From Bryopsis sp. KO-2023 (taxonomy: Eukaryota > Chlorophyta > Ulvophyceae > Bryopsidales > Bryopsidaceae), in NCBI GenBank assembly GCA_030272585.1, contig BSYQ01000003.1, positions 1 to 64,000 on the forward strand: 64,000 nt of DNA. The letters run 5' to 3'. The translations under genes and the position numbers were made by a program. Numbering within the stretch: the first letter of the stretch is position 1; each line of letters begins with the position of its first letter. Below are positions 1 to 64,000 of this stretch, piece by piece. The notes under the pieces are model-generated. The model ran no database searches. It was not told the origin of the DNA and worked only from the letters and a program-made list of their open reading frames with translations.

Positions 1-3000
1 CCCTAAAACCTAAACCCTAAACCCTAAACCCTAAACCCTAAACCCTAAACCCTAAACCCTAAACCCTAAACCCTAAACCCTAAACCCTAAACCCTAAACC
101 CTAAACCCTAAACCCTAAACCCTAAACCCTAAACCCTAAACCCTAAACCCTAAACCCTAAACCCTAAACCCTAAACCCTAAACCCTAAACCCTAAACCCT
201 AAACCCTAAACCCTAAACCCTAAACCCTAAACCCTAAACCCTAAACCCTAAACCCTAAACCCTAAACCCTAAACCCTAAACCCTAAACCCTAAACCCTAA
301 ACCCTAAACCCTAAACCCTAAACCCTAAACCCTAAACCCTAAACCCTAAACCCTAAACCCTAAACCCTAAACCCTAAACCCTAAACCCTAAACCCTAAAC
401 CCTAAACCCTAAACCCTAAACCCTAAACCCTAAACCCTAAACCCTAAACCCTAAACCCTAAACCCTAAACCCTAAACCCTAAACCCTAAACCCTAAACCC
501 TAAACCCTAAACCCTAAACCCTAAACCCTAAACCCTAAACCCTAAACCCTAAACCCTAAACCCTAAACCCTAAACCCTAAACCCTAAACCCTAAACCCTA
601 AACCCTAAACCCTAAACCCTAAACCCTAAACCCTAAACCCTAAACCCTAAACCCTAAACCCTAAACCCTAAACCCTAAACCCTAAACCCTAAACCCTAAA
701 CCCTAAACCCTAAACCCTAAACCCTAAACCCTAAACCCTAAACCCTAAACCCTAAACCCTAAACCCTAAACCCTAAACCCTAAACCCTAAACCCTAAACC
801 CTAAACCCTAAACCCTAAACCCTAAACCCTAAACCCTAAACCCTAAACCCTAAACCCTAAACCCTAAACCCTAAACCCTAAACCCTAAACCCTAAACCCT
901 AAACCCTAAACCCTAAACCCTAAACCCTAAACCCTAAACCCTAAACCCTAAACCCTAAACCCTAAACCCTAAACCCTAAACCCTAAACCCTAAACCCTAA
1001 ACCCTAAACCCTAAACCCTAAACCCTAAACCCTAAACCCTAAACCCTAAACCCTAAACCCTAAACCCTAAACCCTAAACCCTAAACCCTAAACCCTAAAC
1101 CCTAAACCCTAAACCCTAAACCCTAAACCCTAAACCCTAAACCCTAAACCCTAAACCCTAAACCCTAAACCCTAAACCCTAAACCCTAAACCCTAAACCC
1201 TAAACCCTAAACCCTAAACCCTAAACCCTAAACCCTAAACCCTAAACCCTAAACCCTAAACCCTAAACCCTAAACCCTAAACCCTAAACCCTAAACCCTA
1301 AACCCTAAACCCTAAACCCTAAACCCTAAACCCTAAACCCTAAACCCTAAACCCTAAACCCTAAACCCTAAACCCTAAACCCTAAACCCTAAACCCTAAA
1401 CCCTAAACCCTAAACCCTAAACCCTAAACCCTAAACCCTAAACCCTAAACCCTAAACCCTAAACCCTAAACCCTAAACCCTAAACCCTAAACCCTAAACC
1501 CTAAACCCTAAACCCTAAACCCTAAACCCTAAACCCTAAACCCTAAACCCTAAACCCTAAACCCTAAACCCTAAACCCTAAACCCTAAACCCTAAACCCT
1601 AAACCCTAAACCCTAAACCCTAAACCCTAAACCCTAAACCCTAAACCCTAAACCCTAAACCCTAAACCCTAAACCCTAAACCCTAAACCCTAAACCCTAA
1701 ACCCTAAACCCTAAACCCTAAACCCTAAACCCTAAACCCTAAACCCTAAACCCTAAACCCTAAACCCTAAACCCTAAACCCTAAACCCTAAACCCTAAAC
1801 CCTAAACCCTAAACCCTAAACCCTAAACCCTAAACCCTAAACCCTAAACCCTAAACCCTAAACCCTAAACCCTAAACCCTAAACCCTAAACCCTAAACCC
1901 TAAACCCTAAACCCTAAACCCTAAACCCTAAACCCTAAACCCTAAACCCTAAACCCTAAACCCTAAACCCTAAACCCTAAACCCTAAACCCTAAACCCTA
2001 AACCCTAAACCCTAAACCCTAAACCCTAAACCCTAAACCCTAAACCCTAAACCCTAAACCCTAAACCCTAAACCCTAAACCCTAAACCCTAAACCCTAAA
2101 CCCTAAACCCTAAACCCTAAACCCTAAACCCTAAACCCTAAACCCTAAACCCTAAACCCTAAACCCTAAACCCTAAACCCTAAACCCTAAACCCTAAACC
2201 CTAAACCCTAAACCCTAAACCCTAAACCCTAAACCCTAAACCCTAAACCCTAAACCCTAAACCCTAAACCCTAAACCCTAAACCCTAAACCCTAAACCCT
2301 AAACCCTAAACCCTAAACCCTAAACCCTAAACCCTAAACCCTAAACCCTAAACCCTAAACCCTAAACCCTAAACCCTAAACCCTAAACCCTAAACCCTAA
2401 ACCCTAAACCCTAAACCCTAAACCCTAAACCCTAAACCCTAAACCCTAAACCCTAAACCCTAAACCCTAAACCCTAAACCCTAAACCCTAAACCCTAAAC
2501 CCTAAACCCTAAACCCTAAACCCTAAACCCTAAACCCTAAACCCTAAACCCTAAACCCTAAACCCTAAACCCTAAACCCTAAACCCTAAACCCTAAACCC
2601 TAAACCCTAAACCCTAAACCCTAAACCCTAAACCCTAAACCCTAAACCCTAAACCCTAAACCCTAAACCCTAAACCCTAAACCCTAAACCCTAAACCCTA
2701 AACCCTAAACCCTAAACCCTAAACCCTAAACCCTAAACCCTAAACCCTAAACCCTAAACCCTAAACCCTAAACCCTAAACCCTAAACCCTAAACCCTAAA
2801 CCCTAAACCCTAAACCCTAAACCCTAAACCCTAAACCCTAAACCCTAAACCCTAAACCCTAAACCCTAAACCCTAAACCCTAAACCCTAAACCCTAAACC
2901 CTAAACCCTAAACCCTAAACCCTAAACCCTAAACCCTAAACCCTAAACCCTAAACCCTAAACCCTAAACCCTAAACCCTAAACCCTAAACCCTAAACCCT

Positions 3001-3598
3001 AAACCCTAAACCCTAAACCCTAAACCCTAAACCCTAAACCCTAAACCCTAAACCCTAAACCCTAAACCCTAAACCCTAAACCCTAAACCCTAAACCCTAA
3101 ACCCTAAACCCTAAACCCTAAACCCTAAACCCTAAACCCTAAACCCTAAACCCTAAACCCTAAACCCTAAACCCTAAACCCTAAACCCTAAACCCTAAAC
3201 CCTAAACCCTAAACCCTAAACCCTAAACCCTAAACCCTAAACCCTAAACCCTAAACCCTAAACCCTAAACCCTAAACCCTAAACCCTAAACCCTAAACCC
3301 TAAACCCTAAACCCTAAACCCTAAACCCTAAACCCTAAACCCTAAACCCTAAACCCTAAACCCTAAACCCTAAACCCTAAACCCTAAACCCTAAACCCTA
3401 AACCCTAAACCCTAAACCCTAAACCCTAAACCCTAAACCCTAAACCCTAAACCCTAAACCCTAAACCCTAAACCCTAAACCCTAAACCCTAAACCCTAAA
3501 CCCTAAACCCTAAACCCTAAACCCTAAACCCTAAACCCTAAACCCTAAACCCTAAACCCTAAACCCTAAACCCTAAACCCTAAACCCTAAACCCTAAA
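1..3598. repeat. Terminal telomere array (CCCTAAA)n
   Basis: About 514 uninterrupted 7-bp CCCTAAA repeats; the only deviation I see is in the first two repeats. The C-rich strand reads 5'->3' inward from base 1, the orientation expected at a left chromosome end. CCCTAAA/TTTAGGG is the Arabidopsis-type telomere sequence of most land plants and many streptophyte algae. The lack of variant repeats over 3.6 kb fits a telomerase-maintained terminus rather than an old interstitial tract. Confidence 0.98.
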
Positions 3599-4268
3599 CT
3601 ACACTGATTTCATGTGGATCAGTGCTCAGTTCCATCAGAGCCTCTCGAAATTATTAGGTTGATTCTGTTTTGCGAGTCTGTAACCCTCAAACAAACCCTA
3701 AACCGATTGGGCTAGCCACAGAATCCCGTTTACTTTTCGGGGGGTTCTTTTCCTTACTGATTTCAAGGGATTTAGTTGATTCTAGTTCTTTCTTTCCAGA
3801 TTTTCAAGTCTTTTTTAGTTTTTCAAGTCTTTTTCTTCCTTTTTTTAGTTGCAGTGATTCTCTGGCTGTTCTTTTCTTAGTCTCTACTATCTTTTGTGAT
3901 TAGTGGGCTTTGAACAGTGAACTTAGTGGGATTTTCAATTGTTTTTCGATTGATTCAGTGTTCTCGACAGTTTTCTTCGTCGAAAGAAGTGGGATAGTCT
4001 TTCCTTAGAAGTTCGTTTCGAAATGATGGGATTACAGCGAAGTATTTTCGCTATATAGGTCGATGTCTTGGTTGTAAGAACCGCGGCTCCTAGTTAGCCA
4101 CTGCGGCATTTGTTGGGCCAGTCTCCTGTGTCTCGATCTCGAAACCCTTTCTCTTGTTGAAACGACTCACTCTTCTACCAAGGAACCACTCTGCACACTG
4201 GACTACCCAGGGCAAACACTCTCGTGACTATCCAAGTCGTGATTCCAGGCAAAGTCGAGATCCTCCTT

Positions 4269-5047
4269 CCTGTTTTTCGCCAGAAGTGCGACAGGTTCTT
4301 TTTCGAACGTCGACGCACGTTTTTCTAGACTCACAGGGCCGCAGTTACTTCTCTCTGCGTTTTCTGCCCTTTTCTCTTTCGATTCTGAGTTAGATTCTCG
4401 TTTTTATCTCCTGTTTTTCGCCAGAAGTGCGACAGGTTATCTTTTCGAACGTCGGCGTACGTTTTTCTAACTCACAGGGACGCAGTTACTTCTTTCTGCG
4501 ATCGCTGCTCTTTTCTTTTTTCGATTTTCGTTAAAAAACGACTGATTCTGGGTTAGATTCTTTTTCTAATTTCCTGTTTTCTCGCCAGAAGTGCGACAGG
4601 CTATCTTTTCGAACGTCGGCGAACGTTTTTCTAACTCACAGCGTCGCAGTTACTTCTCTCTGCGATCGCTGCTCTTTCCTTTTTTCGATTTTCGTTAAAA
4701 AACACCTCATTCTGAGTTAGATTCTTTTTATTATTTCCTGTTTTCGCCAGAAGTGCGACAGGCTTTCTTTTCGAACGTCGGCGAACGTTTTTCTATCTCA
4801 CAGGGTCGCAGTTACTTCTCTCTGCGATCGCTGCTTTTTTCTTTTTCTATTTTAGAGTTCGACTCGTGATCTGGAATTCCCTGTTTCGCCAGAAAGGCGA
4901 CAGGATGTTTTTCGAACGTCGTCGAACGTCGGCGAACATCGACGAACGTTCTTTAGACTTTTTCTTAGTCTTTTTTCCTGTTATTCGTTAAAACGCAGTT
5001 CGAACTCGTGATTAAGGAATTCCCTGGTTCGCCAGAAAGGCGTCAGG
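4269..5047. repeat. Six hairpin-forming sub-repeats inside the 1999-bp unit
   Basis: A CCTGtttttCGCcagaagtGCGACAGG-type motif recurs at 4269, 4410, 4573, 4737, 4880 and 5023, about 141-164 bp apart (same offsets in copies 2 and 3). Each has CCTG/CAGG outer arms and CGC/GCG inner arms. In the last two the inner arms change together to CGCC/GGCG, and the sixth keeps symmetry with CCTGG. Between them recur GAACGTCGGCGAACGTT and CGCAGTTACTTCTCTCTGCG, also self-complementary. No function is known to me. Confidence 0.75.
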
Positions 5048-5554
5048 ATGATATTAGGTCGTCTGGGGGACGATTTTCTTTAGTCGAAGTAGCGTCGATG
5101 TCTTTTCTGACTTCGCTGCTCGTCTTTTTTCTTTTCTTTCGCCTAACGTGGCTAAAACTCTAGTTTTTCGGAATTCTGACGACCTGCTTTCTGGCCGATC
5201 GAGGCTCGCAGCGTTCGTCTTTTAGTTTTTTACTCCTGCAGATGTTCTATTCCTGCTAGTCGAGTATATGCCTGCTTTTTTCCACCTACAGGCTGTTTTG
5301 GTATTCTTTAGGCAGATGTTCTTTCCTGCCTGTTTCGCTATTAGAGTCGACTTAGAAAAGTTTTTAGCTTTTTACTCCTGCAGAGGATCCATTCCTGCTA
5401 GTAGAGTAGTCGCTTGTTTTTCCTGCCTGTTCGGGATTAGAATCGACATGGGACAGTCGATTTAGACTCTCTGGATTCGAATTATCACCTCCTGATAATC
5501 GTTTCCTTATTACTTTTTAGATTAAACACTTAGAAACAATGGAATCAGAGGTTT

Positions 5555-5597
5555 GCCCTCTATAAAAAGTCAGAACAGAGGGCCCCTAAACCCTAAA
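5555..5597 (+). promoter_or_regulatory. TATA-like motif and 7-bp inverted repeat at unit end
   Basis: TATAAAAA (5561-5568) lies in the loop of a perfect inverted repeat, GCCCTCT (5555-5561) and AGAGGGC (5577-5583), about 20 bp before the terminal CCCTAAACCCTAAA. The same block recurs at the ends of copies 2 and 3. A start 25-30 bp downstream of the TATA motif would fall in the telomere repeats and give a CCCUAAA-containing RNA. This is a motif match only, with no evidence of transcription. Confidence 0.35.
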
Positions 5598-7596
5598 CTA
5601 CACTGATTTCATGTGGATCAGTGCTCAGTTCCATCAGAGCCTCTCGAAATTATTAGGTTGATTCTGTTTTGCGAGTCTGTAACCCTCAAACAAACCCTAA
5701 ACCGATTGGGCTAGCCACAGAATCCCGTTTACTTTTCGGGGGGTTCTTTTCCTTACTGATTTCAAGGGATTTAGTTGATTCTAGTTCTTTCTTTCCAGAT
5801 TTTCAAGTCTTTTTTAGTTTTTCAAGTCTTTTTCTTCCTTTTTTTAGTTGCAGTGATTCTCTGGCTGTTCTTTTCTTAGTCTCTACTATCTTTTGTGATT
5901 AGTGGGCTTTGAACAGTGAACTTAGTGGGATTTTCAATTGTTTTTCGATTGATTCAGTGTTCTCGACAGTTTTCTTCGTCGAAAGAAGTGGGATAGTCTT
6001 TCCTTAGAAGTTCGTTTCGAAATGATGGGATTACAGCGAAGTATTTTCGCTATATAGGTCGATGTCTTGGTTGTAAGAACCGCGGCTCCTAGTTAGCCAC
6101 TGCGGCATTTGTTGGGCCAGTCTCCTGTGTCTCGATCTCGAAACCCTTTCTCTTGTTGAAACGACTCACTCTTCTACCAAGGAACCACTCTGCACACTGG
6201 ACTACCCAGGGCAAACACTCTCGTGACTATCCAAGTCGTGATTCCAGGCAAAGTCGAGATCCTCCTTCCTGTTTTTCGCCAGAAGTGCGACAGGTTCTTT
6301 TTCGAACGTCGACGCACGTTTTTCTAGACTCACAGGGCCGCAGTTACTTCTCTCTGCGTTTTCTGCCCTTTTCTCTTTCGATTCTGAGTTAGATTCTCGT
6401 TTTTATCTCCTGTTTTTCGCCAGAAGTGCGACAGGTTATCTTTTCGAACGTCGGCGTACGTTTTTCTAACTCACAGGGACGCAGTTACTTCTTTCTGCGA
6501 TCGCTGCTCTTTTCTTTTTTCGATTTTCGTTAAAAAACGACTGATTCTGGGTTAGATTCTTTTTCTAATTTCCTGTTTTCTCGCCAGAAGTGCGACAGGC
6601 TATCTTTTCGAACGTCGGCGAACGTTTTTCTAACTCATAGCGTCGCAGTTACTTCTCTCTGCGATCGCTGCTCTTTCCTTTTTTCGATTTTCGTTAAAAA
6701 ACACCTCATTCTGAGTTAGATTCTTTTTATTATTTCCTGTTTTCGCCAGAAGTGCGACAGGCTTTCTTTTCGAACGTCGGCGAACGTTTTTCTATCTCAC
6801 AGGGTCGCAGTTACTTCTCTCTGCGATCGCTGCTTTTTTCTTTTTCTATTTTAGAGTTCGACTCGTGATCTGGAATTCCCTGTTTCGCCAGAAAGGCGAC
6901 AGGATGTTTTTCGAACGTCGTCGAACGTCGGCGAACATCGACGAACGTTCTTTAGACTTTTTCTTAGTCTTTTTTCCTGTTATTCGTTAAAACGCAGTTC
7001 GAACTCGTGATTAAGGAATTCCCTGGTTCGCCAGAAAGGCGTCAGGATGATATTAGGTCGTCTGGGGGACGATTTTCTTTAGTCGAAGTAGCGTCGATGT
7101 CTTTTCTGACTTCGCTGCTCGTCTTTTTTCTTTTCTTTCGCCTAACGTGGCTAAAACTCTAGTTTTTCGGAATTCTGACGACCTGCTTTCTGGCCGATCG
7201 AGGCTCGCAGCGTTCGTCTTTTAGTTTTTTACTCCTGCAGATGTTCTATTCCTGCTAGTCGAGTATATGCCTGCTTTTTTCCACCTACAGGCTGTTTTGG
7301 TATTCTTTAGGCAGATGTTCTTTCCTGCCTGTTTCGCTATTAGAGTCGACTTAGAAAAGTTTTTAGCTTTTTACTCCTGCAGAGGATCCATTCCTGCTAG
7401 TAGAGTAGTCGCTTGTTTTTCCTGCCTGTTCGGGATTAGAATCGACATGGGACAGTCGATTTAGACTCTCTGGATTCGAATTATCACCTCCTGATAATCG
7501 TTTCCTTATTACTTTTTAGATTAAACACTTAGAAACAATGGAATCAGAGGTTTGCCCTCTATAAAAAGTCAGAACAGAGGGCCCCTAAACCCTAAA
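5598..7596 (+). repeat. Subtelomeric 1999-bp unit, copy 2
   Basis: Same length and start as copy 1. The one difference I found by reading is T at 6638 where copies 1 and 3 have C (4639, 8637). Such identity over 2 kb implies very recent amplification or continuing homogenisation, unless assembly duplicated the unit. Confidence 0.95.
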
Positions 7597-9595
7597 CTAC
7601 ACTGATTTCATGTGGATCAGTGCTCAGTTCCATCAGAGCCTCTCGAAATTATTAGGTTGATTCTGTTTTGCGAGTCTGTAACCCTCAAACAAACCCTAAA
7701 CCGATTGGGCTAGCCACAGAATCCCGTTTACTTTTCGGGGGGTTCTTTTCCTTACTGATTTCAAGGGATTTAGTTGATTCTAGTTCTTTCTTTCCAGATT
7801 TTCAAGTCTTTTTTAGTTTTTCAAGTCTTTTTCTTCCTTTTTTTAGTTGCAGTGATTCTCTGGCTGTTCTTTTCTTAGTCTCTACTATCTTTTGTGATTA
7901 GTGGGCTTTGAACAGTGAACTTAGTGGGATTTTCAATTGTTTTTCGATTGATTCAGTGTTCTCGACAGTTTTCTTCGTCGAAAGAAGTGGGATAGTCTTT
8001 CCTTAGAAGTTCGTTTCGAAATGATGGGATTACAGCGAAGTATTTTCGCTATATAGGTCGATGTCTTGGTTGTAAGAACCGCGGCTCCTAGTTAGCCACT
8101 GCGGCATTTGTTGGGCCAGTCTCCTGTGTCTCGATCTCGAAACCCTTTCTCTTGTTGAAACGACTCACTCTTCTACCAAGGAACCACTCTGCACACTGGA
8201 CTACCCAGGGCAAACACTCTCGTGACTATCCAAGTCGTGATTCCAGGCAAAGTCGAGATCCTCCTTCCTGTTTTTCGCCAGAAGTGCGACAGGTTCTTTT
8301 TCGAACGTCGACGCACGTTTTTCTAGACTCACAGGGCCGCAGTTACTTCTCTCTGCGTTTTCTGCCCTTTTCTCTTTCGATTCTGAGTTAGATTCTCGTT
8401 TTTATCTCCTGTTTTTCGCCAGAAGTGCGACAGGTTATCTTTTCGAACGTCGGCGTACGTTTTTCTAACTCACAGGGACGCAGTTACTTCTTTCTGCGAT
8501 CGCTGCTCTTTTCTTTTTTCGATTTTCGTTAAAAAACGACTGATTCTGGGTTAGATTCTTTTTCTAATTTCCTGTTTTCTCGCCAGAAGTGCGACAGGCT
8601 ATCTTTTCGAACGTCGGCGAACGTTTTTCTAACTCACAGCGTCGCAGTTACTTCTCTCTGCGATCGCTGCTCTTTCCTTTTTTCGATTTTCGTTAAAAAA
8701 CACCTCATTCTGAGTTAGATTCTTTTTATTATTTCCTGTTTTCGCCAGAAGTGCGACAGGCTTTCTTTTCGAACGTCGGCGAACGTTTTTCTATCTCACA
8801 GGGTCGCAGTTACTTCTCTCTGCGATCGCTGCTTTTTTCTTTTTCTATTTTAGAGTTCGACTCGTGATCTGGAATTCCCTGTTTCGCCAGAAAGGCGACA
8901 GGATGTTTTTCGAACGTCGTCGAACGTCGGCGAACATCGACGAACGTTCTTTAGACTTTTTCTTAGTCTTTTTTCCTGTTATTCGTTAAAACGCAGTTCG
9001 AACTCGTGATTAAGGAATTCCCTGGTTCGCCAGAAAGGCGTCAGGATGATATTAGGTCGTCTGGGGGACGATTTTCTTTAGTCGAAGTAGCGTCGATGTC
9101 TTTTCTGACTTCGCTGCTCGTCTTTTTTCTTTTCTTTCGCCTAACGTGGCTAAAACTCTAGTTTTTCGGAATTCTGACGACCTGCTTTCTGGCCGATCGA
9201 GGCTCGCAGCGTTCGTCTTTTAGTTTTTTACTCCTGCAGATGTTCTATTCCTGCTAGTCGAGTATATGCCTGCTTTTTTCCACCTACAGGCTGTTTTGGT
9301 ATTCTTTAGGCAGATGTTCTTTCCTGCCTGTTTCGCTATTAGAGTCGACTTAGAAAAGTTTTTAGCTTTTTACTCCTGCAGAGGATCCATTCCTGCTAGT
9401 AGAGTAGTCGCTTGTTTTTCCTGCCTGTTCGGGATTAGAATCGACATGGGACAGTCGATTTAGACTCTCTGGATTCGAATTATCACCTCCTGATAATCGT
9501 TTCCTTATTACTTTTTAGATTAAACACTTAGAAACAATGGAATCAGAGGTTTGCCCTCTATAAAAAGTCAGAACAGAGGGCCCCTAAACCCTAAA
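7597..9595 (+). repeat. Subtelomeric 1999-bp unit, copy 3
   Basis: Third full copy, matching copy 1 by eye over its whole length. It ends in the same GGGCCCCTAAACCCTAAA junction and passes directly into a truncated fourth copy. Confidence 0.95.
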
Positions 9596-9702
9596 CTACA
9601 CTGATTTCATGTGGATCAGTGCTCAGTTCCATCAGAGCCTCTCGAAATTATTAGGTTGATTCTGTTTTGCGAGTCTGTAACCCTCAAACAAACCCTAAAC
9701 CC
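9596..9702 (+). repeat. Truncated fourth copy of the 1999-bp unit
   Basis: It matches the first 106-107 bp of the unit up to the internal AAACCCTAAACC motif. Where full copies continue GATTGGGC, this copy continues CTAAAACCCTAAA and becomes a telomeric tract. The break therefore coincides with the unit's own telomere-like sequence. Confidence 0.93.
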
Positions 9703-10642
9703 TAAAACCCTAAACCCTAAACCCTAAACCCTAAACCCTAAACCCTAAACCCTAAACCCTAAACCCTAAACCCTAAACCCTAAACCCTAAACCCTAAACC
9801 CTAAACCCTAAACCCTAAACCCTAAAACCCTAAACCCTAAACCCTAAACCCTAAACCCTAAACCCTAAACCCTAAACCCTAAACCCTAAACCCTAAACCC
9901 TAAACCCTAAACCCTAAACCCTAAACCCTAAACCCTAAACCCTAAACCCTAAACCCTAAACCCTAAACCCTAAACCCTAAACCCTAAACCCTAAACCCTA
10001 AACCCTAAACCCTAAACCCTAAACCCTAAACCCTAAACCCTAAACCCTAAACCCTAAACCCTAAACCCTAAACCCTAAACCCTAAACCCTAAACCCTAAA
10101 CCCTAAACCCTAAACCCTAAACCCTAAACCCTAAACCCTAAACCCTAAACCCTAAACCCTAAACCCTAAACCCTAAACCCTAAACCCTAAACCCTAAACC
10201 CTAAACCCTAAACCCTAAACCCTAAACCCTAAACCCTAAACCCTAAACCCTAAACCCTAAACCCTAAACCCTAAACCCTAAACCCTAAACCCTAAAACCC
10301 TAAACCCTAAACCCTAAACCCTAAACCCTAAACCCTAAACCCTAAACCCTAAACCCTAAACCCTAAACCCTAAACCCTAACCCCTAAACCCTAAACCCTA
10401 AACCCTAAACCCTAAACCCTAAACCCTAAACCCTAAACCCTAAACCCTAAACCCTAAACCCTAAACCCTAAACCCTAAAACCCTAAACCCTAAACCCTAA
10501 ACCCTAAACCCTAAACCCTAAACCCTAAACCCTAAACCCTAAACCCTAAACCCTAAACCCTAAACTCAAAAAGTTCCCTGGTAAACGGGTAAACCCTAAA
10601 CCCTAAACCCTAAACCCTAAAACCCTAAACCCTAAACCCTAA
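9691..10642. repeat. Second telomeric tract with variant repeats
   Basis: About 0.95 kb of CCCTAAA with occasional CCCTAAAA and CCCCTAAA variants. It is broken once at 10566-10592 by a short non-telomeric spacer (CTCAAAAAGTTCCCTGG...). The variants suggest older sequence than the terminal array. It starts inside the truncated fourth subtelomeric unit. Confidence 0.95.
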
Positions 10643-11357
10643 TATATTCAAACTACTAAACTTCGTAAACCCTAAAGTCGTCAGTTTCATGACTAAGGAC
10701 GTCACAAGTTGATTTTTTACCAAAAACACAATATGGGTATCAAAAGATAGGTCTTGGAAAAAGATTGCGTTTGGCTTTAATCAGAATTTTGAAATTCCTT
10801 CTCATTTTCGAGATATCAAGCGTTAAAGGCAATTGCAGAAAATATGCGGATTTACAAAGTCAGTCACCTAGATAATAGGTCTCGATCCTTAAATATCTGA
10901 CGAAACGATTAAGAACATCCTACTACCAAAAATTTCAAAGCTTTCATCTCTAAACCCCAAGGTCTCAAGATCAAATCCTTGTTCGATCACTTTCGCTATC
11001 GACCTGGATCATACTTTAAAGCACAAATGTGACCAAGCTTAGACTCGAACCTACAACCAGAAAGACACTATCATAACATAAACCACCTTATCCATTCCAA
11101 CCATCCTAACTGAAACGCTACTAGATAAACGTTTCCATTTTAAGTACTTCGATCGTAATCAAGAACACTCGTACTTCAAAAGATCGATCATCATCACTTT
11201 TTCGTATCTTAACATACTGATGATAAGGGATAGATTTGATGAAAGACTTCAGTCATAAGGGTCGAAGTATCGAATCCAAACCGAAACCAATTGACATACT
11301 TCCATCAAAATCGCTCCTTTTAAGTATAAAACCCTGGTAGCGACTGAAAATTCCGGG

Positions 11358-11458
11358 GCCCCAGCTACATGGTGGTAGGATGTCCCGGTGGGTATTCGAG
11401 ATGTGTGCTTGTCTCATTAGCCATAGTGGCATCGTGGGTTCAATTCCTGCCTGGGGCG
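11358..11458 (+). other. tRNA-like element in R copy 1
   Basis: Seven-base arms GCCCCAG (11358-11364) and CTGGGGC (11451-11457) are exactly complementary, like an acceptor stem. A D-arm-like ACAT/ATGT stem encloses GGTGGTAGG, and a T-arm-like GTGGG-TTCAATT-CCTGC matches the Pol III B box. GCC/GGC could form a variable arm. The middle (about 50 nt) has no convincing 7-nt anticodon loop, so this is a tRNA-derived relic or SINE-like head, not a called tRNA gene. Confidence 0.6.
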
Positions 11459-11494
11459 AAACTTCTGGCTTTTTTAGTTTTTTATACTTCGATA

Positions 11495-11530
11495 GTGTCA
11501 CGGGTTCGAATCCTTCCTTGTGTGCTTCCG
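11495..11530 (+). promoter_or_regulatory. Second B-box-like sequence in R copy 1
   Basis: GGGTTCGAATCC, a full match to the Pol III B-box consensus, lies about 70 bp after the tRNA-like fold. R copy 2 has AGGTTCAAATCC at the equivalent place (about 13249). Two tandem B boxes suggest a dimeric tRNA-derived element. No acceptor stem is seen for this one. Confidence 0.45.
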
Positions 11531-12253
11531 TACTTCTTTCAGGCTTCTTTCGCTCCTACCAGCTTGCCTCTGACGAATTTTCGACCGAAACATAAAATTT
11601 CAAAATCTACATAAAATATCTGAACTTTTGAATATAATATTGCATTTTCGTCAAAAGTCATCCTTAGTCATAGACGTCAAAGTCGTCATGACTAATGCTT
11701 ACGTAATCCGAAAATTCGAAAAGTTACTTTCTTCCATAATTCTTTTTCGCTTGGCAGAATTTCAATAGGAGGTCTCCTTGAGGAGTTAGAGGCAATTAAA
11801 AATTGAAAATTGAAATTACATTATAAAATTTTCAAAAAGTCAAAAAATACTTTCTTCCAAAAATCCAAAATCTCGAAACGAAATCCTTTTAAGGTCAATA
11901 CTTCAGGAGTTATGGCCAATTTGTCTTTTTCGCTAACGAAAAAAAGCTGAAAAAAGCCCAAATGGGCCGCCTTTGAGGCCCAAGCGCTTACAAATGAATC
12001 ATTAGAATCACCTAAAATTTTGAAGACATGTTCCCACATAGAGGGGCAACATTTGCGAAACTATTTTTAGAAATATAATTAACAGAAAAAAAAGTTATGA
12101 CTCAAAAACCCCCCAAAAAGCCCTTTTTTGGCCCTAGCGCAAAAATGAATCGATAAAATTGTGCATTCTAAAAAAAAAGATGATTTTTAGGTTCGATTTG
12201 ATAGCTTAGCCGCGAGGAATAGTCAAGGAAAAATTTTTTCGCCCTCGCGAACC

Positions 12254-12389
12254 CCCTAAACCCTAAACCCTAAACCCTAAACCCCTAACCCCTAAACCCC
12301 TAACCCCTAACCCCTAAACCCTAAACCCCTAAACCCTAAACCCTAACCCCTAAACCCTAAACCCTAAACCCTAAACCCTAAACCCTAAA
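12254..12389. repeat. Interstitial telomeric tract between R copies
   Basis: About 136 bp of CCCTAAA with many CCCCTAA and CCCCTAAA variants. It separates the two R copies, so the pattern telomere tract - unit - telomere tract repeats through the subtelomere. Confidence 0.95.
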
Positions 12390-14013
12390 TTATTAAACCT
12401 CTAACCTTCGTAAACCCTAAAGTCGTCAGTTTGATGACTAAGGACGTTAAAACTTGACTTTCATCGAAAACACAATATGGGTATCAAAAGATAGGTCTCG
12501 AGAAAAGATTGCGTTTGGCTTTAACCAGAATTTTGAAATTCCTTCTCATTTTCGAGATATCAAGCGTTGAAGGCAATCGCACAAGATCTGCGGCTTAGCA
12601 AAGTCAGTCATCTAGATAATACGTCTCGATCCACAAACAACTAGCGAAATGATCCACAACATTCTACTACCGAAAGTGTGTAAGCCACTACCTCTAAACG
12701 CCAAGGTCTCGGGATCGAATCTTGCTTCGGTCGCTTTCGCTATCGAACGACATCACACTTCCAAGCACGAAAGGAAACAATCTTAGACTCGAATCTTCAA
12801 CCTCAACAACATGAACATAACATAAACCACCTTATTCACTCCAATCACCCGAACCATCCCGTTATAAGATGAACGTTTCCGATTAAAGTACTTCAATCGT
12901 AACCAAGACCACTTGAACTCCAAAAGATCACTCATGATCACTTATTTCGTAGCTCGAAATAGTAATAATGATGGACATGTTCGATGAAAGTCTCGAGTCG
13001 TAAGGGTCGCAATATCGAACCCAAGCTCGAACCACTTGTCATACTTCTTTAAACTTAGCTCTTTTCCGGTATATTACCCCTGGGGCGACCGAAAATTCCG
13101 GGGCCCCAGCTACATGGTGGTAGGATGTCCCGGTGGGTATTCGAGATGTGTGCTTGTCTCATTAGCTATAGCGGCATCGTGGGTTCAATTCCCGCCTGGG
13201 GCGAAACTTTGGACTTTTCTAGTTTTTTTATACTTCGATAGTGTCGCAGGTTCAAATCCTTCCTTGTGTGCTTCCGTACTTCTTTCAGGCTTCTTTCGCT
13301 CCTACCAACTTGCCTTTTCTGAATTTTTCATCTAAACAAAAATTATCAATATCTACGTGAAATTTCTGAACTTTTGAATATAATGTTGTATTTTTGTCAA
13401 AAGTCGTCCTTAGTCATGGACGTCAAAGACGTCATGACTAATGCTTACGTAATCCGAAAATTCGAAAAGTTACTTTCTTCCATAAATAATTTTCGCTTTG
13501 ACGGAATTTCAATCGGACGTCTCCTTAAGGATTTAGAGCCAATTTTAAACTTAAAATTGAAATTACAGAATAAAATTTTCAAAAAGTCAAAAAATACTTT
13601 CTTCCAAAAATCCAAAATCTCGAAACGAAATCCTTTTAAGGTCAATACTTCGGGAGTTATGGCCAATCTGTCTTTTTCGCTAACGAAAAAAAGCTGAAAA
13701 AAGCCAAAATGGGCCATCTTTGAGGCCCAAGCGCTTACAAATGAATCGTTGAAGTGACGTGAAAATTTGGGGATATGTTCCCACATAGAGGGGCAACATT
13801 TGCGAAACTAGCTTATCACCCGGAAAAGTCTGAAAATTTGTTTATGACTAAAAAACCTCGAAAAAAGCCCTTTTTTGGCCTTAACTCAAAAATGAATCGT
13901 TGAAATAAAAAAAAATTATCTTTTTTGACATCCTTGGGGTCGATTTGGGGGGGGTAGCCGCGAGGAATAGTCCGGGAAAAGTCAAAAAATATGGCGATCC
14001 CCCCTGGTAAACC
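12390..14013. repeat. Subtelomeric repeat R, copy 2
   Basis: Diverged duplicate of 10643-12253 with many substitutions and small indels, so older than the 1999-bp array. Conservation is strongest in the tRNA-like fold (13103-13203) and in 13395-13810. The minus-strand frame at 13445-13786 resembles the copy-1 frame only because the DNA is similar. Confidence 0.9.
13103..13203 (+). other. tRNA-like element in R copy 2
   Basis: Same 100-nt spacing from GCCCCAG (13103-13109) to CTGGGGC (13196-13202) as in copy 1. The T-arm-like part reads GTGGG-TTCAATT-CCCGC, pairing better than copy 1. The acceptor and D-arm-like stems are unchanged although flanking DNA has diverged. Confidence 0.6.
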
Positions 14014-14143
14014 CCCTAAACCCTAAACCCTAAACCCTAAACCCTAAACCCTAAACCCTAAACCCTAAACCCCTAAACCCTAAACCCTAAACCCTAAACC
14101 CTAAACCCTAAACCCTAAACCCTGAAACCTAAACCCTGAACCC
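14014..14143. repeat. Interstitial telomeric tract, degenerate
   Basis: About 130 bp of CCCTAAA repeats ending in degraded CCCTGAAACCTAAACCCTGAA. It is the innermost telomeric tract I can see. Confidence 0.93.
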
Positions 14144-14145
14144 AT

Positions 14146-14868
14146 TCTCACCCGCTCGGAACGAGGTCGCTCCTACGTGAGGCCTCTTTTTCGGAGAAAT
14201 GAGGTCGCTCCTCGGCTACTCCACCAAATCTCGATTTCCAAAACCTAATGGACGTGTCTCGAAGAGGGGCTACCCACGGGTTTTGATCGGAAGTCAATCG
14301 GAGGTGTGGTTGAGGAGTTATGGTCAATAAGGTGTTGGGTGCTTAGGAGAAGGCACGCGTGAGTCCTAGTTTTCGGAGAATGGAGGTCGCTCCTCGGTCA
14401 CTCCACCAAATCTGGATTTCTAAAGCTTTGAGGACGGCTCTCGTCGAGACCTATCCGTGGGTACCTCTCCCAAGTCCATCAAATCCGTGATTTGGGAGTT
14501 ATGGTCAACAAAATGTTAGATGCTTCGAGAGGAGGCACGCGTGAGGCCTAGTTTTCGGAGAATGGAGGTCGCTCCTCGGCTACTCCACCAAATCTCGATT
14601 TCTAAAGTGCTATGGCTTCGTCTCGACGAGACCTATCCGTGGGTACCTCTCCCGAGTCGATCGGAGCCGTGGTTGAGGAGTTATGGCTCCGCGAGTGGTT
14701 TACCAAAAGCGGGACGCACGCGTTCGCGCTAGCTGACCACATCGCCACAACCCCGCAACACGTGAACCTCCCAATTTTTTTTTTTTTCCTCATGAGTGAC
14801 CTGATCGGCCCCAAACCAAAACCATCGTGCTCCACACTCGAAGGCCTTCCCTCACATGCCTTCTCTCA
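14146..14868 (-). repeat. Inverted, diverged block of the 351-bp satellite
   Basis: Sequence related to the reverse complement of the satellite. Three incomplete copies start at about 14191, 14371 and 14551 (TTTTCGGAGAAtGGAGGTCGCTCC), about 180 bp apart. The last one continues as a full-length inverted unit to 14868, where it meets the direct array head-to-head. Confidence 0.85.
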
Positions 14869-17800
14869 AGCACTGGTTGGGAGAGGGCATGTGAGGGAAG
14901 GCCTTCGATTGTGGAGCATGATGGTTTTGGTTTGTGTACGATCAGGTCACTCATGAGGCAAAAAAAAATTTTGGAGGTTCAAATGTTGCGGGGTCGTGGC
15001 GATGTGGTCAGGTAGCGCGAACGCGTGCGTCCCGTTTTTGATAAACCACTCGCGGAGCCATAACTCCTCAACCACGGCTCGGATGGACTCGGGAGAGGTA
15101 CCCACGGATAGGTCTCGACAAGAGCTCCGCTTTGGGCTTTGAAAATCAGGTTTTGGTGGAGTAGCCGAGGAGCGACCTCCATTCTCCGAAAACTAGCACC
15201 CACGCGTGCCTTCTCTCAAGCACCGGTTGGGAGAGGGCATGCGAGGGAAGGCCTTCGATTGTGGAGCATGATGATTTTGGTTTGTGTACGATCAGGTCAC
15301 TCATGAGGCAAAAAAAAAATTTTGGAGGTTCAAATGATGCGGGGTCGTGGCGATGTGGTCAGGTAGCGCGAACGCGTGCGTCCCGTTTTTGATAAACCAC
15401 TCGCGGAGCCATAACTCCTCAACCACGGCTCGGATGGACTCGGGAGAGGTACCCACGGATAGGTCTCGACGAGAGCCGCGCTTTGGGCTTTGAAAATCAG
15501 GATTTGGTGGAGTAGCCGAGGAGCGACCTCCATGCTCCGAAAACTTGCACCCACGTGTGCCTTCTCTCAACCACCGGTTGGGAGAGGGCATGTGAGGGAA
15601 GGCCTTCGAGTGTGGAGCATGATGGTTTTGGTTTGTGTACGATCAGGTCACTCATGAGGCAAAAAAAAAATTTTGGAGGTTCAAATGTTGCGGGGTCGTG
15701 GCGATGTGGTCAGGTAGCGCGAACGCGTGCGTCCCGTTTTTGGTAAACCACTCGCGGAGCCATAACTCCTCAACCACGGCTCGGATGGACTCGGGAGAGG
15801 TACCCACGGATAGGTCAGGACGAGAGCCGCGCTTTGGGCTTTGAAAATCAAGATTTGGTGGAGAAGCCGAGGAGCGACCTCCATGCTCCGAAAACTAGCA
15901 CCCACGCGTGCCTTCTCTCAACCACCGGTTGGGAGAGGGCATGTGAGGGAAGGCCTTCGAGTGTGGAGCATGATGGTTTTGATTTGAGGCCGATCAGGTC
16001 ACTCATGAGGCAAAAAAAAAAAATTTCGAGGTTCAAATGTTGCGGGGTCGTGGCGATGTGGTCAGGTAGCGCGAACGCGTGCGTCCCGTTTTTGGTAAAC
16101 CACTCTCGGAGCCATAACTCCTCAACCACGGCTCGGATGGACTCGGGAGAGGTACCCACGGATAGGTCTCGACAAGAGCTCCGCTTTGGGCTTTGAAAAT
16201 CAAGATTTGGTGGAGAAGCCGAGGAGCGACCTCCATGCTCCGAAAACTAGCACCCACGCGTGCCTTCTCTCAAGCACCGGTTGGGAGAGGGCATGCGAGG
16301 GAAGGTTTTCGATTGTGGAGCATGATGGTTTTGGTTTGTGTACGATCAGGTCACTCATGAGGCAAAAAAAAAATTTTGGAGGTTCAAATGATGCGGGGTC
16401 GTGGCGATGTGGTCAGATAGCGCGAACGCGTGCGTCCCGTTTTTGGTAAACCACTCGCGGAGCCATAACTCCTCAACCACGGCTCGGATGGACTCGGGAG
16501 AGGTACCCACGGATAGGTCTCGACGAGAGCCGCGCTTTGGGCTTTGAAAATCAAGATTTGGTGGAGAAGCCGAGGAGCGACCTCCATGCTCCGAAAACTA
16601 GCACCCACGCGTGCCTTCTCTCAAGCACCGGTTGGGAGAGGGCATGCGAGGGAAGGCCTTCGATTGTGGAGCATGATGGTTTTGGTTTGTGTACGATCAG
16701 GTCACTCATGAGGCAAAAAAAAAATTTTGGAGGTTCAAATGATGCGGGGTCGTGGCGATGTGGTCAGGTAGCGCGAACGCGTGCGTCCCGTTTTTGGTAA
16801 ACCACTCGCGGAGCCATAACTCCTCAACCACGGCTCGGATGGACTCGGGAGAGGTACCCACGGATAGGTCTCGACGAGAGCCGCGCTTTGGGCTTTGAAA
16901 ATCAAGATTTGGTGGAGAAGCCGAGGAGCGACCTCCATGCTCCGAAAACTAGCACCCACGCGTGCCTTCTCTCAACCACCGGTTGGGAGAGGGCATGTGA
17001 GGGAAGGCCTTCGAGTGTGGAGCATGATGGTTTTGATTTGAGGCCGATCAGGTCACTCATGAGGCAAAAAAAATAATTTCGAGGTTCAAATGTTGCGGGG
17101 TCGTGGCGATGTGGTCAGGTAGCGCGAACACGTGCGTCCCGTTTTTGATAAACCACTCGCGGAGCCATAACTCCTCAACCACGGCTCGGATGGACTCGGG
17201 AGAGGTACCCACGGATAGGTCTCGACGAGAGCCGCGCTTTGGGCTTTGAAAATCAGGATTTGGTGGAGTAGCCGAGGAGCGACCTCCATTCTCCGAAAAC
17301 TAGCACCCACGCGTGCCTTCTCTCAAGCACCGGTTGGGAGAGGGCATGTGAGGGAAGGCCTTCGAGTGTGGAGCATGATGGTTTTGGTTTGTGTACGATC
17401 AGGTCACTCATGAGGCAAAAAAAAAATTTTGGAGGTTCAAATGTTGCGGGGTCGTGGCGATGTGGTCAGGTAGCGCGAACGCGTGCGTCCCGTTTTTGGT
17501 AAACCACTCTCGGAGCCATAATTCCTCAACCACGGCTCGGATGGACTCGGGAGAGGTACCCACGGATAGGTCTCGACAAGAGCTCCGCTTTGGGCTTTGA
17601 AAATCAAGATTTGGTGGAGAAGCCGAGGAGCGACCTCCATTCTCCGAAAACTAGCACCCACGCGTGCCTTCTCTCAAGCACCGGTTGGGAGAGGGCATGT
17701 GAGGGAAGGCCTTCGAAGGGAACAACGATGGTTTTGGTTTGAGGCCGATCAGGTCACTCATGAGGCAAAAAAAAAATTTTGGAGGTTCAAATGTTGCGGG

Positions 17801-18540
17801 GTCGTGGCGATGTGGTCAGGTAGCGCGAACGCGTGCGTCCCGTTTTTGGTAAACCACTCGCGGAGCCATAACTCCTTAACCACGGCTCGGATGGACTCGG
17901 GAGAGGTACCCACGGATAGGTCACGACGAGAGCCGCGCTTTGGGCTTTGAAAATCAAGATTTGGTGGAGTCGCCGAGGAGCGACCTCCATGCTCCGAAAA
18001 CTTGCACCCACGCGTGCCTTCTCTCAAGCACCGGTTGGGAGAGGGCATGTGAGGGAAGGCCTTCGGAGGGAACAACGATGGTTTTGGTTTGAGGCCGATC
18101 AGGTCACTCATGAGGCAAAAAAAAAATTTTGGAGGTTCAAATGTTGCGGGGTCGTGGCGATGTGGTCAGGTAGCGCGAACGCGTGCGTCCCGTTTTTGGT
18201 AAACCACTCTCGGAGCCATAACTCCTCAACCACGGCTCGGATGGACTCGGGAGAGGTACCCACGGATAGGTCTCGACAAGAGCTCCGCTTTGGGCTTTGA
18301 AAATCAAGATTTGGTGGAGTAGCCGAGGAGCGACCTCCATTCTCCGAAAACTAGCACCCACGCGTGCCTTCTCTCAAGCACCGGTTGGGAGAGGGCATGG
18401 GAGGGAAGGCCTTCGAAGGGAACAACGATGGTTTTGGTTTGAGGCCGATCAGGTCACTCATGAGGCAAAAAAAAAAATTTGGAGGTTCAAATGTTGCGGG
18501 GTCGTGGCGATGTGGTCAGGTAGCGCGAACGCGTGCGTTC
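14869..18540 (+). repeat. 351-bp tandem satellite array, about 10.5 units
   Basis: The landmark CCGGTTGGGAGAGGGCATG recurs about every 351 bp from 14873 to 18383. Units differ by a few per cent and fall into types: GTGTACGATCAGG versus GAGGCCGATCAGG, and GTGTGGAGCATGATGG versus GGGAACAACGATGG. Frames of 74-117 codons recur on both strands only because the repeat is uniform. The array is cut at 18540 by the 5' LTR of element A1. Confidence 0.95.
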
Positions 18541-19833
18541 TGTTAGTATTTTCTAGTACTTTAGCGCTGTACGAGGTAGTCTGGGATAGAGTCTAGGGTG
18601 GCTGACATACTAGGGATATGATAGGCAATGATCGACCTGCTAAAAATAGATCTAAACGGGGTCGGATCGGGATCGGATTTTCACTAATGTCTATTATAGG
18701 GTGATACAAAAATAGTCGGGTTTTTTTTTTTTTTTTTTTACCGATCATGATCGGTGCCGATCATCGGTGATCGGTGTCTTGATCGGACCGATTAATCGGG
18801 ATCGGCGACCGATCCGATCAAAGAACGGCGTCGGCCGATCCCGATCCCGATCCGATCAAGGCGCGGAGCTGTGATCGGAATAGTCGGCCGATCAAAGTCG
18901 GCGTTTTTTTTTTGATCGGTACAATGATCGGAGAGAACCGATCATGATCGGTATGAAAGGCGCGAAGTCGGTGAATTTGGTAAATTTCCGATCAGATCGG
19001 ATCTGCCGATCACCCACCGATCCCGATCCGATCATGATCGGAAATCGGGTGACGCACAAAGTAACCCCCGCAGGGTCCCCAGAACCCAAGGGAACCGAGT
19101 GGGATTCGAACACCATACCGCACGATGCCGAGTCATCTACATTGAGCACTAAGCCAAGTGGACCACGATGATTTTGTGGCTGTTGCGATGATATACCTTA
19201 ATCTGTTTGTAATTCTGTGAAATTAGGGTATATTATTGCAACAACCACAGAATCATCGTGGTCCACTTGGCTTAGCGCTCAGTGTAGATGACTCGGCATC
19301 GTGCGGTATGGTGTTCGAATCCCACTCGGTTCCCTTGGGTTCTGGGGACCCTGCGGGGGTTACTTTGTGCGTCACCCGATTTCCGATCATGATCGGATCG
19401 GGATCGGTGGGTGATCGGCAGATCCGATCTGATCGGAAAACGCCGATCCCGATCCCGATCCGATCTGGTTTCCGAGGCAGAATTGGGTGATCGGCCGATT
19501 TTGATCGGAAAAGTCGGACCGATTTTTGTGATCGGTCCGATTATGATCGGTGATCGGTTTGATCGGACCGATCTGATCGATGATCGATTTGATCGGAAAT
19601 TGCAGGTGCCGATCTTGATCGGAGATCGGTTTGATCGATGACCGACATGTCGGCATCGGATCCCTAGTATGGTGGCTGACGCATGTGGGTTCACGAGTAA
19701 GACAGATTAGACCCAGAGTTTGGGGCATGCGTCAGCGTACTACACTTAGGGGTACTTAAGAGGCCCACTCGTTGTTTTGACACTTATTTTACTTGTAAGA
19801 ACTCGGGATTCGTGGGATTGGTGTGTTCCCGCT

Positions 19834-19864
<31 letters not shown>

Positions 19865-20050
19865 GTCTAAGTGTTTGCCTGACGCAATCACTTATCCAAC
19901 CAAGTGCTCTCGTAGCGTTCACAACCGCGCTAGCTAGAGAGTTGTCTAAACCAACAAACCCCACAAGTATACTTGCGTTAGCCAGCAAGTTATCACGAAT
20001 CCAATCAACACAGCCAACCACTATTGCGCCACCCACAAGCTTCACTATCA
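18541..20050 (+). repeat. 5' LTR of A1, interrupted
   Basis: Starts TGTTAGTATTTTC and ends CTTCACTATCA, as do the 432-bp A-type LTRs at 29679, 45967 and 55642. Without the 1064-bp foldback insertion and its 8-bp TSD it is about 438 bp; the excess comes mainly from a longer (GT)n run near 19840-19867. It contains the perfect 10-bp inverted repeat CTGACGCATG...CATGCGTCAG. Confidence 0.93.
18606..19669. mobile_element. Foldback-type DNA element rich in GATCGG
   Basis: Bounded by 12-bp terminal inverted repeats CATACTAGGGAT/ATCCCTAGTATG and flanked by GTGGCTGA at 18598-18605 and 19670-19677. An 8-bp TSD suits hAT; 10 bp (GGTGGCTGAC) is also readable and would suit Mutator. The inside is packed with CCGATC/GATCGG words. 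Two long arms (about 18940-19190 and 19215-19440) are nearly perfect inverted copies around 19205. Each arm contains a tRNA-like stretch with a B-box-like GTGTTCGAATCC. No transposase, so non-autonomous. Confidence 0.85.
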
Positions 20051-20052
20051 AT

Positions 20053-20064
20053 TGGTTTCGGAGC
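20053..20064 (+). other. Primer-binding site of A1
   Basis: TGGTTTCGGAGC begins 2 nt after the LTR end, the usual place for a tRNA-primer site. The same 12 nt follow the 5' LTRs of A2, C and D. It differs at two positions from the common plant iMet site TGGTATCAGAGC. Confidence 0.75.
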
Positions 20065-20197
20065 GAGGCAAGAACTTTGAGTTCTTGAGATCGAAACTTG
20101 TGAACGTGGTGTAACAAACACATTCGTTTGTTTGTTTGTTTGGTAGAGAAACTCCAACCGTGGTTGTTGAGTACTCCCAAATAGTGGCTGAGAGACC

Positions 20198-23100
20198 ATG
20201 GCTGACCGTGAACACGCATTGGAAGTGCGCGAGCCTCAAGTTGAAGAGCCAGGGATTGAACCTGAGTTCGATGAGGAATTGCCTGACGCACCCAATGTGG
20301 TGTACCAACAAATAAACGTCCAGAACATCCACAATGTCCAGCAAGCAGCTGTCGACATAGACATGGGAGCTGATGCGGAAGCCTTAAGAGAGGATGTGGA
20401 TGCGGTCCATGACCGTGTGGACGATTTAACCCACGGGTTAAGGGGTCACCTGCAGCAAGTTGACCAGACACTGGGGCAGAGGCTAGCCCATACTGAAGCC
20501 TCTGTGTCGAACCAACTGGCTGGTGCATCAGAGGTGATCGGGCAGGCGCTGGAAACACAGCACCAGCATGCGCAACAGGTTGAGGCCACACAGCATGCGG
20601 TGGTGTCGCAACAGGAGAAGCTGGATACAGTGGTGGCTCAACATGGTCGATATGAGCAAAGGCTATTGCGCCAAGATATCGAACATAGAAAAGAAAGAGC
20701 CGACATCAAAGCTTCTGTGGATGCAATAACGAGGAGAATGGATGCCGCAGATGTCCTAGCGGACTCTCGTTTTGCTGACCTAAAAGAAGCAACTGAAGCA
20801 TCAGCACTTCAGTTAAAACAACTCTCCGAGCTATCCCTTGTACAAGGGCGGAGAATTGAAGGCTTATTAGGCACTGTTGCGGATTCCAACGAAAAAGTTG
20901 AACGGACTCTAGAGTTGTTTCGGGAGTCCTTGAACAAACAAGGTGCTGAGGTGAAGCGTTTGCAGAGCTCAAGAGTAGCAATCCAAAAAGATTTGATTGC
21001 CTTGGAGAAAAAGGCATCCAAAACCTGGGATCAGCAGCAAGATGCAGCTGATGTGGTTGCCTTAAGATTATCTGGTGTGACAGTTTGCAAAGGGAGAGGT
21101 GGGATTCGATCCCTAGACCTCTCGGTGTCAAGTACAGTAACGGTCGCACTAGCGAACCAGAGTACCACGGTGGTTACTGAGGTTAGAACGGTTATGTAGC
21201 CGTCTGACCAGGTGACGTAATATGATGTGATGGAACGGGTGACTGTGTGTGTGACTGTATCCGGACGGTGTAGTTCGGGGTCACGTGAGAATGTGTTGGA
21301 GACAGTTACGGTTGGGACCGTTGACGGGATTCGAACCCGGGTCAACGGTTGACGAGTCTTAAGGCTTCTCGCCTTAGACCGTGTTGTTCTTGTATTGTAA
21401 GTCTTTGAGTTGTCTATACCCCGTGTCCCTTACATCTGGCCTGGAACGAAGCATGGAAGATGTGAGTGGCGGAAGTCAGAGTGCCCAAAGTGGAAGTGAT
21501 GCTCGTGCAGTGTCACCAGAGCGTGAAGAATCAACTTCCCCTGAGCCTGAGGACTCAGCCTTTGGGATGCCGCTGCTGAAGAAATCAGTAAAGCAGTTGG
21601 CTGCATCATGGCCGCCACTAGACCAGAGCTTCGCGGTAGGAATGGTTGGGGCAGGAACTTCAACAATTCCAGCTCCACCAGCCGTACAGGTCGAGGAGGG
21701 TGAAATCGTCGCTGCAGAAGCACCACCATGCACTGCAATGGATAGCGCACCAGACGCTGATTTCACATTCCCTCAGTTGATACCTCCAAGTACAAGAGCT
21801 CAGCCTGGAGTACGCATCTCAGAACCCGACTCTGCCGATGGATCACGTAGACCCACACGAACTGACCCAAGAGTTCTCTCCTCAGCAGAGGTGTTATACC
21901 AAATTGACCTTGAGCGTGCTAAGGCACAGGTCAGAGAAGAGAAAGGAAAAGAACCCATGCAGATCCCCACACGTACTAGGAGATTGGGACTTGGGTTAAG
22001 TGCTTTGGGAGCAAGGGTAGAAAACAACCCCTTTGCTGCACTTGGTTCATATGAGTCTACTGGTGGACCCAGTCGAGTTCCGCGTATGCGTGGAAACTTT
22101 GGAGACCCTGGTGATGATGATCCAGATGATGATGGCGGTGATGATTACCGCGACAGACGAAACCGCCCACCTTCCCGCATTCCAGGTGCGCCTGATGGCG
22201 GTGGGGGTGGTGGCGGTGGTGGAGATGGTGGAGGCGGTGGACCTCCCGGTGGACCTCCTGGTGGAGGTGGAGGTGGAGGTGGCGCTGGACCAGTAGGGCC
22301 AGGACCTCCTAGGCAAGGACAGTGGTTGCCTAGCACCGTCAAGTTGCAAATGCCTCGTGCATTTAACGGAAGTGGCGAACCAAAAGCCCGTAAATGGCAA
22401 GTGCTCATGACGCGGTACTTGAGAACCTGCGGAGTGCATGAAGCACAGTGGCAATCTGTGATGGCCACTAACCTTTATGGGGCTGCCTCGGATTGGTTAA
22501 CGATGCAAGAGTTGAAAATTCACCGAGGTGAAAGACCACCCTTCCGTGACTGGATGGACTTCATGGATGGCTTAGCTACCGCTTTCGAATTCTCTAGTGA
22601 TCGAGATGAAGCGTGGCGTGACCTCCACAAACTCAAGCAGACTGGAACTGTGAAACAGTTTGTAAAAGAGTTTCAGCGGTTAGTCTTGAGGATTCCAGAC
22701 CTCGAAGAGGATCACCAGTATTTGCTCTTCGTGGATGGACTTAAGAGTGAAGTTCAGAAGTTAGTCGCTGCAACGGTACCTCGAGATGTCGAGGCTGCCA
22801 TCATATCCGCCGAACGATTGGAAGCCCTTGGAGTTGGAACACAAGGCCAAGGAGGGCAGACCAATCAGAAAAAGAAAGGAGTCTGGCGTGGTGGAAGAAA
22901 GAAAAAAAGCCAGAATCAGGGTCAGCAGCAGCAGAACCCTACACCACCAGCCCAAGCACCACCACAAGCTGCCGCAGGAGTACAGCAGCAGCAACAGCAA
23001 CAAGGCAGAGGAGGAGGACGTGGTGGTGGTGGACGTGGACGCGGTGGTGGTAACCGTGGAAGAGGACAAGCCAATCAGGGAAGACAGAACCTCCAGGGGG

Positions 23101-23210
23101 GAGGGGGATATAATTGTTATCTTTGTGGAAAGAAGGGTCATCCCGTGGGGCAATGTCCTAGATTAGAGGAGGTGAAAAACCTCCCTGATGTAAAAAAAAT
23201 GTTAAACTGA
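20198..23210 (+). pseudogene. gag: gag of A1, split by a solo LTR
   Basis: Structural protein that assembles virus-like particles around element RNA. The ATG at 20198 matches the intact A2 Gag start. Part 1 (20198-21075) is an unusually long N-terminal coiled-coil region. Part 2 (21435-23210) holds a Gly-rich linker, a Ty3-type capsid domain (VKLQMPRAFNGSG... through LRIPDLEEDHQYLLFVDGL), RGG-box repeats and a CCHC knuckle (CYLCGKKGHPVGQC). The two parts join in A2 at LRLSG-LERSM, exactly where the solo LTR lies here. Without the insertion it would match the 880-residue A2 Gag. Confidence 0.93.
21076..21434. mobile_element. Solo LTR of an unassigned family in A1 gag
   Basis: A 359-bp insertion starting TGTGACAG and ending CCCTTACA, with TG...CA ends and a perfect 5-bp TSD TCTGG (21071-21075 and 21435-21439). 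That is the signature of a solo LTR left by LTR-LTR recombination. It does not resemble the other LTRs here. On its minus strand, about 21400-21325, it carries tRNA-Leu-like sequence (GGTCTAAGGCG, long variable-arm-like stem, GGGTTCGAATCCC) without a matching acceptor stem. Confidence 0.85.
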
Positions 23211-23245
23211 CCGCCAGGCAGGAAACTGCTTCGTCTGAGCCTGGC
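23192..23245 (+). promoter_or_regulatory. -1 ribosomal frameshift signal, gag to pol (A1)
   Basis: Eight A residues (23192-23199) read GTA AAA AAA ATG in the gag frame, giving a canonical A-AAA-AAA slippery heptamer shortly before the gag stop (23208). The pol frame is -1 and open from here. A perfect 7-bp stem, GCCAGGC (23213-23219) with GCCTGGC (23239-23245), lies 13 nt downstream. A2 has the same A run and stem. Confidence 0.8.
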
Positions 23246-25513
23246 CGACGCAAACGTCGTAAGCGAAATAGAGTTCGTAGGCGGCGTAGGAAGCTAAGAT
23301 CAAAAGTAGGTGCCTCGAAAAAGGTTTGTACTCACAGCGGAAAACCTGAGGAGCGGACTAGTACACCGCGTGAAGAGAGAACAGAGACACTCTCCACATC
23401 TACCCAATCGGCACATGACAACTGCGATTGGCAAAATGAACAGAAGGAAAGCACACCGGATGAGATGGATGCGCCTCATGCATCCTCTGCATCTCTTCCC
23501 TCTGTTAGTGAATCTGTGGGCTCATTGGAGTCGCAGAGTAGTCTACAGGAGTCCCTGCCTGCAGACGTAGACGATAGTGGGTCAGAAACAACCCAGCAGT
23601 CTACCACAGAGCGAGTTAATGTGGCAGAAGTTCGATCAACTTCGTCCACCAAGGGTGACACATGCCCTCTGTTAAAAATTCAAGAAGTGCCTGTGAGAGG
23701 GTACGAAGTAAAAGCACGGATCAAGACCACGGACCTTTATGCATTCATTGATTGTGGAAGTACAGCAAACTATATCAATGATAAGGTAGCGCGTGATCTC
23801 GGGTTGTCGATTACACCAAGCTCAAAGAGAGCGATGTTGGCAAACGGAGATATCAAAGAACTGGCTGGCAGCTGTAACAACCTCCGAGTTAAAATAGGAG
23901 GGCTGAAATGCAAAATGAAAGCGGATCTGTTCCCAGACCTTGGTTATGACCTAATATTGGGCATGCCTTGGTTGCAGAAAGAAAACCCCCGCATAGACTT
24001 TCAGCAAAATGAGATTTCAGTTTGTAAAAACAGCCAAGTGTTTCATCTCCCGTTGCGTCATCCAACCCAAGAGAGTATTGAACCTGAACGAAAAGTACAG
24101 TCGATACTGCAGAAAGTGCCAGTGACTGAGTGTTCTGCTAAGAGAATGATGCGTCATCTCAAAACAGAGACAGCATTCATGGTTGTAGTGCAAGAGTCTG
24201 AAGATAAAGCTTTAGGCCAACATGAATTGCCTGACGCAATAGAGCGAACACAGCCATTCAACACTGAGGATGAGATTGGCAAACTTATTCGTTCAGACAC
24301 ACCTGCCGAAATTAAAAAGGTGGTAGAAAAACACCGTGGTGTGTTTCCTCGTGATTTACCCCCAGGGATTCCTCCGAAGAGAAAAGGTCATGAGTTTAAG
24401 ATAGACCTGGAGGACCCAACACCTATCCATCGTCCAATATACAAGCTTTCACCAGCAGAGCTGGATGAAGTGAAAGCACAAGTGGACTACCTTCTGGAAC
24501 AGAAGAAAATCAAACCATCCGAGTCCCCTTGGGGCGCGCCAATCCTATTTGTACCGAAAAAGGATGGAGGCTTAAGGATGTGTGTGGATTACAGGTGGAT
24601 TAATAAGGTGACGGTGAAAAACCGGTATCCTTTACCCCTGCCAGAAGAATTGATGGATAGAGTGTTTAAAGCCAAAGTGTTCTCAAAGTTAGATCTGCGA
24701 TCAGGCTACTGGCAATTTCCAGTAAGGCCATCTGATACAGATAAAACAGCGTTCCGAACGAGATACGGTCACTTTGAGTTTTTGGTGGCGCCTTTTGGGC
24801 TAACCAATTGCCCAGCGCAATTCCAAACTCTAGTGCAAGACCTACTCGCAGAGTTCTTAGATGATTTTGTTGTTGTCTTTATTGATGACATACTCATCTT
24901 CTCTGAAAACATGGAACAGCATGCCGAACACTTAGAGAAAGTCCTGTCGCGACTAGCAGAATATCAGCTTTTTGCTAAAGCAAGTAAAAGTGAGCTGGCT
25001 GTCGCAACAGTAGACTATCTGGGCTACCGCATTAGCGGAAGTGGGTTAGAACCACAGGAACAAAAAGTGAAGGCAGTGAAGGAGTGGAAGGAACTACAGA
25101 GTGTTAGCGATGTACGTAGTTTCCTTGGAATGGTTTCATACTACAGGAAATTCATTCCCCAGTTTGCACATGTTGCTGGACCACTCCATGACTTAGTGAA
25201 AAAAGACCATCCCTGGAGATGGGGACAGGTTGAGCGTGGCGCATTCAATGAACTGAAAAAGCGTCTAAGTCAAGCTCCCGTCCTTATTTTTCCAGATGCG
25301 TCACTGCCTTACACTGTGATCACTGATGCGTCGAATGAGGCCATCGGTGCCGTGTTAACACAGGATCACGGAGAGGGGCTACAGCCAATAGCTTATCTCT
25401 CACGTAGATTCAAGCCTGCCGAGCTTAACTATGCACCATACGACAAAGAGTTGTGTGCAATATGTTATGCGATGGTGCAGTGGAGGCATTATCTAGAAGG
25501 TTGTGCGGGTGGA
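23211..25513 (+). pseudogene. pol: pol of A1, truncated in RNase H by element B
   Basis: Polyprotein entered by -1 frameshifting. After the shift comes a strongly basic stretch (GRRKRRKRNRVRRRRKLRSK). An ATG at 23465 also lies in this frame. Domains counted from that ATG: aspartic protease with DCGS near residue 96, reverse transcriptase with FIDD near 472, RNase H start (TDAS) near 618. The frame is lost at 25514 where the B LTR begins; the last native residues are LEGCAGG. Integrase and chromodomain are absent from this side. Confidence 0.93.
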
Positions 25514-25986
25514 TGTAGTGAATCCGCCTGCAGACCGCTATTGTGGGCTGCCGGCTGTGAACTGCAAGCCTGAAACGGCTTGGAGGGAAAGAATAGACGA
25601 CTTGGAAGCGAGACAAAGGGAGTTCAATCCCAAAGTAAGGTTACAAGAACGTTCAAACCCCAAGAACTTATAGAATACCCTAGCAGCCTTGATCCTAACT
25701 GATCATAGGCTGTAACATCAGTCTGCATCAATGCTGCAAGGCATCAGACCTTGCAGTCCTTTCAATCAGAGCCCAGCTCAGCCCCACGGCCGTTCCTGTG
25801 GTGCTGAGCGACCTTCTAGAACATTCTAGCTGCCAGCTCAGTAGTCCACGTACTACTTCACTGCCAGCACACCCTGACTGACTGTATGCTGCCTCAGGGC
25901 AGCCAGCCTCCTACTTAAAGTACTGCAGGACTGTCAGCAAGCCTGCTGACGTACTGCAGGGCTGTCAGAAACCCTGATTCGCTACA
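25514..25986 (-). repeat. 3' LTR of element B
   Basis: 473 bp with ends TGTAG...CTACA, so 5-bp terminal inverted repeats. Directly inside it, on the minus strand, is the purine run GATGGGGAGGAA (25987 onward), the expected polypurine tract. This fixes the orientation. It contains two copies of GTACTGCAGGnCTGTCAG near 25920 and 25955. Confidence 0.88.
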
Positions 25987-26662
25987 TTCCTCCCCATCTG
26001 AACTGCAGTAGCCCCTTACTGCACTTTGACTGAAATAAATCAACCTTTTAGGGAAATTCCATAGCTCAATAAAGATCTGAAAACTCATCATCAAATCAAA
26101 CCCTACTCCCTTGTAGGTCTAATAAAACATCAACAACCAAAAAACCCTGCTGCACACTTGAACTGTTTTCTGCAGCTTCTCACTTCCTTGGCATATAAAA
26201 CACAACTAAGAAATAATGTTATGCCCAAGGTCACAACCCTTGCAAATATAAAAACCTCAATCAGTAGAAAACAAGTCAAATGACTGATCAGCAGTTTTCC
26301 AAAATAAACACTGCTTATCAGCCCACAAAATCCTAGCAATCAGTAAAAATGTCCCATATCAGAATATACTATTAAGCTGCAGCAATAAACCACATTCTGT
26401 TGCAGCTATCAAAAATGTATCTAGTTGGCAAGTTTATTAAGAATCTCTGAAAAATACTCTGCCTGTCCAATAAGCACTCAAGAAAAAGGAACAAAATGAT
26501 ATAACTCCCTCAGAAAATTGTTCTTTTTCAAATTCCACCAAGTCAAGAAATATACCAAGTTTCAATCAGCCTAATATGTTCTGCCTGAACTGGCAGCTCC
26601 CACTGCAAATCACATTTCAATAAAAACCAAACATTCCTTCAAGTGACCTGCAGCAAACTGCA
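25987..26662 (-). other. 3' untranslated region of B
   Basis: About 676 bp of AT-rich sequence between the accessory ORF stop and the 3' LTR. I see no coding frame or structured repeat beyond the polypurine tract at its LTR-proximal end. Confidence 0.6.
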
Positions 26663-27511
26663 CTAGTCACCTGCACCCTGAGAGATCACCTCATCTAGAC
26701 TTCTCTTTTTTGCTGACCCAGATTTCTTAGAAGGTATAACCTCCCACTCAACAATCCGGTGTGGTGCTGCATCACGGTTTGTCTGATTTCTTCCTGCAGT
26801 GCTCTTAGGCAACTCCAATCCTGCAATCCGAAGTGTTGTCATGACTCTTGCTGGAGGAACTGTCAAGCCTGGATGTCTTCTTATCATCCTGCACAGTCCA
26901 CATTCTCCAAACTGAGCAGGTCCTGGACTTGCTGCCTTCAGAGAAATTTGACAGTTTGCCTTCATCCTTCCTTCAGCATCCTGCTGAATAGTGGTATCAT
27001 AGGCATACCACATCCTCAGCCAACATACAGATTTGCAGCAGACCCTGTGCTGACCACAAGGGAATGTATACACTGGTCTGTTGCAGGTCTTGAAACACAG
27101 AGTGCATCCCATGCTTGACTCTGTCAGCCCTTCCACAGGGTTTAGCTGCACTTCTGGCAGTAGCAGTGTCTGATTTGGAAGTATTCTGTCAACAGAATTG
27201 CTGTACCACCCTGCTTCTTCTTCCTTAACATCAGCCACCTTTTTCTTTCCTGCAACTGACTTTCCTTCACACTCCATTACTCTTCCTAAGATCTCATCCG
27301 CATCTGCATCTCTGGGCTGAGTCCCTTGCACCACTTCTGGTATATTTGCTGCCCACTCGCGCCAACAATAATTTTCAGCACGGGCGGCCTGCAACTCAGT
27401 TCTTGCTTTCCGAAGCTGTGCGGACAGATTTGCTGCTGATGCTGCTCTGGAGCTCAACAACTTGAAGGCTTGTTCCACCTGATCCTCGGTCTCTTGAGCG
27501 TGGTCTACCAT
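26663..27511 (-). CDS. Accessory ORF of B: coiled coil plus RING-like Cys/His module
   Basis: A 282-residue sense ORF between pol and the 3' LTR, 60 bp after the pol stop. Residues about 5-65 look like a coiled coil (EQAFKLLSSRAASAANLSAQ onward). The C-terminal half has Cys136-x2-Cys139-x12-Cys152-Gly-x-His155-x-Val-Cys158-x4-Cys163-Trp, then Cys204-x2-Cys207. Spacing resembles a RING finger with one ligand uncertain. A basic, Ser/Lys-rich tail follows. The same order occurs in A2 and E. It is not an envelope, dUTPase or RNase H that I recognise. Function unknown; uninterrupted, so it could be expressed. Confidence 0.8.
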   Translation of the reverse strand: MVDHAQETEDQVEQAFKLLSSRAASAANLSAQLRKARTELQAARAENYCWREWAANIPEVVQGTQPRDADADEILGRVMECEGKSVAGKKKVADVKEEEAGWYSNSVDRILPNQTLLLPEVQLNPVEGLTESSMGCTLCFKTCNRPVYTFPCGQHRVCCKSVCWLRMWYAYDTTIQQDAEGRMKANCQISLKAASPGPAQFGECGLCRMIRRHPGLTVPPARVMTTLRIAGLELPKSTAGRNQTNRDAAPHRIVEWEVIPSKKSGSAKKRSLDEVISQGAGD

Positions 27512-27571
27512 TCCTGCTCACGCGAACGATAAAGAGAAAATAACACTCTCCCTTTTCTTCTTCAGTTTTTT

Positions 27572-29678
27572 TTACTGTGCTTTCCGACTAGGACGTCGCC
27601 TCATCGCGGTCCCTTCACTCCTTTGCTGATAGTCACGTAGTACATCTCGAGCATTCCGCAAATGTTCTGCAGGTTCCCATGTGTCCTCAGACTGATCATA
27701 TCCCTGCCATCGAACAAGGTACTGCTTCCTGCCTCTGACAGTCCTGTCTGCCAGAATTCTGTCCACCTGATATTCCTCTTGACCATCCACAAGTTCAGGT
27801 TCAGGTTGCCACCTGGGTGCCTCCCTTGCTGGAAAGCTGCCCACCTGATCTTCAAATGCAGGTTTGAGCTTGGACACATGAAACACATCATGTATCCTCC
27901 AATGACCTGGCAGTCTCAACCTGACTGCAACTTCAGAGAGCTTCTCAGTGACTTCAAATGGTCCACAGTACTTTGCTGACAACTTTCTGCTCAACACTGC
28001 AGGTAGGGGTAAGTCTTTTGTGGCCAGAAAAACTTTTTCGCCTGGCTCAAAGCCCCCTCCCCGCCTGGTTTCGTCCGCCACCTGGCGTTGACGTGCCTGA
28101 GCAGCAGCAATATTGTGTCTGCATTTTTCCAGATCAGATTGCCAAGTAGTCCACCAATCATCCACTGCTGGGCAGGCTGACACAGCCACAGCACTTGCAG
28201 GAGTCCTTGGGTTCTGCCCATTCATCAAATAGAAGGGGGAGAATCCAGTAGTAGCATTGACACTGGAGTTGTAAGCAAACTCAGCAGCTGCCAAGTGCTG
28301 ATCCCAATCTGTTCCTGCAGGTTCAACATAACTGCGCAGAATTTCCTGCACTGTTCTGTTAGCCCTTTCAGTCTGACCATCTGTCTCAGGATGATAACTG
28401 CTTGACATTGCCAATCTTGTTCCAGCCTTCTTCCAAAGAGACCTCCAAAAATTGCTAGTGAAACGAGTATCCCGATCAGAAACAATTTCTTGAGGTAACC
28501 CAAAGAAACGAACCACATTCTGGAAAAATAAATCTGCTACCCCTGCAGCAGTAACCGTCTGCTTAGTCGGAATAAGTCTGATCATTTTTGTGAACCTATC
28601 CACAACCACCAACAAATAATCTGACCCAGTTCGAGTTCTAGGTAAAGGTCCAACAAAATCAAGTGAAACACTGGTCCACCTGCCATCAGGAACAGGCAGG
28701 GGCTGCAGCTTACCCAAAGGCCTCTGATTAGAAGCCTTGTTCCTCTGACATGAAATGCAATTCCGGACATACTTGTGCACTGACTCAGAGATGTGAGGCC
28801 AGAAATAATGCAGCTGCACCCTGACAAGGGTCTTCCTTCTGCCCAAATGTCCTGCCAATGGGGACTCATGGCAGTCATGCAGTATTTTCTCCCTGAGCCC
28901 ATCTGCTTCAGGAATCCACCATTTCCAAGCATTCCCAATTCTTCTCCAGAGCCTTTGGCCATCCCATTTCACATGTCCAGGTCTGTGTCTTGCAGTGATC
29001 AACTGTTGACACAGTGGATCTTTGGAATAAGCTGTCTGCACCTGTTGCAGGAATCCTTCTTTAACTTCCAGCCTAGCCTGAGCATTCATTTCAGACTTTG
29101 TTTCCTCCACTTGATGTGTGGCCCTGCTCAGAGCATCTGCCACCACATTGTCTCTGCCTGGTCTGTACTTGATCTCGAACTTGAAAGATTGCAGAGTCTC
29201 CATCCATCTTGCTTGCCTCTGCGACAGGTGAGGCTGAGTATGCAAAAACTTGAGGGGTGCATGATCGGTGTGCACCACAAACTCTTGTGCATCCAAATAG
29301 TGTCTCCAGACCTTCAGAGCATGCACAACTGCTAGCAGCTCCTTTTCATGAGTAGCATAGTTGAGTTCTGCAGGTTGCAGCTTCCTGCTTTCAAATGCAA
29401 CTGGCTGCTGACCCTGTCCCTTGTCCTGAGTTAGGACTGCTCCTATTGCATAGTCCGAAGCATCAGTGGTCACTTCAAACTTCAGACTTGGGTCAGGCAC
29501 CAATAGTACTGGTGCAGACATCAATGCCTCCTTGATATCCTGCATGGCTGCAGCTTCTGTCTCAGTCCACTTCCACTCTGCATCCTTTTTGAGTAATGCA
29601 GTCAAAGGCTTGGCTCTGGCAGAGAAGTCCTTCATGAACCTCCTGTAGTAGTTTGCCAGTCCTAGAAAGGACCTGAGA
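27572..29678 (-). CDS. pol: pol of B, 3' part: RNase H, integrase, chromodomain
   Basis: Continues the pol reading frame after the solo LTR (junction [16 protein letters not shown]). RNase H begins at [13 protein letters not shown]. The integrase has a zinc motif H...H...CISC, and catalytic residues in [15 protein letters not shown] and [11 protein letters not shown]-terminal chromodomain ([10 protein letters not shown]...[21 protein letters not shown]) ends about 25 residues before the stop. Chromodomains direct chromovirus integration to particular chromatin. No internal stop is visible; the ORF is broken only by the insertions. Confidence 0.93.
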
Positions 29679-30110
29679 TGTTAGTATTTTCTAGTACTTT
29701 AGCGCTGTACGAGGTAGTTTGGGATAGAGCCGAGGGTGGCTGACGCATGTGGGTTCACGAGTAAGACAGATTAGACCCAGAGTTTGGGGCATGCGTCAGC
29801 GTACTACACTTAGGGGTACTTAAGAGGCCCACTCGTTGTTTTGACATTCACTTTACTTGTAAGAATTCGGGATTCGTGGGATTGGTGTGTTCCCGCTTGT
29901 GTGTGTGTTTGTGTGTGTGTGTGTGTCTAAGTGTTTGCCTGACGCAATCACTTATCCAACCAAGTGCTCTAGTAGCGTTCACAACCGCGCTAGCTAGAGA
30001 GTTGTCTAAACCAACAAACCCCACAAGTATACTTGCGTTAGCCAGCAAGTTATCACGAATCCAACCAACACAGCCAACCACTATTGCGCCACCCACAAGC
30101 TTCACTATCA
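29679..30110 (+). mobile_element. Solo LTR of family A inside B pol
   Basis: 432 bp, TGTTAG...CACTATCA, matching the A-type LTRs. Flanked by a perfect 5-bp TSD TGAGA (29674-29678 and 30111-30115), so it integrated as an A element and later lost its interior by LTR recombination. It splits B pol within RT, just before the RSFLGL motif. Confidence 0.95.
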
Positions 30111-31640
30111 TGAGATCCTTCACTGATGTCAAGGGTGGCCAATCTCTGATAACCTGCACCTTGCTTTGCAACACCTGTACTCCTGCAGCACTTAACTCAT
30201 GCCCCAGAAACTCAACTTGATCTCTGCAGATCTCACACTTTGAAGCTGATGCATATAACTTCTGTTCCCTCAATCTCTGCATCACTTTCCGCAAATGAAC
30301 TTTGTGTTCTGCCCAATCTTTGCTAAAAATCAGGATGTCATCCAAGTAAACGATGCAAAAGACGTCCAGAAAATCATGCAGCACATGATTCATTGTGTTC
30401 ATAAAAGTGGCAGGGGCATTTGTCAGCCCAAAAGGAAGAACAACATACTCATAAAGGGCATACCTGGTGCGGAAGGCCGTTTTCTCACAATCTGCAGGGT
30501 CCAACCGCACCTGATGGTAGCCTGAGCAGAGGTCAATCTTGCTGAAGCAGCGTGCTCCCTGAATCTGATCCAGCAACTCCTCTATCCTTGGAATAGGATA
30601 CCTATTCTTCACCGTTAGTTTGTTAAGTGCCCGAAAATCCACACACATCCTAAGTTTCCCATTTTTCTTAGGAACAAACAAAACCGGCGAACCCCATGGA
30701 GACTTGCTAGGTCTGATGAATCCCTGCTTCAGCAACTCTGCTAACTGCTTTTTCAGCTCTTCTCTTTCTGCAAAACTGGCCCTATAAAGCCCCTTTTTCA
30801 CTGGTTCTGCACCTTCCACCAACTCAATTTTATGATTCACACCCCTGTCAGGAGGTAACTCCTGCGGCAGTTCCTCTTTAAACAAATCCTGAAACTCCTT
30901 TCTGATTTGTTTTTCTAACTCAGCTGCCTCTTTTCCTTCCTCTGACAAGGTTTCTGCAACACTGCCTTTTACTGCATCAGTACTTTCCACATTATTAATC
31001 AAATGTTCTTCTTGAACTTCCCGAAGATTTACCAAATACATCGGCATACCCTTGCGGGCTGCCCGAGCAAACTCTTTGGCGGACATCATATCCAAATCTT
31101 CAGTACTGCAATCCTCTACTCTACCATTCTGCATTCTCAGTTTGACTACTCCCTGAGGTGTCTGCAAAACCAATTTCTTCTTCTGCCAATCTATCATAGG
31201 GTTGTGTTTACTCAGCCAAGACATACCTAACACCAGATCATACCTGCCTAGTGTCACTGCATACATCTTTTCCTCTGAAACAAACCTCCCCATCTTGACA
31301 CTGGCCTGCAGTTCTTTTTCTACCTTCTCTGAAGTCCTGCCATCTGCTAACTGCACTTCAGTAACCACCTCAGAAGCCTTTGCCTGAATGTCATTTTCTA
31401 GCAACCAATCTTTCGAAACAAAATTGTCGGTTGCACCACTATCTAATAAAATTCTTGCAAAACAACCTGCCACAGCCCCTGTGGTCTTCAACAATCCTTG
31501 AGTCCCCCCTTGGACTCCTCTCAACTTCAAAACTGGGGGTTCACTTGAACAAACATTCTTAAGGGAATCTGCACTAAGTTTCCCCTGTTCAAGCTCCTCT
31601 CTCACTGAAAAATCTGATGTGTCTGCCCTCAGATCATCAT
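30111..31640 (-). CDS. pol: pol of B, 5' part: protease and reverse transcriptase
   Basis: Aspartic protease (ILLDSGATDNFVSKDWL, with the second-half motif YDLVLGMSWL) then a full RT palm (SPWGSPVLFVPKKNG, RMCVDFRALNK, FSKIDLCSGYHQ, and the catalytic IVYLDDILIFS). It reads through TSVKDL to the solo LTR junction. At its upstream end the frame crosses the hAT target site: 36384 onward supplies KSTDDD and this segment continues LRADTSDFS. The frame is open throughout. Confidence 0.93.
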
Positions 31641-31651
31641 CAGAGATAGGA

Positions 31652-31985
31652 CTTTACGGTTACGGTACCGTAAACCGTACCGTAACCTCACTCCGGTCAC
31701 TTACGGTTACGGTCACTCCGGTCCGGACCGGAGTGGTTTTCGTGCTCGGAACCGGACCACCGTAAATGTTATCCGTAGTACTACGGCGTCATTACGGCGG
31801 TCCGGAGCATGAAATGACGGATTTACGGTTCGGTTATCACCGTACACCGAAGCATGCCGTAAACTCACCGTAAATCAACAACCGTAGCACCGTAAATCAT
31901 CCACCGTAGCGCCGTAATCACATGACCGTAACACCGTAAACCGCAAACCGGAGTCCGTTCCACCGTAAAGAGGAGTTACGGTGGA
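31652..31985. promoter_or_regulatory. hAT left subterminal repeat region
   Basis: About 330 bp with dozens of CCGTAA, TTACGG and CCGGT/ACCGG words on both strands. Ac-like hAT transposases bind short, dispersed subterminal motifs (AAACGG-type in maize Ac), so these are likely binding sites. The region also supplies the sequence upstream of the transposase start. Confidence 0.7.
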
Positions 31986-32104
31986 AAGTTGTCCCGTCGT
32001 ACGCAACCTCCCTTATAATCTAGCCACTCTCCCATCGCTAGTTTCTCCTTTGGTTTTCTACTGTCTCGCGGTGTGTTTTCGTTTTTTTCCGGAGTGTGTT
32101 CAGT

Positions 32105-35100
32105 ATGTCGGCGACGTCGGATGTTCAGTTGATGGGCGAGGTCAGAAAGGATGCGGGGTTGCGTCCTGTCGACTACGCACCGCTGGCGACCCTGGTGGTG
32201 CAGCTCGACGACGGCTCGTGGGAGGCCTATGTAAAAGGAGAAAAGGGGAAGAAAAAAGAGGACAGGCTGGTCAAGCTGAAGTGTTTGCTGTGCGGACACA
32301 TGTGCTCTTGGTGTAAGTATTTTGTTTTTTTTTTTTTTTTCTTTTTCTGGGTTAATATTTCTGGAGTAGTTTTTTATTTTGGTGTGGATGTCTGCAGCCA
32401 AGGGGTCCTACAGTGGCATCAAGTCCCACTGCTCTGGGAGGCATGGTGTGAAAGACCATGATGTCCTCACCACTGCCAAGGGGTGGATCGATGATGCTGC
32501 GAAGGATGGGAAGGACTTCCCATTAGAAGAATGGACGTCGAAAATGGCAGCAGCAGGCCATTTGAAGCCAGGAAAGGGGGGGAAGTCAAGCGAGGACCCA
32601 TCCGAGACGCTGATATCCAAGTCTCTACACCGGGTAGGTTTGTGATTGCTTGTGATGTTAATGCATGTGTTGTTGTGTTGCTGGATGCTGGAATTTCCAG
32701 CCTGATTTTTGGGGGACTGCATGTGTTGTTGTGTTGCTGGATGCTGGAATTTCCAGCCTGATTTTTGGGGGACTGCATGTGTTGTTGTGTTGCTGGATGC
32801 TGGAATTTCCAGCCTGAATTTTGGGGGACTGCATGTGGTGCTGATGTGCATGTGTGATGTACAGAATGTGCGCTACCAAGCCGGCAGTGCCGGATACAAG
32901 AGGTTCGTCAGGGAAGCGGCAAAGTGGGTGGCGAGGGACTCCCTTCCTTTTGGGACTCCATGCACTCCAGCCTTCCTCGAGTTCGCCAGGGTGCTTGAAC
33001 CCAAATGCCCAAAAGTGGATCCCAAAACCATAAAGCGCGAGATCAGTTCTATCTACAAGAGCGAGATGGAAAGGTTGACGAGGTCCGTCCCATGGAAGGT
33101 AACCGCTTTTACGACCGACCTGTGGAAGAGTAGGACTTCATGTGAATATATAACATTCACATGCAGCTGGGTAGATACAGAGTGGGTTTTGAAGACTAGG
33201 ACATTAGGATCGCATAGGTTAGAGTATACAAGCATAACCGCAGAGGTTCTTTCGGTGGAAATTCCAAAACTGCTTCAGGGGTACTTTGGGGGGTCAGCTC
33301 AGTTAGGAGAATTGAGGCCGACCATAATTTCAGATTGTGAATCGAATATTAGGAAGGCCCTTCAAGAAGAATTAGAATTTGACTGGCTCAGGTGCTCCTT
33401 GCACATGCTCCACAATGTGGTGCAGCTGGGCTTAGGGCATATAGGCGTTATTGGGAGGGTCAATAAACACACGGCCTTACTACTAGAGGCAATAGATGTG
33501 TTGAAAGGGGTAGCAGCCCATGTACGGCGCTCCTCTACTTTTAAAACTAAGTTCAGTCAGGCTCAGGTAGAGATGTGGGAAAGGGGGGAAGGGGGGGAAG
33601 GGGGGGAAGGGGGGGAGGGGGGGGAGGTGGAGTACATGCCGGCGGACCTCGGGGAGGAGGAAAGCGAGGACTCGCTGGAGGATGCACAGGATATGGCGCC
33701 ACAGGTGGATAAACTCTCCTTTATTTTCTGTTGCTTCCATTCACTTCCCTTTTTCTGTGTTGCTGCTTGCTTCTTGTTATAAGTTGAATTTTTTCTGACA
33801 TCTAAATGGCTTGTTTTGGGTGTTGTTTGGCTGCAGGGTCCCACCAGTCAGGATCTTGATGATATTGCTGCAGCTGCTGCTGCTGCTGCTGCTGTGGAAG
33901 ATCTGACATCACAGGTGATTATTGAGTTGTATTTTTTTTTCCAAAATTTTGGTCCGGTTCCGGTTTTTTCCGGTGTTTTACGGTGTTTTACGGTTTTTTA
34001 CGGGTGTTTTACGGGTGTTTTACGGGTTTTTTACGGTTTTTTACGGTTTTTTACGGTTGTTTACGGTGTTTTACGGTGTTTACGGTGTTTTACGGTGTTT
34101 ACGGTTTTTTACGGTTTTTTACGGTCGAACAAATTTTCACTATCATTGACATGTTGTGTTCCAATCGATTTCAATGCATGTCTGTGAGGTGACAAGTGTT
34201 GTGTGATCTGCAGGGAGAGGGCACGGCAGAGACCATGGATGTGGAAGTGGTTGGCCCTTCTCAACAGGCTGGTGGCCCTTCGCAACAGTCTGGTGCACCA
34301 TCATCGCAGCCGGCACCCCCACCAAGAAAACCTAGGGTGCTGCAACTCCCCACGATCGTGAGCACACGGTGGAACAGCACCTTCATCATGCTCCAGAGAG
34401 CCGTGAGGCTCAGGCCAGCAATCGATCGATTGCTAGCTGAGCAACATGGGGAGGGGGATGAGCACCGTGAAATAACACCACGGCAGTGGACGCTGCTGGA
34501 GAGCCTGTTGGAGTTGCTGAAAATTGCGAGGGATGCCACACACCTGTAAGTACAACATTGCAGAAAAAAAACCAAACAAAAAACTTGATTATTGAGAAGA
34601 TGTATGATTTTTCAAGTAGTGTGAACAAAACGACAAAAGAAAAAACAGGGAATAACAAACTGAACTGCAGCCCGTTATTTATCAAGTATTCATTCAATGT
34701 GATGTCTTGTTTTAGATTGGAGGCATCGAAAACAGTGACAAGCGGGAGGGTGGTCCTGACGTTCGCGAGGATCCACAGTTTTTGGAAAGACTGGATCAAA
34801 ACAAATGTGGAGGCCGTGAAGGAGGGGAGATCCCCCCCACCGAACATCCAGGCGCTGTCGCCAATTGTGTATGCCATGGTGGACAAGCTGGAGAAGGAAT
34901 GGAGCGACCCGCAGCTCGGGCTGGCCTGGATGTTGTGCGCTCTTATGGATGTGTCAGTGCGGTGGCGATCCCTCGAAGAAGCGTACCTGTTTTTGCAACT
35001 GCTGCCCGACAACCAAGCTGATTTTCCTGCTCCCCAGGGGATACTCCGGTTTTACCCTGAGAGACTCCTCTTCCACAAGTCCTCCATGCTGAGGCACCTA

Positions 35101-35523
35101 AGGATACTGCTTTCGGATCATGCACGTGATCTGATCGAGAAGGGGGAGATCACCGTCCAAGCCACACAAACCAAAAAAAGAAAAGGGAACATAAGCACAG
35201 TCTTGTGCAGCGATGACAGCGATGACGGTGGTGGTGGGGGTGACAGGACCTTGGCTTTGCATGAAATAGACAGATTTCTGGGTGAGAGACAGAATATGGG
35301 CAAGTGTAGTGAACCCTTGGTGTGGTGGCGGGAAAATAAAAGTCGACTTCCGATAGTTAGTGAGTTGGCTCGTCGGTATCTTGCTGTCCCAAGCAGCTCA
35401 GCTGCTAGTGAGCGTGCGTTTTCAAAACTGGGACACATAGTGCGTTCTAGAAGGTCACGGTTATCCGATGATCACGTCACCGAGCTTTCACTTTTATCGG
35501 GCTGGTGTGAAGAGCGGGGTTGA
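32105..35523 (+). CDS. hAT transposase, six exons, intact
   Basis: Predicted exons: 32105-32312, 32398-32633, 32875-33714, 33837-33914, 34214-34545, 34716-35523, all with GT...AG introns and matching phases, giving 833 residues. A BED zinc finger (CLLCGHMCSW... then SHCSGRH) spans the first intron. The catalytic core lies in exon 3 (TTDLWKSRTSCEY, IISDCESNIRKAL, CSLHMLHNVVQ). The C-terminal hAT dimerisation domain (PLVWWRENKSRLPIVSELAR... through ASERAFSKLGHIVRSRRSRL) is complete. Oddities: a Gly-Glu microsatellite at 33580-33626 and a poly-Ala run in exon 4. It cuts and pastes the element at its terminal repeats. Confidence 0.9.
32662..32829. repeat. 56-bp minisatellite in transposase intron 2
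   Basis: Three head-to-tail copies starting at 32662, 32718 and 32774, plus a partial fourth, almost identical. Each contains the self-complementary GGAATTTCC. They account for most of intron 2 (32634-32874). Confidence 0.92.
33958..34127 (+). repeat. TTTACGG repeat array inside transposase intron 4
   Basis: About 20 copies of TTTTACGG with T/G spacers fill much of intron 4 (33915-34213). The core matches the subterminal words of the same transposon, all in one orientation here. It is within the transcribed region, so it could bind transposase in the gene body. Confidence 0.85.
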
Positions 35524-36028
35524 TTGGAGGGGGGGGGTGATTCAATGGGGAAAGGGGGGAGGGGGGGGAAGGGGGGGGAAGGGGGGGGAAGGGGGGGGAA
35601 GGGGGGGGAAGGGGGGGGGAAAACCAAAAAAAAAATAGAATCAAAATGAATCATCCGATGGGATGTTAATGGTTGTGACTCTGTGGGTTGATGGGCTGTT
35701 GGGATTACGTGGGTTGATGGGCTGTTGGGATACTGTGGGTTTATAAACAGTTGGGATTCTGTGGGTTGATGGGTGGGATCATGTGAGTTAATGGTTGTGA
35801 CTCTGTGGGTTGATGGGCTGTTGGGATTATGTGGGTTGATGGGCTGTTGGGATACTGTGGGTTTATAAACAGTTGGGATTCTGTGGGTTGATGGGTGGGA
35901 TCATTTGAGTTAATGGTTGTGACTCTGTGGGTTCATGACCTGTTGGGACTCTGTGGGATGTTGGGCTGGGTGGGAACAAATTTTAATGGTTTTACAACCA
36001 CTCTGTGGATGTTTCTCCCTGTATCAGG
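35524..36028. repeat. G-rich microsatellite and ~124-bp minisatellite, hAT 3' UTR side
   Basis: From about 35551 to 35620 a 10-bp GGGGGGGGAA unit repeats. From 35661 a unit of about 124 bp (TTAATGGTTGTGACTCTGTGGGTTGATGG...) repeats roughly two and a half times to 35935. No gene; this separates the transposase stop from the right subterminal region. Confidence 0.85.
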
Positions 36029-36360
36029 TGTGACCGTAGCAACCGTAGTGACCCGTAATGACTCCGTACATCCCGTACCGTACTTTGGCAACTACGGTGC
36101 ACTACGGACCGTAAAAACAACCGTAAAAGACTGACCGTAACACCGTAATTGACCCACCGGACCACCGTAAATTCTGACCGTAACACCGTAACCCGTAAAA
36201 CCGTAAACCATAAAAAACCACCGTAACCAGGACCGTAACTAACCGTAAATCAGCCGGACCGTAACCGGAGTAAACAAGTCCGGTTACGGTACGGAGTTAC
36301 GGCCGTAGTACGGTGACCGTAACCCGACCGTAACCGGACCGGACCGGAGCCGGACCAAAA
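36029..36360. promoter_or_regulatory. hAT right subterminal repeat region
   Basis: Mirror of the left end: dense CCGTAA/TTACGG words up to the right terminal inverted repeat at 36370. Both ends therefore carry the presumed transposase-binding sites. Confidence 0.7.
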
Positions 36361-36383
36361 AATCGGCCCAAGTCCTATCTCTG

Positions 36384-37187
36384 ATCATCATCAGTACTTT
36401 TACACTCAGTAACATTGTGCAGCTCAGGTTCAGGCTGTACACCTCCCAAACCTGCACTGCCCGACATCACCTGCAGGCTGGGTGTGGCTTCACTTGGCTC
36501 ATCACCTCCTGCCTCAGAGACCAGAGCGGTTGTGGCTTCACACAGCCCACAACCCTCCTTCGTTGTCCCTTTATCCTTCACCAGACATTCTGCAAATGTG
36601 GCTACACAAGGCCCTCCACCTGCAAAATTCAACACTGACACTGCAGGATCCCCTTCAGGTATGGCTACCCATGGCTCTGTACCTGCAAGGTTCTCCATCT
36701 TCTTCTTCTTCTTCTTCTCCTTGGCTGAGGCTACACGTGGCTCTCCAACCTTGGAGTTCTGCTTTAAAATTCCTGCTACCCCCCAATTGGTAGCCTCTCT
36801 GTGTGGTGGGCTGCACCGGCCATCCCACACTCCACTTCTATCCTCCTCCGCCAGGATTTCTCGGCCAGCAGTCTCTCCAGACTCTGGCCTCCTCAGTTTT
36901 CCTGACAGTCTGCAGCAAAATGTCCTTTCTTGCCGCAGTTGTAACAATCAACATTCGCTGCAGAGTGACCTGCATCCATTCTGCTCCTTCTGGCAGAGAT
37001 ACTCTCTCCAGATCTTCTGTTCTGCCTCTGTCTGCGAGGACTACCACTGCGTCCTCTGCTTTTCCTGCGACTGTCGCTTCGGTTTCTACCAACATCAAAA
37101 CCCACGCGGTTACGCTGGAGGCCATCAACCTCCATGCGGTCCCCTAATTGTGGTTTATATTTGATACGTTGATCGCACTCATTTTGC
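36384..37187 (-). pseudogene. gag: Truncated gag and gag-pol junction of B
   Basis: The C-terminal end of Gag reads from about 37187 to the stop at 36893. It has an Arg/Ser-rich stretch (RSDSRRKSRGRSGSPRRQRQ) and one CCHC knuckle (CYNCGKKGHFAADC). The pol frame, -1 relative to gag, runs from there to 36384 as a Glu/Lys-rich linker and resumes past the hAT element at 31640. The capsid region and start are missing because element C begins at about 37188. Confidence 0.85.
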
Positions 37188-37335
37188 AGTACGAGTGTGT
37201 AGTACGGGTTAGTACGGGTTCTAGGGGGTTAAGTTCAGAGAGAACACCTTGTAAATTAATTCTCTGGTTTGTGAAAGTGTGTGACCCCAGTCTCAACTTC
37301 AGCAACGACTCACTAAAACCTACAGGGACCTAACA
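37188..37335 (+). repeat. 5' LTR of element C
   Basis: Ends in CCTAACA directly before the primer site. The start is uncertain because no second LTR is in the window: B gag appears to read to about 37187, and TG dinucleotides near 37194-37196 are possible starts. The length would be about 140 bp, short for a gypsy LTR. Confidence 0.6.
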
Positions 37336-37337
37336 AC

Positions 37338-37350
37338 TGGTTTCGGAGCC
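37338..37350 (+). other. Primer-binding site of C
   Basis: TGGTTTCGGAGCC starts 2 nt after the LTR end, sharing the 12-nt core with A1, A2 and D. The 490-bp leader to the gag ATG at 37839 holds no ORF I would call. Confidence 0.75.
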
Positions 37351-37838
37351 GAAGCACCCTACCTGCAAGTCGAGTCTACTTAGTGGGAAGAGATCGACAG
37401 GAGATTTTGCAGTCGAGGTGCAAAAGATCAGGGTCGGCTAGGTCGAAGAAGGTTTCCCCTCGTGTCTGGAACCTACTTCGTGTTGCTGCGCACCAACCAA
37501 ACGCTGGACGAAAGAGAACGCACGTTGCTGCGCTCGATCATTCCTCCCAAGATCACGGGATCTATAGATCCTTGGACGCTACGACCACAGCACGGCGTAG
37601 TAGTACTTCCGTTTGTCGGAGAGTTGTCGACACTGCACGCGGTTACCGCAGAGCGGACAAAACGAGTCTGCCAGCGGACGTTTCTGCGGACGAATACGTT
37701 TCCGCCAGAACTTACGTGCCAGAAACCGCTGCCAGAAACCGCTGACAAAGAGTGACCAATTAGTCACGTGGATTACCCGCCAACGGAATCCACCAAACGG
37801 ACACGTGATTCTACCGCCGACGAATCAAGACATCCACC

Positions 37839-40359
37839 ATGAGCGGAAACGACGAGCAGCTATACCTGGAATACGGTATCGAAGACGATCAGCAAGAGCG
37901 CGACGCCCCAGATGGCCCGCCGCTATATCCGCTGATCGTCGCCCAGGAATTACCTGCTGTCGGACTGCCAATACAGGCAGAAATGGACCGGCCATTACAG
38001 GCATACGGTATCCCCGCGCACCCGGACATGGTGGAGGAAGCAGGCGATGAGGAAGCGGACATTGGCCCGGAGTTTGATGAGGAGATGGAGGAAGAGCCGG
38101 GAGTCTTCATCAATCAACAAACGCAGCACCTGCAACAAAGCCAAGTAAACGTGCATAACCAGACTTTGCACGTGCACAATGACGGCCTGCAGGAGCGCGA
38201 TCTCCATGAATCGCAAGAGCGGTTATACAGCCAATTGTCCGATGAGGCTGCCCAGCGGACAGCCCAGGTCGCCGAGCACCTTGATAGTCGGATGGAGGGA
38301 GCTTGTTCAAGCATGGCTTCCCAAGTACATGATGTGTTGGACTCTACCCTACAGTCCCGCCATCACCAGATCGAAGGACAGCTCAGTGAAAGGTTGGATG
38401 AGCGGATACAAGATCTGGATGCTGCAGCCAAGGGGAGGCTCAGCCAAATGGAAGCTGGCTTGGCGAATATCCGTGATGTCGCCCAGAAAGAGGTGGACGA
38501 AGCCAAAGAGGCTCAGCGGATATTGGCTGAACAAGTAGCAGACACGGATGAGCAAAGAAAGAAACTCGAAGAAGAGTTTGACCGGCAACATGCCGACGCC
38601 CTTTGGGGGTTGGATACGGTTCAACAAGAACTGAGAGAGACCCAAGCACTAGTGGACGCGGGTCAGAGTAAACAGTTCAAAGAACTCATTCGTGTTAAGC
38701 ATGATCTCGAAGCGACTAACGACAGAGCGGAAAGTTTTCAAACACAGCATCATGCGGAAGTAGCCTATTTGTTAAAGGAGGCAGCGGCTGCGAAAGAAGC
38801 GGCGGCTAGATTACAAATGGAAATGGAGGAGTTGAAAAGAAGTCAGAGTCGGTCTTCAAGGAGAAGCAGATCGAGAAGCTCAACAAGGAGCAGAGAGCCG
38901 CGGGAAATGTTACAAGAAATGCTACAAGATCCGGAAACAGCGCAAGAGCTAAAGAAGGTGTTTGAGGATGTAGCGGACACAAAGTTCACGTCGAATTTTG
39001 AGTTTTGGCGGAAGAAAGATGCTGCAGCAGTTGCCACACAAATGGCATCCGCTGCTCAACAAACACCTCTTGTGGCTGCTATGGCGGGAGCGGGAACCAG
39101 AACGGTGGCACAACCACCAAGGTTGTCCGAGGTACAAGTTTCATTTGGGCAACCTCCCCAAACCTCATCCGGCTTTGCCCCGGATTCCGTAGGTTTCCCG
39201 CCAATACCACCAGTATTCCCGCGGGCAAATAGACCGATTACCCGACCTGCATCACCCCCAGTCATTATTCCTGGAGTGGGGCGAGGCAGTGCAATCAGCG
39301 GACAGGGAAATGTACCTAGGCCGATCGTGAGGCCTAGCGCTGTGTTTGGACAAACACCAAATACAAGACCACCAGCGGTATTACAGCAAGTACAACCGCC
39401 ACAGCGTACGCAGGCTTCTCCCGTGGTACAAACTGTTCCGCTGACAACTCCAACAACCACGTCACCCGAGCCACCTAGAACATTACCCATGCCACCACCA
39501 GTTTCTCAGCCAGTGTTATCACATCCATCAATGATTTCACCACCCGGCTATTATGCCATGGGAGCATCATACATTCGGCCTTCTATCTTAGGTCACTCCG
39601 TGAATGTATACGGAGCTCCATCATCCGGGAACCCCTATGTTGGATGGGGATCCTATCCGCGTATTCCTCAACGCGCAGGCGGAGGAGGCGGAGGAGGCGG
39701 AGGTGGAGATGATGATGGTTCCGGTGATGGAAGTGGCGGAGGCCCATCGGACAGAAGTGGCCGTGGGTCTGCACCTGGACCACATATTGGTGGAGGAAGA
39801 GAAGGACCATCTAGGAACCCAGGAGGCGGTCCTGGAGATGGTGGTGGTGGAGGTGGCGGAGGAGGCGGACCTCCTGGTCCCCCAAGCGGGGGCCCCGATT
39901 TTATGGGCTATGCACGTCCAGAAAATCGTTTGCTTCACATTCCAAATGCGGTCAAATTCCCGATGCCGAAACCGTATACTGGCGCTGGCGATCGCTGGAT
40001 TCGGGATTGGCAGGCAGAACTCACCAACTTCTGTAAAGTTTATGATTTGGATGAGTCTGTTTGGCTTAAAGTATTCCGCACAAATCTCTCTGGTTCAGCC
40101 GCCACATGGCGGAATATGCAAGAGATGCGGATTCGGGAAGGAGTTCGTCCGATGTTCCAGGACTGGGTACAACTTGTGGAAGAGTTAGCTATTGCTTTCG
40201 AACCAACAAGAATGTCCGATGTTTCGCGTAGGAAGCTGCGGAAACTTCAACAAACAGGGACTGTTCGTTCCTACATTAACGCATTTCGGGATCTCATACT
40301 CAGAATTCCGAATATGACGGAGGAGGAGCAGTACTTGACGTTTGTTGACGGATTACGGC
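37839..40359 (+). pseudogene. gag: gag of C, N-terminal and capsid part
   Basis: Reads from ATG 37839 through about 400 residues of acidic and coiled-coil sequence (QERLYSQLSDEAAQRTAQVA, then long Glu/Gln/Ala-rich heptads and a short SRRSRSRSS patch). A Pro-rich and Gly-rich linker follows, then a Ty3-type capsid domain (IPNAVKFPMPKPYTGAGDRW through ILRIPNMTEEEQYLTFVDGLR). The native frame ends at the ACGGC target site (40355-40359) of element D. The remainder of Gag resumes at 59388. Confidence 0.92.
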
Positions 40360-40567
40360 TGATAGTGGGGTGTGTGGTGGAAATAAATTTTCTACATACT
40401 CCTCCTGGGAGCGTTCCCCTACAACAGCGAATCCAACCAAACAACAACCCAACCAGTGTCTAACTACGTGTCCCTTAAATAGTACTCTAGGGCTATCACG
40501 AGTCACACTAATGATACAAGTCACCTCAACGCTCCCAGACCAGTCATTTCGTCTCAAATCACTATCA
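40360..40567 (-). repeat. 3' LTR of element D
   Basis: 208 bp bounded by TGATAGTG/CACTATCA (8-bp inverted repeats). A TATA-like TATTTAAG reads on the minus strand (40474-40481). The inner edge adjoins a purine-rich minus-strand tract (TGGGGCGGGGCAAGT). Confidence 0.95.
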
Positions 40568-43500
40568 ACTTGCCCCGCCCCATAATAAGTGGCGTCCGCG
40601 ACACTAACATTCTTTCTCTCTGCCGCGATCAAACAAATACTTCATAACCCATAAGCTAACACACTTAATCCTCTAGGTACAATGCACGTCCCATACCATG
40701 CAAAGATTCTCAAACGCATTACTCAACTCAACTTAACCTTTTTAACTCAACCTTTTTCTTCTGACCCACGAACCACCACTGTCTTGGACATCTTGGACAT
40801 CTCTTGCTCGTGTCTTGGTCAGCTCTCCTGCGGCAAAGTCTTGAACTCTCGAGGTTGGCGCACTTCCTTTACAACCTTCAGCTGTGAGCGTCATTTGGCA
40901 ACAACTCTGAGCTCCTTAGAACAAATAGCTTGGGAAACGTAGCCTTGCTTAACGTTCCATCCACTGCCAAGGCTATGCTCTTACCAGTTGTCCCATGGCG
41001 TTAGCATAACGCACTTTCACCCTTGTGCGTGGCCAATACACATGCACACCAACTCATGTGGGCCGCACATTGACAGGTGGAGCTCCAGCTTTTCAGCGAA
41101 CTCACTCGGTGCTCTCCCTTTTAGCACCTCCAGCCATTTCTCCGTCCTGTAGTCGCTCTTTGCCGCACTTCTCTCTACCTTAGACCTCTCTGTCTCAGGT
41201 TTCGCTCTCTCGCTCTCCTTAGTAGTCCTTGACTCTTGCTCTTCCTCTTCCGCTTTGGGTTTTCTTTCTCTTGTTTGATATAAACGCACCATCCTCTCAT
41301 AGTCTATTGACCTTGACCTGAGGGTAGGCTACCACGTCGGGAGGCAAGTCAGAATACATCCGCTTGTATTCTTCGTTACTGTTGTGATCAACCAAGTGCT
41401 CCACCTCCAACATTATCGAATCCTCAATCAAATCAGCTAAGTCAGAGTAGCATATGAAGACGAGTTACATAGGCTGGCTTTGGGTCAATGGTACCAACAC
41501 GTGATCCCACACTAGGATCTTCCACCATTGCCATCCCCAAAAAGACCTATTGAGTTTGTATTCCACTTTAGGGAACCTATGCCTCTGACCGCCAGTCATC
41601 TCTTGCTTCTTCCTCGTGCTTCTCTTCTTATTTCCTCGATAAATTCTTCCACTTGTTGATCCTTGCGTTACCGGTTGCCTATCCAGCTAACGCTTCTCCT
41701 CCTTCCAGTTCACTGACGTTTGAAGATGCAACTCCTTTCTGCACTACCCATTGTAGGCAGTCACCATATGCAAGCTCCACGTTGAAGACTTAGAACGTAT
41801 CCCACACTCACATGTGTTTGCACCCATACATCATGCAAGTCCCGAAGGTAGTGTGGATAATCTTCTCATTCTTCAAGTATTTTCTCACAAAGATAAACAA
41901 GGATGCGTTAGGCATTCTCGTGTTCTTCGCCAACAGAAGTAATATCTGCGACTCCTCTTGCCTTTGATGGATCGGCTATAAACCATGCACGGCATTCCGA
42001 CTTATTACCTTGATGGGAATAGTCTTTACTGCGCTCTTTGGCGACTTACAACCGCTGTACAAGGATTTATCGCGTATTCTGCTCGTCTTCTCCTCCTCCG
42101 TCTACAAATCTTCCGAGATGCTCACCACGGTTCCTTTATAGTCGACGTCCACTGTTGCTATTGCTTCTTCTTTCTCCACTTGTGTTTCTTCAACTCTCAA
42201 GTGTAATCCAATGCAGTTCCTTTTACCATCAACCTTAAACAGAGTGGTGTTTCTCAATCTGGTTGTGGTACTCGATAGTCTCTCTCTTTCTCCAACCAAC
42301 ACGTTGGTTAAACGCACTTGTTGTCGTTGAAGATATCACACCTCTTGTCGTTCAAGAGTTCTCCGCTGCTCGTTCATCTTTCGCCGATTGCTGCTCTGGT
42401 TCAGTCACTACTCGTAGCACTTGGCGGATTGTCAAATACTTGCGCCAGAGTCCATTAAACTCTTGTGAACTTCATCTCCTCCAGAGCTAAGCTCTTCATG
42501 TGATAGCACACACCGATCCTCGACGTCAATTGATCAAGCTACTGCTCAATCCCTTCCACGAAGTTACTCTCGCTTTATCCTTCATGGAACCTCTGTCGCG
42601 AGGCTAATATTTGCCTTCTCCTTTTCAGAACGACAGACTTGTATTTCGGTCGGTCCATATGCTTCACCCTCAGAAATAGACATATTCCACGCCATGCATC
42701 ACCTTAACACCTTAGTCGCGTTGACATGTGTCGCTGGAATTGTCTTCACACTCGTCGATAACAAACGAACTCCAAGTGTTGCGCTCTCTTCTTAATAAAA
42801 TGATACACAGAGCACCATCCACTTCGAGTATTGGATTAAGTAAACTGTTTCGCCATCATATTAACGTAGCCACATTTCCCTTAGGAAGTCTTCACACGCG
42901 CGTACGCGGTAGCTGGCGCACAGGGTTCCAGCTGCTACGTCTCTTTTCGCTCCTGTGTTCCTCTCTTTGAACACTTAGGGTAGAATCACGTCTCCTCTCC
43001 CTTAGTACTACCGAAACTAAGGTAGACTTCACACTAGGCGACCATCACCAAGGCCGTCTTGAAGCTGACGAATCCTTTAACTCATACTCTAATGAGGTAT
43101 TGAGTTTCAGCTCCTCGAGTTCCCTGCAAGGATTCTTATCTCGACTAGTGTGTGATTCTATGGAGTCTCCTATATTTTCGCCACGGTTTCTCAGGACTTC
43201 GAGATCACCAACTATCACACGCCCTGTAATAGTGGTTTTACCGTCATGGGAGACAGCAAGGTGTCTCAACCATCCCACAACACTCCAATTCCTTTTCTCC
43301 ACATTCATCGATCACGTCTCAACCACATGTGGCTGTCCCTCTCGTGGGTATTCTCTTTTATCACGTTCGAAAACTACTTTGAAACAACTCCATCACATAC
43401 TTTAGCAACTTGTGCTAGAGAGTACCACCCTCAACTCGTCCTCCATGTCGCATTTCCAGTGCATCCACCGGGTTTACTTCAAAATTTTGAGTGTGGCCTG

Positions 43501-45966
43501 ACGGCCAGTAAATCTCACTGCGCACTCCGTTGCTGCAGAGACTCACTTCGTTCGTTTGCTCGATTTACCTCACTCACGACTACTTCGTGACCTCCTTCGT
43601 CGGTAACCTCATTCGTCGCTCGTGAGCACTCCTGTCCCCCCTGGGGCCAGTGGAACGCCCTCGTCCACGTCCCAAAAGGGTAGAAAAACATAGAGTGGGT
43701 AGCCTCCACACAAACACATCAAGTCGCTATGCGCAAATATTGCAAGGTTGCACATATCTCCAGCCTTATCGCATAAAAATGCGTCAACCGCCATAAAACC
43801 TTGAGAAAAAGATGCACCACACATCACAACATATCCACATGGATGATGTGGCGAAGATCTCGCAAATGCGGACACTCTGAAGCGAAATATGGTCGAGTTC
43901 ATCCACGGAGTTAGTCCTGACACTACAGGCCAATGATGAAGGTGTGGCTTCTGTTTTCCCATCAGCCTCACCACACACTTGTCAGACACTGGGAGCAACC
44001 ACGGCTCGACCAGCCTGGAATCAACCATTAGCACATGGATGACGCATCATTGGGGGTCCCTAAACAGGGCATCGCGTTTACAAACGCCTCTCACCAAGTC
44101 CCTTGGTGGATATCCCAAATCTCAAACCATGATGCTCAAGGGTGTTATGAATTTTAGGAGATAAACTCCTTCCTCTTCGCTTCACCACCATCAGCAAACC
44201 TTTTTGCAACCTTTTGCGGTTTTTCACTTGCATCTCATTCTCATGGGGTTGTCAACCATTGTCATCCTCTAAACCCCGTTATGCACAAGGCTATCATCCA
44301 CATAGTGCGTCACCTAGCTCTCGAATCGCTCAGGTGGCGAATAAACATCCTCTCCCTTAGGAGGTATCCCTTAGCCTTTGCACAAGGTTTTGTGATAGTT
44401 AACACAAATGCCCTCGCATGGACTTCAAGGTTCTTTTATACTCTTTGTTACCGCACAATATAAGGCAACAACTCCACGCAGTTTTCTCTTGGAGATCCTT
44501 CTTGCTTCACGCATCTCACGTGGTATAGATCCTTCTTCACGCATCTCACGTGGTATAGACTTCTTGCTTCACGCATCCTCTCTCTCTTATAGATCGAAAT
44601 TTTTATATAAGTTTGAAGTTTTCCCTTGCAACGACGACTCTCTCGTGGAAGTGCATCAACCAGCGCACTGGGTGCACATCTCCTTGTGCTTAACACAAGC
44701 ATGGTATCCCCATAGAACAAAGTTCTAGGGTGGAAAGAACAATAGAGCAATCGATGGTTGAAGGTCTCAACAACACATCGTTTCACGCGAGTCAACGTGG
44801 CGCTTTAAGTTCCTATCGCTTTCTCTCTTTAACACATTGTCTTTCCCTCGTTGTAATTTCGCCATCCACACTTGGTTAACATTACACTCCATAGCCTTTC
44901 AGTCGTTGGATCTTCTTGCTCTCACAAGGTAGAAAAACTTCCGGCCCTTCTTCAAAATATCATGTTATCCCCATTGTGGATAACTCCACAGGTGCTCTTC
45001 ACTTAGCACATTTTCCACACGTCTTCTTTAGCTTTCCTTCCCACTTTTTCTTACTTTTCCATCTTCCATACTCTCCCAAACTTCGACTCATACCTTCACG
45101 ACGGAGTTTCCAAGTGAACGTTCTTTAACTTCTCATGTTGAACGTTTTAGTGCTATCTCTGTAGTTAACGCACTTTCCATGCAGAGGAATCTTCGGGAGT
45201 GTTGGAGGAGCGTCTCGCTTCTACTCACTTACACTTCCCCGTTTTCCTTCTGCTACTGAACGTAGTAACACCACAGCGTTGGTCGCTTCCCCTTATTAGA
45301 GGCGTGCTCCTGCTTAGGTGCTCCATATAAACGCGAGTGCATTTCGCATAATATAGCGACTCGTGTTTACCACTTCTCTTCTTGCTGTTCGTCACTTTTG
45401 TTTAGAACGCAAGGTTGTGGTCGTTCAGTTCCTCTTGGAAACTTCCTCTTTATACTCCCAGCTCTTTTGCAGCGTATAAGTATTTCTCTAGGTGGGGCGC
45501 TTCACAACTACCTCCACACTTGACTCCAATTGAGGCTCAGCCATAATAGCCTTCCACGCTTGCATAGGGAGAATTCAATTTTTCCCCTCGAAGTTTTCAA
45601 TCACATAACTCCATCTCCATCTCCTTTTGGCAGTTGACAAAAGTGCCTCACGAGGTTTACCATATTTCAATGCAGTGCAGATATCTAAGGCACTCAATTG
45701 ACGTGAACACTTGCTCCTTTTCACTTTTTAGCGTCAATTTTTCCCTTTGTCGTGCACCAGTTTCAGATGTTGTGCACCTTGTGGCTAGAACCACGTAATT
45801 CCTTCAATCTCGTTAACCTCAGCACTTAGAAACATCTGGTCCATATTTTCTTCCTCGAAACTCTTATCACTGGTGCCTTCTCGTGCCTCTAAAAATTCAG
45901 ACACCGCACTTGGCATTGATCACGACAGACGCATTCAGCACAACATACGTTGTGCACTTGAACATA
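40568..45966 (-). other. D interior, left part; no intact gene
   Basis: About 5.4 kb without a recognisable protein gene on either strand. Frames are below about 145 codons and lack domain motifs; the sequence is C/T-rich on plus, with many TTCTC and CTCAC words. I see no RT, integrase or protease motif. The last 90 bp before A2 are duplicated at 56116-56205. Confidence 0.7.
41017..41292 (-). pseudogene. Possible remnant of an accessory ORF in D
   Basis: A 91-codon minus-strand frame near the 3' LTR, where other elements have their accessory ORF. It starts with a charged, coiled-coil-like run (EEEEQESRTTKESERAKPET) and ends MCGPHELVCMCIGH, which recalls the CGxHxVC core with one extra residue. 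The first CxxC and the last CxxC are not found, so the relationship is tentative. Confidence 0.3.
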
Positions 45967-46398
45967 TGATAGTGAAGCTTGTGGGTGACGCAATAGTGGT
46001 CGGCTGTGTTGGTTGGATTCGTGATAACTTGCTGGCTAACGCAAGTATACTTGTGGGGTTTGTTGGTTTAGACAACTCTCTAGCTAGCGCGGTTGTGAAC
46101 GCTACTAGAGCACTTGGTTGGATAAGTGATTGCGTCAGGCAAACACTTAGACACACACACACACAAACACACACACAAGCGGGAACACACCAATCCCACG
46201 AATCCCGAGTTCTTACAAAGTAAAGAAGAATAAGAATGAATGTCAAAACAACGAGTGGGCCTCTTAAGTACCCCTAAGTGTAGTACGCTGACGCATGCCC
46301 CAAACTCTGGGTCTAATCTGTCTTACTCGTGAACCCACATGCGTCAGCCACCCTCGGCTCTATCCCAAACTACCTCGTATAGCGCTAAAAGACTAACA
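45967..46398 (-). repeat. 3' LTR of A2
   Basis: 432 bp, reading TGATAGTGAAGC...GACTAACA on plus, the reverse of the A1 LTR. It includes a (CA)n run and the 10-bp inverted repeat CTGACGCATG...CATGCGTCAG. The adjoining internal sequence on minus is the purine tract GCGGGGGGGGCGTA (46399-46412). Confidence 0.96.
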
Positions 46399-46594
46399 TA
46401 CGCCCCCCCCGCAAAAAGGGGGCGCCCACGCACACCAAAACACAAAGAAAAACAAAAACACAAAAACACAAACACAAAACTCACCCACTCCCATACCCAC
46501 ACCCAACTGTCTTGGACCTGTCTCTTGCTCTGACGTCTCTGACAGCTGCTGCACGCACACACTTGGTCGACGATAACTCCTTTTCCTTTTCCTT

Positions 46595-48493
46595 TTAACG
46601 CTGTTCCTGCGCTTGCGCTTGCTGGATAGCACGCTGCTCCTGCGCATGCGCTTGCTGCACTGCACGATACCGGACACAGGGATCAAATGCGGCAGCCACC
46701 CTCTTGGACTTAAGGAATGGCAGATCCCTTGTGATGCCGGACACCTTGAGCTGCCGCTTCACACACATGTTGCAGTGTGGCAACTTCTCGTGCTCAGCCG
46801 GGAACGGAGGGATTTCTTCGAACGTCGAGCGTGTCAGCTTCAACATATGGGCAGGTAGAGAGAATGGGGAGACGGTGGCGATGGACTTGTTGTCCACTTC
46901 CGCGACTTTTTGGACCGCCGTGACGATGCGCCCCAGCATCGAGTATGCCAACCAATGAGCATCACACACGAGGTGATACCCACAAGGAAGGACGGAATAC
47001 TTCTTCTGCGTCAGCCGCTGAGCACTTGCTTGCATTGGGCTTCTCCCGCACCAAATGCACATGGGCAACTCGTGAAAGTGCCGGTTGCCGCGGTAATTTT
47101 GCAAGGCTCGGTCCCTGGGGTTAGTATATTGGACCTTCGGCCATTTCTCCGACGCAGTGATGGGGTTGCAAGCCTCCTCGATATCCTCCCGTGACAGGTT
47201 CACTTCGCTGGGTGCAGCATCCACTTTGTCTTGAGCAGCCGCCCTTAGTCTTCTGAGCTTAACCTTTTCTCGGAAAGCCCGAAGTGCTGCTTCTGTTGGA
47301 GCTAACTCCAACGGTGGATGGACCGCACGCTGAACCTCTGTCACCTGGCTTGGCCCTTCATCATTCCTTATTTCCCCGTCCTCCAGTTCAGAACTAGGAC
47401 CTTCGAGCCTAGGAGGTGGACTGCCGAAGTCAATTTCTTCGTTAAAATCCAAGTCCAAAAGCTCCTCCTCTCTCATGTCGAATAAGTCCTCCCCCGGTGC
47501 TATTGCGGTAGCCTCATCTCCGGGAGTCTGAACTGTTGGTGCTGGTTGTGAGGGTGCTGGAGTTTTTAATGCGGCAGCCTTTAACTTGAGTAACAAGTTG
47601 GCTCTTGCTGCATCTCCAGGCATACGATCCCTCGGTGGCTCACCACCTTCATCGTCACCGTCCTCTCGCCTTCTCTTTCCGTGTGGATCTTCATCCCTAC
47701 ACGGCGAGCTTGGGCGTTTGTTTTTCCCTTTCCCCTTGCCCTTGCTTGAGCCTCCCGCATCATCGTCCTTGGACGGTTCCAGATCAAGTGTTGCGTTTGA
47801 CAACAGAACTTGGACTTGGCGATCCAGTTCTTCGCGTACCCGTGGTGCTGGTACCGGCGGGTTCAAACGCAGCATCTTGTCCGTTGTTTCGCTCTGCACT
47901 TGAAGTTTTTCAGAGCCGTCTCTGAGGGACTCTCCCAGCAAATCGATCTGCAGCTCTTGTTCTGCCAATTCCTTCTCAAGGTTGTTGGCTGCTGCACTCC
48001 ACGCGGTTGCTACAGCTCGCTGCAGCGTTTCCTCTACCGCGGTAAATCGATTCACCATTCCCCCGAGAGCTTGCTTGCGGAGGTCATTCTCACGATGGTT
48101 AGCCATCATGTGAGATTGGAACCGCTGCTTCTTCAGCTTCATGGCTTCCAATTTTTCTTCCAAGACCTTGGTCTTGTCCTCCGCTTCTTTCTTTTCCGCC
48201 TCCGCCTTATCCTTGGCTTTCTCCGCTGCCTCCTTCGCAGCCTCAGCTGCTTTCGTCCGGTCACTCAACTCTGTGAGCTGCCGGGTTAAGGCCTCATTGT
48301 TCTGCAGCACTTCCTCTGCGGTTGACGTAAAGTGCTGCAGCTCCTCTTCTTTTTGAGCTACCTCCGCTTCCAACCTCGCAATAATTGCGGCGGGTGTGTC
48401 GGCAGCCATTATGTTCGTCGGAAAGAAAGAAATAACAACGGTTTGTGCGTCTTTAGACTCTTTTTCACTCAGGAGCTCGCTCCGTTTACACAA
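46595..48493 (-). CDS. Accessory ORF of A2: coiled coil plus RING-like Cys/His module
   Basis: Sense ORF of 632 codons between pol and the 3' LTR. I favour the ATG at 48409 (MAADTPAAII), giving about 604 residues. Roughly 100 residues of heptads follow (Glu/Lys/Ala-rich), then an acidic and basic low-complexity middle. Numbered from 48493, the C-terminal module is Cys479-x2-Cys482-x21-Cys504-Gly-x-His507-x-Val-Cys510-x2-His513-Trp, then Cys574-x2-Cys577, fitting a loose RING-H2 pattern. A Gln/Ala-rich repeat (QQAxAQEQR) ends it. Role unknown: a ubiquitin-ligase or structural-assembly role would be speculation. Confidence 0.85.
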   Translation of the reverse strand: MCKRSELLSEKESKDAQTVVISFFPTNIMAADTPAAIIARLEAEVAQKEEELQHFTSTAEEVLQNNEALTRQLTELSDRTKAAEAAKEAAEKAKDKAEAEKKEAEDKTKVLEEKLEAMKLKKQRFQSHMMANHRENDLRKQALGGMVNRFTAVEETLQRAVATAWSAAANNLEKELAEQELQIDLLGESLRDGSEKLQVQSETTDKMLRLNPPVPAPRVREELDRQVQVLLSNATLDLEPSKDDDAGGSSKGKGKGKNKRPSSPCRDEDPHGKRRREDGDDEGGEPPRDRMPGDAARANLLLKLKAAALKTPAPSQPAPTVQTPGDEATAIAPGEDLFDMREEELLDLDFNEEIDFGSPPPRLEGPSSELEDGEIRNDEGPSQVTEVQRAVHPPLELAPTEAALRAFREKVKLRRLRAAAQDKVDAAPSEVNLSREDIEEACNPITASEKWPKVQYTNPRDRALQNYRGNRHFHELPMCIWCGRSPMQASAQRLTQKKYSVLPCGYHLVCDAHWLAYSMLGRIVTAVQKVAEVDNKSIATVSPFSLPAHMLKLTRSTFEEIPPFPAEHEKLPHCNMCVKRQLKVSGITRDLPFLKSKRVAAAFDPCVRYRAVQQAHAQEQRAIQQAQAQEQR

Positions 48494-48858
48494 ACACTAG
48501 GGCAAAATGGTTCGAGGGCTGCGCTTATAAGGCTGGGTGACTCGTACACTTTCCTCGTTGAGTTATTGGGGTGAGACACCAACGTTTCACTCGGTTGGAG
48601 TCTCGTCAAGACCACCTCAACACGTCACTTGATAGGGGTTTTCTCGGAACAACCACACTATCTCGAATGTGACATCGTTTGCCCGGTTTCTAAAGTACTA
48701 CTGAAGCTACACTTACTGCGCCAGCCAAATAACTTAGGCACCTAACGCATTAAAGATAAAGAGTTGGTTTGGAAGTCGACAGAGTTTTTCTAAGGTATCC
48801 TTTTTCGCGCCCCCTTGCTATAAGGAGTTCCACCTTAGCCATCAAACACTCTGTTTCC

Positions 48859-51800
48859 CTATTCTCTTCCTTTCTGCAACTCTTTTCTTTCTTTCTCTTT
48901 AAATGCGCGAAGTATATCTGGTGCGTTAACCAGATTAGCTTCAGGTTCCCAAGTAGCGTCAAGTAGATCGTATCCTTTCCACAGCACTAGGTATTCGCGA
49001 TTGCGTTTACCTCTAGCCCTTAGGATATTTTCGACCTCATACTCTACTTCGCTACCAATCAACTCTCCTTCTGGAGGTTGTATTTGCCTGCTGTTATCAC
49101 TCGAGGCGTGATAACGCTTGAACTTAGAAACATGAAACACTGGGTGAATGAGCCATGTTTCCGGAAGTTGAACTCTGTAAGCCACCTTTGATATTTTCTC
49201 CACAATTTCAAAGGGACCCACAAATCGACGGCGCAGTTTGGGACTCACTTTGTTCAAAGCAGCCAACGGAATAAAACGGCTTTTTATCAGGACTTTATCC
49301 CCTTTCTCAAAAGCAATATCTTTTCTCTTCTTGTTTGCACTCACACACATTCTGTGTTGTGCTCTAGAGTAATATGCTTTTGCGGTATCTAAGTCCTGTG
49401 CCATCCGTGCTACCATAGTCTTAACTGCTTCCACTTGAAATTGCGTTGCCGTCCCACCAATGTTTGGTGTTTCTGGATGGTACCCATACATCAAGTATGC
49501 AGGTGCGAACCCTGTACTCGCATTCACTGCATTGTTTGCTGCAAACTCTGCTGTAGGTAAATACTCAACCCACTTATGGGGATACCTCTCAGCATATGGC
49601 CTTAAGAAATTTTCCAGAGTACGTATGGTAACCTCACTCTGCCCATCCGTCTGAGGGTGGTAAGCTGTACTCATACGAATCTCTGTACCCAGAGCTTTAA
49701 AAAGCGTCTGCCAGAACTTGCTGGTAAAGCGAGGGTCTCTATCAGACACAATCACTTTAGGTAGGCCATGGTTGCGGTAAACATGTTCGATAAAAAGTTG
49801 GGCGTATCCTGCAGCGGTAATCTCTTTAGTACATGGGGCGAAATGCACAAACTTGGTAAGTCTATCGACAAAGACAGCTACAGCACTAAACCCATTGGTT
49901 GCTGGTAGATCTGTCACCAAGTCAGTGGTAATCTGCTCCCACTTCCGCTCAGGTATTGGCAGGGGTTGAAGTAAGCCCATAGGCTTCTGTGTGTCAGCCT
50001 TTATTTGTTGGCACACAGGGCATTCGCGCACAAATGCCTTCAACTCATTCATCCACCCCTTCCACCAATATCGCCGCGCTAGGATTTCTCCTGTTCGCGC
50101 TGGTCCTGTATGGCCTGCTGAAGGTGTCTCATGGCACTCCTTCATAATCTTATTGCGCTGGCCTTTAGGAACCACCACTTTCTCGACTAATCCTCTCTTT
50201 GGGACCGTCCAGAGTATTCCCTCTCTGAGGAAATATCCCTCAACTTCCTCGCCACTCTCAAGCTTCCGCAATATCTTCACCAAGGAGTTATCAGCTTGGA
50301 GGGCTTGTTTCCACTCGTCTTGGCTTGCTTGATGCACTTGCCAAGTGGAAATGTTCATCGCAGTTTCCACGGGCTTAGGAACACTGCGGGAGAGAGCATC
50401 TGCTAACACATTAGCCTTGCCTTTGATATAGGAGATCTTGGGGTTGATCGAAGTCAGGTACCCCGCCTCAAGCCATCTTGCTTGGGTTCTAGAAAGGTTC
50501 CTCTGCGACAGAATATGCGTCAGAGGTTGGTGGTCAGTGAACACTGTTACTCCACCCGCACAACCTTCTAGGTAATGTCTCCACTGCACCATCGCATAAC
50601 ATATTGCACACAACTCTTTGTCGTATGGTGCATAGTTAAGCTCGGCAGGCTTGAATCTACGTGAGAGGTAAGCTATTGGCTGTAGCCCCTCTCCGTGATC
50701 CTGTGTTAACACGGCACCGATGGCCTCATTCGACGCATCAGTGATCACAGTGTAAGGCAGTGACGCATCTGGAAAAATAAGGACGGGAGCTTGACTTAGA
50801 CGCTTTTTCAGTTCATTGAATGCGCCACGCTCAACCTGTCCCCATCTCCAGGGATGGTCTTTTTTCACTAAGTCATGGAGTGGTCCAGCAACATGTGCAA
50901 ACTGGGGAATGAATTTCCTGTAGTATGAAACCATTCCAAGGAAACTACGTACATCGCTAACACTCTGTAGTTCCTTCCACTCCTTCACTGCCTTCACTTT
51001 TTGTTCCTGTGGTTCTAACCCACCTCCGCTAATGCGGTAGCCAAGATAGTCTACTGTTGCGACAGCCAGCTCACTTTTACTTGCCTTAGCAAAAAGCTGA
51101 TATTCTGCTAGCCGCGACAGGACTTTCTCTAAGTGTTCGGCATGCTGTTCCATATTTTCAGAGAAGATGAGTATGTCATCGATAAAGACAACAACAAAAT
51201 CATCTAAAAACTCTGCGAGTAGGTCTTGCACTAGAGTTTGGAATTGCGCTGGGCAATTGGTTAGCCCAAAAGGCGCTACCAAAAACTCAAAGTGACCGTA
51301 TCTCGTGCGGAACGCTGTTTTATCTGTATCAGATGGCCTTACTGGAAATTGCCAATAGCCTGATCGCAGATCTAACTTTGAGAACACTTTGGCTTTGAAC
51401 ACTCTATCCATCAATTCTTCTGGCAGGGGTAAAGGATACCGGTTTTTCACCGTCACCTTATTGATCCACCTGTAATCCACACACATCCTTAAGCCTCCAT
51501 CCTTTTTCGGTACAAATAGGATTGGCGCGCCCCAAGGGGACTCGGATGGTTTGATTTTCTTCTGTTCCAGAAGGTAATCCACTTGTGCTTTCACTTCATC
51601 CAGCTCTGCTGGTGAAAGCTTGTATATTGGACGATGGATAGGTGTTGGATCCTCCAGGTCTATCTTAAACTCATGACCTTTTCTCTTCGGAGGGATCCCT
51701 GGGGGTAAATCACGAGGGAACACACCACGGTGTGTTTCTACCACCTTTTTAATTTCGGCAGGGGTGTCTGAACGAATAAGTTTGCCAATCTCATCCTCAG

Positions 51801-52853
51801 TGTTGAATGGCTGTGTTCGCTCTATTGCGTCAGGCAATTCATGTTGGCCTAAAGCTTTCTCTTCAGACTCTTGCACTACAACCATGAATGCTGTCTCTGT
51901 TTTGAGATGACGCATCATTCGTTTAGCTGAACACTCAGTCACTGGCACTTCTTGCAGTATCGACTGTACTTTTCGTTCAGGTTCAATACTCTCTTGGGTT
52001 GGATGACGCAACGGGAGATGAAACACTTGGCTGTTTTTGCAAACTGAAATCTCATTTTGCTGAAAGTCTATGCGGGGGTTTTCTTTCTGCAACCAAGGCA
52101 TGCCCAATATTAGGTCATAACCAAGGTCTGGGAACAGATCCGCTTTCATTTTGCACTTCAGCCCTCCTATCTTTACTCGGAGGTTGTTACAGCTGCCAGC
52201 CAGTTCTTTAATATCTCCGTTTGCCAACATTGCTCTCTTTGAGCTTGGTGTAATCGACAACCCGAGATCACGCGCTACCTTATCATTGATATAGTTTGCG
52301 GTACTTCCACAATCAATGAATGCATAAAGGTCCGTGGTCTTGATCCGTGCTTTTACTTCGTACCCTCTCACAGGCACTTCTTGAATTTTTAACAGAGGGC
52401 ATGTGTCACCCTTGGTTGACGAAGTTGATCGAACTTCTGACACATTAACTCGCTCTGTGGTAGACCGCTGGGTTGTTTCTGACCCACTATCGTCTACGTC
52501 TGCAGGCAGGGACTCCTGTAGACTACTCTGCGACTCCAATGAGCCCACAGATTCACTAACAGAGGGAAGAGATGCAGATGACGCATGAGGCGCGTCCATC
52601 TCATCCGGTGTGCTTTCCTTCTGTTCATTTTTCCAATCGCAGTTGTCATGTGCCGATTGGGTAGATGTGGAGAGTGTCTCTGTTCTCTCTTCACGCGGTG
52701 TACTAGTCCGCTCCTCAGGTTTTCCACTGTGAGTACAAACCTTTTTCGAGGCACCTACTTTTGATCTATGCTTCCTACGCCGCCTACGAACTCTATTTCG
52801 CTTACGACGTTTGCGTCGGCCAGGCTCAGACGAAGCAGTTTCCTGCCTGGCGG
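48859..52853 (-). CDS. pol: pol of A2: protease, RT, RNase H, integrase, chromodomain
   Basis: Entered by -1 frameshifting from gag; the first in-frame ATG is at 52599, giving 1246 residues from there. Protease DCGS near residue 96, RT FIDD near 472, RNase H TDAS near 617. The integrase has an H-H-C-C zinc region (HETPSAGHTG...CPVCQQIK) and catalytic residues in TTDLVTDL, SDRDPRF and GQSEVTIR. The chromodomain (YEVENILRARGKRNREYLVL through TWEPEANL) lies close to the C-terminus. It is complete with no stops and has the chromovirus domain order. It copies element RNA to DNA and integrates it. Confidence 0.96.
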
Positions 52854-52872
52854 TCAGTTTAACATTTTTTTT
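52819..52872 (-). promoter_or_regulatory. -1 frameshift signal, gag to pol (A2)
   Basis: The minus-strand A8 run (52865-52872) gives the slippery A-AAA-AAA in the gag frame. The stem arms GCCAGGC and GCCTGGC (52845-52851, 52819-52825) lie just downstream. Same layout as A1. Confidence 0.8.
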
Positions 52873-55496
52873 ACATCGGGGAGGTTTTTCACCTCCTCCA
52901 ATCTAGGACATTGCCTCACAGGATGACCCTTCTTTCCACAAAGATAACAATTATATCCCCCTCCCCCCTGGGGGTTCTGTCTTCCCTGATTGGCTTGTCC
53001 TCTTCCACGGTTACCACCACCGCGTCCACGTCCACCACCACCACGTCCTCCTCCTCGTCCTTGTTGCTGTTGCTGCTGCTGTTGCACTCCTGCGGCAGCT
53101 TGTGGTGGTGCTTGGGCTGGTGGTGTAGGGTTCTGCTGCTGCTGACCCTGATTCTGGCCTTTCTTCTTTCGCCAGACTCCTTTCTTTTTCTGATTGGTCT
53201 GCCCTCCTTGGCCTTGTGTTCCAACTCCAAGGGCTTCCAATCGTTCGGCGGATATGATGGCGGCCTCGACATCTCGAGGTACCGTTGCTGCGACTAACTT
53301 CTGAACTTCACTCTTAAGTCCATCCACGAAGAGCAAATACTGGTGATCCTCTTCGAGGTCTGGAATCCTCAAGACTAACCGCTGAAACTCTTTGACAAAT
53401 TGTTTCACGGTTCCAGTCTGCTTGAGTTTATGGAGGTCACGCCACGCTTCATCTCGATCACTAGAGAATTCGAAAGCTGTAGCTAAGCCATCCATGAAGT
53501 CCATCCAGTCACGGAAGGGTGGTCTTTCACCTCGGTGAATTTTCAACTCTTGCATCGTTAACCAATCCGAGGCAGCTCCATAAAGGTTAGTGGCCATAAT
53601 CGATTGCCACTGTGCTTCATGCACTCCGCAGGTTCTCAAGTACCGCGTCATGAGCACTTGCCATTTACGGGCTTTTGGTTCTCCACTTCCGTTAAATGCG
53701 CGAGGCATTTGCAACTTGACGGTGCTAGGCAACCACTGTCCTTGCCTAGGAGGTCCTGGCCCTGCTGGTCCAGCGCCACCTCCACCTCCACCTCCATCAG
53801 GAGGTCCACCGGGAGGTCCACCGCCTCCACCATCTCCACCGCCGCCACCACCTCCACCGCCGTCAGGCGCACCTGGAATGCGGGGAGGTGGGCGGTTTCG
53901 TCTGTCGCGGTAATCATCACCGCCATCATCATCTGGGTCGTCATCACCAGGGTCTCCAAAGTTACCTCGCATGCGAGGAACTCGACTGGGTCCACCAGTA
54001 GACTCATATGAACCAAGTGCAGCAAAGGGATTATTTTCTACCCTTGCTCCCAAAGCACTTAACCCAAGTCCCAATCTTCCAGTACGTGTGGGGATCTGCA
54101 TGGGTTCTTTTCCTTTCTCTTCTCTGACCTGTGCCTTAGCACGCTCAAGGTCAATTTGATATAACACTTCTGCTGAGGAGAGAACTCTTGGGTTAGTTCG
54201 TGTGGGTCTACGTGATCCATCGGCAGAGTCGGGTTCTGAGATGCGTACTCCAGGCTGAGCTCTTGTACTTGGAGGTATCAACTGAGGGAATGTGAAATCA
54301 GCGTCTGGTGCGCTGTCCACTGCAGTGCATGGTGGTGCTTCTGCAGCAACAATTTCACCCTCCTCGACCTGTACTGCTGGAGGAGCCGGTATTGTTGAGG
54401 TTCCTGCCCCAACCATTCCTACCGCGAAGCTCTGGTCTAGTGGCGGCCATGATGCAGCCAACTGCTTTACTGATTTCTTCGGCAGCGGCATTCCAAAGGC
54501 TGAGTCCTCAGGCTCAGGAGAAGTTGATTCTTCTCGCTCTGGTGATACTGCTCGAGCATCACTTCCACTTTGGGCACTCTGACTTCCGCCACTCACATCC
54601 TCCATGCTTCGTTCCAGGCCAGATAATCTTAAGGCAACCACATCAGCTGCATCTTGCTGCTGATCCCAGGTCTTGGATGCCTTTTTCTCCAAGGCAATCA
54701 AATCTTTTTGAATTGCTACTCTGGAGCTCTGCAAACGCTTCACCTCAGCACCTTGTTTGTGCAAGGACTCCCGAAACAATTCTAGAGTCCGTTCGACCTT
54801 TTCGTTGGAATCCGCAACAGTTCCTAATAAGCCTTCAATTCTCCGCCCTTGAACAAGGGATAACTCGGAGAGTTGTTTTAACTGAAGTGCTGATGCTTCA
54901 GTTGCTTCTTTTAGGTCAGCAAAACGAGAGTCCGCTAGAATGTCTGCGGCATCCATTCTCCTCGTTATTGCATCCACAGAAGCTTTGATCTCGGCTCTTT
55001 CTTTCCTATGGTCGATATCTTGGCGTAGTAGCCTCTGCTCGTATCGACTATGTTGAGCCGCTACTGAATCCAGCTTCTGCTGTTGCGACACCACCGCATG
55101 CTGTGTGGCCTCAACCTGTTGCGCATGCTGGTGCTGTGTTTCCAGCGCCTGCCCGATCACCTCTGATGCGCCAGCCAGTTGGTTCGACACAGAGGCCTCA
55201 GTATGGGCTAGCCTCTGCCCCAGTGTCTGGTCAACTTGCTGCAGGTGACCCCTTAGCCCGTGGGCTAAATCGTCCACACGGTCATGGACCGCATCCACAT
55301 CCTCTCTTAAGGCTTCCGCATCAGCTCCCATGTCTATGTCGACAGCTGCTTGCTGGACATTGTGGATGTTCTGGACGTTTATTTGTTGGTACACAACATT
55401 GGGTGCGTCAGGCAATTCCTCATCGAACTCAGGTTCAATCCCTGGCTCTTCAACTTGAGGCTCGCGCACTGCCAATGCGTGTTCACGGTCAGCCAT
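52854..55496 (-). CDS. gag: gag of A2, intact (880 residues)
   Basis: About twice the size of many Ty3/gypsy Gags because of an N-terminal extension. Residues 1-40 are acidic; about 60-300 are coiled-coil heptads. A Ser/Pro-rich linker and poly-Gly stretch precede the capsid domain (VKLQMPRAFNGSGEPKARKW onward). The tail has RGG repeats and a CCHC knuckle (CYLCGKKGHPVRQC). The start is chosen at MADREHAL, which is conserved in A1. The 5' leader is about 130 bp from the PBS. Confidence 0.96.
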   Translation of the reverse strand: MADREHALAVREPQVEEPGIEPEFDEELPDAPNVVYQQINVQNIHNVQQAAVDIDMGADAEALREDVDAVHDRVDDLAHGLRGHLQQVDQTLGQRLAHTEASVSNQLAGASEVIGQALETQHQHAQQVEATQHAVVSQQQKLDSVAAQHSRYEQRLLRQDIDHRKERAEIKASVDAITRRMDAADILADSRFADLKEATEASALQLKQLSELSLVQGRRIEGLLGTVADSNEKVERTLELFRESLHKQGAEVKRLQSSRVAIQKDLIALEKKASKTWDQQQDAADVVALRLSGLERSMEDVSGGSQSAQSGSDARAVSPEREESTSPEPEDSAFGMPLPKKSVKQLAASWPPLDQSFAVGMVGAGTSTIPAPPAVQVEEGEIVAAEAPPCTAVDSAPDADFTFPQLIPPSTRAQPGVRISEPDSADGSRRPTRTNPRVLSSAEVLYQIDLERAKAQVREEKGKEPMQIPTRTGRLGLGLSALGARVENNPFAALGSYESTGGPSRVPRMRGNFGDPGDDDPDDDGGDDYRDRRNRPPPRIPGAPDGGGGGGGGGDGGGGGPPGGPPDGGGGGGGAGPAGPGPPRQGQWLPSTVKLQMPRAFNGSGEPKARKWQVLMTRYLRTCGVHEAQWQSIMATNLYGAASDWLTMQELKIHRGERPPFRDWMDFMDGLATAFEFSSDRDEAWRDLHKLKQTGTVKQFVKEFQRLVLRIPDLEEDHQYLLFVDGLKSEVQKLVAATVPRDVEAAIISAERLEALGVGTQGQGGQTNQKKKGVWRKKKGQNQGQQQQNPTPPAQAPPQAAAGVQQQQQQQQGRGGGRGGGGRGRGGGNRGRGQANQGRQNPQGGGGYNCYLCGKKGHPVRQCPRLEEVKNLPDVKKMLN

Positions 55497-55627
55497 GGTC
55501 TCTCAGCCACTATTTGGGAGTACTCAACAACCACGGTTGGAGTTTCTCTCTACCAAACAAACAAACAAAAACGTTTGTTGCGCCACGTTCACAAGTTTCG
55601 ATCTCAAGAACTTAAAGTTCTTGCCTA

Positions 55628-55639
55628 GCTCCGAAACCA
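55628..55639 (-). other. Primer-binding site of A2
   Basis: Minus-strand TGGTTTCGGAGC, 2 nt inside the 5' LTR; identical core in A1, C and D. Confidence 0.75.
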
Positions 55640-55641
55640 AT

Positions 55642-56073
55642 TGATAGTGAAGCTTGTGGGTGACGCAATAGTGGTCGGCTGTGTTGGTTGGATTCGTGAT
55701 AACTTGCTGGCTAACGCAAGTATACTTGTGGGGTTTGTTGGTTTAGACAACTCTCTAGCTAGCGCGGTTGTGAACGCTACTAGAGCACTTGGTTGGATAA
55801 GTGATTGCGTCAGGCAAACACTTAGACACACACACACACAAACACACACACAAGCGGGAACACACCAATCCCACGAATCCCGAGTTCTTACAAAGTAAAG
55901 AAGAATAAGAATGAATGTCAAAACAACGAGTGGGCCTCTTAAGTACCCCTAAGTGTAGTACGCTGACGCATGCCCCAAACTCTGGGTCTAATCTGTCTTA
56001 CTCGTGAACCCACATGCGTCAGCCACCCTCGGCTCTATCCCAAACTACCTCGTATAGCGCTAAAAGACTAACA
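55642..56073 (-). repeat. 5' LTR of A2
   Basis: 432 bp; I see no difference from the 3' LTR at 45967-46398. No clear TATA box is visible in either. Confidence 0.96.
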
Positions 56074-56664
56074 ACATATCTTCCGATTTTCGTCTCATCG
56101 GATGTGCTCTTTCTCCTGTGCCTCTAAAAATTCAGACACCGCACTTGGCATTGATCACGACAGACGCATTCAGCACAACATACGTTGTGCACTTGAACAT
56201 ATCTTCCGATTTTCGTCTCATCGGATGTGCTCTTTCTCTCTTCAAGGTAACGATTTTCTTCTTTCTGTAGCCCTCAGGCTGTTGTGCGTGGACAAACATA
56301 ACACCTTGGCTCTCCTCTCAAGGAGTGCTACTGTTACAGCTCTGACAAGCGCTACAGCTACGCTATCTTGCGTCAACTTCGCTCACTTGGTGTCTTTTCT
56401 CTTGAGTGCTGTTCTATCTTGCGTCAGCCTCGCCCACTTAGTGGCGTTTCATCACCTTTAGTGTCACTTGCGTCAGCCAGCATCAACCCAGTTCTCTCCA
56501 CGCCTTTTGCCATCTTTTCATCAACAATACTCCCACCAGGCGGTCGCTTCTTCCAGCAACGTCGCACACAACACAGTGGCTCATTGGGCAGCAACACACG
56601 CATCACCCAGTAAATACGAAGCTCACAGTTGCTTCGTCATGATCTCTTTTGCTGGAAGTTAGAT

Positions 56665-56714
56665 CGAGGCGTTGGCCCTTATATGGGTTCGACTCCCATA
56701 GCCTCGTCTTTTTC
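56665..56714 (+). other. Mini tRNA-like hairpin followed by T-run
   Basis: CGAGGC (56665-56670) pairs with GCCTCG (56701-56706), and nested TATGGG-TTCGACT-CCCATA forms a perfect T-arm-like hairpin with a 7-nt loop and B-box sequence. A T5 run (56709-56713) follows, resembling a Pol III terminator. D-arm and anticodon arm are absent, so it is a tRNA 3'-half relic at most. Confidence 0.4.
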
Positions 56715-57829
56715 TTCTCACCAACGAAGTGTACATCCCATAGTTTCCTAGAGATGACAATGTAACGCTTGGTGGTGATTGTCTCACACAACTAACCACC
56801 TGGGGTCGCTTTGTTTCTTTCATCAACCTGAGCTTACTACAACACTCTCTGGTTGGCGCAAAAAGCAAACAAGCTTCACTCTTAGTGTTGGGTCTCTGAC
56901 TAACTTCGTGAATTCTTGCAGAATGGCGCAGTTTGTCTTTACAGACCAAAGGTCTGTCGCGTCCAACATGCTTGACTTCTTTTCATACGGTGGATTCACT
57001 TTTAGGTCCACCTTTCGACTTGATCCACAGAAGAAGAAACGAAAACCTTAGAATTGCCTTCAAAACCAAAATCACCCTTAAAAGCTTCACCACCTTACTC
57101 CATTACTCCATTCGCCTTGACCCCTTTGCGATTACCGGATTACCGTTCTCTCGCGGGTCTATTTGGGGGTTCTCCAGGATCTCTCTTGTGATATTCTGAA
57201 GAAAGAATCCTTTGTTCTTATCCTTTTGATCCGTCTAGTCTCTTGAGCTTATGGTCTTTGCCTTGTTCTGCGGCGGTGCGGATTTTCCTGGCGATCCAGT
57301 GAACTTCTGCCCTCACCCTCCTCTGGTCGCCTCCATGATCTAGTGACCTTCTGACCTCGCCCACCTCTAGTCATGGTTCGCACCCTTTCACCTCTCGTTA
57401 CAACCTCTTGGGTCAGAGGCGCCATCTCACTCTCAACTTCCATGGCCTCATCAGACTCGAACTTAGGTTAAAAGTTCAACCTTTATATCGCAACTTTACC
57501 CCCTTTTACGAACTCTCCTTTTCCCTTTAGGCCTAATATGCAAAATCCAAGTTTTTCCAGTTGATAACAGCGTCAGCTTCGCTATTCTCATATCCTGCTG
57601 ATGCACTACAGCTTTTTGCAGGCACGATACTGTCGTCAGCTGTTGCGTTCATTTGTCTTTTAACCTTGGTGGCTAGCTTGGCGCATTTTCCTTGTTTCGC
57701 CAGCCTTCATCCTTATTCGCGTCAACCACATACGTTTTCTTGGTTTTTCGCGTCAGCCACACATGTGCTCTATTATCCTACTTGAGAACACTTGAACACA
57801 ACGCTGTCCCAGCCTCTTGGGATGATATT

Positions 57830-57960
57830 CGCCCACCGCCACCATCACCTCCGCCATCAGGCGCACCTGGAATGCGGGGGTGTGACTAAGGACGGGTTCG
57901 CCTATTGCGGTGGTCATCACCTCCATCACCATCTGGCTTATCGTCACCAGGAACACCTCC
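57830..57960 (-). pseudogene. A-like gag linker remnant in D
   Basis: The plus strand reads CACCTCCGCCATCAGGCGCACCTGGAATGCGGG and continues like the A2 gag segment at 53820-53960, which encodes the Asp-rich and Gly-rich linker. The frame is broken by small changes. It suggests D derives from an A-related autonomous element. Confidence 0.65.
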
Positions 57961-58174
57961 TATACCTTCTTGCTTCCTGGCGCTTGGGATAACGCAAAAG
58001 ATGTTTTATCGACTTGAACGCTTTTTCCACGTTTCCCTGAATGTCCTGGCGCGTTTCGTCTTCGTTGCGCGAGACATAAATGAGAGTAACGCATTTATAT
58101 ATACCTCTCTGCCTTAGGAGTTGCGAGTTTCGCCTGTCACAAATTGCTGTGAAGACGACCTTTGCTGCTACAAC

Positions 58175-58480
58175 CATAGGGTGGTGCAATTCTCTTCAAC
58201 CACATTTCTGTGGAACCCTTTGAAATTTGGTTGGCGCAGTTCTTTTTCCACATCCCTGTGGGAACAACGTTTTCTTCAACCATAGGTTGGCGCAGTTGTC
58301 CTTCCACACTTCTGTGGAGACAACCTTTAAAACAACAGGTTGGCGCAGTTCGGCTTTTACCACATTTCTGTGGACGAACTTTTCACAATTGCGCCAGCCG
58401 TTCCCTTAGTCGTTTTCACGCCGACCTTTTCACAATTGCGGCAGCCATTGCCTTGGTCGTTTTCACGCTAAAGTTAACGT
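58175..58480. repeat. Short degenerate tandem repeats in D leader
   Basis: Four copies of about 45-58 bp with GGTTGGCGCAGTT...CCACA...TGTGG, each able to form a CCACA/TGTGG hairpin. They are followed by two copies of about 54 bp (CTTTTCACAATTGCGnCAGCC...GTCGTTTTCACGC). They lie between the D 5' LTR/PBS and the body, where retroelement packaging signals usually are. Confidence 0.7.
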
Positions 58481-59165
58481 GCCGCGCGCTCTGGCAGTTA
58501 GATTTTTCGACTTGCAGCGCGTTTTTCTGTGGGTCACACTTTCTGGAGTGACCAAATGAGTCATGTCGACAGTTCCTGGCGCAGTTTTCTATAGTTTTCT
58601 ATAGTTGGCGCAGAACTTGGCGACTTAGGCGAATTTGGTCGACAAAGCTTAGGCTTCTTCGCCTAGCAAGTCCTCAGACTTAGGTGGAGGTAAGGCTAAG
58701 TTTGGGGCTTTTAAGAACCCTTAAAAAGCCTTTCTGGAGATCCCTGTGAAATCTAGCTCCAGGAGCTTAAATTTCCAGGTCCACTCTCCTAAAGAAAATA
58801 GACAGAGATCCTCTTTTCTCTTTCTGTCTCTTTTCCTCCCCTTGTCGACTCTTTTCGTTTCGAGATCGAGGGTTTTTCGACCTGTCGATCTTTTCATCGA
58901 CCTGGGATCTCTATCGCCCAACTTTTCACGTCGAAAATTTTCGGTCCTCTTCTTTCCGCGACGTTGGGAACCCTCTCGCCTTGGTTTCACCTCGCCTACT
59001 TCAGGAATACCCCTGGAAAAACAACCTCCTCCCTGTCAACAGATCTTTTCGTCCAGATCTTTTCAAAATCGATCTTTCTATCCAATCTTTTTTTTTCCTT
59101 TTTTTCACTCCCGTTTCGTTTTCGACCACCACGACCTCTTTCAGGAGCGACGTCGATCGACCCCA

Positions 59166-59177
59166 GCTCCGAAACCA
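59166..59177 (-). other. Primer-binding site of D
   Basis: Minus-strand TGGTTTCGGAGC, 2 nt inside the right LTR, which makes the right LTR the 5' one and fixes the minus orientation. LTR end plus PBS (CACTATCA-AT-TGGTTTCGGAGC) matches A exactly. Confidence 0.78.
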
Positions 59178-59179
59178 AT

Positions 59180-59387
59180 TGATAGTGGGGTGTGTGGTGG
59201 AAATAAATTTTCTACATACTCCTCCTGGGAGCGTTCCCCTACAACAGCGAATCCAACCAAACAACAACCCAACCAGTGTCTAACTACGTGTCCCTTAAAT
59301 AGTACTCTAGGGCTATCACGAGTCACACTAATGATACAAGTCACCTCAACGCTCCCAGACCAGTCATTTCGTCTCAAATCACTATCA
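59180..59387 (-). repeat. 5' LTR of element D
   Basis: 208 bp, reads identical to 40360-40567, including the TATA-like element (59294-59301 on minus). Together with the perfect TSD this indicates a recent insertion. Confidence 0.95.
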
Positions 59388-59838
59388 ACGGCCCCAGATC
59401 CGACATCAAGTTGTTACAATGGTGACAGAAGGAGTGGAAGCGGCGATAGTCACTGCCGAAAGAATCGATTCGTTGGGTGGCCAATCTCAAAACAACCGCG
59501 GACGTGGTCGCGGACGAGGGCGATGGAACTGGAATTGGAAAAACAAGCCCAAAGCTGATCAGAACCAGCAAATGCAAGGTCAGCAACCGCAACCACCACC
59601 TCCACCCCAAGATCAAAATCAGCAAATGGGCGGAGGCAACAGAGGTGGCGGCGGCCGTGGCCGCGGAAGAGGCGGAAGACGAGGTGGCGGACGAAATCGA
59701 GGTGGTGGCGGAAGGCAGCAACAAGGCGGAGCTAGAGGCGGAGGCGCATGTTACATCTGCGGTGAAGTGGGTCATGGCTTTGGAAAATGTCCTAAAGGCC
59801 CAACTTTTCAAAAATGGCTAAAAGATCACGCCGCATAG
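59388..59838 (+). pseudogene. gag: gag of C, C-terminal part
   Basis: Resumes the capsid end after D, with EGVEAAIVTAERIDSLGG aligning with VEAAIISAERLEALGVG of A. It is followed by a Gln/Pro-rich region, RGG-type repeats and a CCHC knuckle (CYICGEVGHGFGKC), stopping at 59836-59838. The ACGGC repeat at its start is the D target duplication. Confidence 0.92.
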
Positions 59839-61097
59839 AGGAGACTTCACTCCATGCGGCCAGAAGAAAAAGAGCCAGACGCCGAAGATATAGACATCGC
59901 AGACGTCAGAAGCTCCGGGAGTCACGAGCAAGAGAACGAGAGGGGAATAAAAAGACCGAGAAAGAGTCAACAAGAAATCCCGCCCAGAGGGCTGAAAATC
60001 CGCTGATGAGTACAAAACTTGGTGACAAAGAGCGGATGGATGATTCAAGTACGGTCATCCTAAGCACTTCCGGCAGAGAGTTGGCGGAAAGTGTTGGTTC
60101 AGTACATGAAGACTCTGGAAGTTCCTCCGGAGATAGCAACCTGGAATCTGTCCCGCCTTGTGGAGAGAAACAGGCTTCGGAAGGAAGTGTAAAAAGTTTA
60201 GACCGGACCAGCCCAAGGGTTCCGTCTGACGCCGATGCAAGGGAGGCATCGGACAGAAAGAAACAACCGGGGGTTGAAGGTGGGGATTACCTTCAAGACA
60301 GTTTTAACCCGCTGGTAAATAATCACCACCTTAAGTTCATGGGGTATGAGCTTAAGGGGCGGATAGGGGGAGTTTCAATCTCCGCTTATTTGGACTGTGG
60401 AGCTACGGAAAATTATGTAGCGCAGAAACTTGTGGATCGTTTGGGGTTAGAGTTCTCCTCGTGTAATAAGACCGTTTCATTAGCCAACGGGTCTGTTTGC
60501 AATGTGGACAAACGATGCGGAAACATCAACATGCAGTTGGGCAGATACAAAACCCAGTTTTCTGCGGATGTTTTTCCTCATCTCACGTATGACATCGTGT
60601 TAGGGTTACCGTGGCTGATCGCCAATAACCCGTCCATAGACTTTGCACAGGGAACTATCAACATTCGCCAAGGTCAAGGTTGGATAACAGTACCGGTAAA
60701 AGAAAGACCGACTGATTATCTTCAACTTGCGAATGAAACCACACCTCTCATCACCCACAAGAAGATATTCCGCTACATCAAGAAGCAAACTGAAGCCACA
60801 GATAGTTTGGCTTACTTGGTGGTGGTGCGTGAATCTGACCCCACGGATAGCAATCACTTGATGCAATATCCGTATGAGGGGGTAACCGTTGATAGCCTTC
60901 AAACTTCAGCGGGCACCAACACATCACAAGAGACGGAGGTACCGAAGTTGCTGCATGATCAGATGCACCCGGATATCCGCTCTATGGTGGAGGAATATAG
61001 CCATATTTTTCCAAAAGATCTCCCACCTGGCATACCTCCCGTCCGCAAGGGTCATGAATTTAAGATCGACCTTGAGGATGAGAGTATGAGCCCATAT
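59814..61097 (+). pseudogene. pol: pol of C, 5' part: linker and protease, truncated before RT
   Basis: Frame -1 relative to gag, overlapping its last 25 bases; an in-frame ATG lies at 59814, and an upstream stop limits any shift to this overlap. I see no classical slippery heptamer, so reinitiation is also possible. A basic N-terminus and acidic linker precede the protease (ISAYLDCGATENYV, YDIVLGLPWL). The pre-RT segment KGHEFKIDLED is present, but sequence diverges after about SMSPY, before any RT catalytic motif. The frame then runs by chance to 61142. Confidence 0.9.
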
Positions 61098-61255
61098 CAA
61101 CTACTCCCCCCCCCCCCTCCCAAAGGGTGTCCACACCCGTAGAAGAACCCAAAAAGAAAGAAAAAGAAAAGAAAAGAAAAGAAAAGAAAGGAAAACCCCC
61201 AAGGAAAAACTGTCTCTGTCCGGCTCTGACTCTCTGGCTCTGGCTCCGCTCTCTC
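61098..61255 (-). other. E 3' UTR and purine tract at the C/E junction
   Basis: On minus: a short C/T-rich stretch after the accessory ORF stop, TTTTC-rich repeats, then GGGAGGGGGGGGGGGGAGTAGTTG running straight into C pol. The G-run is placed like the A2 polypurine tract next to its LTR. Confidence 0.55.
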
Positions 61256-63136
61256 TCACTCTGTCTCCGAGTCCAAGCCCTCGAGATCCCACATCGTTCG
61301 TAGGATGTATGTCAGCCGGGATCCAAGCTCCTTGACACCGGTTTTCGAAGGGAAGGCTGCGGATTTGACCCGACACACCTGACATGGTAGGGTGAGCTGA
61401 TCAGTGGTGTCCGGGGATGGAAGCGATGGGAGCGGAAGAAAATCCTCCGCACGTTTCCCGAGGCGAAGATGCTCCGCGGTCATATCGAGCGGCCGGATAC
61501 TTTTATCCGCGAGCCACCGATTGATGACCCGATCCATTACATGATGATGGGGCCAGTGTGTAGGGCAAACGTAGTGTGCCCCACAACTGGTTTTTACCCC
61601 GACACCATGTTGCGTTCCCGCGCAGTAATAGCACTTCGTTCCCGCGAGTGCTGGATCGTGCGTGCCTTTGATCTTCTTGAGCGCTGCACGCAACTCTTTC
61701 GCGTCCTTCGCGCGTGTGCGTTTCTTCCCCCGCTTGGTGCTTTTCTCCGCGCCTTTTTTTTCCGCTTCCTTCACTTTTTCCGCATCCGCCTGAGTCGACG
61801 GCTCCCCTTTCTTGGTTTCGGCGGTTGTCTTTCTCTCCGCGTCCGCCTTCTTTTGTTTTCCCGCGTCCGCGTGTGTTTTTCCCGCGTCCGCCTTTTGTTT
61901 TTCCGCAGCCGCCTTTTTCTCCGCGTGTGTTTTCTCCGCGTCCGCTTTTTGTTTTTCCGCGGCCGCCTTTTTCTCCGCGGCTGCTTTCTTTTTCTCCGCA
62001 TCCGCCTCCGCGAGTGCTTTGAGCATTGCTGCTTTGACGAGTGCTTTTGTTTGTGTGTCCTCCGCGCTCAGCGGTGGTTTTGAACCTGTTGGTTCTTCCG
62101 CTATGACGTCTTCGTTGTCGTCATCGTCAAGGGAACTCTGGGGTGGTTTCGCCAATTGCTTTGAGATATTCTCCGCTGCCCCGTCTATCCGGCTCAACCA
62201 GTCGTTCACTTGGTCCAAATTGTGCGCCTTCGTAAGGTCCACGTTCGTGATGGTGATCTCCTTGACCTTATGCATATCGACCTGATCTTTTATCCGGCCG
62301 TCTCGCACCAACTGCGCCTGCGCCTTCGCGGTATCCAGCCGTACTCCCACAAGTCCGTGTGAGAAACTCGCGAGTGACTGCGGGATGTCCATGAGGTTGG
62401 CCCGAAGCCGGTTGACCTCAACTTTGGACGCGACGAGTTCTGACATTAGCACACGGGCGGTCGTGCTGCTGCAGAAGTCGTCTCCCTTTTCCGCCTTGGC
62501 GAGAGCGGCTTTTGTGGCTGCCAACTCTTTTTGGACCGTGACGAGGGCTTTGTAGCGTTTCTCCGCCTCGCCGATGAGCTGTTTGTTCTCCTTGTGGTAC
62601 CAATCCGTATCCGCTTGAGCTTTGGTGGCTGCTTTCCGGGAGAGGGTAAGATCGGTGGTCAGCTGGGTAATTTCCTTGGATTTCGCGGAAATTTCTTGAT
62701 CCCGCGCGGAAATTACTTGATCCTTTGCGGAATTTTCTTCCTCTTGCGCGGATAACTCTCGCTTGATGGTCTTGAGTTCCGCTTCCGCACCACGGGCTTT
62801 CACTTGAGCATCACTCAACTGCTGTTGAAGAGCCCGGTATCGATTGGTCCAATCCTCTTCCAGCTTAGTTTTTTCCGCCGCCCTTTCCTCTTTTGCTTCC
62901 CGGAGTTCCGCCGCCAGCTCACAGATTTCCGCCTCCTGCTCATCTCTTTTTGTCACACCCTCCTGAAGCTTCTTGTGTAACGTTTCGTAATCCGCCGCCA
63001 CATTTGCATGTGATTCCACCGCCTCAGTTCCAGATTCTAAGGCTTCCGCGAGCTCCGTTTCCAAGGCCTCTGCCTTTGCTTTCCACTCATCCCTCTGCTG
63101 ACGGAGTCGCTCCAAATGCTCGGATGTTCCAGACAT
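61256..63136 (-). CDS. Accessory ORF of E: long coiled coil plus RING-like Cys/His module
   Basis: 626 residues from MSGTSEHLERLRQQRDEW, just after E pol. Residues about 5-230 are continuous heptads rich in Glu/Ala/Lys. About 350-470 is a Lys/Ala/Glu-rich repetitive stretch (EKKAAAEKQKADAEKTHA units). The C-terminal module is Cys502-x2-Cys505-x12-Cys518-Gly-x-His521-x-Val-Cys524-x2-His527-Trp, then Cys585-x2-Cys588, a RING-H2-like spacing. The first half matches B in spacing (x12) and A2 in the His-Trp end. Uninterrupted; function unknown. Confidence 0.85.
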   Translation of the reverse strand: MSGTSEHLERLRQQRDEWKAKAEALETELAEALESGTEAVESHANVAADYETLHKKLQEGVTKRDEQEAEICELAAELREAKEERAAEKTKLEEDWTNRYRALQQQLSDAQVKARGAEAELKTIKRELSAQEEENSAKDQVISARDQEISAKSKEITQLTTDLTLSRKAATKAQADTDWYHKENKQLIGEAEKRYKALVTVQKELAATKAALAKAEKGDDFCSSTTARVLMSELVASKVEVNRLRANLMDIPQSLASFSHGLVGVRLDTAKAQAQLVRDGRIKDQVDMHKVKEITITNVDLTKAHNLDQVNDWLSRIDGAAENISKQLAKPPQSSLDDDDNEDVIAEEPTGSKPPLSAEDTQTKALVKAAMLKALAEADAEKKKAAAEKKAAAEKQKADAEKTHAEKKAAAEKQKADAGKTHADAGKQKKADAERKTTAETKKGEPSTQADAEKVKEAEKKGAEKSTKRGKKRTRAKDAKELRAALKKIKGTHDPALAGTKCYYCAGTQHGVGVKTSCGAHYVCPTHWPHHHVMDRVINRWLADKSIRPLDMTAEHLRLGKRAEDFLPLPSLPSPDTTDQLTLPCQVCRVKSAAFPSKTGVKELGSRLTYILRTMWDLEGLDSETE

Positions 63137-63457
63137 TTCTATGCAAATGCTTTGAATGTGTTGCTCTGGTGGCGGTTGCTTCTGAAGGTTCAGTGCGCTC
63201 GGCGTAAACTTTTGACGAAATAGGGCTGGAGGGTTGCAGCCTAGCTAGTTTATACAAGTGATAGAGTCACTCACTTGTCACTGATGGAAGACTTCCTCTA
63301 TTGAGTGTCGTCTCATCCAAGGTTCTAGCCCGCTTTGATATTACCCTCGCTATCTTGACTCAGCTCTCTGTAGCTCGCTCTTAGATGTATTTGATTATGG
63401 GTGAACTGATACCAACACATCAACCATCGTTCCCTTCCCCATATCAATCTGTATCAT
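63137..63457 (-). other. Spacer between E pol and accessory ORF
   Basis: About 320 bp without an ORF. A similar gap (about 365 bp) lies between pol and the accessory ORF in A2, but only 60 bp in B. How the downstream ORF is translated (spliced or subgenomic RNA, or internal entry) is not visible. Confidence 0.6.
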
Positions 63458-64000
63458 CTAAAGAGGTTGTTTCCGCCGCCTTGTCCGCCTTTCCTCCCGC
63501 TTAGAGCGGATTTCCTCTTTGGTCGGCAAGCGCGTGCGGTTTTTGAGATACTCTGCCAAGATATCGCTGGCATTGGCCAGGTGGGCTTCTGGCTCCCAGG
63601 TGGCTTCCATCAAATCATAGCCCTTCCACAGAATCAAGTACTCCCGACGGTTGGGTGTGCCTCGATCCCGCAGAATACGCTCGACCTCATATTCAATGGC
63701 GCCATCCACCAACTCCCCTTCGGGAGGTTCCACCTCCCGCTCATCATCTTCTGACAAGCGGTTGTATGCCTTCAGCTTGGAGACATGGAAGGTAGAATGA
63801 ATAGTCCAATGGGGTGGTAGTTGCAGGCGATAAGCGACTGTGGATATCGCTTTGTCCACTTTGAATGGCCCGACAAACCTCCGGCGGATTTTTGGTGGAA
63901 TCTTTTGCAAGGATTGCAGCGGAATAAATGTACTCCGCACCAAAACTTCATCCCCTTCTTTGAAGATTACTTCCCGCCGCCGTTTGTTCGCTTGGACACA
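63458..64000 (-). CDS. pol: pol of E, C-terminal end (runs off the window)
   Basis: Open from the window edge (NKRRREVIFKEGDEVLVRST) through the integrase C-terminal GPFKV region and YRLQLPPHWTIHSTFHVSKL. It ends in a chromodomain (YEVERILRDRGTPNRREYLI through ATWEPEAHL) and a basic tail ending at 63458. It is the same domain order as A2. The upstream protease, RT and catalytic integrase lie outside the window. Confidence 0.93.
   Translation of the reverse strand, partial: CVQANKRRREVIFKEGDEVLVRSTFIPLQSLQKIPPKIRRRFVGPFKVDKAISTVAYRLQLPPHWTIHSTFHVSKLKAYNRLSEDDEREVEPPEGELVDGAIEYEVERILRDRGTPNRREYLILWKGYDLMEATWEPEAHLANASDILAEYLKNRTRLPTKEEIRSKREERRTRRRKQPL

What the first reader, a model, noticed from the sequence alone, without database searches (positions are those of the whole stretch)
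46595..48493. Extra coiled-coil/RING-like ORF after pol in three chromovirus elements
Seen: A2 (46595-48493), B (26663-27511) and E (61256-63136) each carry a sense ORF between the pol chromodomain and the 3' end. All three have an N-terminal coiled coil and a C-terminal pattern C-x2-C-x(12-21)-C-G-x-H-x-V-C-x(2-4)-[HC]-W-x(39-60)-C-x2-C, while the rest of the sequence differs widely. Known: chromoviruses usually encode only gag and pol; accessory ORFs in other plant gypsy clades are env-like or upstream of gag. Inference: a conserved accessory protein under selection, with RING-like ligand spacing, possibly acting in host ubiquitination or particle assembly.
Basis: partly seen in the sequence, partly recalled or inferred. 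Interest (0 to 1): 0.88.

Follow-up and report, generated by a model that had tools for sequence, protein, structure and literature searches.

The report
Zinc-module accessory gene in algal retrotransposons
Retrovirus-like jumping genes in a giant-celled green seaweed carry an extra third gene whose protein ends in a RING-like, probably zinc-binding module; selection keeps this gene intact and the elements appear to have swapped it between families, so it probably does real but still unknown work for them.

Summary
All three ORFs are open on the window's minus strand, in the sense of their own pol, and carry the eight-ligand motif (0 of 20,000 shuffles of each). The host is not a streptophyte: contig lengths identify Bryopsis sp. 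KO-2023, an ulvophyte green alga. The gene (ORF3) is not confined to three elements. It follows a Pfam-supported chromodomain in every family read with an intact junction, including family G, fetched because it was missing from the ORF3 hit lists. It follows 102 of 106 listed B-type pol-tail rows. Selection is purifying (pN/pS 0.12 in A, 0.26 in B). ORF3 synonymous sites conflict with pol history, indicating cassette exchange. RING membership is not proven: ligand order is C3HC4 in 8 of 11 ORF3s, but Pfam RING hits are far below cut-off and AlphaFold2 failed. The coiled coil is weakly supported. Best mechanistic guess: an oligomeric, zinc-folded, host-facing adaptor; RNA export, silencing suppression and particle assembly stay open. 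Expression was not tested.

The parts
46595..48409 (-). ORF3 of element A2, 604 aa from ATG at 48409 (frame open to 48493, TTG)
   Evidence: at least 70 copies in the genome
46763..47059 (-). A2 zinc module, residues 451-549: C-x2-C-x21-C-x2-H-x2-C-x2-H-x60-C-x2-C
   Evidence: ligands invariant in 30 of 30 copies
48859..52599 (-). A2 pol (PR-RT-RH-IN-chromodomain), 1246 aa
   Evidence: Pfam
52854..55496 (-). A2 gag, 880 aa
   Evidence: Pfam Retrotrans_gag
55642..56073 (-). A2 5' LTR (432 bp, identical to the 3' LTR, TG...CA; TATGT target-site duplication)
45967..46398 (-). A2 3' LTR; the ORF3 stop lies 196 nt upstream of it
48524..48529 (-). TATA-like box 120 nt before the A2 ORF3 ATG (possible own promoter; inference)
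26663..27511 (-). ORF3 of element B, 282 aa
26891..27106 (-). B zinc module, residues 136-207: C-x2-C-x12-C-x2-H-x2-C-x4-C-x40-C-x2-C
27572..29635 (-). B pol, RNase H-IN-chromodomain part; separated from the RT part by an A-family LTR sequence (29692-30111)
61256..63136 (-). ORF3 of element E, 626 aa
61373..61633 (-). E zinc module, residues 502-588: C-x2-C-x12-C-x2-H-x2-C-x2-H-x57-C-x2-C
63249..63254 (-). TATA-like box 118 nt before the E ORF3 ATG (inference)
63458..64000 (-). E pol C-terminus with chromodomain, cut by the window end
   Evidence: Pfam Chromo E 1.6e-13

Best explanation
ORF3 is a genuine third gene of the chromoviruses of this alga. SHOWN: it lies in sense just after the pol chromodomain (and, in A2, 196 nt before the 3' LTR), it is kept open and under purifying selection, its eight Cys/His positions recur in the same order between families whose other residues differ, and its synonymous sites do not follow pol's, so in the pairs examined it has moved between element families as a cassette. 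INFERRED: the C-terminal module folds around two zinc ions in a RING-like way; the charged, proline-poor N-terminal half oligomerises; and the protein acts as a host-facing adaptor that binds, and perhaps ubiquitinates or sequesters, a nuclear host factor that silences or restricts the element. That would explain why most of the protein except the ligands diverges and why swapping the whole gene pays. It is probably made from a separate RNA (spliced, or from a promoter in the pol-ORF3 gap in A/E-type elements) rather than as part of the polyprotein.
For: Presence: 102 of 106 B-type pol-tail rows (only 104 of 1,619 candidates were scored) have a same-strand ORF3 hit within 2.5 kb. Family G, fetched because it was absent from the hit lists, has the same layout, with Pfam Chromo upstream, 0 of 20,000 shuffles, and matches the B-type module profile by hhalign at E 1.3e-5 over all ligands. 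Selection: pN/pS 0.123 (bootstrap 0.067-0.207) in 30 A copies and 0.260 (0.162-0.422) in 30 B copies; between families omega 0.110 in the module vs 0.325 in the N-terminus for L061-L068, 0.103 vs 0.381 for L064-L066. Ligands invariant in 30 of 30 A and 30 of 30 B copies (weak alone, since copies are alike). Ligand order C3HC4 in 8 of 11 ORF3s. Pfam hits of B-type modules are RING families only, in 3 of 7 modules (PF24921 E 0.0028, PF14447 2.4, PF13923 4.8). Cassette exchange: fourfold-site identity B-L061 pol 158/236 vs ORF3 8/42 (p 8e-9); L061-L068 pol 108/196 vs ORF3 103/134 (p 7e-5); B-L068 108/200 vs 6/42 (p 2e-6); E-L067 pol 46/70 vs ORF3 24/92 (p 5e-7); switch inside the chromodomain. 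Basic NLS-like runs in 5 of 11 ORF3s; no hydrophobic segment above KD19 1.39.
Against: No RING model passes its cut-off, 4 of 7 B-type modules have no RING hit at all, and other modules gave other families: A2 Vps36-NZF (E 0.07), G Dickkopf_N (E 0.6). Ligand spacing is unlike a canonical RING: x4 between ligands 5 and 6 in 8 of 11, and 38-60 residues before ligand 7. The A/E modules join the B-type profile only by motif: hhalign probability 1.25%. AlphaFold2 gave no usable fold. Six of 11 ORF3s show no NLS-like run, and the heptad test was weak. The 30 A copies are the best of 70 by ORF3 protein score, which biases pN/pS down; B is 30 of 33 full-length copies, so less biased. In B the module is no more constrained than the rest (0.24-0.27). 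Informative sites in L061 pol are mixed between bases 425 and 875. No expression, zinc, binding or partner data exist; the silencing link is an analogy.
Confidence: 0.4

Rival explanations
1. RNA-export or RNA-chaperone accessory protein, working like CERV of the C. elegans Ty3/gypsy element Cer1: an oligomeric nuclear protein with a Cys loop that is needed to bring unspliced genomic RNA out of the nucleus.
For: CERV combines a potential leucine zipper, a candidate NLS (KRKK) and a possible C4 zinc finger whose cysteines are needed for genomic RNA export (PMC10309623, passages seen). ORF3 here has a proline-poor N-terminus, a Cys/His module and NLS-like runs in A, E, L063, L067 and G. If ORF3 is spliced (not tested), the unspliced genomic RNA needs an exporter.
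Against: No sequence comparison with CERV was made. ORF3 has two CxxC pairs plus CxxHxxC, not one C4 loop. The exchanged block does not include the LTR, so the protein would part from an RNA target there, though not from one inside ORF3.
Confidence: 0.27
2. Silencing suppressor working like the CGxxH cysteine-rich proteins of furo-, peclu-, tobra- and hordeiviruses.
For: Several of those proteins pair a Cys-Gly-x-x-His motif with coiled coils and dimerise; tobravirus 16K is listed with target AGO4 (PMC5023674, passages seen). ORF3 pairs C-[GHRQ]-x-H with a proline-poor N-terminus.
Against: The motif differs by one residue (C-x2-H here, C-x3-H there); no sequence comparison was made; small-RNA silencing in Bryopsis was not tested.
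Confidence: 0.15
3. Structural or assembly cofactor of the virus-like particle (a second Gag-like or virion-associated protein).
For: Sense position after pol, an oligomer-type N-terminus and a zinc module would fit a particle protein (inference).
Against: A2 gag already has a capsid domain and a weak CCHC knuckle match; ORF3 has moved between elements with different pols, which a tight particle partner would resist.
Confidence: 0.13
4. Env-like protein.
For: Position after pol, as for the env-like ORFs described in PMC7264820 (part 1 of 3 read).
Against: No hydrophobic segment: maximum 19-residue Kyte-Doolittle mean 0.70-1.39 in 11 ORF3s.
Confidence: 0.02
5. Non-functional passenger ORF.
For: Neumann et al. 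2019 raise the question whether extra ORFs of plant elements have any function (PMC6317226, passages seen).
Against: Purifying selection in two families and between two family pairs; the same layout in the families read.
Confidence: 0.03

Closest known systems
Extra ORFs between pol and the 3' LTR (eORF-3'F / aORF-3S) of plant LTR retrotransposons, e.g. SIRE, Athila, Bagy2
   Same: Sense ORF of more than 250 codons after pol, in most copies; highly divergent between families
   [quoted passage not shown] here one eight-ligand module recurs in all the chromovirus families read
Chromoviruses with an additional ORF of unknown function (fungal and Selaginella survey)
   Different: I did not see which elements, where, or what the ORF encodes, so it was not compared; a Selaginella element has a short ORF3 that holds the chromodomain itself (PMC3350952, passages)
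Modular ORF3s of bdelloid rotifer LTR elements (GDSL, DEDDy, CC, TM)
   Same: ORF3 types shared between elements of different lineages (PMC5408684, passages)
   Different: Those are different protein types; here exchange is between homologous genes of one type
CERV of Cer1 (Ty3/gypsy, C. elegans)
   Same: Accessory product with zipper, NLS and cysteine loop (PMC10309623, passages)
   Different: Made from a spliced RNA that shares reading frame with the polyprotein; one C4 loop; no homology tested
RING fingers (C3HC4)
   Same: Ligand order C-C-C-H-C-C-C-C in 8 of 11 ORF3s; C-x-[ILV]-C-F start like many RINGs (recalled)
   Different: x4 between ligands 5 and 6, long loop before ligand 7, His as ligand 6 in A, E, L067; below Pfam cut-offs
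CGxxH cysteine-rich silencing suppressors of rod-shaped plant RNA viruses
   Same: Cys/His motif plus coiled coil (PMC5023674, passages)
   Different: CGxxH versus C-x2-H; no homology tested
Chlamyvir, the algal chromovirus clade
   Same: Chromovirus from algae (PMC6317226, passages)
   Different: Membership of these elements in Chlamyvir was not tested; the passages seen mention no such ORF there

Membership tests
Chromovirus (Ty3/gypsy with chromodomain) | pol ends in a chromodomain after integrase | tested here: met
   Pfam Chromo above cut-off in A and B and in E, L061, L062, L064, L067, L068 and G; L063's copy is broken
Extra ORF between pol and 3' LTR, sense | sense ORF of at least 250 codons downstream of pol, in most copies | tested here: met
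   282-626 aa from ATG; 102 of 106 listed pol-tail rows; 3' LTR seen for A2 only
RING finger | eight ligands in order C3HC4 or C3H2C3 with RING spacing | tested here: inconclusive
   Order C3HC4 in 8 of 11, C-C-C-H-C-H-C-C in A, E, L067; ligand 5-6 spacing x4 in 8 of 11; RING spacing rule recalled
RING finger | reaches a curated RING profile cut-off | tested here: not met
   best 18.1 bits against a cut-off of 50
RING finger | cross-brace fold | tested here: inconclusive
   AlphaFold2 with 3 sequences: pLDDT 39.5 and 47.1
RING finger | E2 binding and ubiquitin ligase activity | not testable with these tools
   needs biochemistry
Env-like protein | transmembrane segment | tested here: not met
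   max KD19 0.70-1.39 in 11 ORF3s
CGxxH cysteine-rich suppressor | Cys-Gly-x-x-His | tested here: not met
   the conserved ligand pair is C-[GHRQ]-x-H in all 11
CERV | nuclear protein required for genomic RNA export | not testable with these tools
   NLS-like runs in 5 of 11 only
Coiled-coil protein | heptad repeat in the N-terminal part | tested here: inconclusive
   clear only in L067 (0 of 200 shuffles); the other ten not significant in a crude test

The most novel reading that the evidence does not exclude
Chromoviruses of siphonous green algae share an old, exchangeable host-interaction gene: a RING-like, two-zinc accessory protein that is swapped between element families as a cassette, driven by an arms race with host silencing, much as viruses swap accessory or entry genes.
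Probability: 0.3. Interest if true: 0.8.

Novelty: new variant of a known kind. Interest (0 to 1): 0.62.

Why it matters
Extra ORFs of LTR retrotransposons are common, but whether they have a function is an open question (Neumann et al. 2019, PMC6317226, passages seen). Here one genome offers about ten element families with the same ligand skeleton, measurable selection, tens of near-identical copies and at least one mapped cassette exchange. That makes the question of what a retrotransposon's third gene is for directly testable, in an alga assembled into 28 contigs.

Tried and rejected
Non-autonomous idea: locus L063 has a broken, rearranged pol next to an open ORF3, and I first read it as an ORF3-only element. 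One search shows copies of the same family whose RT frame is open over 1297-1410 aa with an ORF3 hit downstream on the same strand (C2, C6:2.2 Mb, C6:4.25 Mb, C8), so I dropped it.

Idea that one family (G, RT 63%) lacks ORF3: contradicted by reading one copy.

Structure: two AlphaFold2 jobs with three window sequences each gave pLDDT 39.5 and 47.1; I did not run fold searches on them.

Homologues elsewhere: P0001 hit only two Bryopsis gene models that lack the module; alignment A1 and the E module found none at E <= 1. That search needs shared exact words, scores only the best candidates, and the Bryopsis gene models themselves hardly include ORF3, so absence elsewhere is not shown. No eukaryotic genome other than this one was searched, and the viral contig scan failed. 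PDB searches gave chance hits or none. NCBIfam gave one chance hit.

Internal promoter: TATA-like boxes at -120, -118 and -126 in A, E, L067 (chance 0.05-0.08 each; the E and L067 gaps are homologous), none in the other seven gaps; suggestive only. BLAST found no meaningful similarity between the A gap and the A LTR (best E 0.35).

Splice acceptor: pyrimidine-AG candidates exist in several gaps; I did not test their conservation.

Literature: looked for such an ORF and for retrotransposons of this Bryopsis; I saw no report of a zinc-module ORF in chromoviruses. The library holds open-access papers only, I saw passages or listings of most, and no paper on this alga's nuclear genome was found in it. 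PMC2864245 does mark an additional ORF of unknown function in some chromoviruses.

Full report
1. What is there. The window begins with a telomeric CCCTAAA array (to about base 3598) at the end of contig C3 of a 91.1-Mb, 28-contig genome. Two protein hits lie on contigs of 7,048,199 and 3,628,164 bases, the lengths of contigs C5 and C12, and belong to Bryopsis sp. KO-2023, a siphonous ulvophyte.

2. The three ORFs. A2 46595-48493, B 26663-27511 and E 61256-63136 are open on the minus strand, in the sense of their own pol. The A and B pols carry Pfam RNase H, IN and Chromo domains; the E pol tail with Chromo enters from the window end. A2 is a complete, young element: identical 432-bp LTRs, TG...CA, TATGT duplication, ORF3 stop 196 nt before the 3' LTR. 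No Pfam family passes its cut-off in the three ORFs. The motif is found only in these three among 44,731 residues of window ORFs of at least 60 aa, and in 0 of 20,000 shuffles of each protein.

3. It is a shared gene of the chromoviruses read here. ORF3 of A has at least 70 copies (70 of 340 candidates scored), 62 without a stop; B has 33 full-length rows, 32 without a stop; the 32 best E rows cover 625 or 626 of 626 residues without a stop. These lists are ranked by ORF3 protein score, so they favour intact copies. Searching with B also found its C-terminal module in further families at 26-45% identity. I fetched seven of those places and one E relative: L061, L068, L062, L063, L064-L066 and L067. 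Where the pol tail is intact, ORF3 starts 60-449 nt after the pol stop, and the pol tails carry Chromo above cut-off (L065 and L066 read by eye only). L063 is a broken, rearranged copy, but its family has copies with open pol frames and ORF3 downstream. Of 106 B-type pol-tail rows (104 copies, two split into two rows; 104 of 1,619 candidates scored), 102 rows have a same-strand ORF3 hit within 2.5 kb; three of the four misses have a same-strand ORF3 7-12 kb further on and the fourth at 20 kb, as nested insertions could give (coordinates). For A, 52 of 104 listed pol tails are matched by the 70 scored ORF3 rows; both lists are capped, so the other 52 are unknown, not losses. A blind test came from family G: its RT (63% to L069) turned up, its places were missing from the ORF3 lists, and I half expected it to lack the gene. 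The 2-kb stretch of one copy shows a chromodomain end (Pfam E 1.3e-9) followed by an ORF with a 177-residue proline-free N-terminus and C-x2-C-x13-C-x2-H-x2-C-x4-C-x38-C-x2-C. Its module matches the B-type profile at E 1.3e-5, probability 81%.

4. The module. Ligand order is C-C-C-H-C-C-C-C in B, L061, L062, L063, L064, L066, L068 and G, and C-C-C-H-C-H-C-C in A, E and L067. Linking A/E to the B type rests on the motif, the position and pol kinship (A and B pol 42% identical over 680 aligned columns): hhalign of the two module profiles is not significant (1.25%); that of E/L067 with A2 is moderate (E 4e-4, probability 35%). The only Pfam matches of the B-type modules are RING families, in 3 of 7 modules, far below cut-off; A2 and G gave other families and E and L067 none. 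So 'RING-like' is fair; 'RING' is unproven.

5. Selection. Within A, ORF3 pN/pS is 0.123 (bootstrap 0.067-0.207), within B 0.260 (0.162-0.422), against dN/dS 0.043 and 0.105 for the pol tails of 29 of the 30 loci in each. A copies are the 30 best of 70 by protein score, so A is biased downwards; B uses 30 of 33 full-length copies. Between families the module is three to four times more constrained than the N-terminal part (0.110 vs 0.325; 0.103 vs 0.381). Within B the three segments are alike (0.24-0.27), within A the segment that holds the module is the lowest (0.020). The eight ligands are invariant in 30 of 30 A and 30 of 30 B copies, but at 93-100% identity that says little alone; one of the 30 A copies has a stop.

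6. Cassette exchange. At fourfold-degenerate sites, B and L061 agree at 158 of 236 pol sites but 8 of 42 ORF3 sites, below the chance level of about 0.3; B and L068 at 108 of 200 and 6 of 42; L061 and L068 at 108 of 196 pol sites but 103 of 134 ORF3 sites; E and L067 at 46 of 70 and 24 of 92 (Fisher p 8e-9, 2e-6, 7e-5, 5e-7). Other pairs (A-E, L062-L064, B-L062) are near chance in both genes or in ORF3, and L064-L066 agree in both, so they do not test it. Pol groups L061 with B, ORF3 groups L061 with L068. Informative sites favour B in most pol windows from base 875 to 1775 of L061, are mixed from 425 to 875, and switch to L068 inside the chromodomain, between 1775 and 1925. Similarity of L061 to L068 falls again after ORF3 (0.71, 0.65, 0.37), so the shared block runs from the chromodomain to about the end of ORF3. 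In E-L067 the pol tail plus the first 240 nt of the gap align at 81% while ORF3 is not alignable by blastn, which argues against mere local hypermutation. These are a few pairs with one copy per family; full trees are still needed.

7. How it may work. Shown: position, selection, ligand recurrence, discordance. Inferred: two zinc ions, oligomerisation, host target. A constant ligand skeleton, a fast surface and whole-gene swapping fit a host-facing adaptor best. CERV-like RNA export is a close rival. Expression is probably from a separate RNA: the ORF3 start lies thousands of bases from the 5' LTR in A2 with up to five ATGs in the gap in some families (none in B), and A, E and L067 have TATA-like boxes at -118 to -126. 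None of this was tested on RNA.

8. Known or new. Sense extra ORFs after pol are well known (PMC7264820, first of three parts read; PMC6317226, passages), and an additional ORF of unknown function is marked in some chromoviruses (PMC2864245, passages). [quoted passage not shown] I saw no report of a shared zinc module in chromoviruses. I therefore call it a new variant of a known kind.

Noticed in passing
window 1-18544: Telomeric CCCTAAA array to about 3598, further interstitial CCCTAAA arrays near 9708-10564, 12348-12389 and 14014-14119, 1999-bp-spaced repeats from 3585 and a 351-bp satellite about 14849-18544.
   Followed up: partly
G000 contig C2: Thirteen short or stop-bearing, diverged ORF3 remnants lie on contig C2 (one more on C15): C2 may hold an old, poorly recombining region.
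   Followed up: no
G000:C9:270027-312282: Five A-family pol tails spaced exactly 10,264 bases apart, as in a tandem array.
   Followed up: no
window 29692-30111: A-family LTR sequence inside the B element's pol, splitting it.
   Followed up: partly
window 48524-48529 and 63249-63254; L067: TATA-like boxes 118-126 nt before the ORF3 start in A/E-type elements: possible internal promoter.
   Followed up: partly
window 45883-45967 and 56118-56202: An identical 85-bp stretch next to the 3' end of A2 and 45 bp outside its 5' end; unexplained.
   Followed up: no
window 34600-35523: ORF with a hAT-family transposase dimerisation domain (Pfam E 5e-19); the neighbouring ORF 32721-33782 had no Pfam match.
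   Followed up: partly
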